DNA of 64,000 bases from Terebella lapidaria. Lineage: Eukaryota > Annelida > Polychaeta > Terebellida > Terebellidae. The stretch is taken from the NCBI GenBank assembly GCA_949152475.1, contig OX424567.1, forward strand, positions 23,151,402-23,215,401. The letters run 5' to 3'. A program made the translations under genes and the position numbers. The notes under the pieces are model-generated. The model did no database searches. It saw nothing but the letters and a program-made list of their open reading frames with translations, and had not been told where the DNA came from. Positions 1-64,000 of the stretch are shown here, in pieces; the stretch's first letter is position 1, and every line of letters starts with the position of its first letter.

Positions 1-479
1 TTGTTTTCTTGACGGAACGCCTAGACAAATCAGCGATGAAACTTCACCGGTAATCATAAATTCCAACAGAATATGCTATAGATGCATGTTTCATGGTTAA
101 AATGTATGCTCCATTGTGTTTTCGCTATGAATATATAATGGTGGAGTGGTGAAAATGAAAGGGTATGGAATATTTGTTCACACTGTAAACGAGCTCGAAA
201 GGCTGAACGAGTTCGCTAGTCAATAGAATGACATAGAATGTTTTTGATCCCGTTCCTGGGGTTGCTGATTATCTGTGTTGATGAAGAAATGTTTGGTTGC
301 CAGTCGATATGCATAGAAATGACAGATATGCATATGCATTGTCTGATAGAATGCTGTATTATTGATGCATACAGTGTATACACATGCTCGAACCGTTTCC
401 CCTCATTGTTGTCAGTGGGTCACCAATATCGTTATTAGGGTGTTTTGGCACGGAATGTCCTTATGGTTTTGTCAGAATT

Positions 480-1690
480 CTTTTTTTTCAAGAACGCCTG
501 GACGTATCTCCGAGAAATAAAGTTATCACTCATATTACGTACTGTTTTGGAGCCGGCTCCGAGGTCCGTTTAGTTGGTGAGGATTAATTTTCTTTCAAAT
601 GGTTTCCGGATGATAACTCGAAAAGTATAAGTTGATATCGTATTAGAGAGGAACCCTGTTGATTTTGGAGTCAATCAGTCAAATGACCCTTGAGGCCAAC
701 TGCATATCTCGGAAACAATGTGTCGTAGAGCGAAACGAACGTTATTTTCTGACTCGTGGCACTCATGGCACTAGACAAGCATGTCTTAGGGATATATTGT
801 GTGAACTTGGCCCTGTGCCTATTTTTTTTTTTTTTTTGCTGAATCGACATTTTCCAGTTTCGGCCATATCTTGGAAACGGTGTTTCTTAGAGCGAAACAG
901 AAATTATTTTCGGATTCATCGCCCTAGACAAACATGTCTACGGGGTATTAGGGATGAAATTTGACCTTGACCTCATTTTTTTTCTGCTGAGTCGGCATTT
1001 TTCATTTTTCTGCTTATCTCGAAAAAGGTTTTTTTGCACTTTTCATTTTCGGGCAAATCCGGGAAACGGTGCGTCGTAGAGCGAACCCGAAGTTATTTTT
1101 GGACTCGTGACACTAGACAAACATGTCTTAGGGGTATTTTGGGTGAACTGGTCCCTCGTCCAAATTTATTTTGCTGAGTCAGCATATTTCATTTTCGGCC
1201 ATATCTCGGTAATGGTGCATCATAGAGTGAAAAAGACGTTATTTTCGCAATGGTCGCCCTATAAAAACATGTCTAAGGGGTATTAGAAATGAACTTTGAC
1301 CTTGACTGAGTCATGATTTTTCATTTTCGGCCATATCTCGCACACGGCGTGTCGTAGGGCGAAACAGACATTATTGTCAGACTCGTGACACTAGACAAAT
1401 ATGTCTTAAGGGTATGTTGGGTGAACTTGGCCCTGGGTTATATCTCGGGAACGGGGCGTCATAGAGCAAAACGGATGTTATTTTCAGATGCGCGGCATCA
1501 GACAAACATGTCTAAGGCACATCAGGGAGGCACAACTTTGACCTTGACCTTTCGCCGCATCTTTCATTTTCAGTCATATCTCCATTTTCTTAAATTTAGT
1601 GGTGTTGGTAATTATTAGTGATTAACAGTTCACCTGTAGTTGTAACGTGTATCGAAATGCCCCAAGGCTTTTAGGCCTTTGTGTCTCATT
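480..1690 (-). repeat. Satellite-bearing element, ~150-bp tandem repeat array (family A, copy 1)
   Basis: Diverged tandem units recur here, each with a form of ACTAGACAAACATGTCTTA followed by GGGTATT and, further on, CATATCTCGGAAACGGTG. Copies of the AGACAAACATGTCT core lie near 770, 925, 1110, 1260, 1390 and 1500. The same units occur in the opposite orientation at 38041-38880, where the spacing is a regular 147 bp. The flank near 650-690 matches the flank at 38890-38950, and the flank near 1640-1690 matches the one near 35345-35400, both inverted. This is therefore a second copy of the same element, not a local array. Several open frames here are repeat shadows and not genes. Confidence 0.85.
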
Positions 1691-2560
1691 TTATATGAAA
1701 TTCACCTTTTCAGGGCAACCTCGCTGAAAGTGGTCTACTGTGCTAAGATAAAAAATAAATGCTAAGATAAAAAAAATAACATAGAAAACAAAATCACCCA
1801 AAGGTCACTGTGCGGGCGTAGGCAATCATTGCGGGCGTAGGTAATTACTTTAGAAAGTTAACCAGGTAGCACTCCCCCGAGCAAGCCCCGAGAGAAGGGC
1901 ACCACTCAGATATAGCATCATCACCGTGGTTAGTTGTAGATGGCCGGCCTGTCGACGGTCCGCCGCGGTCTGTCAGAGCCTGTGTCGCATCATCCCAGGG
2001 CGAGAGGCCGCTAGTCCATAGGGTGTGCGCCGTGCGGACCTACCTCACCTCCCTCCTGGGCCCCTGATTGGAAATTGCCCCCGGGGCCCTTACGAGCCCA
2101 CTCTAGCCGGTAAAAGGGGACTTGGAGCGGATGGTCGTGCCCTCCGTAGTCCTCTCGCCTTGCTAGCTCTGAGACAACTCCAAAACGGGCTGGCAGGGAT
2201 GATGTAAGACCACTGTTTCATTATGGTGGAGCTAGGATTAAAGTGCGTTGCTAAGCAGCGCACATGCTTCGAACACGAAGCAGACAAAACAAGAATAGTA
2301 TCAACATCCAAACTCGCAATCTTGTGTGAAATCTTCACATCACCCCCTTCTCACAATGTTGGTCCCCAACGTGCTTCGCCTCGGCCCAAAAGTCGGAAAC
2401 ACAACCGAAGCATCGCCGGGGGGACTAGAAAGAAGTAGCGTGAGCGGCACCCGCAAGTCACGACACAAAAGACTCAGACCTTAAGGGTCCGTTTTGTAAG
2501 AAAAGGGGTCGACCCCGGGAGTTAAGGACTGTACGAAATCGCCACAATTAATATAACAAG
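1691..2560. other. GC-rich island, unidentified
   Basis: After an AT-rich lead-in, about 1860-2530 is much richer in G and C than its surroundings and has several short open frames (up to 82 aa) on both strands. I recognise no protein motif in them. The composition change suggests a foreign insert, such as the 5' region of a retroelement or a degraded structural RNA-derived sequence. I cannot show which, and I see no clear terminal repeats. Confidence 0.4.
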
Positions 2561-3270
2561 AAAATGCAGCTAACTGCGAGAGTCGACATTAGAGCTCGAG
2601 CACATCATCAGCACCCTGACAGCTGAATGTATACTACTCAACGTTACTCCCCCCTACCCCCCCCCCCCCCCCCCACAACAAACGCTACCATATCCTCCCC
2701 CACACGATTCCAATTCATTCCCGTATAACAGTTTGAACAGTTTATTGGTAATCAGACGCCTCAAGGAAGCACATTGATACAAGATATAATGCTCGACACT
2801 ATATATTCATTCTATTACAGAGGCAAACAGAGTGGGTTCCTATAATTTCACGTTTTTGACAATATAATTTGCATATATAACACTCATTCACTCCATTGCA
2901 TTATTTATACAAAGAATGTATATTATGATGAAAGCATAGGCCTCATAAATAAACATTCATTTTGAACTCAATGAAACATTTGTACGCCTGCTAAAATGAT
3001 ATTGAACCTTAATAAAATATCCTTAAAAATATTGGAAACTATGAGGAATATCTGCATCTGATATCATACTCAGTAATAAATAACATATTTACACTGGGCT
3101 AATGAAAAGACCAGTTTAAAATATAAAGGATTGTCCGAAGGCTTCGCAAAGCCAACACCTTGACATATAAGGTACGTCAAATTAAGGTAAATGTAGCCGT
3201 GGCATCGCAGACGTATCGTTGTGTTCACTTCATAACATTGAAGAATGCCACACGGCACACGCAAGCTTAC
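2561..3270. other. AT-rich intergenic sequence with a C18 tract
   Basis: No gene is visible. An uninterrupted run of 18 C lies at 2657-2674 within a C-rich stretch. The remainder is AT-rich single-copy-looking sequence. Confidence 0.6.
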
Positions 3271-3378
3271 ATGCATGCACGAATTGCTGCACAGAAAATT
3301 GTGTGCTCCAAAATACGCGTCATTGTGGTAAAATTTGCTTTGCATTCTGGGAACGTCAATTTCCATCGGCTCCGCCAT
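3271..3378 (-). CDS. Possible first coding exon of an unknown gene
   Basis: On the minus strand an ATG in the context AAAATGGCGGAG starts a 36-codon open stretch (MAEPMEIDVPRMQ...) that ends at a good splice donor, CAT|GTAAGC, at 3270/3271. The AAATGGCGG start context is common at animal gene starts. If real, the rest of the gene lies to the left, beyond the window or lost under the repeats. I see no partner exon, so this may be chance. The frame stays open to 3070 if unspliced. Confidence 0.25.
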
Positions 3379-3512
3379 TTTGACGTTTCCAAAACAATCT
3401 CAGCAATTTGCGTAATTTTCTCAAACCTAACACATCGATTTATGCATTATACATCTGTGGAATATTCAAAGTTTGCCATCAATTCGAGAGGTTTTATGTC
3501 AAGGACGAAGAA

Positions 3513-4255
3513 AATTAGTCAGGAGGAAATTTCACACAGGGTGGAAACGTAGTACAGACTTTTTCTGTCGATTGATATGGCTTCATAATGGTCTAAGACA
3601 ACCTTTTTCAGAGGGTGTGTAAAATTTTCTCCTGGGCTAACTTTTTTATGGCCTTTTTTCAAAATGGCCGACATAAAAAATTTGGTATTTTAGGAAAAAA
3701 TCAAAATTATCCTCCTGGCATGATGCTTTTGGTCTATTAAGGTGACATTCAGTTATATGGAGATATATTCTCCATAACAATACTAATAATACTGATTCAA
3801 ACACCCCGAAAATGGAAAAAATCCAAGATGGCCGCGAAATTCTCGCCATTTTTACACAAATGCTCATAACTTCCTGCCAAATTGAGATAGGAAGCCAATT
3901 TTGGTGTCTAACCCTGGGTTTTGGGGTATGAGGATTTCAAAGATATAACCAGTTTTGTAATTGGATGGTTTGAAGCTGATCAGAATCCAAGATGGCTGCT
4001 AAATTTTAGCCCGATTTCGCAAATAAGCACCAATGACCGTCATATATATCAAGATAACAAGCCAACTCTGGTGGCCAGTCATGTGCTTTGGGGTATGAGG
4101 GTGCTACTTGAAGAAATACTTTTGTGTGTAGACGGTGACTGGTCAATTTAGAGGTGTTCAAAGGCGAAGATAACCATTAATTAATGTGAAACATGTAAAC
4201 GAACCCGTCTAATAGCACCCACTCGTACAAAATCAACAGAATCAACCACTATCAG
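3513..4255 (+). repeat. Left terminal inverted repeat of the 4-kb element
   Basis: This matches the reverse complement of 7070-7492 over several blocks, including GAGGGTGTGTAAAATTTTCT and CTAACTTTTTTATGGCC. It carries two extra segments that the right copy lacks. Confidence 0.85.
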
Positions 4256-4342
4256 ACAGAAAAAAAAATTCTGAGCCAACGCTTCGGGAGGTGTGTTGGT
4301 GATAAGGCACGGGCATTGATGACAAATTGGTCATTGTCAAAT

Positions 4343-5160
4343 CTAACACACACATTGTGGTTGGCGTAGAGGTTTGGATCCTTTAATGATCCTCAAGACC
4401 GTTCCCATGACGCCACTCACCAGACCATCCTCTACATTGGGATTGCTCATCATAGTCACCATGGAGCCCTCACAGAGTGCAACTTCTGCAGAAAGGTTGC
4501 ATTCAATGGGTATAGGTGTTGTATTCTTCTTCAAGCCAGATCTATTCTCGATAACATTCACAGACACAAACTTTGATTTCTGTCTGTTCAAAGAATCAGT
4601 CATCTTTACATTGTGTGCAGCAGCAACTTTTTGGAAAGGTAGTACATCTGTACATCTGCTTGGATCTTTGATCCTTAAGCATCTCCTAATTTTCAGAGCT
4701 CTCTGATTCAACATCTCCGAAAACGATTTGTCATTTTTTTTGTCTCATTATGTCGGTCAAAGTAGTAACCTTGAAGTCGTCCCAAGGCTCTGCAAGGGCA
4801 GTTGGGTCTCAGTATTTGTCCTCTCACATGCGGCAGTGGATAAAATCACTGACTGCCAGAGTCATGAAGAACTCTTGTTTCTCTTGAGTTGATCCAGACG
4901 ACCTCTGATGAAATTCAGCATGCCTCTACTGAGATCTCATCAATGATTATCAGCTCGAGGTTTTAATACCTAACCTTGGGGGCAGTGATGAGCTCTTCAG
5001 CAAGCGGTATATACTTTTGTCCCACACCCCTTTGCATGGAAGCATGGTTCCGCCACTGATGGTTAATGCTGCTTTGCCAGTTGGAGCCACATATCAGAGC
5101 TTTGATGATATAAAACTTTCCTATACCGATATATTGAAAGTCCCCATCCATTCATCTTAT
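4343..5160 (-). pseudogene. Pif1-family helicase relic
   Basis: Minus-strand translation gives Pif1 landmarks in order across frame changes: an APTGKAA-like block with SGGT near 5090, a Walker B-like LIIIDEIS near 4940, the EIMRQK-type block (TDIMRQK) near 4750, and a 123-aa open stretch (4714-4343). That stretch ends with the late Pif1 motif VTMMSNPNVEDGLVSGVMGT, typical of the region that positions helicase motif V. Frameshifts and stops interrupt it and no motif VI was found, so it is not functional. In active elements such helicases unwind DNA during transposition. The family assignment is firm, but the element type is not. Confidence 0.8.
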
Positions 5161-5559
5161 CGATGCACCACTAGGGAGTATGAATGAAGACTTGCCCTTG
5201 CATATTGTTCATGCACTGCATGAGAACTTGAGCCTGGTTCTATGGGATTGCCAAGATGCTGTGTTCTACTGACAACTGAGCCCATCTTGGTGTTGGACCT
5301 CCGAGGCAGGCCACTCAATCTGGCAGGTCTTCCAGACTGATGTCCTCGAGGTAAGCGTCATCTAGGTTGGCTTTTGTTTCCAAGCGTTCAGCCGCCACTT
5401 TCTGGGGCAATGTGTGCCAAGGCATCTTCTGCAAGATGATTTTCTTGGATCTCTTCATGGCTACTTCAATCTCTGGAAGATTCCCGTCTTGAGATCTATC
5501 CTTTATTCCCAGCCAACTTCAATGAAGCATATGGAACCTTGGACCGGTTGTCGTTGTTA

Positions 5560-5960
5560 TGGGTAGAATTTTTTTCAGATGGTTCATAATCTCTACCTGG
5601 TTTACTATCAACCTTGAAGAGGGATACAAGTTCAACCGGACAGGTCTTTGAGAATGTCTACAGGAGGGCGTGCATGGTACATGTACCTGTCTAGTACAGA
5701 TGTACAGTGTAGCCACACGTCTTCAATGCCTGGATCTCAGTGGCCCCGCAGTTAGAGTGGAAGTGTCAGTCTGGTAATTGTCGGATCTGCAAGTATCCAA
5801 ACAACATCCCGACTACAGTTTTGGATGGATGTGCCTGTGGCCTTGTAGATAGCCTCCATGACACTCGATCTCCCTGTAGGTCAGGTATGTTTTGCCGAGT
5901 CATTGTAGCTTATCGTCTGTCTTATCCCAGCATATTGTGCTCTGCATGGTTCTTCATGGA
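5560..5960 (-). pseudogene. Helicase-associated upstream domain relic
   Basis: Broken minus-strand frames contain pieces such as MEAIYKATGTSIQNCSRDVV and a later LDRYMYHARPPVDILKDLS. These resemble the segment that precedes the Pif1 ATPase in large Helitron-type proteins: an EAVYR..G block followed by RY..RP..LE.LSLAEF. This is from memory of the family and the match is partial. It lies directly upstream, in transcription order, of the helicase relic at 4343-5160. Confidence 0.45.
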
Positions 5961-7069
5961 GGAGCTGACCATCTTCACTGTGCTTCTTGCTGCAATAATA
6001 TGACACAATATATCGAATGCAAGCGTATGCATCAACAACATATTGTAAGTCAAAAGTAGGATTCCAGGCTTTTGATTTGTACTGACTTACCCATCAGTCT
6101 TTGTGTTTTTGCTTATGTACAACCATTTTCGTGGAGGCTATAATGTTCCAGGCTTGTTCTTCAGGCGATTCGTATTTATCTTCTTGGTTTACGAACGATG
6201 GATGAAAAAATCTTAGGTCGGAGGGAGAATTAAAAATAAAATTGATTCAATTGTAGTGTCGGGGGGGGGATAAAATCTTTGAAAAGTATGAATTATACTT
6301 GAAGAATAAATCAGGAACATTGAACAGTTTTTTTTATTATAAATGCACAAAAACAAAAAATGATCCTTTTGTTTCAAAACAAAAGTAGCACCTCGTGAAT
6401 ACGCCTGATGCAAAATCGAAGAGATTTACCACATTTAACAATTTGAAATTTCCACATGAAATAATTGCTATCGGAGGAAATAAAAAAAAAAATCTAAATT
6501 TTATCTTTATTGTCAAAACAGAAAATTTAGGTCGGAGGGCTTGTAAACCAAGAAATAAAAAATAAATCGCCTCTGGACCAGTGTCTGCTGGGATGGCACA
6601 TAAAGGTCTGACAAGAAGGTGGACGGGATAACCTGAACCTGTAGGTCCTGTTACCCTTCTTGCATGACTTTGTATAATTCTTGGAATGAAGCTGAACATC
6701 ATTTATAATGTCATGTAACTTGCTGTATCTCGTCTAATCAACGTCTTCTGTGTTGATATATTTGTTAATAACGTCAACAACTTCCTGATCAAATTATATG
6801 TCCAGCTTAGGATGATTTTATACTGAGAAAAGGCAGTGAATGTAAGTACCAATGTGAGGCCAATCTCCTTGTAGAAACTCAATTGAAACAAAATAGTCAC
6901 AGACTTTGCCAATTTGATTTGATGGTGAAGAGATCATCAATTTCAAGGAGTTTTTGTACTATCAGATCAAACATTCTGGCAGCTGTTATATGGTTTTAAA
7001 TGCCTAATATAATATACTTGGTATTGATATGCCTAATATAATATACTTGGGTTTGATTGCTCAAAAACA
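5961..7069. other. Interior of the 4-kb element, no gene seen
   Basis: AT-rich sequence with a short G run near 6261-6269 and a repeated phrase TTAGGTCGGAGGG at about 6212 and 6529. Open frames up to 121 aa on the minus strand show no family I recognise. Confidence 0.5.
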
Positions 7070-7492
7070 AATTATGCCTGGTAGTGGTACTGTTTATTTT
7101 GAAGTGCGAGTGAGTGCTATTAAACAGGTTTGTTTGCATGTGTTTCATTAATTAGTCCTTATCTTGGCTTTTGGACAGTTCGATAGCTTCGAGCTATAAT
7201 TTGGCAGCCATCTTGGATTCTGAGCAGCTTCGAACCATCCAATCACGAAACTGGATATTTATTTGGAATCCTCATACCCAAAAACCCTGGGTTAGACACC
7301 AAAATTGGGTTCCTATCTCAATGGCGGCCATTTTGAAAAAGGCCATAAAAAAGTTAGCCCAGGAGAAAATTTTACACACCCTCTGAAAAAGGTTGTCTTA
7401 GACCATTATGAAGCCTTATCAATCGATAGAAAAAGTCTGTACTACATTTCCACCCTGAGTGCTATATTCTCAATGTTCCTCCTGACTAAATT
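7070..7492 (-). repeat. Right terminal inverted repeat of the 4-kb element
   Basis: Reverse complement of parts of 3513-4255. It is shorter through internal deletion. Confidence 0.85.
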
Positions 7493-7592
7493 CTCATTTG
7501 AAGTAGGTGTCTAAACGTTTACATGCCAAAACGGGCGTCGATAGGTTGGCATGAAACCTCCATGAAAAAGTCAGCACATAGACATGTATAGG

Positions 7593-7613
7593 GTTGGGGG
7601 CTTTGCCCCCAAC
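7593..7613. other. GC-rich hairpin, Helitron-3'-like
   Basis: Perfect 9-bp stem GTTGGGGGC / GCCCCCAAC closed by a TTT loop, followed four bases later by CTAA. Helitron 3' ends have a GC hairpin shortly before CTRR, so this could be a terminus. I found no matching 5' end. Confidence 0.4.
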
Positions 7614-7805
7614 GCTCTAATGTCAAAAAATGAATCCCGAGTGATCACATATACATGTACCAGGTGCCTGGTTAGGTCACATGATCTGGATTCTCAGCTG
7701 TGTACAGAGTCATTACATCTGGCACACGTTCAATTTCTTGCTTAAGTATGTACATTTTCACCAGGCTGACCAATACGCACAGATTTTGCATCTCGGTGCA
7801 TTATC

Positions 7806-7824
7806 ATATATATATATATATATC
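7806..7824. repeat. (TA)n microsatellite
   Basis: Uninterrupted alternating TA run flanked by single-copy sequence. Confidence 0.9.
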
Positions 7825-7954
7825 ACCAGATTCAGAGTGAAAGCCCAAATGAACCCCACCCCATGTGCCATGATCTGAACCAACATGATACTTCGATCAA
7901 GGGCGAGGTCAGGTACAGGTTCGAGGATAGTTATGTTGCAAAGAGATAAAAAAA

Positions 7955-9086
7955 ATTAGCCAAAGGGCTAAGAAACGTTATCGGACAATATATATTTAAG
8001 ATAATAGCCTTTTGTCCCGTGACCTTGAAAATAAGATCATTGGTCAATTCAAGGTCACGAGAATGTTCAGCATATATCATTTGTAATATGTCCACAATTG
8101 ATTCCTAAGCTGTAAACTCGATAATAAGCGAGATATTAGCCATTTTGTTCTCTGACCTGGAAAATGAGGTCAATGGTCCAATTCAGGGTCACCAAAATAT
8201 TCAGCATATATCAGTTTCTATATGTTCACTATGGATTCCTAAGCTGTAAAGTCAATAATACACGAGATATTAGCCATTTTGTGCTCTGACATTGAAAATA
8301 GGTTCAAGGTCAAATCCAAGGTCATCAAAATATTCAGTGTATGTCCGCAATTAATTCACAAGCTATAAAGTCAATAAAGGAGCAAGATATTAGCCATTTT
8401 GTCCTGTGACTTTGAAAATTAGGGCAATTGTCAAATTCTAGGTCATAGCAATATTCAGCATATATGATTTTCGATATGTTCACAATTGATTCCTGAGCTG
8501 TAAAATCGACAATAAGCGAGATATTGGTCATTTTGTCCTATGACCTTGAAGTTGAGGTCAAAGGTCAAATTCAAGGTCACGAAAATATTCAGCACATATC
8601 AGTTTCTATATGTCCACAATTGATTCCTAGTCTCTATTCTCAAAATTAAATAAGATATCAAACATAATGCGTCCCATTGTATATCATGGGAGGATTTAAC
8701 ATGGGAAAGTCACATTTCGGCCGAGTTTGGGCCAAAATGGCCCACTTCGAGCGATTAAAGGGTAACAAAACTTATACACGACACAGGGGCATAAATAAGC
8801 AGTGTTATGCATCAATAAAAAAAGTTACTGAACAGACTTTGAGAAAACGACCGTCAAAGTCTAAAATTGGCCCTTTTTTCGTAAAAAATGGCCGCCATTT
8901 TGAAAAAAATTGCGAAAATAAAAAAAAATAAAGAAATACCTCCCTCTCAAAATATTTTCAGGTATTTTTGTTCAAAATTTCAGAAAGATTCGAATGTAAA
9001 CTTTAAAGATAAAAATGTAGACGGACGACGACGACGCAATGCCATGTCAATAAGTTTTCGGACCAAAGGTTCGGTAACCTAAAAAA
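7955..9086 (-). mobile_element. Satellite-bearing non-autonomous element (family B, copy 1)
   Basis: The left end has a small hairpin, TTAGCC AAA GGGCTAA. About five ~130-bp tandem monomers follow (7990-8650). Each has GGTCA motifs, ATTGATTCCTAAGCTGTAAA and GAGATATTAGCCATTTTG. Next comes a unique module with GGCCGCCATTTTGAAAAAAA, a GACGACGACG stretch near 9026, and the end GGTTCGGTAACCTAAAAA. The same order of parts is seen at 18637-20570 and, reversed, at 43207-44898. On the minus strand the element ends in a hairpin closed by CTAA, which recalls Helitron/Helentron-like non-autonomous elements with internal repeats. No coding capacity is seen. Confidence 0.8.
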
Positions 9087-10439
9087 GACCAATAGAAGAG
9101 CAGTGGTCTCCATGATTGAGGGCTCGTCAAGGTTGATGTGTTGCCTCATGTGAATTGCCGGAACGGGCTTGATTTCCCAGGTGTAGAAATGGTGTTCATT
9201 GATTCCACGTGACTCTTGATTTATAGGATATAGAGTAAGTAAACAATTTGATCAGATGGTTTTGCTAGGTCGGTGGTTGCTGTTAAAGCAGCTGCCTTCG
9301 AAACCAGTCAATATTTTTTGAAAACTATATTTCATGTTAAACATGCTAATCTAACTGAGTGAAACATACTCACATTAAATGTAATGAAAATAACCAGGGA
9401 AATTTTGCTCATTTGAGCAGGCAGTTCTCGCGGAAATACAGGAACTGTATCCATCACACGCAGATGTAAACAAAGCATAGAAGTGCGAGATAGACTGACA
9501 ATTCCACGCACATTATGGTATATCACTGATTATTTTCTCACAACTATACTACTAAGTATATATGCACATATGAACTGGAAAATGTACTCAATGTGGACTT
9601 TCAAGCGCGATTTGAGCCTTTGTTTATGTTAGGGTTTGATGGATACACTTCGTTTGTTTATTTACAAAACCGGTACAAAATGGGCACTAAGACGGATGAA
9701 AAGACAACTTGGACGGACTGTAATCGTCAAAATCATTGATCGCACCTTTTGTTATATTGCATTAGATGTGTTTAACAAATAATTGGTTTTGAATAAAAAA
9801 ATATTGCATACATTCGAAGGCAGCAGCTTTAAGATCAAACAAATTATATCATATGCTCATGATACAACTTATATTATATTTATGCTCTTCTTAACTTGGA
9901 TAGACATTAGATGAGTAGTGTTTGCAGTCCTTGTAGTCGCGTGATTAAACTGCTGGGAATTGTGTGCATCGTTTGGTTTTGAACACTGTAGCAACCATGG
10001 TGGCTAGTCGATGGTTCAAACAGCACTTTATTGAGATTTGTTCTCTTGTTTGTTCCTTGCTTGTGTTGGGGCTCATACAGCAGTGTTCACACCACTGACT
10101 GTGTGTGTTCCAGTTGGTGATGCGAGTGGAAGAGTGGATGTCCTTGTTTAGGCAACAAAGTACCTGTATTTGGATATAACTAAACTTGAACTGGGATCTT
10201 GGCTTACCACCATCCATCCAACCGACTTTGGTCCGTGATATTTGGAGGTATGTTTCCGGGCCGACCAGCGCCAGGCAATTTTCTAGTTCCCGCGTATATA
10301 TTTGTAGTGAAATGACTAGATTCTTTTATGTAGGCCCCCTAAATTGGTTGGTATTTGTAGAGCGACCATTGTCAGATTGCGGCAGTCAAGGTAAACACAT
10401 CACCCGTTCACTATGTAAAGTGAAGGATACTGTAACCAA
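9087..10439. other. Intergenic, nothing recognised
   Basis: No open frame over 90 aa and no motif, terminal repeat or RNA gene seen in this AT-rich stretch. Confidence 0.6.
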
Positions 10440-10515
10440 TGAATTTTGATCACCGAGAGTGGGGCTCAAACCCGCAGACTATGGACGTGGCGATCCTTGC
10501 AGCAACGGGCCAAAA
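10440..10515 (-). repeat. Possible tRNA-derived SINE fragment
   Basis: On the minus strand, GCGGGTTTGAGCCCCACTC resembles a tRNA T-arm/B box (GGTTYGANNCC), with a cloverleaf-like run before it. No complete acceptor stem is seen, so a tRNA gene is not supported. A decayed SINE head is possible. Confidence 0.3.
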
Positions 10516-10749
10516 TAGATATATTTGATACCGGGGTATTCCGTCCTCTATCCCTCGCCTTAATTACAGGATTTTAAAAAAAGATAAATTTTCGTGGATT
10601 TTTTGTTCAAATGCCTATTTTGAATTAACAGTAGGCTATAGTGTCACAATGTGTGGACTTTGTGTGAATGTAAGCTATAGGCATGTGGGGCTACAACTTT
10701 CAAAACACGACTTTCAGATATTGTTCGAACAGGCCTATTGCTATGTCAG

Positions 10750-10770
10750 CCCCCCCCCCCCCCCCCCCCC
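10750..10770. repeat. C21 homopolymer tract
   Basis: Twenty-one uninterrupted C. It is one of five C or G runs of 18-21 bases in the window. Confidence 0.9.
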
Positions 10771-11039
10771 ATCTTTGTAAACAAAATCATCTACCAGTCC
10801 GCAGCAGCCGAACGAGGGGCTTACCAGTGTTTTACAGTTTACTCCTCTTCTACGATTCTGAGAAATTGCATGTATACATTTCCCGAAGTTCCATGCGCGC
10901 GCGATAGAACATTTAGCACCGTACAAGAGGCGTGGAACAAATCGGAGCAAAGTTGCCAAGTTAGCAGGAATAATTCCGAAGTGTATAAGGTACGGAAATT
11001 TGTCTATGTTTGCTGTTAATGTGTTATACTGCATTAGAA

Positions 11040-11171
11040 CCGTTGATGTCCCGTCCGTGTTATGCCTTGATACTAGATCTATAGGCCGGCATTAATTCTG
11101 CAGCGTCTCAGAGATAGGACTAGGCCGGCATGCTAATATATTGAAGCTGAATTCTTGTGCCGCCGCCGCGG
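11040..11171 (+). promoter_or_regulatory. Possible 5' noncoding exon with strong donor
   Basis: GC-rich sequence with CCGCCGCCGCGG ends at a near-perfect donor, CGG|GTAAGT, at 11171/11172. The coding exon at 16565 begins at an acceptor with untranslated bases before its ATG, so that gene needs an upstream exon. This is the best candidate I see, but only transcript data could link them across the 5.4-kb gap. The left limit is a guess. Confidence 0.25.
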
Positions 11172-11639
11172 GTAAGTTTTCGTTGAACTTTCGTTGACCG
11201 AATAACGGGCCATTTTACCCCATATTGTGCAATAACCCGTTTATCATATATGCCAGTGGATGTCGGGGACATTTTAGTAGCCTATGTTTCAAATGACCGA
11301 ATCATATCCGATTAGAGATATAAGCAAGAAATACAGCTTTTATCAGCTGTTTATTCACACATTTATCCGATTCACAGGCCATTCCGGGCATTTCAGAGTT
11401 CCAAGAGCATCAGCGTAAAACGTAAATTTGTGGGAAAAACGTCAATCATAACGGAATTGGGCCAGGAGATGTGCTTTTGTTTACCCTTCAAAATAATGAC
11501 GTTTCCTTGAAATGGGAGCTGCCCGGGCAAATGTGGAATTTACAGCCCGCCGGGCAGAATTTTATAGACACAGCTATTAGCACCGTACAAGAGGCTATAA
11601 CACAACAATAAAAGTGTCCGAGGCTCCGAGCATTTTTAT

Positions 11640-12110
11640 TTCAAAATATACATCGATTGGAATTAAACCCTTTCATTACATTTTAACCGGTCATATCTAG
11701 TCATTTTTGTTAGTTATCCCTATCTATCCATGTTTCTATTATAATTTTCTCTAGTCATACTCATGTTTGTCATTTTACTATATTTATGTCTCTACATACT
11801 GTTGTCAATTTATAATATTTATCTCTTTACATACCGATGTCAATTTTCATGTATATTATTTACAAACCAGTATTATAAATATCCACATTTAATATATTAT
11901 CTACTAGATCTAGTAGTAATATCTTAGTCATTCCTCCATTTATCCCCATTGTTGCTATCGGTTGTTTACATCTAAGGACCACAACGGAAATAAGTGAATT
12001 TTTCACTTTCTTGTGTCATCCTTGTATTTTTTTAATGTTTACAATTTTATGTATACATTGAAATTTTACTGAATAAATTCAATCAATCAATCAATCAATC
12101 ATTGAAAAAC
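11640..12110 (+). repeat. LINE/SINE 3' tail with (AATC)n
   Basis: AT-rich 3'-UTR-like sequence ends with AATAAATTC followed by about four AATC units (12078-12099). This simple-repeat tail is usual for LINE or SINE 3' ends. No coding part remains. Confidence 0.5.
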
Positions 12111-13058
12111 AAAATACATAGAAATGGTGTATTTTCAGGTCTAAGTTTGTTGACAGTCAACTTCGCTATTTGCATCAACTGTCATTCTGGTATATAGTAA
12201 TCGATCAGTGATATTGCCATTTGCCCGTGCCCCGGGGATACTACCTGGTTGAAACTTGAAGTGCAAGTTAGGGTTTTAACCAGAGGTCTCGATCGTATGG
12301 TACATTCCTAAATAAAGAGCACATGCAGGATGCAGTGGGCAATTTCTGATCGCCATGGTAAAACATAGCCAAATCATAATGTACCCAATAATCATAATAA
12401 GATAGAGGACATCCAGTGGCTGTGATGAAAAATTACCATATCTACCGGTACATGTAGACGGTAGGCCTACATGTATTGTCAAAGCTACATGGACTGTGAT
12501 AGAGGCTTATGGTCAATTTCTGTTGACTTATGTACGAGTAACGTGATGTGGGTCCATTATGATGTGGCTATAGCATAACACAGAATAACTAATTTGCCCA
12601 CTGTATTCTGCATGTGCCTCGCACACCTCAACCATACCCTGTATGATTGAGGTGTATGCAACTTATATGTTTGTTCTGGGAGATACATGTACCTTCCCAT
12701 TTCTATGTTCTCTGTTAATCAAATCTATCATCCCAATTTATGTAACTCATTCATCATTTATAAATTTGTTTTAACAGGAAAAACCATGTTCAGCGTGATA
12801 GGAAAATGTAAATAATTAGGTGTTCATTCATAATACTGATATTCTACAAGGGCGTAATTCCCCCAGGCATGTTGTGACCAAATTATATTTGGTGGAGCTG
12901 ACAGATTGATTTAATCTATTGGTTGTGAATATATACCTGTATACACCTGTATACACATTGATCGATGTAAATCTAAGTTCTGAAATATTTCTGAACCAAA
13001 CTTGCAAGAATTGATACAGAGTTACAATATGCCTTAATAGTAGCCTACTGACAAAATA
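12111..13058. other. Intergenic with a short hairpin
   Basis: No gene seen. At 12623-12655, ACACCTCAACCATAC and GTATGATTGAGGTGT form a 15-bp stem with one mismatch and a 3-nt loop. Its role is unknown. Confidence 0.5.
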
Positions 13059-13261
13059 CTCTAAACCCAGAATTATTAGCGTCCGTTTATTCAACTTTTT
13101 GTTTAAAATGTTAATAATAATGGACACTAATATATTAATTTCTTAAACACAACATATGAGATATGACGGCAAGATAAAAACGCTAAATTGAGCGGTCGGC
13201 AATATGCCAGCACAACCAAAAACGCTAAATTTAACGGACGCTAGTATTTCAGGGTTTAGAG
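13059..13261. mobile_element. 203-bp MITE with TA target duplication
   Basis: Imperfect terminal inverted repeats of about 45 bp begin CTCTAAACCC and include TTAGCGTCCGTT. TA is present on both sides (13057-13058 and 13262-13263). This fits a Tc1/mariner-type or similar MITE. No coding capacity. Confidence 0.8.
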
Positions 13262-16200
13262 TATAGGGCCCTTTAACAATATTTAGTTGAACATATTAAA
13301 TGCAAGAAATTTGCCGAATTGAAAAAAGTGGCCAAAAACTGAAGTTTGGTAACCCACTGAATATTTATAGCATGACAACACCAGAGCTGCAAGCAGCAAC
13401 ACGAACCCTTGTTTGGCGCATGCGAAATCATGAAAAAGTCATAATGCTATATACAATGATATGATTATGGCGTCGTAGAAAACCGAAGTAGGTAAGATTA
13501 GGCAAACATTCGTGAGCGTTAGGCTAATATTGAATGTTAGACAGTGCTCGCCCAATGCTATTACACGTATATGTAAAACTTTTCTGGACGACTTTAGCAG
13601 GAAACGTTTTTACAAGCACACGAATTATTTACAAGATTTTTACAAGCACACAAAACAATGAGTCACAAAAGTTTATAACATTACAAGCTCGAAAGCTCAA
13701 GTGCGGCCTGACTTGGGAGTATCTAGAACACTTAGGCTTCAAATTTAAAACTTTTTGTTTATCAGAGAAAACCTTTCGAATGAAATCAGTCGAGCATGTC
13801 ATCACCATGGATTTCTGTGCTCTGCAGACTCGTGCTGTGCATAGTATGAAAATAATATATTGTCCTATCCACGTCAGGCGGTGGTGTTTTGCTGTAGATA
13901 CCGTGTCTCAGGTTACTTTTTATCCAGTTCTAATTGTGGTTTTTCCCATGCAGCATATGTGCATCAAGCCGTCCACTGTATGTAGGCTACGGTATGTCCG
14001 TATGACTCATGCATATTATCTACATATATATATATATATATATGTACATGTGTATGTGTTCTGGATTCTTGACTTCGGAATCTGGGCATAGCCTGTAACT
14101 TCACTAAATTGACTCCTCAGCTGAATATCAAGTTGAGTTAAGTGTATACCGCAAACGAATTTCAACATAACAAAGTTCACATCGATCATGCAGAAATAAT
14201 ACTGGTTACTCAGGGTTGGAATTTCGGTGAGACTCCATGCTGGCAAAGATTCTCGCACAAATGGGTCTTGATTTTCATAAAATGGAGTACATGTATAAAT
14301 ATAAGAACAGGATTCTCGCAAAATTTTACGAAATTTCAACCTTGATAATTTGAGATTAGTTGATTGTATGAAAATTGGCCACAATTTGAAAATAGTTACA
14401 GTGAAAAACATATTAAAAATAGTTACGGTGAAAAACATATTCAAGGGAAAGAGTGAAGATTTTTTGACTGAATGAATGATATTTCACGTTGACAACTTTT
14501 AATGTTCGAAATTGTCAGTATTGACAGGAAATTTACGAAGGTTTCATAATCATATATATAATGCTGAAAGACACTGGCTTTACAGCAAATATATACCCGT
14601 ACTAGTAATGTATTTTGCCTGATTCACGTGTTATGGGTGAAGGGAGTTGCCAGATAACAAGAGTGAGTTGAGACCGAATATTTCTGATGACACGGGGATA
14701 ACTGTATGTTGTACGGATATTATATGAAATACTGTATTATATTATATGAAATATTATATACAGGTATTTCTACATGTACAGTAAGGTTTTTGCTTATTCA
14801 CAGTTTTAGACATTATTTTTGTGTGACTTGTTTGTGTTAGCAGATGATACGAGAGTAAATGAATTTCATTCTGATGAATTTTAATCTGAGCACAAGGTCG
14901 TGGTACACGTTTGTAATCGAGGGACATCATTGGAATACTAGGAGGTTACATACTGTTAAATTCAATACTTCTGTGGTACTTATTGGGTAATATACACAAC
15001 TTCAAACCAGTGCCCATTTGATAAATGTTAAAGCATTGCATGTACAAGTATAAATTTACTCCCCTCCAGACCATTAATGGCAATGAACATCGAGCCCGAT
15101 AAATTATTCAGCTTTTATAATAGGTAAAACTAGAAAATGAAAATTCTCGATCGATAAGGTGGCAATCAATAGACCGCAGGTGTTGGAGTTTCACATGTAG
15201 CATGTTCACAGACTGAATGCCCATCAGGAAACACCTGTTGCTTTCTTGAGCAGGTTTAGTAGTGCTGTAAATCCATTAATGTTCACTTCCTTTTAGTTTG
15301 GTGGATTGCACGCTTTGCGAAAAATCACGAACTTCAACGGGTGCAAATTTAAAAAAAATGTATTAGATACTGATGTACAGATGTAGATAATATTGACGCA
15401 AAATACAAATTTAAACAATTCAAGTTATTAGTGGACAGTCAATACAATGTACTTCAAAAATGGGAGTGAAATAAAAATGGGTTTACACTTTACAGTACAA
15501 TGTACTCTGAATTATTGTTGGTTGGTCGAATACATTTTAATACCACGGATGATATTTGGATTATGTAATAAAGACAAGCAGTTGAAGTTTCCAGATTGAT
15601 CAAATATTCTGGTAAAGTATGAACATTATGATAAACTTACCATGCTTACGAATGTACATCATGTACATAGTTTGAACTTTTTAGGTTTACCTGTGTGAAA
15701 ATTCACAGAACATTCCGAATGTGGTACATGATCGTAGGGGGCCTTGGTACATTGTCAATAGTGATACATCTATCATGTTTGAACAACACTTCCTTTCACA
15801 TGTACATGTATGAACATGGGCATAGTATATTGTACACATATAGCAACTATTTGTCACTAGCTTGATGTAAAAGATTTGAAGAAGACAGGAGAAAGGAAAA
15901 ACATGATACAGTTTTCACTGTCAGATCAATATTGATGCTTTGGGTTAGGTAACTGGTGTGCATAATATTTTGAAAGGTGTCCCCGAGAAGTGACTCCTTT
16001 GAAAATATGAGGCATTTGCATGATTACTGTTTATAGTTCAAAACTTGAAAGAAATTTGAGTGGTATAGACATGCAAGAACAATGCATATAACTAAGAGTG
16101 CCAGTAAGTAAATAAATTTTTATGATGGCAAAAGGTGAAGTGATTTAATAGACTGTCACATCTTACACGAAGTTGCCAGGGGATGTGCTTGCATGAGTTT

Positions 16201-16564
16201 ATTGTCTCTATTCACACAAGTCGATATAAAACTAGTAGCTAAAATTGATGATTGTACATGCAAATACCAGAAGTTCTCACACGAGAAAGACTTGAAGAGA
16301 CTAAATCAGGTCTCCGAGCAGAGAGTTACGACATAGATGAGCAGAAAAAGCTCCAACACACATACTGTTATATCGGGAATTCACTGTTCAAAATAACTGA
16401 ATTCATTCATGTTGTACATTCGAAAACTGTCAACAAAGAACAAGACAAATTGGCCGGCTTGTTGCATAATTATTTTGCTAAAATATATAAGACAATTACC
16501 GGTTCAATCTAGTGTACTTTTCCACAATCTCCATCTAACGGCTATTTCTATTGTGTCTTTGCAG
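13262..16564. other. Gene-poor interval
   Basis: A (TA)n microsatellite lies at about 14021-14042. A 185-codon frame at 13534-14091 runs into that microsatellite, matches nothing I know and is taken as chance. No exon or mobile element end was recognised. The interval could be an intron of the gene at 16600 if its first exon lies near 11.1 kb. Confidence 0.5.
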
Positions 16565-16599
16565 ACGACGTTCGTGACTTGTAAAACGACACCGCAATC

Positions 16600-17564
16600 A
16601 TGACTCAAGCCAAGACCGACACAACCTACTCGCAGTTCCAGAACGAACACGCGGGCTACGACCAGCCCCAGGCGGGCTATGGACAACCATCCCCTCAGGT
16701 GTGTGGCTGTTACTATGGCAACCAAGGACATGATTTTACATTTATGAGTGGGACGAAGGGATTTATCTTTGTGTCTTGAGTGGTTGATAAAAATTATATG
16801 TAGATCAGTTTCATCTTGTTGGATGTGTCGGGTGACAAGAAGAAAAGAATTATTTTGGCTTCCTAATATGATAAACAATTCAGACTGCCAACTCTTTTAA
16901 CATGTGCTATTAATTGGCATAAAAGCTCCCATGGGATTATAATGCAGAAAGACACAAATTATAAACACATATAAAATAATTGTGAAGGAAGAAATTTTCA
17001 CGAATAAAACTATAGGGCCTAAAAAAAAGTGCTGTGTTTAGGGTCGTCCGACCGACTCTAGCTGATAGTAGCCGAAGATTTTTTTGTAGAAATCTAAATA
17101 TATGGTGCCGAAATGTTCAATGGACATTTTAATTTTAGCCTGTAGATGATATATTGTAAAGATGAGATAATAATACTCCCCCCCCCCCCCCCCCCCCCAT
17201 ATATTGTTCCATGCAGGTGGTTGTTCAGCCCACTGCCCAGATCCAGAACTTCTCCGTGGAAGTTTCGCAGGTTCGCTGGAGCTGGTGCAGTCTGGTCACA
17301 TCGATCTTCGCGCTCTGCTGCTGTCAGCTATTCGGCTTCATTGCCCTCCTCGCCACGATCTTCTCCTACGTTGACCACAAGTCCAAGGATTTCGAGCGTG
17401 CTCGTCACAAGAGAAGCATTGCCTATGGCTTCGGAATCGCTGGAATCGTCATCGGATCAATGGCGATCATTGGTGCGATCATCTTCGCAATCGTCATGGC
17501 CACGGCAGCAACAGAAGCTGTTTCCGAAGGCATCAATAAATTCAACGACGACTACAATGGGTAG
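16600..17564 (+). CDS. CD225/dispanin-family two-TM protein (IFITM-like)
   Basis: The spliced CDS is 16600-16698 joined to 17217-17564, giving 148 aa. The intron is GT-AG and both exons are in phase 0. The first 33 residues are polar and rich in Q, Y and G (YDQPQAGYGQPSPQ). Exon 2 encodes a membrane segment with a conserved-looking cysteine cluster (SIFALCCCQLFGFIALLAT, about residues 58-76), then a basic loop (HKSKDFERARHKRSIAYG) and a second membrane segment rich in I, G and A. This layout (soluble N-terminus, CC-containing helix, basic loop, second helix) is that of CD225/dispanin proteins such as IFITM and PRRT relatives, which sit in plasma or endosomal membranes and affect vesicle fusion. 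The subfamily cannot be told and the function here is inferred. A C21 tract (17178-17198) lies just before the exon 2 acceptor. Confidence 0.7.
17178..17198. repeat. C21 tract next to a 3' splice site
   Basis: Twenty-one C end 18 bases before the exon 2 acceptor of the dispanin-like gene, so the run forms part of its polypyrimidine tract. Confidence 0.9.
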
Positions 17565-18490
17565 GAAGACGATGTTTGGCAGTCGTGGCGCTTCAAGATG
17601 TGTGAAACGTGGAGAATCGGAATGAGAGGAGAGTTGTCTTGGTTACACCTTGTGAGGTTTTAGATTACTAGTAACAGAAAATCTGTTGGGAATTATGATC
17701 TGTCGGGAACTGGTCTGATGATATGTACATATCTTTATGAAGTCTATGATCTGTGCACTAATTGTATGCTTACGTTCTCCACAAAATTATTGAGGAATCT
17801 TTGAATATGTGTTCTCACTCGCCACATTTAAAATGTGTGTTTCACAAGTTACATGTATGTCAATTATACATCATTTCTCGATGAGAAAAATTTTGTAGTT
17901 GTTCGATTTTGTGTGTACTCAAAGCCATCTTTGATATGTGCTTGTGTTGTATTCTTTTGTGTTGACATGGTTGGATACTTCAATCAAGATCTGATTTAAA
18001 ATGTTTTTATATATGTATCATATAAATTACTCAAAAAAGTTGTTGCATTAACCGACGTTAGCTTCATGAGGCTGCTGTCATTATAGATCTTGAAAATATC
18101 AGCCATTGGCATTTCTTGCAAATCGTTCTGAACATATGATGATCTTATTTCCCTCGGGCTTGAATTCTTTTCAATAGAAACATCAATATACAATGCCTTG
18201 TTCTATCTTTTGTACACATATTCCGGAATAGCTTCATTTGATGTTTTGTAGTGTTCTATTTGTAGAAAGATGAAGTATTTCATATTTGGTAGCCCATATT
18301 CTCCCAAGTTATTGTAAATTGTAGTTGGGTAGATGATAAAAATTCAATTACCTGGACTTTGTAACTCACTGATATCGATGTTTGTTTTGATTTTAATCCA
18401 GGAACATTCATAGAGCAACTGTGTTACTTCTGTGTTCTAACATGCCAATTTATGATATGATCAATGACTATGTGCTTGTATAGTGTAGAG

Positions 18491-18500
18491 AATAAATAAA
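18491..18500 (+). terminator. Poly(A) signal of the dispanin-like gene
   Basis: Two overlapping AATAAA hexamers lie about 930 bases past the stop codon. Confidence 0.55.
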
Positions 18501-18636
18501 GGACATGTTTATTCTTCGCAAATGTTCATATATTCCTCATAATATCTACACACAGAGGATGTTTCAAAATAGTCAGTGCTGTTTGCGTAAAACAATAATG
18601 TGAAATAAGTATGAGGAAAAAAAATTGGAAGAAAAA

Positions 18637-20570
18637 TGAGCCTAAGGGCTAAGACAGATTATATGTTTTAAATTTTAGATACTAGCCATTTTGTCCCGTG
18701 ACCTTGAAAACAAATTCACTGGTCAAATGCAACATCTTTAGAATATCCAGCAAACATGTATATCATTTCCCATGTGTCCTCAATTGCTTACTAAGCTGTA
18801 AATTCGATAACAAGTAAAAAAAAAAAGCAATTTTGTTTTATGATCTTGAAAATAAGGTCGAAGGTCGAATTAATGGTCATCAAAATATTCGGCATACATC
18901 ATTCCCTATAGGTGCACAACTGATTACAAAGCTGTTAAGTCGATAATGAGTGAGCTATTAGCAATTTTGTCCTGTGACCTTGAAAATGAGGTCAAAGGTC
19001 AAATTCAAGATCACGACAATCTGCATATATCATTTCCTATATGATCATAATTGATTCCTAAGCTGTAAAATCGATAAGCGAGATATTAGCGATTTTGTCC
19101 TGTGACCTTGAAAAGGAGGTCAAAGGTCAAATTCAAGGTCCTCAGAATATTCGGCATATTCATTTCCTAAATGTCCACAAATGATTCCTAATTCAGAGGT
19201 CAAATTCAAGGTCACGAGAATATTCAGCATATATCATTTCCTATATGTCCAAAACTGATCCCTAAGCTGTATAATCGATAACAAGTGGGATATTAGCCAT
19301 TTTGTTTTGTGACCTTGAAAATGAGGTCAAAGGTCAAATTTCAAGGTCATGACAATAATCTGCATATGTCATTTCCTATAGGTTCATATTTGATTCCTAA
19401 GCTGTAAAGTCGATAAGAAGCGAGATATCAGCAATTTTTCCTGTGACCTTGAAAATGAGGTCATTGGTCAAATTCAAGGCCATCAGAATATTCAGCGTTA
19501 ACCTTTTCCTAAATGTCCACAATTGATTCCTAAGCTGTAAAGTCGATAATAAGCGAGATATTAGCCATTTTGTCCTCTTGACCTTTAAAGTGAGGTCAGA
19601 GGTCAAATTCATGGTCACGAGAATATTCAGCATATATCATTTGCTGTATGTCCACAATTGATCCCTAAGCTGTAAAATCGATAATAAGTGAGATATTAGC
19701 CATTTTGTCCTGTGACCTTGAAGATGAGGTCAAAGGTCAAATTCAAGGCCATGACAATAATCTGCATATATCTTTTCCTAAATGTCCATATTAACTCCTA
19801 AGCTGTAAAGTCGATAAGAAGCGAGATATTAGCCGTTTTGTCCTGTGACCTTGAAAATGAGGTCAAAGGTCAAATTTAAGGTCATCAGAATATTCGGCAT
19901 ATATCATTTCCTATATGTCTACAATTGATTCCTAGGCTGTAAAGTCGATAAGCGAGATATTAGCCATTCAGTGCTCTGACCTTGAAACTGAGGTCAGAGG
20001 TCAAATTCAAGGTCATGAGAATAATCAGCATATATCATTTCCTATATGTCCACAATTGATTCCTAGTCTCTAATTTCAATATTAAGTGAGATATTAGGCA
20101 TAGTGTGATTATAAAGCATAGAAGAATTTAACATGGGAAAGTCCCATTTGGGCTGAGTTTGGGCCCAAAATGGCCCACTTCGAGCGATTCAAGGGCAACT
20201 AAATTTATACATGTCACAGGGGTACACACAAGGAGTGTTACGCATGAAAAAGAAAAAAAGTTACGGAACAGTTTTTGAGAAAATGGCCGCCAAAGTCCAA
20301 AATTGGCTGTTTCTCGACGAAAACGGCCGTCATTTTGAAAAAAAATGCGAAAACCAAAAAACTAAAAAATATCTGCCTCTCGATATATTTTTGGGCATTT
20401 TTTTTAGGCAATTTCAGAAAAATCCGATCGTAAACTAGTCCTATCTCTGTTACGCTGCGGAATTAATCGTTTACGGACGACGGGTGGACGGACGGCTAGC
20501 CAGACGGCCGGACAACGGATGCCACGTCATGGCAAAAGGTTATCGGACCATAGATTTGGTAACCTAAAAA
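18637..20570 (-). mobile_element. Satellite-bearing non-autonomous element (family B, copy 2)
   Basis: Same architecture as 7955-9086, but with about eleven tandem monomers (18660-20090, period near 130 bp). Left-end hairpin AGCCTAAGGGCT, right end GGACCATAGATTTGGTAACC then TAAAAA. Most monomers carry two GGTCA half-sites one base apart, then TTCAAGGTCA. At least five contain a perfect AGGTCAAAGGTCA. The ATGGCCGCCAAAGTC and GACGGACGG modules lie between the array and the right end. No ORF of substance. Confidence 0.85.
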
Positions 20571-20888
20571 GGCACTGGATGTGTATTAAACTGTAGAGCT
20601 CATGGTTTTGTGAAAATAAAATAACGTACTGGGTGATCTAAGCCCTGAGAAACTGAGTGCGTGTCTGGGGCCCAATGGAGATGAGTGTGGCGTTATGATA
20701 TCAAATATCATCATAGCGTGCTTATGACACGTGCAATGTAGTAACACCAGCCTTGGGAGCACATATACCAGCCATTTGTTTAGATACTTCTTGAACATTT
20801 CAATTGGTCTCAGACGTAAATATTGTAGATCGAGCAACAAGGTGTGTTGTCACATATATGGAGAATATATGATTTCCTATATACAAAA
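20571..20888. other. Spacer between satellite element and DIRS element
   Basis: Short AT-rich sequence, nothing recognised. Confidence 0.6.
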
Positions 20889-20922
20889 TCGTCGTTTTAA
20901 AGGTTAAAACTAGTATTATTTA

Positions 20923-21083
20923 CTATACTTACCTCCATAATACTACACGGGTAACTCCTAACAGCCTACTTAAATTAGGCTCCCCCATAGAGAAACCTCT
21001 CATATGGGGAAGAATAAAGAATGACCCCTCCCTTGCTGCCACCAGGGGCAGCACCGTAGCCACTTCCTCCATTCCCAATTCCT
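20923..21083 (+). repeat. DIRS inverted terminal repeat (3' side of the element)
   Basis: Matches the reverse complement of 27257-27418 with few differences. Shared blocks include CATAATACTACACGGGTAAC and CCCCATAGAGAAACCTCTC. Confidence 0.92.
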
Positions 21084-21133
21084 TGTCTCAGGGACGAGTA
21101 CAAAGGAAACGGGGTAGGTTGGGTGGGCACTTT

Positions 21134-21191
21134 GGTAGTATTATGGAGGTAAGTATAGTAAATAATACTAGTTTTAACCTTAAAACGACGA
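21134..21191. repeat. DIRS internal complementary region
   Basis: Reverse complement of 20889-20946 over 58 bp with one extra A in the outer copy. It overlaps the recombinase stop codon (TAA at 21180-21182). Confidence 0.85.
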
Positions 21192-22229
21192 ATTATTGTC
21201 AGAGGCTATGTCTCTGAGATAATGAGAAGTAAACGTGTTATGACAAGACCAAGAACATGCACTCATAACCTGAGATAGTGGTGTATTACCAATATAAGCC
21301 AATGACGCAGCCATGGCCCGTATGTCATGCGCCCGTACCCGAAAAGAACAATCAGTCGGCTGGTCGCCGAGATCGTAACAGATTCGAATGCATTTCTTAA
21401 TCCAAGAAGAGATAGTCGGGGAGCGAATATCGTTCTGGAAGCTTTTCAGATAAGAGACGAAAAGAAGCTTTTTGCCTTGTCGAAAACCCTTGGTCTTGTC
21501 AAGGTAAAAGCGCAACACACGTACGGGACAGAGCTTCGCGTCACTCTCCAAGTCCGTGCCAAGAGAGGCATCGAGAGCAGGGATCACAATCGCCAATGGA
21601 GGGGCCGTAGAGAGCTGGGTTTTCGAGAGAAAAGACGGGAGAACGCCCAGTCTGACCTGAGCATAGTTCTCCTTCCAGCTAATCTTAGACGCATCCAAAG
21701 CATGGATCTCACCTCGACGCCTGCCAGAGGCTAGGGCAAGGAGAAAAAACGTTTTCCAAGTGACTAACTTGAGGGGCGCCGAATCCAGGGGCTCGAACGG
21801 GGCAGATGCCAGACGGTTCAAGACCAACGACAAGTCCCACGCAGGAGTGGGGTTTCGCGCCACGGGACGATTTACCTCGAAGTTCTTGAGCAATAAAGTC
21901 AAGGCATGATCGGTCCCGTAGTCCACACCTTGTCGCGGCAAAAGCGTCTTAGCAATAGCCGTTCTGTAGCCTGCAAGGGTAGACGGCGCCCGACCTTCAG
22001 AGAATTTTAACATCAGAAATTCAGCTATTAAGGCGGCATTTTCCGTGAAAGGATCAGTCTGCCTGCGCTCACACCAAGCACTGAAGACGACCCATTTCGA
22101 CTCGTAGACCGCCAAAGAAGACCTTCTATTTGGTCGTGCGAGCCGAGAGGACACTTCCTCAGAAAATCCCTTTGCGCGGAAGGATCGCTGGACAACATCC
22201 ACGCGTGAAGGGCCAGCTGGCATCTGTTC
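21180..22229 (-). CDS. DIRS tyrosine recombinase
   Basis: C-terminal ~340 residues of a 741-codon open frame; the upstream part of that frame is a shadow of RNase H. The N-terminal SAM-like core-binding region includes SLAVYESKWVVFSAWC and TLAGYRTAIAKTL. The catalytic domain has the first arginine in LASGRRRGEIHAL, the H-x-x-R box in RAHDIRAMAASLA, and the late W/H and tyrosine in ACSW...TSHYLR. This is the expected R...HxxR...Y set. The enzyme inserts circular DIRS DNA by site-specific recombination. The frame has no stop, so it is coding-competent even though RT upstream is broken. Confidence 0.9.
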   Translation of the reverse strand, partial: EQMPAGPSRVDVVQRSFRAKGFSEEVSSRLARPNRRSSLAVYESKWVVFSAWCERRQTDPFTENAALIAEFLMLKFSEGRAPSTLAGYRTAIAKTLLPRQGVDYGTDHALTLLLKNFEVNRPVARNPTPAWDLSLVLNRLASAPFEPLDSAPLKLVTWKTFFLLALASGRRRGEIHALDASKISWKENYAQVRLGVLPSFLSKTQLSTAPPLAIVIPALDASLGTDLESDAKLCPVRVLRFYLDKTKGFRQGKKLLFVSYLKSFQNDIRSPTISSWIKKCIRICYDLGDQPTDCSFRVRAHDIRAMAASLAYIGNTPLSQVMSACSWSCHNTFTSHYLRDIASDNNSSF

Positions 22230-24337
22230 TGGTGAAACACCGGAGACCGTGGCTGCCTCAGTAGATCTCCCCGCAGAGGCAACGGCCTCGGGACATCGAC
22301 GAGGAGATCTAGAAGCTCTGGGAACCACGACTTCTCGGGTTGTAGAGGCGCAATAAGCAGGATCCGACATTGTTGTGCTCGAACCTTGGCAATCACTTGC
22401 GGAATCAGAATGGCTGGGGGGTAAGCATATGCATACAGGCCCTCCCAGTCCATAGACAGAGCATCCACTCCCCAAGCCAGGGGGTCTGGGATTGGCGACA
22501 CAAAGGTGGGGAGCCTGTTGTTCCGAGTAGCAAACAGGTCCACATGAGGTCGATCCCAAAGGGTACATAACTGTTGAAAGACCGCTGGAGACAAGGTCCA
22601 TTCGGTAGGCTGTACCTGACCCCGCCGAGACAGCATGTCCGCCAAGACAATGAGCCGGCCGGGAATGTGACGGGCACGGAGCATAATCGATCGGGCATTG
22701 CACCACCGTAGCAAGGCCGACACCTGACGACTGAGTGTCAATGAACGAGTGCCTTCTTGCTTGTTGATGTAAGCCACGACCGTTGAGTTGTCCGTGGCAA
22801 CCAAAACTGAGTGTCCTGCTAACTCGGATACCCAATTGGCCAGGGCCCGAGATACAGCTTCCAACTCGAGAGCATTGATGTGCCAAGACAAATAATGGTC
22901 GCTCCACAAGCCCGAAATCTCTTGGAAGTCCAAGTGGGCGCCCCAACCTTCCGTGCTGGCATCCGTAAACAGATGCTTGGATGGCAGCGGCAGACGGAAG
23001 GGAGAACCTTGTGACAGGTTTCTGATTTGAATCCACCACTGCACGCACTCGCGAGCCGCTGGAGACAACATTACCATCGTAGAGTCGGGGTCTGTAGCTT
23101 GACACTAACCCAAACTCAGGCAATGCTGCAGTTCTCGCATGTGTAAGCGGCCCAAAGGCACCAGCTTCTCCGTTGCCGCCAACAGGCCTAGCAGAGACTG
23201 CCAGGTGGCTGCCGACTGACACGGATGAGCCAGGAAGGAGGCTAGGATAGGGCGCAATTTGGAAATTCTGTCCTGAGGTGGGAAGACCATGCCTGACGTG
23301 GTCACAAACCTGTAGCCCAGGAACACGAAATCTCGAGATGGAACGAGCTCCGATTTCTCGAAATTGATCACTAGGCCCATTGTCTGACACGTATTGATCA
23401 ACCAATCACGGTGCTCGAACAACGTGTCTCGAGACTGACTGCGTAGGAGCCAGTCGTCGAGGTATTGATGAAGGAACAATCCCCGCTGGTGGGCCAGGCT
23501 CTGGACCTCCCTCACCACCATGGTGAATATCCAAGGAGAAGGTGACAGGCCGAATGGTAGAGCACGGAACTGCCACACACGACCCCGGTAAGCGAACCTC
23601 AGATACTTTCACGAGGCTGAGTGTATCGGAATGTGGAAGAAGACATCCTTCAGAACCAGCGAGATCACACATGCATTCTCTGGAAGCGCTAACCGAATGG
23701 ACTTGGGCGTCTCCATAACGAACTTTGGAGTCTGCACGAACGGATTCAGAGGCGACAAGTCTATAACTGGGCGCCAACCGCCGGAACTCTTTGGAACCAC
23801 GAACACGATACTGTAGAAACCCGGAGTCCGTGGATCTGCAGGTTCTACTGCCCCTTTCGCGATCAATTTTTTGATCTCCACATCCAATGCTGCTCGCTTC
23901 GCCGGAGCCGACGGCAGAGTGAATGACTTGGGGATGGGGGATAATGCAAGTTGAGTTATGAACTGAATCTGGAATCCCTTCCGGAGTACCCCCACGATCC
24001 AAGGGCTGGCTCCCATCTCTTGCCAAATGGGCCAAAAGAGATTTAAGTGCCCGCCGACTGGCGGTTCTACATGACCAATATGAGCGGGAGTCGCCATTGG
24101 TGACGCGTGGTACTCGGAAAGTTCCCTGGCACTGGTACTTACTGTCGTGACTGGGCCTGGACGCCCCTGCTCCGCCCTTTGACTTGCCGCGGCGGCTGGA
24201 CCCTGAGTGGCGACCACCACGCTTGGTTGTAGAGGCAGGGGCTCCTGAAAAGGGCTGCTTCTTCCTCTGTTTCTTGGGCTTTGAAGAAGAAGAGGTCTGT
24301 GGCTGCGGCCGTGGCTTCCAAGCCATCTGCTTGGCAA
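22028..24337 (-). pseudogene. DIRS reverse transcriptase-RNase H, two in-frame stops
   Basis: One reading frame covers RT fingers (IKKLIAKGAVEPADPRTPGF, SSGGWRPVIDLSPLN), palm (QFRALPFGLSPSPW, active site YLDD) and RNase H (LFTDASTEGWGAH, NALELEAVSRAL, ATDNSTVVAYIN). It is interrupted by TGA at 23609-23611, just before KYLRF, and by TAG at 23105-23107, between RT and RNase H. The TGA sits where related elements usually have an arginine (S-R-K-Y), so a CGA to TGA change is likely. The C-terminal part overlaps the recombinase frame, as is usual in DIRS. Confidence 0.92.
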
Positions 24338-25871
24338 GCAGTTCGGAGACTAGTTGGGCATTGGCCGACTGGATGTGGTCCGACACTTGCCGTTCCTCGG
24401 CTGAAAGAGCGCCGTCCTCTCCGTGGAACAGGGAGTTGGCGGCCTGGTCCGTGAGAGCCTCCTGTGCGCAGGACAGCAGCATGGGGGCAGAACGTAGTTG
24501 GGATTTCAAATCCAGGGACGGCTTGAAAGTCAAGGACTTGAGGAAGGCGTCCCGTCGCCACTGCTCCATGGTGAACGCGCCGTAAGAGAGCTGGTGTAGG
24601 CGATCCCGGCGCTGGACAGAAATCCGATGGCGGTGGAGATCTGATCCTGAAGGGCAGCTTGGGGGACGGGTCCCGCAGAGGCTTGCTGGGCCATGTTCTC
24701 GAGGAGATCCCTCGCAGCGGCTAAAAGCCAGTCCTGGGTGGAGGCGATGAGAACAGCTGAACGAATCGACTGTTGAACATCTGCTATCTGGGCAGGGGTC
24801 ACCGAGATCTTCGAGGGGGCCGACATATACTGAAGAGTCTTCTTGGAAGGCTCTGACGGCTTCTCCGTGAAGTCCTTGTGGGAAGGCAAGTATGAAGAGG
24901 AGAGCTTGGGTTTCTTGATCTTGTCTCCCTTGGCCTTGATGGAGGCTTGGCGACGAACCTCGAACGCCTGGCGTAAGCTGCGGCTGAGAGGCAGTTGCTG
25001 GCGTGAACTTGATGGCGGTACTGGCTGGCCACAAGAAACTGGTTCCACTGATGAGGAGGCTTCCGTCGGAGGCTCTGGTGGAAACTGGGAACCGAGACGC
25101 GCACGCGTGAGAACCAACTTCTCCCGGAACTGGAGTATGTATGGACGCGGAGTCCATATCCTCTTCTTCGTCCTCTTCTTCCGAGTCGGACTCCGGGTCG
25201 GGACAGCGACGCTTCCTTGAAGCCGAGGGAACGAAGCCGGAAGAGGGCAGCACCTGGAGCACCTGAGCCGGGGTGACTCCACGGGAAGATCCTGGAGTAG
25301 GGCCGACAACCTGAGCCGGAGTGGCTAAGAGCTGGTCCGGGGGTAAGAGGCCTGGTAACTGTAGGGACTGGGTCCGCTGCAGAGGCATGGATAGTCCACA
25401 GGTGGCCTCGCTCGCACGGCCTGCGAGAGGCAAGAATCCAGGAGGAGGAGCAGTCGGGGGACGACACTGGAGGAGGCTGTGCTGTACCTGAGTCGAGAGC
25501 TGCGAGAACATCGCTTGCATTTGTGCCGAAATGCGAGAGGAGATGTCTAGTTCCAACTGCCGAAAATCCTGAGGCACGGAGGAGGCAGGTGAAGGTAACG
25601 TAACGGACTCCGCTGAAGAGCGGCCCGCGAAGACAGTCGTGAGAGGTTGGCCCGAAGGCCCGGACGTCGCTGAAGAGCAACCCGCAGAGAGTAGATGGCC
25701 CGAAGGCCCGGACGTCGCTGAAGAGCAACCCGAAGTCTGGCCCGAAGGCCCGGACGTCGCTAAAGAGCGACCCGCTGTGGCAGGGTCCGTAGAGGGCATC
25801 CCGAGGGAGCTGTCTGGCGGCGAGGCTATCCGCTGGATCGGCGGCGGGGAAGGCCTGCTGTGCTGGGACAT
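24139..25871 (-). pseudogene. DIRS Gag-like region with two compensating frame changes
   Basis: The frame starting at 25871 gives a low-complexity S/P/G-rich N-terminus, with a Q-rich helix near 25540-25480 and an acidic patch SDSEEEDEEEDMD near 25180. The expected Gag body then reads in another frame (about 25170-24610; SYLPSHKDFTEKPSEPSKK, AQIADVQQSIRSAVLIAS). It returns to the first frame (LHQLSYGAFTMEQWRRDAFL) and ends in a basic tail. Two opposite frameshifts are therefore likely. The N-terminus contains three copies of SSATSGPSG encoded by a minisatellite (25640-25790). Confidence 0.7.
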
Positions 25872-25916
25872 CGACTGGAGAGAGAGTGAGAATTAGACAT
25901 ATCGTCATAACCTCCT

Positions 25917-25935
25917 CCCCCCCCCCCCCCCCCCC
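25917..25935. repeat. C19 tract inside the DIRS element
   Basis: Nineteen uninterrupted C on the plus strand, just upstream of the Gag-like frame in transcription order. Confidence 0.9.
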
Positions 25936-26266
25936 ACTTTCACCGAAACATCGCGCCCTGAGGCAGTCAGATGCGGTGGAAGATGAGGCGAGCACTCACT
26001 GCTAGCATTGAAGCCATTAGTCCGAATAGAAAACGGAGGCTGGTCGGAATCTAGGATCCGATGGGAACCCGGGTCCCGGGCCCCGACAGGGGCCGGGAGC
26101 CCAACTAGCCCTGTTTCTAACTCGACCAAACCACTAACGTCAGTTACTAATGCCCGAGGTGGGCATAGAAGCAACGCCGTGGTATCGAGGGACAAGCCTG
26201 AGCTGGTAGCGGAATGCCGAGGAAGACGCAAGCATGGTCTATCAGCATCTGATACCTTAACGAGAG

Positions 26267-27076
26267 TCATGTTCCTATCGGAACCTGGGTTCCTATCGGA
26301 ACCCGGGCCCCGAGCGGGGCCCGGGACCCAAGCGCCAACGTGTAGCTGTATAGCTGACAGTTCCCATCGGAACCCGGGCCCCGACCGGGACCCGGGAGCC
26401 GAGCACCGTCATCTGACATGAGCGTGACAGATGAGAGCGCGGGAACGGACGGAGTGTTCCTACCGGGCCCCGGGCCCCAATCGGGACCCGAGCTCCGAGT
26501 GCCCACGCAAGGCATGGACTCGGAAACACGACGCTCGGAGTGAACAGAGAGAAAACGATTAACCAGGCTAGCTGGAAAATCTAACAGACTCCGAACACTC
26601 AAAAGCTGAGGGCGCAATGCCGAAAGTAGAGAGCGGCCCACCACATCACCCACCACACCTGACGGGGCCAGAGCCGCACACACAGGTGGGGGAGAGGGAG
26701 GGACAAACATGACATTACAATCAAATTTATGACAAAATTCCTGTGAGTCTAAGAGGGACAGGGCGTCTACACTCACTGGGGATTGTAAAGCTAAATTAAG
26801 CCGAACCAACTCAGTGTCGAAGCGACGAATGGCGGAGAGACGACGCACCCGGGCGGACCGAGAGCAGTCAACATCAGGTGGGGAGGGACGTGAACGGAGG
26901 TGAAGTAAATCCCTCAACGCCCCATACACGGTTGACCAGTCCTCTGGTGAACGAGATTCGCACTTGTCGCAAGGAAAATCGTCGATGCAGAATGAATCCA
27001 CACACCGCCAACAAAAGTCTTGGACCTCCCACGCTGGTAAAAACACGTGGCACCGGCCACACACACGCGTGGGCAT
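26267..27076 (-). CDS. DIRS first ORF with CxxC motifs
   Basis: 269-codon open frame starting MPTRVCGRCHVF. Paired cysteines (CGRC, CWRC, CDKC within residues 6-40) suggest a small zinc-binding head. The C-terminal third is a repeat region encoded by a GC-rich minisatellite (26040-26500, CCCGGGCCCCG-type units) giving RVPIGA-like peptides. It lies at the 5' end of the element, ahead of Gag, but I do not know whether it is a separate product. The overlapping plus-strand frames are shadows. Confidence 0.55.
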   Translation of the reverse strand: MPTRVCGRCHVFLPAWEVQDFCWRCVDSFCIDDFPCDKCESRSPEDWSTVYGALRDLLHLRSRPSPPDVDCSRSARVRRLSAIRRFDTELVRLNLALQSPVSVDALSLLDSQEFCHKFDCNVMFVPPSPPPVCAALAPSGVVGDVVGRSLLSALRPQLLSVRSLLDFPASLVNRFLSVHSERRVSESMPCVGTRSSGPDWGPGPGRNTPSVPALSSVTLMSDDGARLPGPGRGPGSDGNCQLYSYTLALGSRAPLGARVPIGTQVPIGT

Positions 27077-27256
27077 GGTCAGCTCAGCTCACTCAAACAG
27101 TAAAATCTGGGCGTGGACTACCATCCACGTGTTAAAAAGGACACCACTAACGACTAAGTCCTTTCCTGCCGAGTTTCCACAGAGATGGAACGATCCAAGC
27201 AATAAAATTAAACAGAAATATAGAGTAGGCATAAGTAGGTCTGCTTCCTTCAATAG

Positions 27257-27418
27257 GAGAATTGGGAATGGAGGAAGTGGCTACGGTGTTGCCCCTGGTG
27301 GCAGCAAGGGAGGGGTCATTCTTTATTCTTCCCCATATGAGAGGTTTCTCTATGGGGGAGCCTAATTAAAGTAGGCTGTTAGGAGTTACCCGTGTAGTAT
27401 TATGGAGGTAATGTATAG
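27257..27418 (-). repeat. DIRS inverted terminal repeat (5' side of the element)
   Basis: Reverse complement of 20923-21083. It begins near ATTGGGAATGGAGGAAG and ends GGAGGTAATGTATAG. Confidence 0.92.
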
Positions 27419-28609
27419 GACAAAACTTATATATGCTCAGATTACAAACATCATGTCTTTCCTCGTAGGTCCTCCGAGGTAAATTTTGAAGTCCCCAAAA
27501 CATCTGCCATGCATGGTTTCTTATAGCCGATCATACTTCTAGCTCTATCTACATTTGTTTTGGCCTCGAGGCTCGCATTTGTAATATTCTGAAATGATCC
27601 CCTTTTACTCGGGGTTTTGACTTCTATTGCAACATAACAACAATAAGTTTACTGAAAATATTTTATTAATTGCAAATTACTAAATCATCTGGGGAAAGGC
27701 TACAATATTCAGACACAAATGCAAATGTTCATCAATGACATTTATAGTGAACACATATGTGTATGTACAACATCTAAGTCCGCTCTACAGTTTTTACTAG
27801 ACTATGAGATCTTTGCCCTCAGTAACTTATATCAATCTTAATTTGTCGGAACAATGTTGTACTTTCACTGTCCAAGTCTGCACAAATACTATGATCTATT
27901 CGTTACCAAACAAACTCTTTGAATACATGGTATAAGCTCGCAACACATACATTTTATGTAATTTTCGCGAATAATTCCCTAATAGAAAATCCATAATTCA
28001 TAATCAACAAACACTCAATAAACTGATACAAAACGCACATCTGGCAAACATGTCAATGTGAATTGAGATCATTCCATAATGAACACCTTTGTGATTTGGG
28101 AGTCAGTTCAAACTGAATAAGCGAACTATAAAATTCTGTTGAAGACATAATTAAAATTGTCTACCTAACAACTAACCCTGCTTGACAATTTTTACATTAA
28201 GTCTCAAGTATCGCAGTACAAATTTAAACGAACTTAACTAATTTTCAGTTTTCTTGTGTAATGATTGGATTTCTTGGCTGTGGTTAGCACCAAAACACAT
28301 ACACAAATTCCATGCATATTCAATGCACCGTGATAGATAACAGGATAGAAAATTTTGCTATTTTGCTCTGCATGATATATAAGTATCAAATACTATAAAT
28401 CTATATCATAGAATTTTAAAAGTTGTGTTAGCTTTGGACACATAAATCTTTCCAATGATATCTGAGTGAATATTCCTCACTCTGAATATTTCTAGTGGCC
28501 CATCGAACTTATATTATGGTTACAAAACTACTGTTCAAATGGTTATTTCGTTGCTATGTCAACATTCAATATCACCATGGTGACCACTGTTCATCCATTG
28601 ACGTGGCTA
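27419..28609 (-). other. ATIC 3' UTR and downstream spacer
   Basis: AT-rich with no open frame of note. A minus-strand AATAAA (TTTATT at 27662-27667) is the most likely poly(A) signal for ATIC, giving a 3' UTR of up to about 950 bases. The DIRS element begins 250 bases further on. Confidence 0.5.
27662..27667 (-). terminator. Candidate poly(A) signal of ATIC
   Basis: AATAAA on the minus strand downstream of the ATIC stop. Other weaker hexamers may be used. Confidence 0.4.
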
Positions 28610-31600
28610 CTAGTGATGAAATAAACGCAGCTCAGTGTGGGCCATGATCATGCCATGTTCATTGCAGGCTTCAACGACTGCTTCGTCATTGGTCGAGCCG
28701 GCCGGAGACGCGACGAATTTCACTCCACTCTGTTGGGGAAAAATTGTAAAGAAAACACATAATTCACTTGTAAGCTAAAACCAAAATTTTTCAACATATT
28801 GCAATTTTTTTTCGCATTACTCAATACTCATATAACAGTTGAGTAGTTGAAATCTTCAGCATTTAACCATTTTTACCAAGTATTTCTAGAGGTTAAAACC
28901 TTCAATACTCTACTATATATTACCTAACTAAAGATGGTACAATCGTAAGTATTATATCATATATGACCTGCATAAGAATATAGTATTATCAAACGCTAAC
29001 ACCAAACAGACCTGTAGAGCCCTATCGATGCTATCTCGGAATGGGAAGAAAGCGTCAGAACTCAGAGCGACACCTTGCAGCTGCTTCAACCATTGTTCTT
29101 TCTCTGCCTATTGAATGAAACATGCTCATCATGAAATATCATATGTGTTGTGTATCACATTCGGATGTCAATATTTTTTTCATGCAAATTCGCCTCATTT
29201 TTGGACTGTTTTATATTTGGTGATTTTGACAACTTGCCTCAGTCAGCATTTGCGGAGGTTTCTCCAGTTTGCTTTCCCAGAGAGCGGTTTCCATGTCCTA
29301 AATAAAACAGATACGAGATTAAGTTTACATATATACATAGCGCAGGAATAGGGATAACGGTTAACTGTGCATGCTGAATGTATCTGTACAATTCATATTG
29401 CAAAGCTCGGTTATATTCGTGGTGTCCGGTGGTACCTGGCTAAGACTTCCAATACATAAACATATCGATGTGTTGATTTTACTGGTAAGCTAAGTTTAGG
29501 TTCTCGCATATATTCAGTAGAAATTTGAGATTACACATGTATTACACTATATTATTAGCACCTTTCCAACTGCTCCGTTGACGTAGACATCAATAACATT
29601 TGACATTTCAGCGCGTTTGACGCCTTTCTTGAAGGTCATGCCAATGACACGGGGGTGATGACGCAGCCACCTGCCGAGCATAACAAGTCATAAATGAAAA
29701 TTCAACGATGGATAGATCCTCATAGGTTTTACAACACCAGATATTTTATAACACCACTTCAGTTTTCTTATTTACCATTGAATTTTGAATGAAATGGTGG
29801 GGGATGAAGAGAGTGAACATCCAAACCCCCCCACCCCCCTCTCTCCCACCTCACAAACACTTCAGCATTGTTCAGTACTGACCAGTTATTTGCCTTGTCT
29901 CCAGCAAGTCGGGTACAGTGAATACGGCTCTGTTGTCCAGCACCGATCCCGATTACTTGGCCGTCTCGTGCAAAACACACTGAGTTTGACTGGGCATACT
30001 TCAACGCAATGGTCGCAACAATGAGATCGCGTACAGCATCGTTCGAAACCTTCAGGTGAATAAATTCAAAGTATTTTGGAGTAAAGTTATGTGTCATAGA
30101 GATATAAGAAACACGTAATGCTAAACTTTCGAAACAGATTTTACGATAACATTTCCTGGATTAAATATCTGGCAACTTTCAGCAGAAAAGTCGATATAAG
30201 AAGTAAACTGCTGTACTCGAAGTGCTTGGAATCTACCTCCTGGTTCTTGGTGACGATGTTGCTGAACAGTTGGCTCTGGATAACTGCATCGTTGCGCTTC
30301 TGCTGCATCTGTAGCCCAAATAGAGTTCGGGTCTCCATCTCAGGCGGCTCGTAGTTGGGATCAATCTGGAAAATATTTTCAAATCAAGAAACACAAGAAA
30401 ACTCTCCCAGGGGATAACTATGTGAATATAATCATCTCCACTGATCTCAGAGTCAGAACATTTCATCTATTTTACAGAATAGGCCTGATGCGATTTAATT
30501 TGTTTTTCAGACCTGAAGAACGCAGTATTTCCCTCCTTTCTTCCTTCCGAGAATTTCCAATGCTTCCTCTTCAAAGCCAGGGGCGATAATTCCGTCCGAC
30601 ACCTGGCGAAAAATCACTCGGTGTTATCCAATCCAAGGTTATTAACCTGACACAATCAGCCACAGCCAACTATTTTGTACCAGGGCAAATAACATTCGAA
30701 GGCAGATTTCCATTACTTTTCATTGAAACTGACCTCTCGTGAGATGATTTTAGCCGTCGGGACATCACAAGGATCGGAAAGTGCCACAAAGTCTCCAAAT
30801 GATGACATCCGGTCAGCACCTGTAAATGTAGACGTGAATGTAGTCACAAGTGACAGTATGGTTAAATGTAGAGCCCACAATTTACATATTTTAATATTCA
30901 TTATAACGTCACAGAGGCTAGAATGTCTTGGACAAATTTCGAATCAAAAGGTTTAGATCTATGCACATGACTCTCAAAATATTCCTATGCTCTCTCAGAA
31001 ACTGAAACTTGTGATGCCTACGATTACCACTAAATCATGACCCTGACCTCTAGCTCGGGCGTACGCCGTAGCCAATGGTGTCAGTTCGTCTACCATATCC
31101 TCGACCATACAGACGCGGGCCTGCTCGGCGGTCAGTGGCACGCCTACCGCCGCTCCGGCGGGGCTGACGTGCTTGAAGGACGCGGCCGCAGGGAGAGCTA
31201 GAGCGGACTTAAGCTCCCGCACGAGTTGCCACGCGTTCAAGGCGTCACAGAGGTTGATGAAGCCGGGCGATCCATTGAGAACTGTACGGGGAGATTGCAT
31301 GTGGTTGGAAGTTTTTGATTGTGCATTTAATACTTTTAGTTATATCCTTTGAAGCTTTGTGTAAGGTAGTAATGCTACCTTTCAAGGGCAACTGGGGCAG
31401 GGTTGTGTAAATCTGCGCGGGTTTCTGATGCGGGTTCATGCCGTAACGCAGTGGTAACTGCGAAACACCCTGGCTGTACTCCGCTCGGAAATAGTTTGAT
31501 ATTGCTTGGTCATATTCAGCAGTGTGCGTGAATGCCTGTATAAAAGAAACAAATTTTTTCTTATACTGAGTACATGTACCGTATTCGCGCGCATACAGTC

Positions 31601-34600
31601 GCATGTGCGTATAGTCGAAGGTGTGCGTATATTTCGAATATACGCACATGTGCTTGTGATTGAAGAAAAAATCAAAATCAAGAATGACAGTAAAAAAATT
31701 TTGATCGTAAGATCATCGGTTCCATGTCATGTGCTTGACTAATTTCATGCAATCAGGGCTCCCGATAGCGTAAAATAATGCGTAATTACGCATGATGTTT
31801 TGAAATTTACGCAGTGCTATCATGACCAGTGCGTATGATTACGCACTCGAAAGATTTGTGGAAACTAGTTAAAACAATGACATCGATTTTATTCATTAGC
31901 TCACAAAAAACGAAATTCCAGAATATAATCAAACAAAGTCAATTTCCGCCAAAGAGACGCATGCGCAATGCACTCGCTGCGAATAAGTTGTGTGACACGT
32001 CATCAAAATTCGAGTACTATAACCTGCAGCGCCCCCGTGCGAATGACTGCGACATCAAAAGCCTACTTGTGCGCCCCCTTGCGAATATAAATTTCAGGAT
32101 TTCCCCAGTTTCGTTTCTTCAACATGACTCGACAATGAATTGACGAACTTTTCATGAGCAAAACAAGTGCGCTTTTTGCAATAGAAGACCTTCAGAAAGG
32201 ACTATCGTTGACTGTTAAGATTATGTGCTGAAAATTGGACAGAAAATCTGGATGATATGCGAGATTCATGAACATAATTAACATAATTAAAAATAATGAA
32301 AATCACTGCACATCCATTTTTGAAAATTACCCCTTCATTTCAAAATTTACCCCTTGTAATTTGAGTCATGGGGTACGGTACCCCTTCGAAAAAATCCTAC
32401 CGGGAGCCCTGTGCAATCGTGACTTCGTCAGTTCGTGTCAATCGCGGCTGTGTTTGCGGTCAATGGATTGCAAACTGTCAAAAAAGTTGTGATGTTGATT
32501 TCCTAATTACGGTGAGTGTAATTGACACTTGTGATTTCCTTTGACATCTTATGATCGGGATGTGTCATTTCTGTTCATGAGTGTGAAATAAATATCTTGA
32601 AAAGCCCTTGTTTCGTTTGTGTTTGTGATGTTTGCCGCCCAGCAGGAAGTTGCCATTTTTCTAGCATGTACTCATTAATATTCATGAGGAGCTGATTCAT
32701 ATTCCAACCAATCCAAAGTAACCTTTCAAAACGAATCAGCCAATGGTGAAAAGCCAGATATGACGTCATAAAAAACACCACCAATCAGGCTGCTTGTTTC
32801 ACTTTCTTCTTCCAAGTGACATGTGGATTTGTTTTGAAATAGCAATGACCCAAACAACAAATTTTATTTGTTTCCCGAAGTCCCAACAGCTTCACACAAC
32901 AATAGATTATACATCCCGTACATACACCAACACAAGTACCGATGTCTGAATTCATTCGTGCACCAAACCATGAAATTGCAATTGACGAGTTGGGCGGTTT
33001 TGACAGTCGTGTCGGCCTCTTATAACTGTCAAACTATCTGAGCCTGATCAAAGGGATTTGCAGTCAACCCCCTTATCGAAAACGATCGCACATGTGCGTA
33101 TGTACGAAATATTTTCCAAATTATAAGTGGCCCAAAACAAGCAAATTTCGGATAAACGCACATGCGACTGTATGCGCGCGAATACGGTATGTTTCATTTT
33201 TAAGCTTTTTGTTCACGGTTGTACATGACTCTTCTGGAGTTACTGACGATGTGAAAAATATTTACCTTCAAGGCTAGAGTCTTCCTGGTGTCGATTGTGG
33301 TATCCTTGTTAGCCGAACCTTCCATTTCTGCAGCCACTCTGAAAACATGATGGGGAAAAAGAACTCAAAAGATTTAAACATACTTTGAAACTCTTGATTT
33401 TGGTCTTGAATTTCAGCCCTAAACTGAGATTTTCGCAGCTACCTTTCATAATCCCTCGGGTCACAGACGATGGTCACACGCTCGTGGTTCTTCGCGGCAG
33501 CTCGAAGTAACGTCACACCACCTGGGGAAAAACAATCGAAAACCTTGCATGAATATTGATTAACACTTCAGTAAGTCATCTTTTCTTTGTCATACACCAT
33601 AATGTCAAAATTTCCTGTCCGAAGATTTGAATAATAGGATAGAATTTTTTGGATAGGATAGGATATTTATAATCACTATCATTGTGGAATGAACGATTGT
33701 CTTCGCATGCAGTTTCCAAGTAAAACCCTAACTTTGACACCACAAAATACACTATGTTTGAGAGTATTGATGTGTGACCATGGTTACCTATATCAATCTG
33801 TTCCACGGCCTCAGCAGTCGTCACATTTTCGGCAGAAATCGTCTTCACGAAGGGGTACAAGTTGTTCACAACAACACTAGGAAGTGAAATAGCTTATGAA
33901 TTTTTATAACCATCATCATCAATACAGCAGTGAGAGACTTTTCATGATCATATATTATCGCAAGTTTACACATTACACCAATCATATAATGTTATTCCAC
34001 AAGCAATGTGCAAATGTCCCAAATTTTTTTTTATCAAAAATACCGGTAGGTTCGGTATGCAATGATAACTAACCGAACAAACTTGAACTGTTGCTTCTCC
34101 ATATCAGCCTGATCCGATGGATTCTTCCTGCTCAGAATACCTGCAAAACATGAACATATTTGTATGCATTCAGCAAAACTGCAATTATGTGAAATCTTGC
34201 AATTTCCCACTTTTTTTTTGCGAATGGAGAACCACTATTTTGATATGGTTGAGTATTTCCCTGACCTGCATGTACTGCAGGGTGTAGGGTCTTGACACGA
34301 CCACCCAACATCTCAGGAGCTCCGGTAACATCTGACACATCTCTAAAACAGATTATTAACGTTCAAAATAGTCATTTGTAATTTTAAAATGTTGTAAAGT
34401 TTTGCAATGGAACAGGTAAATTAGGTTTTGTATTGTGTTTGGCTTTCATCAACATGATCAATACTGGTATGAGAATCATTGAATACTATAAGCACATGAT
34501 AAAGTAAGATACTGTAAAACTACTAATTTTGGCGGACAATTTATTTGGCGAATTTGGCGGTAGGGGAAAAACTGCCAAATTAAATCGTCCACCAAATTAA

Positions 34601-34919
34601 CTAGATATATGTTGAGAAATATAAGTGGTTTTAAAACCGCCAAATAAAATCTCCGCTAAATAACGTGGGGCGCAAAACCGCCAAATTTAATATACATTTA
34701 CATGTATCATTTATCTCCATATAAATTGATGAAACTAACAAATAGATCGCAAATGTGTATACGCAAGCTCTGCAGGACAAAATTTCACATACTCGACTGG
34801 AATTCCTGCCTGACGAATGGCATTAGCAGTTCCACCGGAAGCCACCAGGCGGAGCCCAATGTTGTGCAGTCGCTGAGCGAATGACACAAGTCCCGTCTTG
34901 TCAGCTACGCTGAGGATTG
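28610..34919 (-). CDS. ATIC: ATIC: AICAR transformylase / IMP cyclohydrolase
   Basis: The bifunctional cytosolic enzyme formylates AICAR with 10-formyl-THF and closes the ring to IMP, the last two steps of de novo purine synthesis. Sixteen exons in transcript order: 34919-34793, 34342-34266, 34140-34074, 33876-33788, 33521-33443, 33338-33266, 31535-31379, 31281-31048, 30819-30734, 30602-30513, 30365-30237, 30049-29883, 29670-29562, 29297-29238, 29107-29012, 28729-28610. All phases agree, giving 586 codons plus TAG. The animal enzyme has about 592 residues, so only a tiny first exon with the ATG (about five codons) is missing. It was not found. The cyclohydrolase half shows [27 protein letters not shown] and NLYPFVKT. 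The transformylase half shows the catalytic [45 protein letters not shown] and the C-terminal LRLFHH. All introns are GT-AG except the one after 29238, which starts with GC. No internal stop; it looks functional. Confidence 0.96.
31579..33187. mobile_element. 1.6-kb TA-flanked DNA transposon in an ATIC intron
   Basis: Terminal inverted repeats of at least 31 bp start CCGTATTCGCGCGCATACAG at 31579 and end with the complement at 33187. TA duplicates lie at 31577-31578 and 33188-33189. The element fills nearly all of the 1.73-kb intron between ATIC exons 6 and 7. No transposase is visible, so it is non-autonomous, probably Tc1/mariner-like by its TA target. A second element sits inside it. Confidence 0.88.
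31754..32411. mobile_element. Nested 658-bp MITE
   Basis: Ends CAGGGCTCCCG and CGGGAGCCCTG are inverted repeats, and TGCAAT is directly repeated on both sides (31748-31753 and 32412-32417). CAGGG ends suggest hAT, but hAT elements make 8-bp duplications, so the superfamily is open. It inserted into the 31579-33187 element after that one had entered ATIC. Confidence 0.8.
34510..34700. repeat. Interspersed repeat with GGCGGTTTT/GCCAAAT motifs
   Basis: Several direct and inverted copies of TTTGGCGG/CCGCCAAAT in 190 bp, a pattern of small palindromic repeats. It lies in the first identified ATIC intron (between 34793 and 34342). Ends are not defined. Confidence 0.45.
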
Positions 34920-35344
34920 CTGCATCAAATATACACAGGAATATAATATAATACAAGCATGAAGTGCGAAAAGCTAAAATGAACAATCAAGTCAAGTTCA
35001 ACTGAGTTATCCCCTCAGGAGCCGGGTTCATTAAATATAACAGTGATACGTCGGTATTTATTGGGAGTTAATTATGGCAGTTTGAGTTAACAAGTTTATG
35101 ACCAAAATTCTTTAGATTTGAGAGACTTCATCATATCATGAGAAAGATATTTATAATGGGGGTAATGGGCGGTGTTCAGGAATAGCTAAAATCGCCAGCT
35201 GACAGCACTGTTTCATGGGGTTTTTCTTGTGTTATCAGTAAAAGATTAATTTTACCGCCATAATTTACGACATGATTACAGACGATACCCGTTAGTGATT
35301 CGGCGCCAAAACTGACCCATATTACAATGCTGCCCCTTGTTGAA
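34920..35344. other. ATIC upstream intron or spacer
   Basis: No exon with an ATG and donor of the right phase (one base, G, carried into exon 34919) was recognised here. AT-rich, otherwise unremarkable. Confidence 0.5.
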
Positions 35345-35510
35345 CTAGACGTCAAGGCCTAAAGATGCCTTGGAGGCATTTCGGTGTTAAGACTAATTTG
35401 TAATATTTATAACATGTTTACCATGGGCTCTACAATGCTCTACGACACCCTGTTTCCAAGATATCGACAAAAACGAAAAATGCCGACTCGGCGAAAAAAT
35501 TTCAGGTCAA

Positions 35511-38040
35511 ATAATAATAATAATAATAATAATTTATTCATTTGTTGAGCGCAACATTACATTCGTTACTATGCGCTTAACAGGTATAAAACATGTGAAA
35601 AGTGAGTCCTGTATAATATAAAACACATGAAACATAGGTCTAAATGATGCTGTAAGAACATTTAAAGAGGTGGGTTTTAAGAAGTTTTTTAAAAGTACTG
35701 GTGGTCATAGGGCACCGCATGGCAGCAGGAAGTTCGTTCCACATTTTAGCTCCACGTACAGGGAATGAGCGCGACCCATACTGGCGTGACACACGACTCA
35801 CAACGAGTTTCCACCCATCAGAGCCAGACCGAAGAGACCTCGAAGGCCTGTAGAGGACAAACATGTCCTTCAGATACAGTGGTGCTGTTGGCGAGTGAAT
35901 CGCTTGCTGAACGTTGACAAGGACCTTGTAGGAGATCCGTTCTCTAACAGGTAACCAGTGTAGAGCCTGCAGGACTGGAGTGATGTGTTCCGACTTTCGC
36001 GTTCCAGTTATCATACGGGCGGCGTTGTTCTGGACCATCTGGAGACGTTGCAATGTCGACTCTGGCAACCCTGTCAAGGTACCGTTGTGGTAATCCAGCC
36101 TAGACAGGACGGTGGAGCACACCACTTTTTCACGTGTTGATGCATTGAGATGGTGCTTGATCCTGCCAATCCTCCTCAGATGGAAGTAGGAGCAGCGTAT
36201 GACCTTGTTCACCTGGTCTGTCATGGTCAAGTTGCAGTCCAAAGTGGCACCTAAGTTTGTGACAACCGGTGATGGTAAGATGACTGCATCACCAACACGG
36301 ACACTAACTCCGACAGGTGTAGCTGTGTACCGCCTTGGAGTCACATATAAACACTCCGTTTTGGAGTCGTTTATTTTTAGTTTGTTGGTCAACATCCAGT
36401 CGCGTACTTTGTGCAGACAGAGATTCATGTTGTCAACACTCTGATCCCGTACAACTGTGTCCTTGAGTGATAGTCGACAATACAGCTGGGTGTCGTCTGC
36501 GTATCCGTGGCGCGATATGCCAAAGCTGTCAATGATGGACTGAAGTGGGAGGATGTATACGAGGAAAAGGAGCGGGCCAAGCACAGACCCTTGCGGTACA
36601 CCCATGCATACCGGCATTTCACCAGACACAGAGTTTTTCACTCGAACGACTTGTTTTCTGTTGCAGAGGTATGAACTAATCCATACGAGTGCTTGGCCGG
36701 TGATACCAACATCATGCTCCAGTCTCCTGAGAAGTGTCGCGTGATCAATGGCGTCAAACGCCGCACTCAAGTCCAACAGAACAACGAGGACGCCATCTCC
36801 TTCATCAAGAATTTGGTCAAGGTCAGATTTAATTCTGAGGAGGGCAGTCTCTGTGCTGTGTGCACGTTTATACGCTGACTGTAATTGGTCATGGAGTCCA
36901 TTTTCAGTGAGATACGACGTTAGTTGTTTTGCAACTACACGCTCCAGAACCTTGCTGATAAAGTTCAGATTAGAAACTGGCCTGTAGTTGTGCAGTTCTG
37001 TTGGATCCAGTGTTTTCTTCTTGAGGAGAGGTGTTATTTGTGCCCTCTTGAACTCAACTGGAACAACGCCACTCTGGAGCGACTGATTGACAATCCTACA
37101 AATTGTTGGAAGGACAGTGTTCAATATATCATCGTGTTTCAGGAGCTGTGTTGGAATTATGTCCAACGAACACGACTTTGTGGCACTTTTGGAGATTATT
37201 TTCTTGATGTCTTCGATGGTTTGTGACCGGAAACTGAGAAGTTCACACGGTGCTCTGTATGATTCAAACTGCGAAGTGCAGACAGCTGTCCCCAGTTTGT
37301 CCAGTCCCTCTCTTATCGCATTGACCTTGCAGTCAAAGAATACAGCAAAGTCATTTGCAAGTTGAGTTGGGTTTGAAGATGGAGGAAGAATCATATCATT
37401 TGATAAACCCAATAGTCCATCAAGTAGACGAAACGTGTCTTTAGAGTTGGCGTTGTTGAACTGTTCTTGATAATAACGTGATTTCTTGTCATCAATCAGT
37501 TGGACAACAGTCACACACTGGGATTTGTACATCTGCTTGTCTATCTCCAGCCCAGACTTGAGACATTTCCTCTCGAGTCTGCGCCTTATCCTACGCTGTA
37601 GGTGGACCTCGTCGTCGTACCAGGGTTTTTGAGTCGCCCCCTTGATACGTACAGATCTGGTCGGTGCGTGTTTATCGATGACGTCTGACACTGCTTGGTG
37701 AAAACTATCCAAGATGTCTGTGGATTCCATATGGGAATCTAGTCTCAACTTCGCTTGAAGATCAGCGGCGAATCTAGCCCGGTCGATCTTACTGATTGAA
37801 CGTGCTGTTACCTGGTGTTGTACGGACGAAATGCTGTTCATGCGAAGAGAACACCTGACCAGGTAATGGTCAGAAATGTCAAGGTTCTCGACAGAGTTCA
37901 ATTTCACACTTGGTGATGGATCATCTGTTCTCGTGATTACGAGATCCAGTATGTGTCCTCCCTTGTGAGTGGACAAGTGCACATGTTGTTGCAGATTTAA
38001 TGCTGAGAGTATCCGATTGAAAGAGATTGTCAAAGTCAAA
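35511..38040 (-). mobile_element. 5'-truncated CR1/L2-superfamily LINE
   Basis: Minus-strand non-LTR element. It starts inside the endonuclease domain and ends in an (ATT)n tail, seen as AAT repeats at 35511-35532 on the plus strand. The insertion is in a 147-bp satellite monomer, whose GGTCAA sequence continues on both sides. A short duplication such as GTCAA is possible but not certain. Truncation at the 5' end is typical of target-primed reverse transcription. Confidence 0.9.
35640..38039 (-). CDS. LINE ORF2 fragment: endonuclease C-terminus and reverse transcriptase
   Basis: 799 codons without a stop. Residues 1-70 are the end of the apurinic-type endonuclease (HILDLVITR, then SDHYLVRCSL). 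A linker with KPWYDDEVHLQRRIRRRLER follows. RT begins near residue 250 and includes HNYRPVSNLNFISKVLERVV, LLDLSAAFDAIDH, GVPQGSVLGPLLF and the active-site GYADDTQLY (about residue 510). The C-terminus has LQALHWLPVRERISYKVL, which is characteristic of CR1/L2-like elements in invertebrates. No true start codon is expected because the element is truncated; the listed start is simply where the open frame begins. Young-looking by its uninterrupted frame. Confidence 0.92.
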   Translation of the reverse strand: MTLTISFNRILSALNLQQHVHLSTHKGGHILDLVITRTDDPSPSVKLNSVENLDISDHYLVRCSLRMNSISSVQHQVTARSISKIDRARFAADLQAKLRLDSHMESTDILDSFHQAVSDVIDKHAPTRSVRIKGATQKPWYDDEVHLQRRIRRRLERKCLKSGLEIDKQMYKSQCVTVVQLIDDKKSRYYQEQFNNANSKDTFRLLDGLLGLSNDMILPPSSNPTQLANDFAVFFDCKVNAIREGLDKLGTAVCTSQFESYRAPCELLSFRSQTIEDIKKIISKSATKSCSLDIIPTQLLKHDDILNTVLPTICRIVNQSLQSGVVPVEFKRAQITPLLKKKTLDPTELHNYRPVSNLNFISKVLERVVAKQLTSYLTENGLHDQLQSAYKRAHSTETALLRIKSDLDQILDEGDGVLVVLLDLSAAFDAIDHATLLRRLEHDVGITGQALVWISSYLCNRKQVVRVKNSVSGEMPVCMGVPQGSVLGPLLFLVYILPLQSIIDSFGISRHGYADDTQLYCRLSLKDTVVRDQSVDNMNLCLHKVRDWMLTNKLKINDSKTECLYVTPRRYTATPVGVSVRVGDAVILPSPVVTNLGATLDCNLTMTDQVNKVIRCSYFHLRRIGRIKHHLNASTREKVVCSTVLSRLDYHNGTLTGLPESTLQRLQMVQNNAARMITGTRKSEHITPVLQALHWLPVRERISYKVLVNVQQAIHSPTAPLYLKDMFVLYRPSRSLRSGSDGWKLVVSRVSRQYGSRSFPVRGAKMWNELPAAMRCPMTTSTFKKLLKTHLFKCSYSII

Positions 38041-38880
38041 GTTTATCCATAATACCCCTTAGACATGTTTGTCTAGTGCCACGAGTCCGAAAATAACGTC
38101 CGTTTCGCTCTACGTTGCACCGTTTCTGAGATATCGATGAAAACGAAAAATGCCGACTCGGCAGAAAAATTCAAGGTCAAGGTCGAAGGTCCTCCCTAAT
38201 ACCTCTTAGACATGTTTGTCTAGGGTGACGAGTCCGAAAATAATGTCCGTTTCGCTCTACGACGCACCGTTTCCGAGATATCGACGAAAACGAAAAATGC
38301 CGACTCGGCAGAAAAATTCAAGGTCAAGGTCGAAGGTCATCCTTAATACCCCTTAGACATGTTTGTCTAGGGCGACGAGTCCGAAAATAACATCCGTTTC
38401 CCTCTACAACGCACCGTTTCCGAGATATTGACCAAAACGAAAAATGCCGACTCGGCAGGAAAATTCAAGGTCAAGGTCGAAGGTCACCCTTAATACCCTT
38501 TAGACATGTTTGTCTAGGGCGACAAGTCCGAAAATAACGTCCGTTTCGCTCTACGACGCACCGTTTCCGAGATATCGACGAAAACGAAAAATGCCGACTC
38601 GGGGAAAAAATTTCAGGTGAAGGTCAAAGTTCATCCATAATACCCCTTAGACATATTTGTCTAGTGCCATGAATCCGAAAATAACGTCCGTTTCGCTCTA
38701 CGACGCACCGTTTCCGAGATATCGATGAAAACGAAAAATGCCGTCAAGGTCAAGGTCAAAGGTCATCCTTAATACCCTTTAGACATGTTTGTCCAGTGAT
38801 GAGTCTGAAAATAACGTCCGTTTCGCTCTACGAGGCACCGTTTCCAAGATATGCAGGAAACCTCAAGGATGACTGGGCGA
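38041..38880 (+). repeat. 147-bp satellite array
   Basis: The phrase AATACCCCTTAGACATG recurs at 38051, 38198, 38345, 38492 and 38639 (147 bp apart each time) and at 38771 (132 bp). Each unit includes TAGACATGTTTGTCTA, CGTTTCGCTCTACGACGC, GAGATATCGA and TTCAAGGTCAAGGTC. Confidence 0.95.
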
Positions 38881-39987
38881 AAACTATTCTGACCTCTAGG
38901 TCAAAGGTCATTTGAAGGATTGATCCCAAAATCGATAGGGTTCTTCCCTGTTGATATATGTACCTCCATGCAAAGTTCTGCAGCCATTGCCTACATACTT
39001 TTTGAGTTATCGTGCGGAAACAAAGTCAGAAAAACAACATTGATTTCATCCTCACGGAAAAACAATAGGGTTCTTCCACACAATATGTCTGACCAATGCT
39101 GAAAATTTGGCGAAGATACATCGAGGCAAACTAAAGTTATCGGTCGGAAACCAAAACGGCGGAAAAAAAAGAAAAAAAAAAAAAAAAAAAGGAAAAAAAC
39201 AATTCTGCTAGATCTAAAACCATAAAGGCATTTCTTCCGAAGCTCAAACACCCCCTATAATTGCTTCCAAGCCATAACTATGTTCGGGAAATTAATTTGG
39301 CTGCCTTCAAACGCCATTTTTTAGTTGTATTGGGTGTGAAATTTTAATTTAGACCTAAAAGCGGGTGGGAGAGTTGGAAAAATCAGAGTAGGCCTAGATC
39401 TAGATCTAGCACAGTGACCCACACATCATGATCATACATAGAATCTACATCGACTCCATCAAACAAATAAACGGCAATGATAGACTATAGCGAGAGTACC
39501 AGTGATTGCGCACCGAATGTGTCTTTGAGAGACATATATCAACGATAACATGACACACATGCCACTTATGTGGTATCGTTGGAAAGAGAAAATCGAGCTT
39601 TATTCATTTATGGAGAAGATTTAGTAATACCTTCTAAATAGCGCACTCAAGAGCACTTATTATAAGGTGTGCAGACAGCAAAATGTCACAACCGATGGAA
39701 GACCAGTGATTGCGCAGCCATTTTGAAGATTTTCAAGAAGTACATGAGGATGGATTTTCCGGTTTTAGATTTAGGAAGAAAAGCATGCATGACATAAAAT
39801 GACCGAAACCTTTATTTTATTGTAAATAAAAGTATTGTAAATAAATAACTATACAATATCATATTTACACAATATTTCAAAGTACCAAAAAATATTGTTT
39901 GCCAAAACAGTAAGAAAGATTGAGATCAGAACATCAACTACATTATTATATATATTTCATAAATTGTTGTTGTTATATTTATTATTG

Positions 39988-40227
39988 TTATATTCGTAAT
40001 ATATTGTTGTTATCATATTCACTGTTATCAGATTTATTGTTGTCATTGTTGTTGCTGAAAATATCACCTGTGTGTGAACGCAATGTGGATTCGGGAACAC
40101 CATACTTCAAAGCAACTTTACGTCTGGACATTCCTGGGTGCTCCTCATAAAACCTCACAGCTAAGGTTTCGCTGTCGAAAGGAGGACAATCTCGTCTCTG
40201 TTTCGGCATCTTATTAGTGAAAACCAT
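39988..40227 (-). pseudogene. HTH_psq-type DNA-binding fragment
   Basis: 79 codons. From MPKQRRDCPPFDSETLAVRF through HPGMSRRKVALKYGVPESTL is a helix-turn-helix like those at the N-terminus of pogo/CENP-B-type transposases. It reads into an N-rich tail and stops. The catalytic domain is missing, so this is a remnant or one exon of a transposase. Confidence 0.65.
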
Positions 40228-42118
40228 TTCTAGTGTTTATAATATAGCCTATTAAAATTAATATAAAGTGAAAATATCTATCGGGAGATGTCTTGATTGT
40301 ACTATAAATCATGGACATACACACATGTATATGTATGTCTATGCTATAAATTACTATGTTGTGAAGGTAGGTGTTCCATATGTTTCAAAGATAATTCTAC
40401 TACTAATAATAATACATCTGTTTGTCATTAGATCTAGCAAATATAGTAATAAAAAAGAGAATATTTGGATATATTTCATGACTTAAAGATAAACCCGGGT
40501 GTTCAATGAAAAAATTAAAACACTGAGATTTGGCTGAAAGTTCTAATATACATGCAGAATAATGTTCTTTAATGAAAGACGTGCAAAAAATGATATGTCA
40601 CCAGTGAAATAACTGAGATATCGATCTGGAACTAAGGTGTGCCAATGAGTCCCGAAGGTTAAAAAAAGACGTGATTTATGCAGCGGAGCACGCTCGAATA
40701 TATGAACACATCGCACATATAATGTACCGTACACCAGTCATAGGGATCCTAAATTATCTGTCATATTAATTGGTATAGTCGGGATATATTTCTTCATGAC
40801 AATTGACAAAAAAAATACATGTTTAAGGACCTTCGAAGAAATAGTTCCATTCAACTTTTAGACATGGTTCTTGTAGGTTTGTTATTGTAACGTTAATTAT
40901 CGCAGATAAGCAACCAAGTATAATGATTCATGTCTGTTCTTGCTTGATATAAAACACTGAGATTTTTTTGATATTTTGCACATGGACACTATGTTAACGT
41001 GTCTTCCAGAATAAGTCCAAAAAATGATATGTCACCACGCTTATTTTTGAGGTAGCCTAATATTTACTGTATATAGGCTAAAACATTTGCAGTGTTTTCG
41101 TTCAGAAAAATGTTATTAGAGACAAATACCACCGTAAGACCGAAATCAATATTTAATAGTTATGAACAAATTGTAACATTGGTGTAGAGTACGTGTTGTC
41201 AAATGTTTGTATTGTCATCAATGAAAAAAGTATGCATGGATTACTGCGCTCAGTGATAGTTGCAACGATAAATACATGTACTATGTATGTCATGCCGGAA
41301 TTCAACTCGCCGTATGGTTCTATGTCGCTTATGTGTTATCAGAATTCAAATAGAAATGAAATAATCGAAGAATATTTATTACTTTTTTGCAAATTTTGTG
41401 TAGAATTGATAGATGATGAAAAATGAGCATGTCACTGCGCTTGTTTTCTGTGCATGGACAGATTTGTACCAGCATGTCGTGTCTTGCAATGGTAGGCCTA
41501 CATGCGACAGGCCTGTAGACGTGTTTTAAAAGGAATTCAAGTTTCCGCGCTGTGTATTGTCCAATAATCTACCGTATTGGAAAGTCACATATTAAAAATG
41601 TGAACTATTTTATTGTAATTTTCGTGTAGAATTAGAAAATGTTATAACTGCATGTCAGTTCGATTTTGTCTGACCACAGCCATATTCATATCGACACGCC
41701 GTGCCTTGTATCGGTAAATACCCGAATGTCGTACAGTAATTCCTTGTTTTTGGAAGGATATCAGAAGCTCAGTTGTAATGGAATATACGAAAAATTATAC
41801 TAGTCTAATGCAAAATATCAGTATGTCACCACGCTTGTTTTCTGCTCGCAACCATAGCCTACTCATATCGACATACCCCGCATACTATAACCGTAACACT
41901 TGCAACGACTAACTATGTACGCCTACATTTCACCGAGAGGCTGTTTGCTGATAAGCCTAAATTAAATCCGTGTACATGGTGTACAAAAGTAGGCACCATG
42001 GCTTGTTACTCGGAATGCCAACATGTTCTAATAACCCGTGAAGTCCGAATGATTCAATGGGAATATTACGATGGCAAATGCCTATATCGTATACTAGGCA
42101 ACGCCAATATTCCCGCGT

Positions 42119-42139
42119 AAAACGTCATAATGACGTTTT
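42119..42139. other. Perfect palindrome with two CRE half-sites
   Basis: Ten-base arms AAAACGTCAT and ATGACGTTTT around a central A. Each arm contains TGACGT, the CREB/ATF half-site. It lies near the right end of the pogo-like element. Confidence 0.8.
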
Positions 42140-42591
42140 CGTCCGCCAGATGGAGCATAAACACCCGGGTTTACCTTTAAATAGGTCACTTTGATGGTGG
42201 AAGATTTTGAGATGGTGAGTTGTACGGGCCAGTCGGGGGACTGTTATTCATTATTTCTCACAACAAATCGGGAAAAAATATCTGATGGGTGTCGAATAAT
42301 AACTGTACTACTCACCTGACACCTATCGACTAATTCTTCAATGTAATAACAGTATAACGTTCGGTCCCGTTATGATCTTGTCACATCAGCAAGTAAAGTG
42401 TCGACACTAGGCGAATGGATTGTCTACTATGTACCGGATATATGATACCTGCGCATGCGCACTCATGTACCAACGAGCATGTAAACATAAAACACAAATA
42501 TGCAGAAAAAGTAGGATTTCACGGGAATTTCACAGTTCAGGAGCAGTTTTTGCCAAGTGCGCAATCACTGGTCCCCGCGCAATCACTGGTA

Positions 42592-43120
42592 CCGTGACCA
42601 TAGATCTAGATCTATATAGATCTAGATTCTATATACATAGTAGATGTCTACTAGAGCTAGATTCTAAGGCTAAATCAGATGGCATCATGGACAACCGATG
42701 GAAGGCATAGTCAGCCTCGCCGAGAAACCAGTGCAGCAGCCGGCGAGGTAGACCCATCACATTCACATCATGACCAGCTGACCAGAAGCAAGCACGGTGA
42801 CTGTGACTGTACGGTTTGTCTGATTGTGAATCGAGCAAATTGGAATGACAGACAAGCAACAACTTTGTACGCATATACATTACTATGCTATGAACCGCTA
42901 TGCACTCAATAATACCAATATCATGCGATGACATTCAATTTTACCTATTTCTTGAGCCATTTTCATAAGGTGTGCTTTCACTTGTGGAACCGAAAATCTT
43001 CACTCGTGATGAAAACGTGTGCACGACATGGGAGCGCCACCTGGCGACTCTCAATATTTTGCTTCAGCAGCCTCTACGGTCGCATTATGATCCTGAGGTA
43101 TCATGACGGTAACAAAATAT
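42592..43120. other. Intergenic with AGATCT-rich palindromic stretch
   Basis: Overlapping AGATCT/TAGATCTA words occur at 42601-42640. No convincing gene; the open frames on both strands (77-101 aa) overlap and match nothing I know. Confidence 0.5.
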
Positions 43121-44076
43121 AGCCTATACAACACTGTGCGGATCGTATGATTAAAAAAAGAGAACTATCTATTCAAGTGATGCCTCAAATCATCTTGGAA
43201 GAAATTAAGCAGATGTTTTGCATGGCATCCGTCGACCGTCGTCGTCGTCCGTCCACAATGTCCACAAGGTCGAATCTTTCTGAAATTTTGCACAAAAATA
43301 CCTAAAAATGTTCTTAAAAGGGGGTATTTTTTTTTCAAGTTTTTCGCACTTTTTTTTCAAAATGGCAGACATTTTCGACGAAAATGAGATCAAAGGTCAA
43401 ATTCAAGGTCAGAGGAATATTTGACTAGGAATGGATTGAAGACACACGGGAAATGATATGTGTTGAATATTTTTAATTGTCATGACTTCGAATTTCACCT
43501 TCGATCTCGTTTTCAAGACCGGAGCACAAAATGGCTAATATCTAGCCTATACAACACTGTGCCTATACAACACTGTGCGGATCGTATGATTAAAAAAAGA
43601 GAACTATCTATTCAAGTGATGCCTCAAATCATCAAGTGATGCCTCAACAAATATAGCCTATACAACACTGTGCGGATCGTATGATTAAAAAAAGAGAACT
43701 ATCTATTCAAGTGATGCCTCAAATCATCTTGGAAGAAATTAAGCAGATGTTTTGCATGGCATCCGTCGACCGTCGTCGTCGTCCGTCCACAATGTCCACA
43801 AGGTCGAATCTTACTGAAATTTTGCACAAAAATACCTAAAAATGTTCTTAAAAGGGGGTATTTTTTTTTCAAGTTTTTCGCACTTTTTTTTCAAAATGGC
43901 AGACATTTTCGACGAAAATGAGATCAAAGGTCAAATTCAAGGTCAGAGGAATATTTGACTAGGAATGGATTGAAGACACACGGGAAATGATATGTGTTGA
44001 ATATTTTTAATTGTCATGACTTCGAATTTCACCTTCGATCTCGTTTTCAAGACCGGAGCACAAAATGGCTAATATC
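43121..44076. repeat. Near-identical 422-bp tandem duplication
   Basis: 43121-43542 recurs at 43655-44076 (offset 534) with almost no differences (for example TTTCTG against TTACTG near 43276/43810). The join between the copies contains shorter third and fourth repeats of CCTATACAACACTGTGC and AAGTGATGCCTCAA, suggesting slippage or an assembly join. Confidence 0.92.
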
Positions 44077-44898
44077 TCGCTTATTATCAACTTTACATTC
44101 ATGTGGACGTACAGGAAATTATGTATGCCGGATATTTTGATGACATTGAATTCGACCTTTGACATAATTTGCGAGGTCACAGGACGAAATGGCTTATATG
44201 TCACTTTTTATCGACTTTACAGCTTAGGAATCAATTGTGCACATATAGGAAATGATATATGCTGCATATTTTTATGAGCTTGAACGTGATCTTTGACCTC
44301 ATTTTCAAGGTGAGGTCATTTTCAAGGTGAGGTTATTCCTACAGCCTAGGAATAAATTGTGAACACATAGGAAATGATATATATATGCTGAATATTGTCA
44401 TGACCTTCAATTTGACTTTTGACCTTATTTTCACGGTCGCAGGACAAAATGGCTAATATCTCGCTTATTATTAACTATAGAGCTTGGGAATCAATTGTGA
44501 ACATACAGAAAACATATAGGAAATGGTATACCCTGAATATTCCGCTGACCTCGAATTTGACCTTTGATCTCCGAGTCATTTTCAAGGTCAGAGCACAAAA
44601 TGGCTAATATGTTGCTTGATATTGACTTTACAGCTTGGGAGCTGAAGCATGGCAAATATTTTGATGACCTTGAATTTTACATTTGACCTCATTTTCAAGG
44701 TCAGAGCACGAAATGGCTAATATCTCGTTTATAATCAACTTTACAGCTTGGGAATCGATTGTACACATATAGGAAATGATGTATGCCGAATATTTTGGTG
44801 ACCTTAAATTTGACCTTTGACTCATTTTCAAAATGGCTAATATCTAAAATATAAAAACACATATTGTCCGGTAACATTTCTCAGCCCTTGGGCTAACT
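43207..44898 (+). mobile_element. Satellite-bearing non-autonomous element (family B, copy 3)
   Basis: Reverse orientation relative to 7955-9086: the GTCGTCGTCGTCCGTCC module first, then AAAATGGCAGACATTTT, then six or so tandem monomers (44076-44860), ending in the hairpin AGCCCTTGGGCT and AACTTTTG. The GGTAACC terminal piece is missing at the left, and the left part is doubled by the 422-bp duplication. Confidence 0.8.
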
Positions 44899-45269
44899 TT
44901 TGTTTATTGTCTGATTTAATATTTTCTTCTGTCATTTAACATAGTCACTTGTTGAGTTGTTACGTTAAATGTGCTGGTGAGAATGAGAGAAAAAAAAAGT
45001 ATTAGGCTCTATTTTCCTTTGGAAAAATATACAAAATTTAGGCACTTCTGTAACGATGGACTGTGGTGATAAAGCACATAAAATTTGAAACATTTACGTC
45101 TAATACTGAAAAAAGTTAAGGTCCTGCCTCAATATTAAATTTCAGCGCTAAAAGATATAATTGAGCGCATTCAAACAACTGTGGAGGAAAAAAAATCCTC
45201 CGTCATTGATGCTGTGCATATATACACAAGCAATGTAATATAATTCAAATTGCAAATGTGAAAACAATA
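44899..45269. other. Spacer, nothing recognised
   Basis: AT-rich, no ORF or repeat boundary seen. Confidence 0.6.
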
Positions 45270-46190
45270 CCATGTTTACGCGCATAGAGGCATGTGAAGC
45301 AGTTGATTTTTTTTTTACTTCCCAAAATAATTATTCAGTTAGAGTCAAATGTTCCTTATATATCAAGGTAGTCTAAACTTTTACTTTCTAAAGCACATGC
45401 GATGGAACTCGAGGTGATGTATGTTGCTGTAGCCTAATGCATAGTGCCGGGGCGGGGGGGGGGGGGGGGGGGGGCTAGTCTACTGAAGAAGGCCTCCAGT
45501 AGGCATATAATTGTTTTTGCCATTGGATCACGGTTCACGTTAAAAAAAAGTGATTTAGAGGTGCGTGAAAAGGATGGCAGCATGATCGGAAACATTACTG
45601 CATTTGCAGAATCAAAACACCATCGTCCAGCTCAACACCAGCCACGTGCTAACTCGCTGGAAATCCAGTGACATGTTCATTCACCACTGCTGGATTTACC
45701 CCTTCCTCTATCTACATGATTTCCGACACAACATAGGCTAATGTGCAACACCATCCTCATTGATTGTTCTTCATAAAAAAAAATTGTCCTCCATTTTACT
45801 AGGATATGCACACTGTACGTTATCCCGTAATACTGTTTAACCCAGCTCCTTAACTACGTTGAATATTTTTTTCATTGATGAAAATGATACTTAATTTCGA
45901 TTAAGATTTGTATGTGATATATAGACATATGAGTCAGGAGAATTATTAACCAATAATATTTATATGCAGACACAAGACCAACTAATTGGCGTGCGCCTGT
46001 ACGTGAAAACTGGCGTGTGCCTGTATACGTGAATGTTGGAGCGCGCCTATGGGATATATTGGTTTCTCATAAACATACATTCTGATATAGGCGCATGCGC
46101 TTCTCTTTGAATAAAAATGTTATTCAGAACGTCTCCCAAATTGCGAAAATCCGCTTACTGACGCTTACATCTCTATGCGCGTCAATACGG
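45270..46190. mobile_element. 0.9-kb TA-flanked MITE related to the ATIC-intron element
   Basis: Right end reads, inverted, CCGTATTGACGCGCATAGAG. Left end is CCATGTTTACGCGCATAGAG. TA lies on both sides (45268-45269 and 46191-46192). The ends resemble those of 31579-33187 (CCGTATT..CGCGCATA), so the two belong to one family. A G21 tract is inside (45454-45474). Confidence 0.7.
45454..45474. repeat. G21 homopolymer tract
   Basis: Twenty-one uninterrupted G. Confidence 0.9.
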
Positions 46191-46739
46191 TACACGAATT
46201 TAATATAGGTTTCGGTTTGCATATCCAATATTCTGGACTTTGCACATCAGCTGTGCGTTGGATTTCTCATGAAATGTCTTATTTTCTGGACGATGTACTC
46301 CATGACGATTCCAGGAAGTTTGTAGGCCTGTCCATGACACAAACCCCATTTAACATCTTCAGTTGGAGTTACAAAGCAGGAAGAAAATTTTTCCTCTACA
46401 GGGTACTTTTGTCTGTCTCCCAAGCTTAGGCCAAATTTTACTCACAATCAACAACATTGAAGCACAGACGAATGCAACACGAGGTCAAATACAGTGTTTA
46501 TTTCATGAATTATACATGGAAAATACCTCCCCCTAGTATATGCTGTATATGCTCTCTAGGACGTTACCGCCCGTGCCCCCCCCCGCCCCCCCCACCGGAC
46601 CCAGGAATTAGTACTACGGACAAGCTGATATGGTTAGTACCCCAGACGTACAATGTATGTTGCCCGTTGATCAGTATGAGAATAATTGTTGCCAAAGGAA
46701 AATCCGCTTCGAATGGGAATACCCACTTCGAATACTTCT
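46191..46739. other. Spacer with C-rich stretch
   Basis: C-rich sequence at about 46577-46600, no gene recognised. Confidence 0.5.
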
Positions 46740-48905
46740 AAATCTTATTTAATCTTCGAATACTTATTCGTCAATAATGAGTGTATAATCCTTGGGGATT
46801 TCAATATCAATGTTTCACCTCCTGTAAAAGCATCCAAATTGTTCCTTGTATCAACATGTCACAAATTTTATTTCCATGTATGACCTGTCATAATTGATTG
46901 ATGCACCAACAAGAATAACGAATATTACTGTGCCAACCATCGACGTGATTCTTGTGTCTGATTCTAACAAAATTCGTCAATCTGGTGTATGCGATATTTG
47001 CATCAGTGACCACCAACTAATTTATTGCACACGTAAAACAGTGAAAAAACACATTCATGAACACAACTGGTCAACCATGAGAACACTTAATAGCTACTCT
47101 AAAGAAATATATGAGGCAAAATTAGGTGAGGTGAACTGGTCGATTGTCACTAGCTGTGGTAATGTGGAGGAAGAAATGCCACTGTTCAAAACTGCTTTAT
47201 TGAAAGTGTTTGATAATGTTGCACCTGTAAAATTTGTTCGAGTTAAACTGAGTTCAGAACCATGAATCACGGGAGAAATTCCATAGTACACGGGATTGAG
47301 ACCAAGCTTTCAGGAAATTAAAAAAAACCACACAGTAAATATTAGGAGATTCACACTGAGCTGAGAAACCAAGTCCAGGCTCAAAAAACAAGACACATGG
47401 CAAAATCAAAGTATTACAAACAGAAGGTTAAGGAGCATAGCAAACAACAAACAAAGTTATGGCAAACTCTTTGCTCACTAGGAAGCTCTAACAAGAACAA
47501 AAGTGGTTCAAGGACTATAGGCCTGATGATAAAGGATGCTGTCTAATTTGATAAATCTCTAGTTGCTGATAAATTTAACAAGTTCTTTGCGACGATGGCA
47601 TCAACTCTGGTCGATAAGTTTCCTGAGAGTCCAGGCAAATAGGTCTCCATTCATGTACCAAATTTTTTGCCATAAACTAAATGTATTTCCAAATACCTTA
47701 AGCTTACAGAATATAACAGTAGAACAGGTGACGGATATCCTGAACAATTTATTTTTTACAAAGGCAACGGGACTTGACAAACTGCCAGCACGCTTTGTAA
47801 AAGAAGGGTCTAAACACATTGCACATCCATTAACCCACATTCCCAATCTTTTTCGCCAGTCAGGTATTATTCCCCAGGACTCCCCCAGGATACGAGGCTG
47901 TTCACCATAAGAACAGTAAAACAGATGCCGGGAATCATCGGCCAGTCTCCATATCGAGTACCATCTCCAAAGTTTTGGAGAAAGCTGTTCTTCAGCAATT
48001 ACAATCTTTTCTTATAGAACATAAATTATTATATGAACACCAATCCGGTTTCAGGTCATCTTGTTCGACCGAAACTTGCCTGATCCATATCATGGATTGT
48101 ATTAAAATGGAGAGCGACAAATGAAATTATACAGGCATGATATTACTAGATCTCAAGAAGGCATTCGGCACGGTTAATCATCGAATCCTTTTGCAAAAAT
48201 TACAAGCAATTGGCCTAGATAATCGCTCAACAGATTGGTTCCAGGCATATCTAATAGGAACAACACAACTGGCGGTTATAAGTGGTACTCTCTCCCCTAT
48301 CGAGACCGCTACGTGCAGAGTATCAGAGAGATCCATATTAGACCATGTTCTATTCCTGATTTATGTGAATGATTTGCCGTCTGGCGTCTCATGCAGATCT
48401 TTATTGTATGCTGACGACACAGCCCTCATCATGGAAATCGGACATAATCGGCAACAAACTGTCCCTCCACTTGGGTAAGATTGAATCAGTATTATTCAAC
48501 ACACAGCGTAAGCTTAATAGGAAATCCGACCTACAGATCGCTTGTGCAGATAACACTATCCAGAGTAAAGCCCAAGTGAAATATCTTGGTGTGGAGCTCA
48601 AACAAACTCTTTCTGGCAACAAAATAGCCCAAAAGGTCATTGGCAAATTGAATGCTAAATTGAAGTTCCTGTACCGCCAGACTCTTGCCAAACCCTGAGG
48701 AACATCGGAGAAACTGTTAAACTCAGGACTAACGCCTCATTATGGGATAAATTATGGATTAACACATAGAGGTAGAAGGGCAGTCTTTAAAGTCGGCATC
48801 AAGCCCATACCCACCATCAGTGTCCAAAATAAACTCTCTCACAATGCAAGGACAAAAGGAAGTGGTGTTCGTCTGGCAAATTTGAGACAACTCCCAACTT
48901 CAACA
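46740..48905 (+). pseudogene. Degenerate LINE (endonuclease and reverse transcriptase)
   Basis: Frames shift several times. Recognisable pieces in order: ECIILGDFNINV (endonuclease, near 46780), APTRITNITVPTIDVILVSD and SDHQLIYCTR (46900-47040), an RT start TKATGLDKLPARFVKEG (47760), DLKKAFGTVNHRILLQKL (48145) and the active site LLYADDTALIM (48395-48430), then VKYLGVEL. Non-LTR retrotransposon of the Jockey/CR1 broad group, long inactive. The 3' end is unclear because the next LINE follows at once. Confidence 0.85.
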
Positions 48906-50165
48906 AGGTATGACCCTGAACACTAGGTCAGTGTGTAACAAAGCCATCACAATACTAGAACTTCTACAAGAACTGGACTGTGACTTCGCATTGTTGTCTG
49001 AAACTTGGCTGAAGCCCTTGGATACCTCTGTTATCAACGAGATTTGTCCTGGTTTCACAATCAAGCACTCCTCTCGAGAATTGAGACGTGGAGGCGGAGT
49101 TGCGCTCCTGTACCATTCTAACTTCACGGTGAAAGAGACTCGCCAAGATCCTGCACCTACTACATTAGAGTACGTGAACTGTGTGATCCAGTGACCATCC
49201 AGACTGAATGTGTGTGTCGTATACATACCTCCTTCTTCTTTGTCTTCGCTTGTCGACCAGTTCTTGTTAGAATTTGATGACTTCCTGAGCTTGTACAAAC
49301 CTTGTACAAATTGATGACATTCTCATTTGTAGAGACTTCAATTTCCATGTGGACAATGTACGGTCCACGCCAGTGGTTAAGTTTATGGACGTATTGAAGG
49401 AGAACGGACTTCATCAACATGTCAGTGGCAGCACACATCATCTCGGACACACACTCGACCTCCTGTTGACCAGACCTCGTGAGTTGCTGTTCTCAGATCC
49501 ACTGGTTCTGGAGTCCCAAATATCCGACCATCACACAGTAACCTTCAACTTCTCAGGCAAACGTCCTGCTTCTCAAGCCACAAGAACCTCTGGTCGTGAC
49601 TATCGAGCATCCAACCCAGATCGTCTCAAGGCAGATGTACTCACCTCTATGGCAGCATTAACAAACGCTGACCAATCTGTTGATGTTCAATTCTCGCACT
49701 ATGATACTGCTGTCAATACTGTACACGACAAACATGCCCCTGTGGTCACCAGGCGCAGGAAGACCTTCACTACGCATCCCTGGGCTGACGAAGACTTCGC
49801 TAGGCTCAGGAGGGAGAGACGTGCAAGTGAAAGGTTGTGGCGTAAAACAAAGCTCGAAGTTCATCACCAGATTTTCATTGAACGACGAAACATTGTGGAC
49901 AATCATGGCACTTCTCTGAAGAAGAACTATTATCATAATCAGTTCACCTCGTCAAATCAGAAAAAAAACTTCAAGATCATGAACAATCTTCTGGAAGAAC
50001 TTTCCTCAATATCCAAACAGAAGACAGCCAGGTGCTTTGTGACAGATTCTCTCAAATTTTCACTCTGAAAATTGACTTGATACTCGCTGACCTGGAATGT
50101 CGTTCAAGTCAGCTTGATCCTGCTCGGTTCAACTCTTCGATCAGTTATGTGTAACAACCACAGGC
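48906..50165 (+). pseudogene. L2/CR1-like LINE, part 1 (endonuclease), interrupted
   Basis: Begins within the endonuclease (TLNTRSVCNKA, LLSETWLK, RRGGGVALLYHSNF). After a stop and frameshift near 49195-49350 it continues with DFNFHVDNV, HTLDLLLTRP, SDHHTVTFNFSG, and a linker with THPWADEDFARLRRERR and NYYHNQFTSSNQKKNFK. It breaks at 50166 where the 10.5-kb transposon begins. Coding resumes at 60647-60694 (DTIPTWLLKVTIDAH) and again at 61573. Confidence 0.85.
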
Positions 50166-50440
50166 ACTTGGGAACCATTTAATTGAGGGTACAATGTGCT
50201 ATCTATAATAATATATACAAGGCACTCAAGCACCTGTCGAGAAAATGGTGGTTGCACAAACACTCGAAACTTCAAAGCTCCAAAAATGCTACTTGCCCAC
50301 GAGATTGATACAAACCTGGATAAACATATATCCATAAAATAAGGGTTTCCTAGCACATTTTATATCACCTGTACCCACAGTGACTCGTAACGTGTTCGAG
50401 TGATAACCTGTATAATATAGAATATAGAAGTGGGGACACA
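50166..50440 (+). repeat. Left terminal inverted repeat of the P-like element
   Basis: The outer ~130 bp match the right end almost perfectly (for example CAATGTGCTATCTATAATAA and CTTCAAAGCTCCAAAAATGC). The inner part (ATATCACCTGTACC, GTAACG, GGGGACAC) matches the right side again beyond the inserted MITE. Confidence 0.92.
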
Positions 50441-51372
50441 GCGGTTGAGTTCAAATGTAAACAATGGCATTGTGAACAGTTTTTGGTCCTCCACACGTAT
50501 TTGGCAGCCTTATAAGCTCACATGAACATTGCTTACTACATCCATAGGCATACTTAAGCATAATTCGTAATAGAAACAGAATATTTCCAGAAATATTCCA
50601 TTTCAGGCCAAAAATACCATGAACCTAGACCGGAAATAGTAGGACGGTTCCGCAGATAATGCTCATCTGTCATGTGATTGGTTTATGTAATGGAGAGACC
50701 GATCATTGCATAACTTTGGGGGCGAGATTACCAGATACCATAAATACCAGTTTTCTTACAGAATGGGATGCAGCATTTCATAATCGTTTGCTAGCAAGCT
50801 ATGTGCGCACCCGACAGTCCTTACATGTACTATGCAGCACTGAGCTATAGCCGATCATTGTGCACAAAGTGAGACTTGTTTTTTGTGTGATATACACTGA
50901 CATATATTTGGTATACGTACGTACAGTATTAAGAAAATAATATGACCAATATCATTGTTATCATTTTTATAGAAAAAATTGTGTGTATCATGTTGAACAT
51001 CCAAACAAAATATAGGATTGGAGTCATTCAATGATGTTTCATTACTAGATAATGAAACAATATAACTTGCCTGTTTGGGACATTTAGGTCTGTGTATTTA
51101 AGTTATCAATATGCCGACGTCAATGTTGATGTCAGTGATCCCTGTATACCATGCTTCCACTGAATATTGTTGAAAAAGAAATACTAATAAATAGTATGAA
51201 ATGTAGTTGATACAAATGGCGTCCGATTGCATGAAAGTTAATTTACAACCTTCATTGGCATTTATCATTTGGGAGTGGTTACAATATCTGGTTACACAGG
51301 CGCCATCTACTGAATCATTTGTAAGACCTCGTTCTTTTAAAAGAAATTTGCACACCTGTCATATTGGGAGAA
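50441..51372. other. P-like element, 5' noncoding region
   Basis: No coding sequence recognised between the left terminal repeat and the helicase start. Expected to hold the promoter. Confidence 0.5.
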
Positions 51373-54300
51373 ATGATGGCGGACATGAAGGAATGCTTTT
51401 GGTCGTTGGTGAATGGTGGCCACAATGTCCTTGTGAAAGGCCAGGCTGGTAGCGGTAAAACGCACTTGATGAGAGAAGTTAAGAAATGTCTTAGTAAAAG
51501 GATTGTATTGACTGCCACCACTGGAATGGCCTCAAGCCATCTCCCTGGGGGTATCACTGTACACAGGTATAGTTTTCAGTTTGACCTTCATCATATGAGA
51601 AAGAAATATTGGTATGCTAGCAGAACTGTTGGTACAATTGTTTGAATGTAGGTTTGCTGGCATACTGGATGGACGATATCCGGCAAGCAAAGTTATCGAA
51701 CAACTGACGACGGGTGACAAATATGAAACGGCTCAGAAGATACGTGCTACTGACTTGCTTGTCATAGATGAGATATCCATGCTCTCTGCCAAATTATTGG
51801 ACCTCGTTGAGGAAGTGAGTGCTTGTGTTGCATATGCTGATTGTTTCCCATAAGAAATGAAGGGTGAAGCTTAATTGGACATTTTGGAAATGACATGTTT
51901 TGTATTTTAATAAGGTCCTCAGAGGAATCAGAGGTAATAACGACCCTTTTGGTGGCATGCAAGTTATTCTCTGTGGAGACCTTTATCAACTGAAGCCTGT
52001 ACCAAATCCCTCATATGGAGACCCTGGACATTACTTTTTTGAGGGCACAGCTTTTAAGCACATAGCACATTGCTTGACGTTGAAGGACATTCATAGGCAA
52101 AGTGAAGGTCGTTATCATACTTTTACAGTCTGTATTTGAACAAAATTCAGTTCTGCAATATGCATATGAAGACATATGGCACCTATATCCTGTTTTGTTT
52201 GTAGATGACCTCGTTCATGCCATTCGAGATATCAGTAGAGGTGTAGCTGATCAGGATACTTTGAACCTTATAACTCGCTTGCAACGAAAGCTTCCCCCAG
52301 GCCCAGACCCAATGAGAATATTCGCTCGCAAACTTGACAGTGAGAAATGCAATGCTGACCATTTGCTGGATCTTGAAGGTATATATTGAAAAGTGTATGT
52401 AGAGGTGTCATGAGTGAAAGATGCCTGTGTATAAATATGTGGAAACTGTATGTGCAATTTGTAACCAAATATAACATGAGCTATTCAATGAAGCATAAAT
52501 ATAGACATGTATTTTGACGTAAAATGTGTAGGGCTGGGCTGGTGGAATGCCAGTGTTTGACTTTCTTGCGCGAGATTTTAGTGATTGTCCAAGAATGATG
52601 GAATTCACTGTTGAGGAGTACACAGCATATGACGGGTTTGTAGCATTGCCGTTGTAAAGTCAACGAATTTGACAAAATTGGTTTTCAACAAGGTCCGTGT
52701 TGAATCGGGAAGGAACCACACCACTCCCTGGAAATTGGGTGAGATGAAGTCGACAGACCTCAGGAAATGCCATGAGTAGGCATATAAGGTCTTCCATGCA
52801 TTCCCAGGTAGGAAGCATGGAAGACTTCACAGCATTTCTGACACCAACAGTACATTTCACCTGATTTTCCCAGTCCTTGAACCACATCAGTACACCAGCA
52901 ATTTGGTCCAGACGAGAGTCATCCATGGCTGTTATGGGGCGGTGGTCGCGGAATATTTTGACCAGAACGCTTGTCTGCATCAACAACTGTATAGATTCGT
53001 CAAGATGGGCACCATTACTGTCCTTGAACGAGTCGTGGTAGCATCGCATGAGGAACAGCATGCTGCTGTCCAGAACGTCCTCGGCAAGCTTGTTTCTCAT
53101 TTTTTGTGGGCCATCGGGATCTATGTGTTCCGGGGTGAGCTCACGGTGGATGGGACGACTGTTTGTCTTCTTATCCCACTCAGCCGCATCTTGCCAATGC
53201 TTCCATGTAATGTGTTTGCCGTTTTTCTTCATGTGCCTGGTGTGAACCCCTTTGACAGTGCCACTGTGAAGAATACTGTTCCTCAACTTTTTTAGAACAT
53301 GAGAAGGATCTTGGCAGTGAACTATATTGTCACAGGGATTAGTGAATTTCGGACAAACGTATCGCGTTTCTGTTGGCTTTCCGGAGAATTGCATCTTGAT
53401 GAGCTGTCGATTTTCCTCTCCACCATCTTGCAATGTGAAATCCACATTAAAGCCGTAGTCACTGAGTTGACCGATGGTGTCCCATAGGATGGCGCTCATC
53501 TCCGATGCCTTCATGCTGTTACAGGGGTAATGGCATACAAGGAATTGGAATCCTGTGTACCCCAGGAAAGAAACTTGCCACCAGGTGTGGCTACAGCTTG
53601 TGTGAGTTGTCCCTGCCTCAACACTCGCATATGACGTCCTTCCTCTCCTGATAATTGGAAAAATGATGTTATGTATCATGCAGCTATCACAGATCACACA
53701 CACATATAATATATATATTTGATATAGTTTGTTACTATATTATAATGATGAATTGTTCCCCATGGAAATGAGTGCTACTGCCATAATTACCTGTATCAAC
53801 CCAACCGATGATCTGGGGTTGCCCGTCGCTGTACGAAAGTACCAGGTCCTGTTGCACCTTGGCTTCATCATGAAGCAAGCCGCCACACATGCCATGTGGA
53901 GGAACACGAGACTGTTGTGCCGACTTCAGCATCCAGTCCAGTAGTTGTCGATTGACACCACAGCCTTGCTTCACGAAGTTCTTGTATCTCCACAGGTGTC
54001 TTCCAGATGGTAGAATCAATACCCCTGAATCTTTCAGCTCCTGGTATGACCCGGGACTGCGGATCCATAGGCTCAGGCAGGTGCTGATGACTTTGGGATC
54101 CCATCGTCTTGATGTGACAGTCTTTGCCATGAGTGCGTCATGTTGGCTTTGCAGCAGTGTTCTCATGTCTTCCGATGCACCTAGGTATAAATATGGCACG
54201 ATATTGAAATGCATATTCACAAAGTAAATGTATACTTTCAAATTTCGATTTGTCAGGCTTTCAACACTACCTGGGAACACTCGAGACAGTATTGCAGATA

Positions 54301-56037
54301 CATCATCATGGTCATTGGTATTGAGGTCCACTGTTTCTGTGTCGGATGATGACTCAATTGACAGAAAGGAAGACACTCTTTCATATGACATACATGGAAA
54401 CATGCAAATGACATTCACACCTGAACAAACATAAACCATTTCCTGTACCTTTTGGTGACATAGGAGTGTCTTTGACAATGGAGCCACAATCACAATTTCC
54501 GGCCTGGTTGGTCACAGATGACACCCTGGTATGTGGCTGTTGCTTGGTGTTGTCATTGTGACATCTTTTAAGGTTGAGGAAATGCCTCTGGCATGTGGTA
54601 CACAAATTCGTCAGTGAGTCCAACTTCAGCAGTCTTTCGCAAGAAGCAGACCTGCATACCATTTTTGTTTCCTGAGTACCAAGTGTCATTTTCTCTGCTT
54701 TGTGGTTGGCCAAGTCAGTGTTCACTTCTTTTCCCAAACATGGTTTGAGGAGTTCCACTACAGAAAGGATGGACTGAATTGACTCCTTCGATTTCGTGAA
54801 AGTGGGATCTATGTCCATCACGTCCAGTTCGACCTGACGCCCAAGAACATGCACCTCCCAGTGGGAGTCATCAAAATGGAGTCTGATTTCCTTGGTGAGA
54901 ATGTTGTCATTGATGCTAACTTGCGAAGGGATATACAGTGCACATACGTCCTTCCCTATCAGTCTGTATGACGCTCTCCCTTCGAGACATGATGGAACGC
55001 TTGTAACATCCGTAGCAGTTGATGTAATCGAGATGCAACGAATCCCACGGAACATCTTGACAGGCTTGCCATCTGTTCGCTTGTTTGTCATGTTCACAGA
55101 TGGGAATATACGTCGCAGTAGTTTCCCTCCTACAACTCGGTTGATTTCTGTGCCAGACGTTGTGGAATACCGTGACCACACCTCCTCACATGATACACGA
55201 CCGTGTGGATCACACTGAAGATTTTGGATCAACCTGAAAGAAGCCCAAAGCGCTTTATTACATTGCTGATCAAGGACAAATAAACATGACCAATATTCAT
55301 TAACTTTGTGTTAATCATTCCACAACAAACCCACACCCATGACATACAGAAATGTGTTTGGTTGCTTCATACTGAAACAGTTCACTCATAGGCACCATGT
55401 CAATGTTGATGTGATCATGTGACACCACTAGTCATGTACTCTTGTTAATGTTGCAGGCGACATGTACTCCTTCCCATCGAAGGATGACGGAAAAGTGCAT
55501 TTACTGACAGAAAGTAATGCGCTTAGAACCCTTCATGTCAAAATCAATGCACCAGTAGTACTGATAGCAAATATATCATCGAATCTGGTGAATGGATTGC
55601 TTGGAATTGTCAAAGGTACAACCCAAACCACAGCCACAGTTACTTTCCCATCCCTAAACGATACCGTTGAAATTTCTGCGTACCGATTTCCACTGTATTG
55701 TCCCATTACCGGGAAGGATGTAGCTGTCCGATATCAGTTGCCATTACGATTGGCATTTGGTCTTACCGTACACCGGGCTCAAGGAGTGACAGTCAGTCGT
55801 TTGGAAGTGGACTGTAAAAATATGACACTTCCAGGACAGATGGGTGTGGCAATAAGTAGAGTGACAGAAAAGAAGGGTTTGAGGGTGATAAATTTTCGTC
55901 CAAGTCTTCTCAACATGCATCCACAGTCCATCCAAGATTTCGACAAGACATATGTCATAAATTTGAATTTGGATGTCAAGGACTGCTGTAAGAAAACCTC
56001 CGACAGTACCACTAAACCAACCCCAGCAACAAAATGA
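51373..56037 (+). CDS. Pif1-family DNA helicase of the P-like element
   Basis: Five exons: 51373-51566, 51652-51814, 51915-52107, 52205-52378, 55457-56037. All introns are GT-AG and phases agree; total 1305 bp, 434 aa. ATP-dependent 5'-3' superfamily 1B helicase motifs in order: Walker A GQAGSGKTHL (residues 25-34), TATTGMAS and the GG..HR block, Walker B LLVIDEISML, GDLYQLKPV (motif III), LTLKDIHRQ, then LVNGLLGIVKG, and the motif V/VI pair TVHRAQGVT and GQMGVAISR in exon 5. It is short for a full Pif1 but has the complete catalytic core. I chose the ATG at 51373 (the next ATG follows at once); an upstream exon is possible. The fourth intron (52379-55456) contains the transposase gene in antisense. 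The likely role, unwinding DNA during transposition or copying, is inferred. Confidence 0.85.
52500..55233 (-). pseudogene. P-element/THAP9-like transposase, one in-frame TGA
   Basis: Exons in order: 55233-54449, 54420-54271, 54180-53791, 53642-about 52500, phase-consistent. Residues ~8-60 resemble an RFX-type winged helix (VSCEEVWSRY, VVGGKLLRRIFPS). A Cys cluster (CRSASC..LCTTC) lies near the end of exon 1. The RNase H-like catalytic part starts with RRWDPKVISTCLSLWIRSPG and GGLLHDEAKV (candidate first Asp). It continues with TLQDGGEENRQLI (candidate second Asp), HCQDPSHVLKKLRNSI, ELTPEHIDPDGPQKMRNKLA and NTDLVENQFCQIR. This order is that of P/THAP9 transposases, about 750 aa long. A TGA at 52660-52662 interrupts, after which similarity continues (LYNGNATNPSYAVY). 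The first coding exon upstream was not found. The gap between the first two exons is only 28 bp. Confidence 0.8.
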
Positions 56038-56074
56038 AAAACTGGTGTATCATTGTTTCCCGAATGAACAACCC

Positions 56075-57574
56075 ATGGCGGACAATGTTGGCGATGATTC
56101 AGAGATTACTATAACTTCCCAGAAATTAGATGATGAAGAACTACTTCAGTTCCTGGAACAGCAAGAATCCATGTCAACTGGTGGTGATTCACCGATGACG
56201 GCAGCGTTACATCAGAATGAAACCGACAACACCTCAGGCAATGATGCCCCACCAGATTTAGAGATATATTTACAATCATATCAATACATAAACCCGTCGA
56301 CTCCACAACAAATGAACTTGAACACTGTGATAGACCGATTGCTTGGAGACAGGAAACCACAACTAACATCATTCGTTCGTACCATTCAAAACATAATCAC
56401 TGAAATAGCTAATCGAATTATGGTTGGACATATTGAAAATCAACACTGTACACAATACATGAAAGAATGTATGCCCATCCTGACCAGTGACCGCTACAAA
56501 TTACTCGTCACACAACTTTTCAACTTGGGCGAAGTGACTAGCATTGAAGGACATCATTATCGGGCCGGATTCCTCATCGTGCAACACATCAGAATGAAAA
56601 CCCTCGAACAGTGTGCATCCGTTTTCATTAGTAACCGCGATGATACCCACATTGAGTCAACATTCGAGAGTTCTCCAGGGGGTGATGCTATCATCCGGTA
56701 CATCGGTGGTTGGACAATAGCCAAATTATCATATTTGAAGAGTAAAGCCATAGAACAGAAATTATACAAGCCTAAATGCCGACAACAAGTAGACCACGAT
56801 TACTTGTTAACATCTCTGCTAGACCAGCTGATCACTTCCTATGAATACCTTGCCGAGCACTCCAACTACAAAAGCACTTTAAGTGTAACGGAAAACAAAC
56901 AAAACAGCAGACGATCATTGACACATATTACTGATGACGCATTCCTTTTTTACAAATCCTTGGATGATACAATCAGAAGGCTACAAAGTAGACAAAACAT
57001 CAATGAGCACTGTTCAAACCTATTCCAGTTTGTACACAGTAGAGTCCTCAATGACGAATGTCTCACAGACATGTGGTGCAAACTGTTCAGTTGTGAAGAC
57101 ACAACATATCCAAAAGAACTGTTTCATGACATCACAAAGAAGTATTGTCTCATGTCCATTGCCCAGCTCAGGAAGGACCATCTAGTTGCATTAAAACGTG
57201 AGAAAGAAGAAGCACACAGAAAACAAATAAAAATCAAAGCCAATCAGCATTCATCCACTTGTGATTTTAATTTCATCATGCAAGATACATCCGAAAATAA
57301 AATCAGCTCACACAAACGGCTTCAGAGTGAAATCATAAAGCATTCTAAATTCATGGAGAGATTCACTAAAAATCAGCTGTATCAATTATGTCAAGTGTAT
57401 GGGGTCACATATAAGACCAGTGAAAGGAAAGCAATCATAGCGGACAGACTTGCAGATTGTGTTGTGGACACTGATGATGCGCCCTCTTGGTTACCAGACA
57501 TTGATAGGGCAGGTGAATATTATTTATTTCCATTACCTATCCCCACTGCACTTTGGAAATCACTGATGACATAA
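56075..57574 (+). CDS. ~500-aa ORF with SAP-like motif, P-like element
   Basis: Uninterrupted 499 codons from an ATG in good context (CCCATGG). The frame is open from 55973, so it overlaps the helicase end by 65 bp in another frame. The N-terminus is acidic and polar (MADNVGDDSEITITSQK). The middle has GDAIIRYIGGWTIAKLSYLK, recalling a helix seen in P/THAP9 C-terminal regions. A charged helix KREKEEAHRKQIKIK follows, and near the C-terminus FTKNQLYQLCQVYGVTYKTS with RKAIIADRL resembles a SAP-type DNA-binding motif. It may be a separate accessory protein or the distal part of a fusion with the helicase. I found no splice that joins them in frame. Function unknown. Confidence 0.65.
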   Translation: MADNVGDDSEITITSQKLDDEELLQFLEQQESMSTGGDSPMTAALHQNETDNTSGNDAPPDLEIYLQSYQYINPSTPQQMNLNTVIDRLLGDRKPQLTSFVRTIQNIITEIANRIMVGHIENQHCTQYMKECMPILTSDRYKLLVTQLFNLGEVTSIEGHHYRAGFLIVQHIRMKTLEQCASVFISNRDDTHIESTFESSPGGDAIIRYIGGWTIAKLSYLKSKAIEQKLYKPKCRQQVDHDYLLTSLLDQLITSYEYLAEHSNYKSTLSVTENKQNSRRSLTHITDDAFLFYKSLDDTIRRLQSRQNINEHCSNLFQFVHSRVLNDECLTDMWCKLFSCEDTTYPKELFHDITKKYCLMSIAQLRKDHLVALKREKEEAHRKQIKIKANQHSSTCDFNFIMQDTSENKISSHKRLQSEIIKHSKFMERFTKNQLYQLCQVYGVTYKTSERKAIIADRLADCVVDTDDAPSWLPDIDRAGEYYLFPLPIPTALWKSLMT

Positions 57575-57774
57575 CTGTTCATTGCATACACCATGTCACA
57601 AATTTTTAAATAGGGTTGCACCTGTGCATATAACACGGGAAACTATAAGGAAGAAACAGCATGGTAACTGTGGCGACTATACCTATACATCACAAGGGGT
57701 GTTTTGTCATAACACTAACTCATATTTTTGCAGCTTAACGTTGTAAGGCAATATATTTCCCAGGAGTTTGGAAT

Positions 57775-58191
57775 GTGGTGACTTGTCGGCAGATTCAAGT
57801 GCTCATTCTAGTCCCACTGAACAGTTGGTTCCAAGGGACAATTACTCGTGACTCTGACGAGGCTGTGTATTGGCATGATGATTTCCGGAGGTCCTGTGAA
57901 CAGGGTCTGACAGTCCGTCTGCCTCACTGGGCTTCTATCTCCGTGGTGGGCCGTCGGCGGGCCAAACCACCAAAACGCTTACATGCTCTGTTACTGGAAG
58001 TCGCCTCCATGGCTTACGGTCTCTGGTGCACTGGCCTACATGACTGCATACTAACACCTGGGTTTCGCACATCAATAGCCATAACACTTGACGGGACGTT
58101 CGCTACCTACAGAGTGGGCGCAAAACGTTTCATATCATTGCCAACAATAATGGATTGTACCCATACATTTGTGTATATTACGTTCGACTGA
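57775..58191 (+). CDS. Orphan ORF in the P-like element
   Basis: 138 codons, no family recognised. Trp- and Arg-rich middle (SWFQGTITRDSDEAVYWHDD, VVGRRRAKPPKRL). A possible acceptor (GTCGGCAG) precedes 57792, so the first residues may not be coding. It lies between the SAP-like ORF and the PHD exon on the same strand and could be an exon of either. Confidence 0.4.
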   Translation: MVTCRQIQVLILVPLNSWFQGTITRDSDEAVYWHDDFRRSCEQGLTVRLPHWASISVVGRRRAKPPKRLHALLLEVASMAYGLWCTGLHDCILTPGFRTSIAITLDGTFATYRVGAKRFISLPTIMDCTHTFVYITFD

Positions 58192-58609
58192 CTGAAGTGA
58201 ACTTATTGGACACACATCAATGACCTGCTGTGTCTTCTCACAAGCAACTTATTCAATAATGGGGGTTTCACGCATTCACCTTGTATTTTGCTGGCTTTGG
58301 TGAACACGCCATAACAGTTTTTTTTGTAATAATATCACATCCTTTTGTTATAAAACACTTGGTTGTCCTTCCATTAACATGTTTGTCCATGCATGCATGT
58401 AATGCAAAGAATGAAGTTCTCGATGCAAATCGCTGCAAACAACATAACATAGAAATCTATGACAAATCCTTTGTTATAAATGAAGCCCTAGCATGATAGT
58501 CGAAAATGCTATTACTCATCAATTGTAGTTACACCATGGAGCTCTATGGTTACACACTGAATTACACCCTCATGATAACCCTCTCTCTTTTATACTCATT
58601 GTTGTAACA

Positions 58610-58813
58610 GACACAGAAGACGAACAACCATTGCCTAAACGACGCAGAACTGACGCAACTGTACAGTGGCCGTGTGGAATTTGTGGGTGTGAATGCAGCA
58701 CAGATTGCGTTGGATGTGACAGATGTCAAAAATGGTTTCATTTCCGATGCCTCAAGCTGAGACCTTCCCATCCCTCACTAAAGAGGAAGAAGTGGTTCTG
58801 TTCTGTGTGTTGG
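58610..58813 (+). CDS. PHD-finger exon in the P-like element
   Basis: An exon bounded by TGTAACAG| and TGG|GTAGG. It encodes an acidic lead (TDTEDEQPLPKRRR), then a PHD finger with the C4HC3 ligands: CGIC, C..C (CSTDC/CDRC), H in KWFHFRC, and CSVC. PHD fingers read histone H3 tails, so it may help tether the element to chromatin (inference). Partner exons are uncertain; 59485-59555 (acceptor GTGGCAG, donor AG|GTAGTG) is a candidate next exon. Confidence 0.65.
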
Positions 58814-60071
58814 GTAGGTCGGGATAAAATGACTTGCATACAATTACCTCCTTTTCGGATGTCATCCAGTGATTAAAGGTCATACTTATTTGATTCCGTG
58901 ATTTACGAATTTGTTAACAAACAAATCTGGGAGGTCGGAATATAAAAGTAAATATAAATTTACAGTTTGAAAATAAATAAATCAATGTAGAAATAAATTT
59001 ATTTCGACAATTTCACCAGTCGGTCACCCTGAAATAATTACTATTTATAATTATCTTTCAAGAACGTAGAAGTTCTTGATGCAGTTTCCACGAGTTTTCT
59101 CTCAGTGTTCTCCCCAGGAAAAAATAATCATCCTGATAGTTATCAGTGATTTACAAATGTGCACCAAAGGCGTGCCTCCATTAGATAATTGATATTTATT
59201 TTGGATCTTGATACAACGGTTGGCGGCAAAATCAATACTTTGGTACTTTCATGGCAATTATATTTATTTCCCTTTTCAGTAAATGTAGGGTCGGGAGGAT
59301 CCGTAAAGTAGCGATTAAAAAAAGTATGGGTTTAGGTACCCTACACTGCTCATCATTCGTGAATAACGTGTATATCGATATAAAAAAAAACTCTTCAGCC
59401 TTGTCAATTGCACAACACACGCAATACACCCACAGTGTACTCCATATAGTCCTACGTTCAATTATTTTTCTTAATATTTGTGGCAGAACCGCTTCGAAGT
59501 GACACAATCTCAACGGCACCATCGGCACAGGAATACCACCCGCACCCGTATACCAGGTAGTGAATGACCATGGGCTTGGAAACATATAAATAACGAATAT
59601 TGCACTATGTCCTGTTTATAAAATACACCTGACTCACCAAGAACACATATATTGACGTTTTTCACTCATAATGGTTTTGCACTTTGGTGGAAGCCAATTT
59701 GAAATATAAAACTACTAAACACTGATGACAATTTGCAACCAATGACATCGGCATTTGCCCTTCACCTTGGATGAAAGCCAAAAAATACTAACTTCCGGTG
59801 CAGGATCATGGTTTCGTGATCCGAAAATTTTCATCAATAATAATAATCGTGAAAAGCTTGTTTAACTGCATGTCACGGTGAGCAATGGCATATGTTCATA
59901 TTATATGACACCCACTGAATGTGTGCGTGTGCAAATTGTATACATTCATGTCGTTTAACCCTTTTTATGACACATTTTTATCGAGGGTTCTGAATGAGTG
60001 TCCTCACTTCTACTATTTATTTATAGGGCATATATCAACGAATGACAACGTTACGAGCCACTGTGCCTGTA
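58814..60071. other. P-like element, right noncoding part
   Basis: AT-rich with a possible small exon at 59485-59555. The inner segment of the right terminal repeat begins near 59990. Confidence 0.5.
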
Positions 60072-60646
60072 CCGCTTCCAAGACCTTGCGTGGCTGGAAT
60101 TTGGATTCAAAACATCCGTTGTGCACTTGTTTTTGGTCGAACACGTTGTTTTGACATTGCTCAAACTTGAGATCACGAACTGTAAGTCATGCAGATATAT
60201 AGATTTCTATAGGAGTATATTAGTGTACGATTAGAGAGAGCTGTACTCACGTCAGTTCGGCTGTTTTTGCTGACCAAATATGTCGCAAGAAACGGACATG
60301 GTACAATGAGCTCATGTGTTTTTCACCCAAACAAATGCACAACGGATGTTTTGAATCCAAATTCCAGCCACGCAAGGTCTTGGAAGCGGTAGTGGTGATA
60401 TAAAATGAGCTAGAAAACCCTTATTTCATGGATATTATGTGTCAATACTATACTAACTTGGATATAGAGTCTTCACGGCTTTCACGAGACATGCTGGTTT
60501 GTATCAATTTGGTGGACAAGTAGCATTTTTGGAGCTTTGAAGTTTCGGGTGTTTGTACAACCACCATTTTCCCGACAGGTGCTTGAGTGCCTTGTATATA
60601 TTATTATAGATAGCACATTGTACCCTCAATTAAATGGTTCCCAAGT
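59990..60646 (-). repeat. Right terminal inverted repeat, split by a MITE
   Basis: Outer part 60392-60646 and inner part about 59990-60071 together match 50166-50440 inverted. The MITE at 60072-60389 separates them. Confidence 0.85.
60072..60389. mobile_element. 318-bp palindromic MITE inside the right terminal repeat
   Basis: About 55-bp near-perfect inverted ends starting CCGCTTCCAAGACC, flanked by TA (60070-60071 and 60390-60391). Its removal restores collinearity with the left terminal repeat, which dates it after the P-like element. Confidence 0.9.
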
Positions 60647-60694
60647 TGGACACTATTCCCACCTGGCTCCTCAAAGTGACTATCGATGCCCACC
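60647..60694 (+). pseudogene. L2/CR1-like LINE, part 2
   Basis: Forty-eight bases that read DTIPTWLLKVTIDAH, the start of LINE RT (compare the D-PIPTWLLK block), continuing the LINE at 48906-50165. Confidence 0.75.
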
Positions 60695-61572
60695 CAGGGG
60701 CGTAGCCAGAGATTATTGAAGTGTACTCAAAATCCTAAACAACTCGGTCTGGGGGATTGGGGGGCGCCGTAAGCCCCCCAAGAAAATTTTGAACTTTGAC
60801 AGTTTCTGGGAGCCATTCGAAGCTATATTAAGCAGCACAATCAACGATTTTTATTCAACATTTTGACCACAAATGTTGAGAATTATTCACATATTTTCAA
60901 CATTTTAATTTTTTTGAACACTTTTTGGAAGTCATTCGAAGCTATAATAGGCAGTACATTAAAAAAAAAAATTAATATTTTGGCTAAAACGTTAAATATT
61001 TAGCATTTTCTCCCGATATCTTACAAGTATAGAAGCGACTTATTATGCCATGTGAATGCTGGTGGAATATTATGCTAAAAATTGGCATATATTTTCCTCA
61101 AGTATATAAACAGGATACATGTATATGCAGCACATAGTAGTCTTATAATTTCACAGAATCCGATTTTGGAATTATCACTGGTAAATGATCAAATGAAAGA
61201 GGTCGTTTGAGGCGTGTAAGTGGTGTAACTGGTGTTTTTGGGTAACCTTTTAATCGCTTGCAAAAACTGATGATTCATTACCATTTGGAAACATAACTGA
61301 AATATTTTTTGTCGTGTCTTGATCACACTTCAGTCTTCACTGTCACTGACATCAAGGTCCTTATCCAATATTGAATGTCTTAGTCTGCAATCGGTTTAAC
61401 ATTCAATGCCATTTATGCCTATCTTTTGGCATTCAAATACAGGATACATAAGAAAATAAAATAACAAGTTGCATGATTCTATTGGGTTCGTTATTTTTTG
61501 TAGTGTTTTTCTTTATATCAGCAATCAATGTGTACGCAGCTGCGTACGTGCGTACGCCTAGCTACGCGCCTG
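60695..61572. mobile_element. 878-bp hAT-like MITE
   Basis: Ends CAGGGGCGTAGCCAG and, inverted, CAGGCGCGTAGCTAG. CCACC is directly repeated at 60690-60694 and 61573-61577. CAGGGGCGTAGC ends are common in hAT elements, though hAT normally duplicates 8 bp. The short hairpin GGGGGGCGCCGTAAGCCCCCC lies near the left end. It interrupts the LINE RT frame. Confidence 0.75.
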
Positions 61573-61790
61573 CCACCTCCCGACCTTGACCAGGCTCGTC
61601 AACACATCCTTGACAACTGCAGAGTTTCCAACGTCAGCAAAAACAGCTATAGTCACATCCCTCTTGAAAAAATCATGTCTCGATCCTACAGTGTGCAAGA
61701 ACTACCGACCTAGCTGTGTAGAACTTGACCTTTCTCGTAAAAGTCATAGAGCAGTTGTGCGTGTAGCTAGACGGCCCAAGTAGCGCACCT
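61573..61790 (+). pseudogene. L2/CR1-like LINE, part 3
   Basis: Reads LPTLTRLVNTSLTTAEFP, SAKTAIVTSLLKKSCLDP and CKNYRPS, the RT fingers that follow part 2. It then ends or shifts at about 61735. The rest of RT is absent from the window. Confidence 0.8.
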
Positions 61791-62270
61791 TACTCTGTTA
61801 ATACTACTCACCCACTGAATGTATACCATATTTAATCCGTCTGTCACATTTTTAATCTTCATTGAATTTAGAAGAAATAGTATGCTGCGCTACATGGGCC
61901 AGCTAGACTTGTAATCATTCGCTAAAACTCTATATCATATTCTTTGAACCACTGGCGTATAAATATACTTTTCTAAACAAAATGTGAATGAATGGGTTGG
62001 GGGAGGGTAGTTCTAGACTTATTTTGTGTCAGGCCGACTCTGAAACGGCCATGTCCCGGTTATGTAACCGAGTCAGTATTTAACGTTTTTATTGTTTGTT
62101 GTTTTCAGTTGTTCCCTGTTGTACTCGCCGCCCCTTGCCGCCGCCTGGTCTGCCGTCCCCGCCCCATGTCCTGGTTCCGCCGAGGTTTGCCTGTCGTCTG
62201 CCGCCGTGGCCTCGCAATGGCGCCCGTGGAAGCCTGATGAGAACTTCTTCCCTCTTTCCATACATACTGT
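61791..62270 (+). other. Spacer and probable 5' UTR of the next LINE
   Basis: AT-rich to about 62030, then a GC-rich leader (62120-62230) just before the ORF at 62271. Two stops (TGATGA) close the frame upstream of the ATG. Confidence 0.5.
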
Positions 62271-64000
62271 ATGGATAATGAGGATGTTGTAACTATGAAT
62301 GCTACTGTTGACAATTTTGACACTTGTCTGGATGAATACAATTTTGACGATGACATTAATCAAAGCTGGTCAGACTTCGTTGCTCCAATTAGTCAGTATC
62401 ATACTGCAGATAAACTAGTTAAGCATATATCATCTTCCCAATTTAATTTTTCCAAAAACGCAGGACTTAATATTATGCATTTAAATATTCAATCTTTACC
62501 GGCCAAATTCTCTTCTCTTGAACATATTTTGTCGGATTTTGAGACAAAAGGTATGACTTTGGATATAATATTGTTGTGTGAAACATTTATGCATGATGCA
62601 AATTGCAGTCTTTGCAACTTACCCGGTTATAGTTTTATATATAAAAACAGATCTACAATGACTAGGGGTGGAGTTGCTATTTACATCAGGGACGGTATTG
62701 CTTTTACTGAGCGAAGTGATCTAGCTACAGTAGTGGAAGGAGAATTTGAATCAATATTTATTGAAATTGAACATCATAAAATAAAAGCTGTAGTTGGTGA
62801 GATATATAGAGTCCCTAACAGTAATCCGGCTTCGTCAGTTGAAAGATATGACCAAATTCTTGATAAGATAAAAGACGTGAAAAATGTAGTAATTGGTACA
62901 GACCAAAATTTTGACCTTCTGAAACTAAAATCCCACAAACCCACAGCTGATCTATATAACGTCATTTATTCTAATAACCTAATACCCTCAATAACGAAAC
63001 CTACTCGCATAACATCGCATAGTGCAACGCTAATTGATAACATATATTTCAAATACAATCCTAAATTATTAGTAAATTCTGCTATTCTTGTAAATAACAT
63101 TTCTGATCATTTGCCCGTCTTCTGTTGTATGAAATTGAAAGGAACCATTATACCTCAAAGAAAGACACTAACATTCACTGCTCGAAAATTAACTGACGAA
63201 GTTTTAGAAAACATCAATAATGATCTATTCAACATGAACTGGGAATGTCTACATGCCATGGACGCTGAACAGGCCTCCAATTATTTCACTTCACGATTCA
63301 ATCAAGCACTAGATAAGTTCGCACCTAACAAGGAAATCAAAATTCCCCATAAATACATAAAGAGAGAGCCATGGATGACGAAAGGACTTTTAAAATCCTC
63401 CATTAAGAAAATGAACCTCTATGCTAAATGTATTAATAAAACCAATAATGATCCTGATTATATAAAATTCGTCAAATATCGTAATTTGCATAATGTATTG
63501 AAACGTAAGGCAAAATATGAATATTATCTAGAAAAACTTGAAGAGCACAAAGGTGATATGAAAAAGACGTGGGATATTATAAATTTGAGTATTGGGAGAA
63601 CAAAAGCCACTTGTGACTCGCAGCAAAATTTTGTTATTAATGGCACTGAAACTAACAATAGTGATATTATTTCGGACAAATTTTGTGAATATTTTAGTGA
63701 AATTGGATCTAAATTAGCCGATAGCATACCTAACCCAGTCAATACCTACAATCATTATCTTAATGTACAGCAAAGCAGAAATCCTAAATCTATATTCTTT
63801 TCGCCGACTGACCCAAATGAAATTGTGAACATGCTTGACAGTGTGAAACCTAAACAGAGCACAGGACACGACAACATAAGCACAAAATTATTAAAATCAT
63901 GTAGGACTTCTATAGCTTTCCCACTGAGTATAATTATAAATAAATCTTTACAGACAGGCAAAGTACCGTCATCATTAAAAATTGCGAAAGTTATTCCTCT
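62271..64000 (+). CDS. LINE ORF2, open, cut by the window end
   Basis: From ATG 62271 the frame is open to the right edge (576 codons and two bases), with no stop. A ~60-residue acidic N-terminus precedes an apurinic-type endonuclease: IMHLNIQSLPAKFSSLEHI (about residues 68-86), LLCETF (~101), TRGGVAIYIRDG (~133), IGTDQNFDLL (~210) and the SDHLPVF catalytic His/Asp block (~279). RT starts near residue 530 (KPKQSTGHDNISTKLLKS, then KVPSSLKIAKVIP). It is a CR1/Jockey-group non-LTR element that seems young and possibly intact. YADD and the 3' end lie outside the window. Confidence 0.9.
   Translation, partial: MDNEDVVTMNATVDNFDTCLDEYNFDDDINQSWSDFVAPISQYHTADKLVKHISSSQFNFSKNAGLNIMHLNIQSLPAKFSSLEHILSDFETKGMTLDIILLCETFMHDANCSLCNLPGYSFIYKNRSTMTRGGVAIYIRDGIAFTERSDLATVVEGEFESIFIEIEHHKIKAVVGEIYRVPNSNPASSVERYDQILDKIKDVKNVVIGTDQNFDLLKLKSHKPTADLYNVIYSNNLIPSITKPTRITSHSATLIDNIYFKYNPKLLVNSAILVNNISDHLPVFCCMKLKGTIIPQRKTLTFTARKLTDEVLENINNDLFNMNWECLHAMDAEQASNYFTSRFNQALDKFAPNKEIKIPHKYIKREPWMTKGLLKSSIKKMNLYAKCINKTNNDPDYIKFVKYRNLHNVLKRKAKYEYYLEKLEEHKGDMKKTWDIINLSIGRTKATCDSQQNFVINGTETNNSDIISDKFCEYFSEIGSKLADSIPNPVNTYNHYLNVQQSRNPKSIFFSPTDPNEIVNMLDSVKPKQSTGHDNISTKLLKSCRTSIAFPLSIIINKSLQTGKVPSSLKIAKVIP

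Follow-up and report, generated by a model that had tools for sequence, protein, structure and literature searches.

The locus raises the question of whether a P-superfamily DNA transposon can carry its own Pif1 helicase, or whether two elements merely lie one inside the other. In the window, the 64,000-nt stretch of Terebella lapidaria DNA analyzed here, the original prediction enclosed a P-type transposase, a Pif1-family helicase, a SAP-motif ORF, and a PHD finger within a single pair of inverted repeats. The pair exists (50166-50321 and 60491-60646, 156 nt, 95% complementary). However, it does not form the termini of the element that carries these genes (the Pif1-P element), because homology with sibling copies is confined to 50376-60065. 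Termini at 50166 and 60646 were rejected for the Pif1-P element, since sibling copies end elsewhere. Its span is 50376..60065 (9,690 bp), outside which homology stops. The left limit is common to copies C7, C12:2298840, and C3:42319497, and the right limit was taken from C7; in the C6 copy, homology reaches 6 nt beyond these positions on each side.

The ends of the window copy are CACAGTGACTCGTAACGT and ACGTTACGAGCCACTGTG (CACAGTG...CACTGTG), flanked by an exact 8-bp target-site duplication, CCTGTACC, at 50368..50375 and 60066..60073. This was the sole exact 8-mer match among 601 same-offset positions. An inverted-repeat scan combined with end analysis placed the left terminal inverted repeat at 50376..50393 (18 nt, 17 matching) and the right one at 60048..60065. 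Terminal inverted repeats start with CA in the window copy, F1, and F2 (CACAGTG), and exact 8-bp duplications flank the window copy, the C12 copy of F1, and two copies of F2. None is seen at the C8 copy of F1, whose left end is truncated.

The outer inverted repeats are those of a short, non-autonomous, multicopy element (ends CACAGGC...GCCTGTG). As judged from its copies and a rejoined alignment, its left part occupies 50159..50375 and its right part 60074..60646, lacking the final 7 nt and a target duplication of its own. With the two parts joined, it matched copy L082 at 98.2% over 627 nt, and the site CCTGTACC is undivided in intact elements of this kind. The Pif1-P element jumped into this short non-autonomous element. 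A reading in which the Pif1-P element is itself short of 7 nt at its right end and without a full duplication was rejected, as it holds only for the outer element.

On the plus strand, the Pif1-family helicase proposed originally was recovered as a 434-aa open frame in five exons, all with GT-AG splice sites, and two of these exons matched PF05970 above the cut-off. Exons 1-4 (51373-51566, 51652-51814, 51915-52107, and 52205-52378) encode the Pif1 motor, in which Walker A (GQAGSGKT) and Walker B (VIDEIS) were recognized by eye. Intron 4 of the splice model (52379..55456) contains the transposase gene on the opposite strand; near this position relative P0051 ends and relatives P0020 and P0023 start. 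Exon 5 (55457..56037) encodes a Pif1 2B domain, with a weak Pfam match, and C-terminal motifs. The stretch 56075..57512 continues the gene and encodes a helical middle domain (RYIGGW) together with a SAP-like motif recognized by eye. The last exon (58611..58876), with an acceptor before 58611 and a stop-bounded frame to 58876, carries a PHD finger (PF00628, 1.3e-07). In the window copy, a small length difference relative to the siblings shifts the reading frame between the helicase and SAP parts. However, the two parts lie in a single frame in P0020, P0023, P0024, P0025, and the C7 copy (714 aa), and many copies in the host genome have frames of 685-906 aa that span both. The SAP motif and PHD finger are thus both present as predicted, but in the relatives they are parts of one gene with the helicase rather than separate accessory proteins. 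Nothing reached E <= 0.001 in a fold search with the P0020 model, which yielded weak rows for the Pif1 and PHD domains; for the helical middle domain, none was convincing.

The transposase gene lies on the minus strand (exons 55233-54449, 54375-54271, 54180-53791, and 53642-52408) and was modeled from homologues and the structure of relative P0001; its first few codons were not found, and the exon 1/2 join was picked from several. PF21787 matched the window exons weakly, below the cut-off (E 0.0018 and 0.084), and was present in 10/10 rows of relatives at ~40% identity, which bears out the assignment as a P-type transposase. Acidic columns D411, D511, and D756/E759 are invariant in the 10 relatives, and by eye the window protein has the same residues (HDE, QDGG, and NTDLVEN). 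These columns putatively form the catalytic acidic triad, the choice of catalytic column being presumptive. The best structural match was the Drosophila P transposase, with an alignment to 6pe2 covering chain residues 115-563, and a profile search of the PDB by sequence returned nothing real. The signals for a GTP-binding insertion domain are mixed: the 6pe2 alignment spans residues 115-563, but the transposase relatives of set A1 showed no match to PF21788. Pfam scans gave no THAP match at the N-terminus, where the window model has its first codons missing; RFX_DNA_binding matched weakly, below the cut-off, in 2/10 relatives and in L140. A tree of 29 rows, in which L121, L125, and L126 are wrong-frame pieces, was used for one grouping alone, that of the window with L135, L138, L120, L122, and L123 (100/100). 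The window copy is damaged, with an in-frame TGA in the transposase (52660-52662) in addition to the helicase/SAP frame offset.

A transposase inside an intron on the opposite strand looks like an ordinary P element that landed in a helicase gene or in an element bearing a helicase, and the outer inverted repeats indeed proved to be those of another element. Against such a chance nest, 43/46 transposase clusters among the matches listed, whose copies are not independent of each other, had a helicase match on the other strand no more than 9 kb away. The two were never on the same strand among the linked clusters listed, and in 22 of the listed transposase clusters the layout was nested as in the window. 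In contrast, none of the 150 other P-type loci listed had a helicase within 10 kb. Furthermore, no inverted repeat pair of at least 14 nt flanks the transposase inside intron 4, where only 8-9-nt matches occur; a 16-nt inverted pair lies outside this intron, in intron 3 and exon 5. Whole elements with exact target duplications contain both genes, rather than separate elements with different termini, and we consider a chance nest extremely improbable. Three of the 46 listed transposase clusters had no helicase match within 9 kb, although 9.2 kb from one of these (C6:32099461) lies a SAP-domain match. Conversely, 21/64 listed helicase clusters had no transposase match within 9 kb; some of these look Helitron-like by frame length, and others are relatives for which no partner was detected. 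Among full-length F1 left-end matches, 4/7 have both genes beside them, and F1 copies are not all complete. Scans of viral contigs with the transposase and SAP alignments found no relatives, and a genome contigs scan likewise found none; the helicase alignment hit 80 loci in viral contigs, general Pif1 relatives at 29-38% identity that were set aside. The two genes belong to one mobile unit with many copies in several families. A P-type transposon with its own Pif1 helicase is therefore strongly supported, and we regard its two-gene anatomy as practically beyond doubt.

What might the helicase do? The copy number of P elements can rise because excision leaves a gap that the host's repair machinery fills in again. 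We propose a two-gene, P-superfamily cut-and-paste transposon, in which the P-type RNase-H transposase would act at the CACAGTG ends and insert with an 8-bp target duplication. The second gene, which surrounds the first through intron 4, would supply a Pif1 motor with a helical domain, a SAP-like motif, and a C-terminal PHD finger. The PHD and SAP parts may tether the helicase to chromatin and to element DNA beside the excision gap, where the motor could drive D-loop (break-induced-type) synthesis over the 10-13-kb gap. With the sister as template, the donor copy would be rebuilt and the element would end up with one copy more. According to PMC8951532, PIF1 is a host factor for a long P-element gap, although the requirement was seen there in the absence of POL32. 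We give the repair of the element's own excision gap by its helicase a little under an even chance, and anatomy and mechanism taken together are the best explanation, one that we favor slightly.

The helicase could instead serve a different step, or work on chromatin. It might take part in transposition itself, melting or peeling a strand at the ends in a replicative route. Helicase-bearing elements such as Helitrons are known to replicate, and six long F2 copies have terminal repeats at their boundaries. However, the 8-bp duplications, CA ends, and P-type RNase-H transposase suit cut-and-paste, and Pfam scans of 17 ORFs or exons found no HUH Rep or polymerase domain, making this route unlikely. 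The replication step suggested in the original prediction was not borne out; the helicase would make sense through a role in gap repair, with no need for replicative transposition. A chromatin or anti-silencing factor has a somewhat better, though still low, probability: the PHD and SAP parts would target chromatin or open it up for integration or expression, while Pif1 would remove R-loops, G-quadruplexes, or bound proteins. Consistent with this, the PHD part has H3K4-methyl readers among its Foldseek rows (prob ~1, but E 0.25-1.9), and Pfam found a PHD in 4/7 aligned rows, with weak matches below the cut-off in the tail-to-tail family. However, this role alone leaves the conserved Pif1 motor unexplained. 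A passenger gene with no role in transposition would fit the activity of P-type transposases on elements without their own helicase gene, as reported in PMC10983969. This seems very unlikely, because open frames of 685-906 aa persist in many copies and the fusion is present in relatives from other animals.

Our analysis shows dozens of large P-element-like transposons in one animal genome that carry a helicase fused to chromatin-binding parts, often with an antisense transposase in an intron, and suggests that such transposons bring a repair enzyme that aids copy gain. Returning to the gap-repair explanation, we tentatively suggest that a P-type lineage took over a host gap-repair step. The chromatin-tethered Pif1 would render repair of the excision gap processive, turning a cut-and-paste element into a copy-maker and allowing it to reach 13 kb, and antisense intron placement would lock both genes together. 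If a P-type lineage does carry its own Pif1, a host-dependent repair step would have become transposon-encoded, providing a natural test of the limits on how large and how numerous transposons can become. Placing one gene antisense in an intron of the other, as is seen across several families, is also an unusual way of keeping two transposon genes together.

Helitrons, which carry a Pif1-family helicase, are rolling-circle Rep-helicase elements without target duplication. The Pif1-P element has target duplications and no Rep domain in the 17 ORFs or exons scanned, and the probable Helitron helicases of the host genome are separate frames of 2,197-2,312 aa. With its 8-bp duplications, ends starting with CA, P-type RNase-H transposase (PF21787 in relatives), and acidic triad, the Pif1-P element fits the P superfamily. 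It is ~10-13 kb long, compared with the ~3 kb given for P elements in the original prediction. Unlike the Drosophila P element and THAP9/Pdre2 (Pdre2 features after PMC10983969), it has a second gene (Pif1-SAP-PHD). Its transposases show weak RFX-like N-terminal matches in some members and no THAP match in Pfam scans, in contrast to THAP9 and Drosophila P, and it is therefore not placed in their THAP-bearing subfamily. Other DDE transposons with helicase genes are described in two reports. KolobokH and Kolobok-1_CCri carry a RecQ helicase, in the latter on the complementary strand (PMC9587614), and differ from the Pif1-P element in superfamily, in their TTAA duplications, and in having RecQ rather than Pif1. 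AcademH also has a helicase gene but belongs to a different superfamily with 9-10-bp duplications, those of Academ being 3-4/9-10-bp (PMC10045372). The Pif1-P element is distinct from both, with a duplication that is 8 bp long and not TTAA.

The window copy carries a Pif1 helicase gene on the plus strand, and its five exons with GT-AG borders bear out the 434-aa product of the original prediction. A P-type transposase is encoded on the minus strand in four exons between helicase exon 4 (end 52378) and exon 5 (start 55457); several junctions between its first two exons are possible, of which one was chosen, and in the window copy the first few of its codons were not located. Downstream of helicase exon 5, 56075-57512 and a spliced exon at 58611 encode a helical domain, a motif that by eye resembles SAP, and a PHD finger. 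The SAP ORF and PHD finger had been predicted as separate from the helicase. However, in four homologs from other genomes (P0020, P0023, P0024 and P0025) a single frame joins the C-terminal part of Pif1 to the SAP protein, Pfam found the PHD finger in four of the seven rows of the alignment of these relatives, and in many host-genome copies the SAP part shares a frame of 685-906 aa with helicase exon 5. Judged from these sequences, the helicase, SAP part and PHD finger are one gene, not three. The window copy is probably inactive, because its helicase and SAP parts are out of frame, owing to a slight difference in length from sibling copies, and its transposase contains one in-frame TGA. A 150-aa open frame within the last helicase-gene intron (57739-58191), with no Pfam family above its cut-off, could be an extra gene or chance.

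The pairing of the two genes recurs across the host genome (761.6 Mb, 438 contigs). The 90 transposase matches listed formed 46 clusters, 43 of which had a helicase match within 9 kb among the matches listed, on the opposite strand every time. Helicase N-terminal and exon-5 matches lay on different sides of 22 clusters, 11 clusters adjoined exon 5 only, two the N-terminal exons only, and eight an intronless helicase, always tail to tail (8/8). Three clusters had no helicase match within 9 kb among the matches listed; one of them (C6:32099461) had an F1-like end at a distance of 3.5 kb and, ~9.2 kb off on the opposite strand, a SAP-domain match. At the 150 scored other P-type loci used as a control, neither a helicase nor a SAP match lay within 10 kb. 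Since only part of the candidates was scored (helicase, 97 of 454; transposase, 56 of 324; PF21787, 150 of 496), the true numbers may be higher than these minimum counts, and a more distantly related helicase close to a control locus could have escaped detection; the host-genome copies are related, not independent.

Conversely, 21 of 64 helicase clusters had no transposase match within 9 kb among the matches listed. Five intronless Pif1 relatives (G000:C1:27881762, C12:11684852, C1:90381205, C13:22406893 and C3:13822334) had no P-type transposase match within 9 kb; SAP-domain matches lay near the first four and ~12 kb from the last, and their transposase partner may be too diverged for detection. 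An F1-family left end with helicase N-terminal exons and no transposase match nearby (G000:C11:26533359-26535176) is perhaps an internally deleted copy.

Whole units were found in two families bearing both genes, F1 and F2. An F1 copy of 10,467 bp (C12:5163532-5173998) has AACTAAGT on both sides; its left end had 10 matches, nine of which begin at its first base, seven of these covering the whole 367 nt, and the F1 copy on C8 is truncated at its left end. An F2 copy of 12,988 bp (C8:10251905-10264892) is bounded by 255-nt terminal repeats (99%) and flanked at each end by AGTTCACA, and its C17 sibling, 99.6% identical over the parts compared, has CACAAAAC on both sides. Six F2 terminal-repeat pairs on six contigs, 99-100% identical to the query end and spaced 12.96-14.35 kb, each enclose helicase and transposase matches. 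These copies demonstrate that both genes belong to one mobile unit with P-type ends and duplications. Locus L140 shows a second layout, in which a 786-aa transposase lies tail to tail with an 853-aa frame that matches Pif1 (9.5e-14) and, weakly, PHD but lacks the beginning of the motor domain.

The inverted repeats predicted as termini of the window element are a real pair (50166-50321/60491-60646; 156 nt, 95%). However, when copies were aligned, helicase-bearing siblings matched the window only at 50376-60065 (the C6 copy 6 nt further at each side), and the outer repeats belong to many short elements with CACAGGC...GCCTGTG ends. The window element ends at 50376 and 60065 in CACAGTGACTCGTAACGT and ACGTTACGAGCCACTGTG, flanked by an exact duplication, CCTGTACC. 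Once the element and one copy of the duplication are taken out, the flanks join into a short element that aligns gap-free with an intact copy over 627 nt (98.2%), and 9 of 29 loci span this junction. The terminal heptamer CACAGTG (50376-50382 and 60059-60065; also at F1 and F2 ends) is identical to the heptamer of V(D)J recombination signals, a likeness that may be chance; in the structural comparison of the transposase model, the next matches include Transib and RAG.

The short element (50159-50375/60074-60646; loci L082-L110) is high-copy and non-autonomous, and from its ends is perhaps also P-type. The 30 loci examined include 17 distinct repeat pairs, of which 15 are compatible with an 8-bp duplication, as judged from seven bases on each side; L087 and L105 are the exceptions, and the flanks of L100 and L101 are identical. 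The left flank of the short element (1e-24) and a stretch ~0.9 kb into its right flank (1e-9) match a LINE protein from another part of the window, so that the short element itself seems to lie in a LINE. Two CACAGGC-type ends ~7.5 kb apart that enclose neither a helicase nor a transposase match (G000:C6:10420792-10428261) may mark another element nested within a short copy. Elsewhere in the window, long minus-strand frames at 21180-27088 resemble by eye a tyrosine-recombinase (DIRS-like) retrotransposon, and related tandem-like repeats lie at 18629-20436, 7946-9002, 43957-44907 and 38029-38852.

In the helicase tree, the window helicase falls in a 13-row group (100/93) with members from Haliotis, Holothuria, Ptychodera, Mercenaria, Mytilus and Tegillarca; bacterial Pif1 falls among the 22 rows of a separate group. 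For the homologs P0005 and P0020 the longest contig has exactly the same length, as it does for P0014 and P0051, which suggests linkage in other genomes.

The Pif1 and PHD parts are conserved. We propose that the transposase would excise the element from the donor site and that Pif1, anchored via SAP/PHD, would drive synthesis across the excision gap. This role is suggested because, as one study reports, a 14-kb P-element gap is not repaired efficiently without PIF1 when POL32 is absent, and break-induced replication in budding yeast requires PIF1 (PMC8951532). Such synthesis would predict long, complete copies. On small numbers, F2 fits, with 12 of 13 full-length end matches making up the six long pairs, and F1 fits less well, with both genes beside four of seven full left ends.

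No P-type element with Pif1 was found in the literature searched, and one may already be catalogued, because most subscription papers and Repbase lie outside that search. Helicase-bearing DDE elements as such are known from Kolobok, with a RecQ helicase, and Academ (PMC9587614, PMC10045372).
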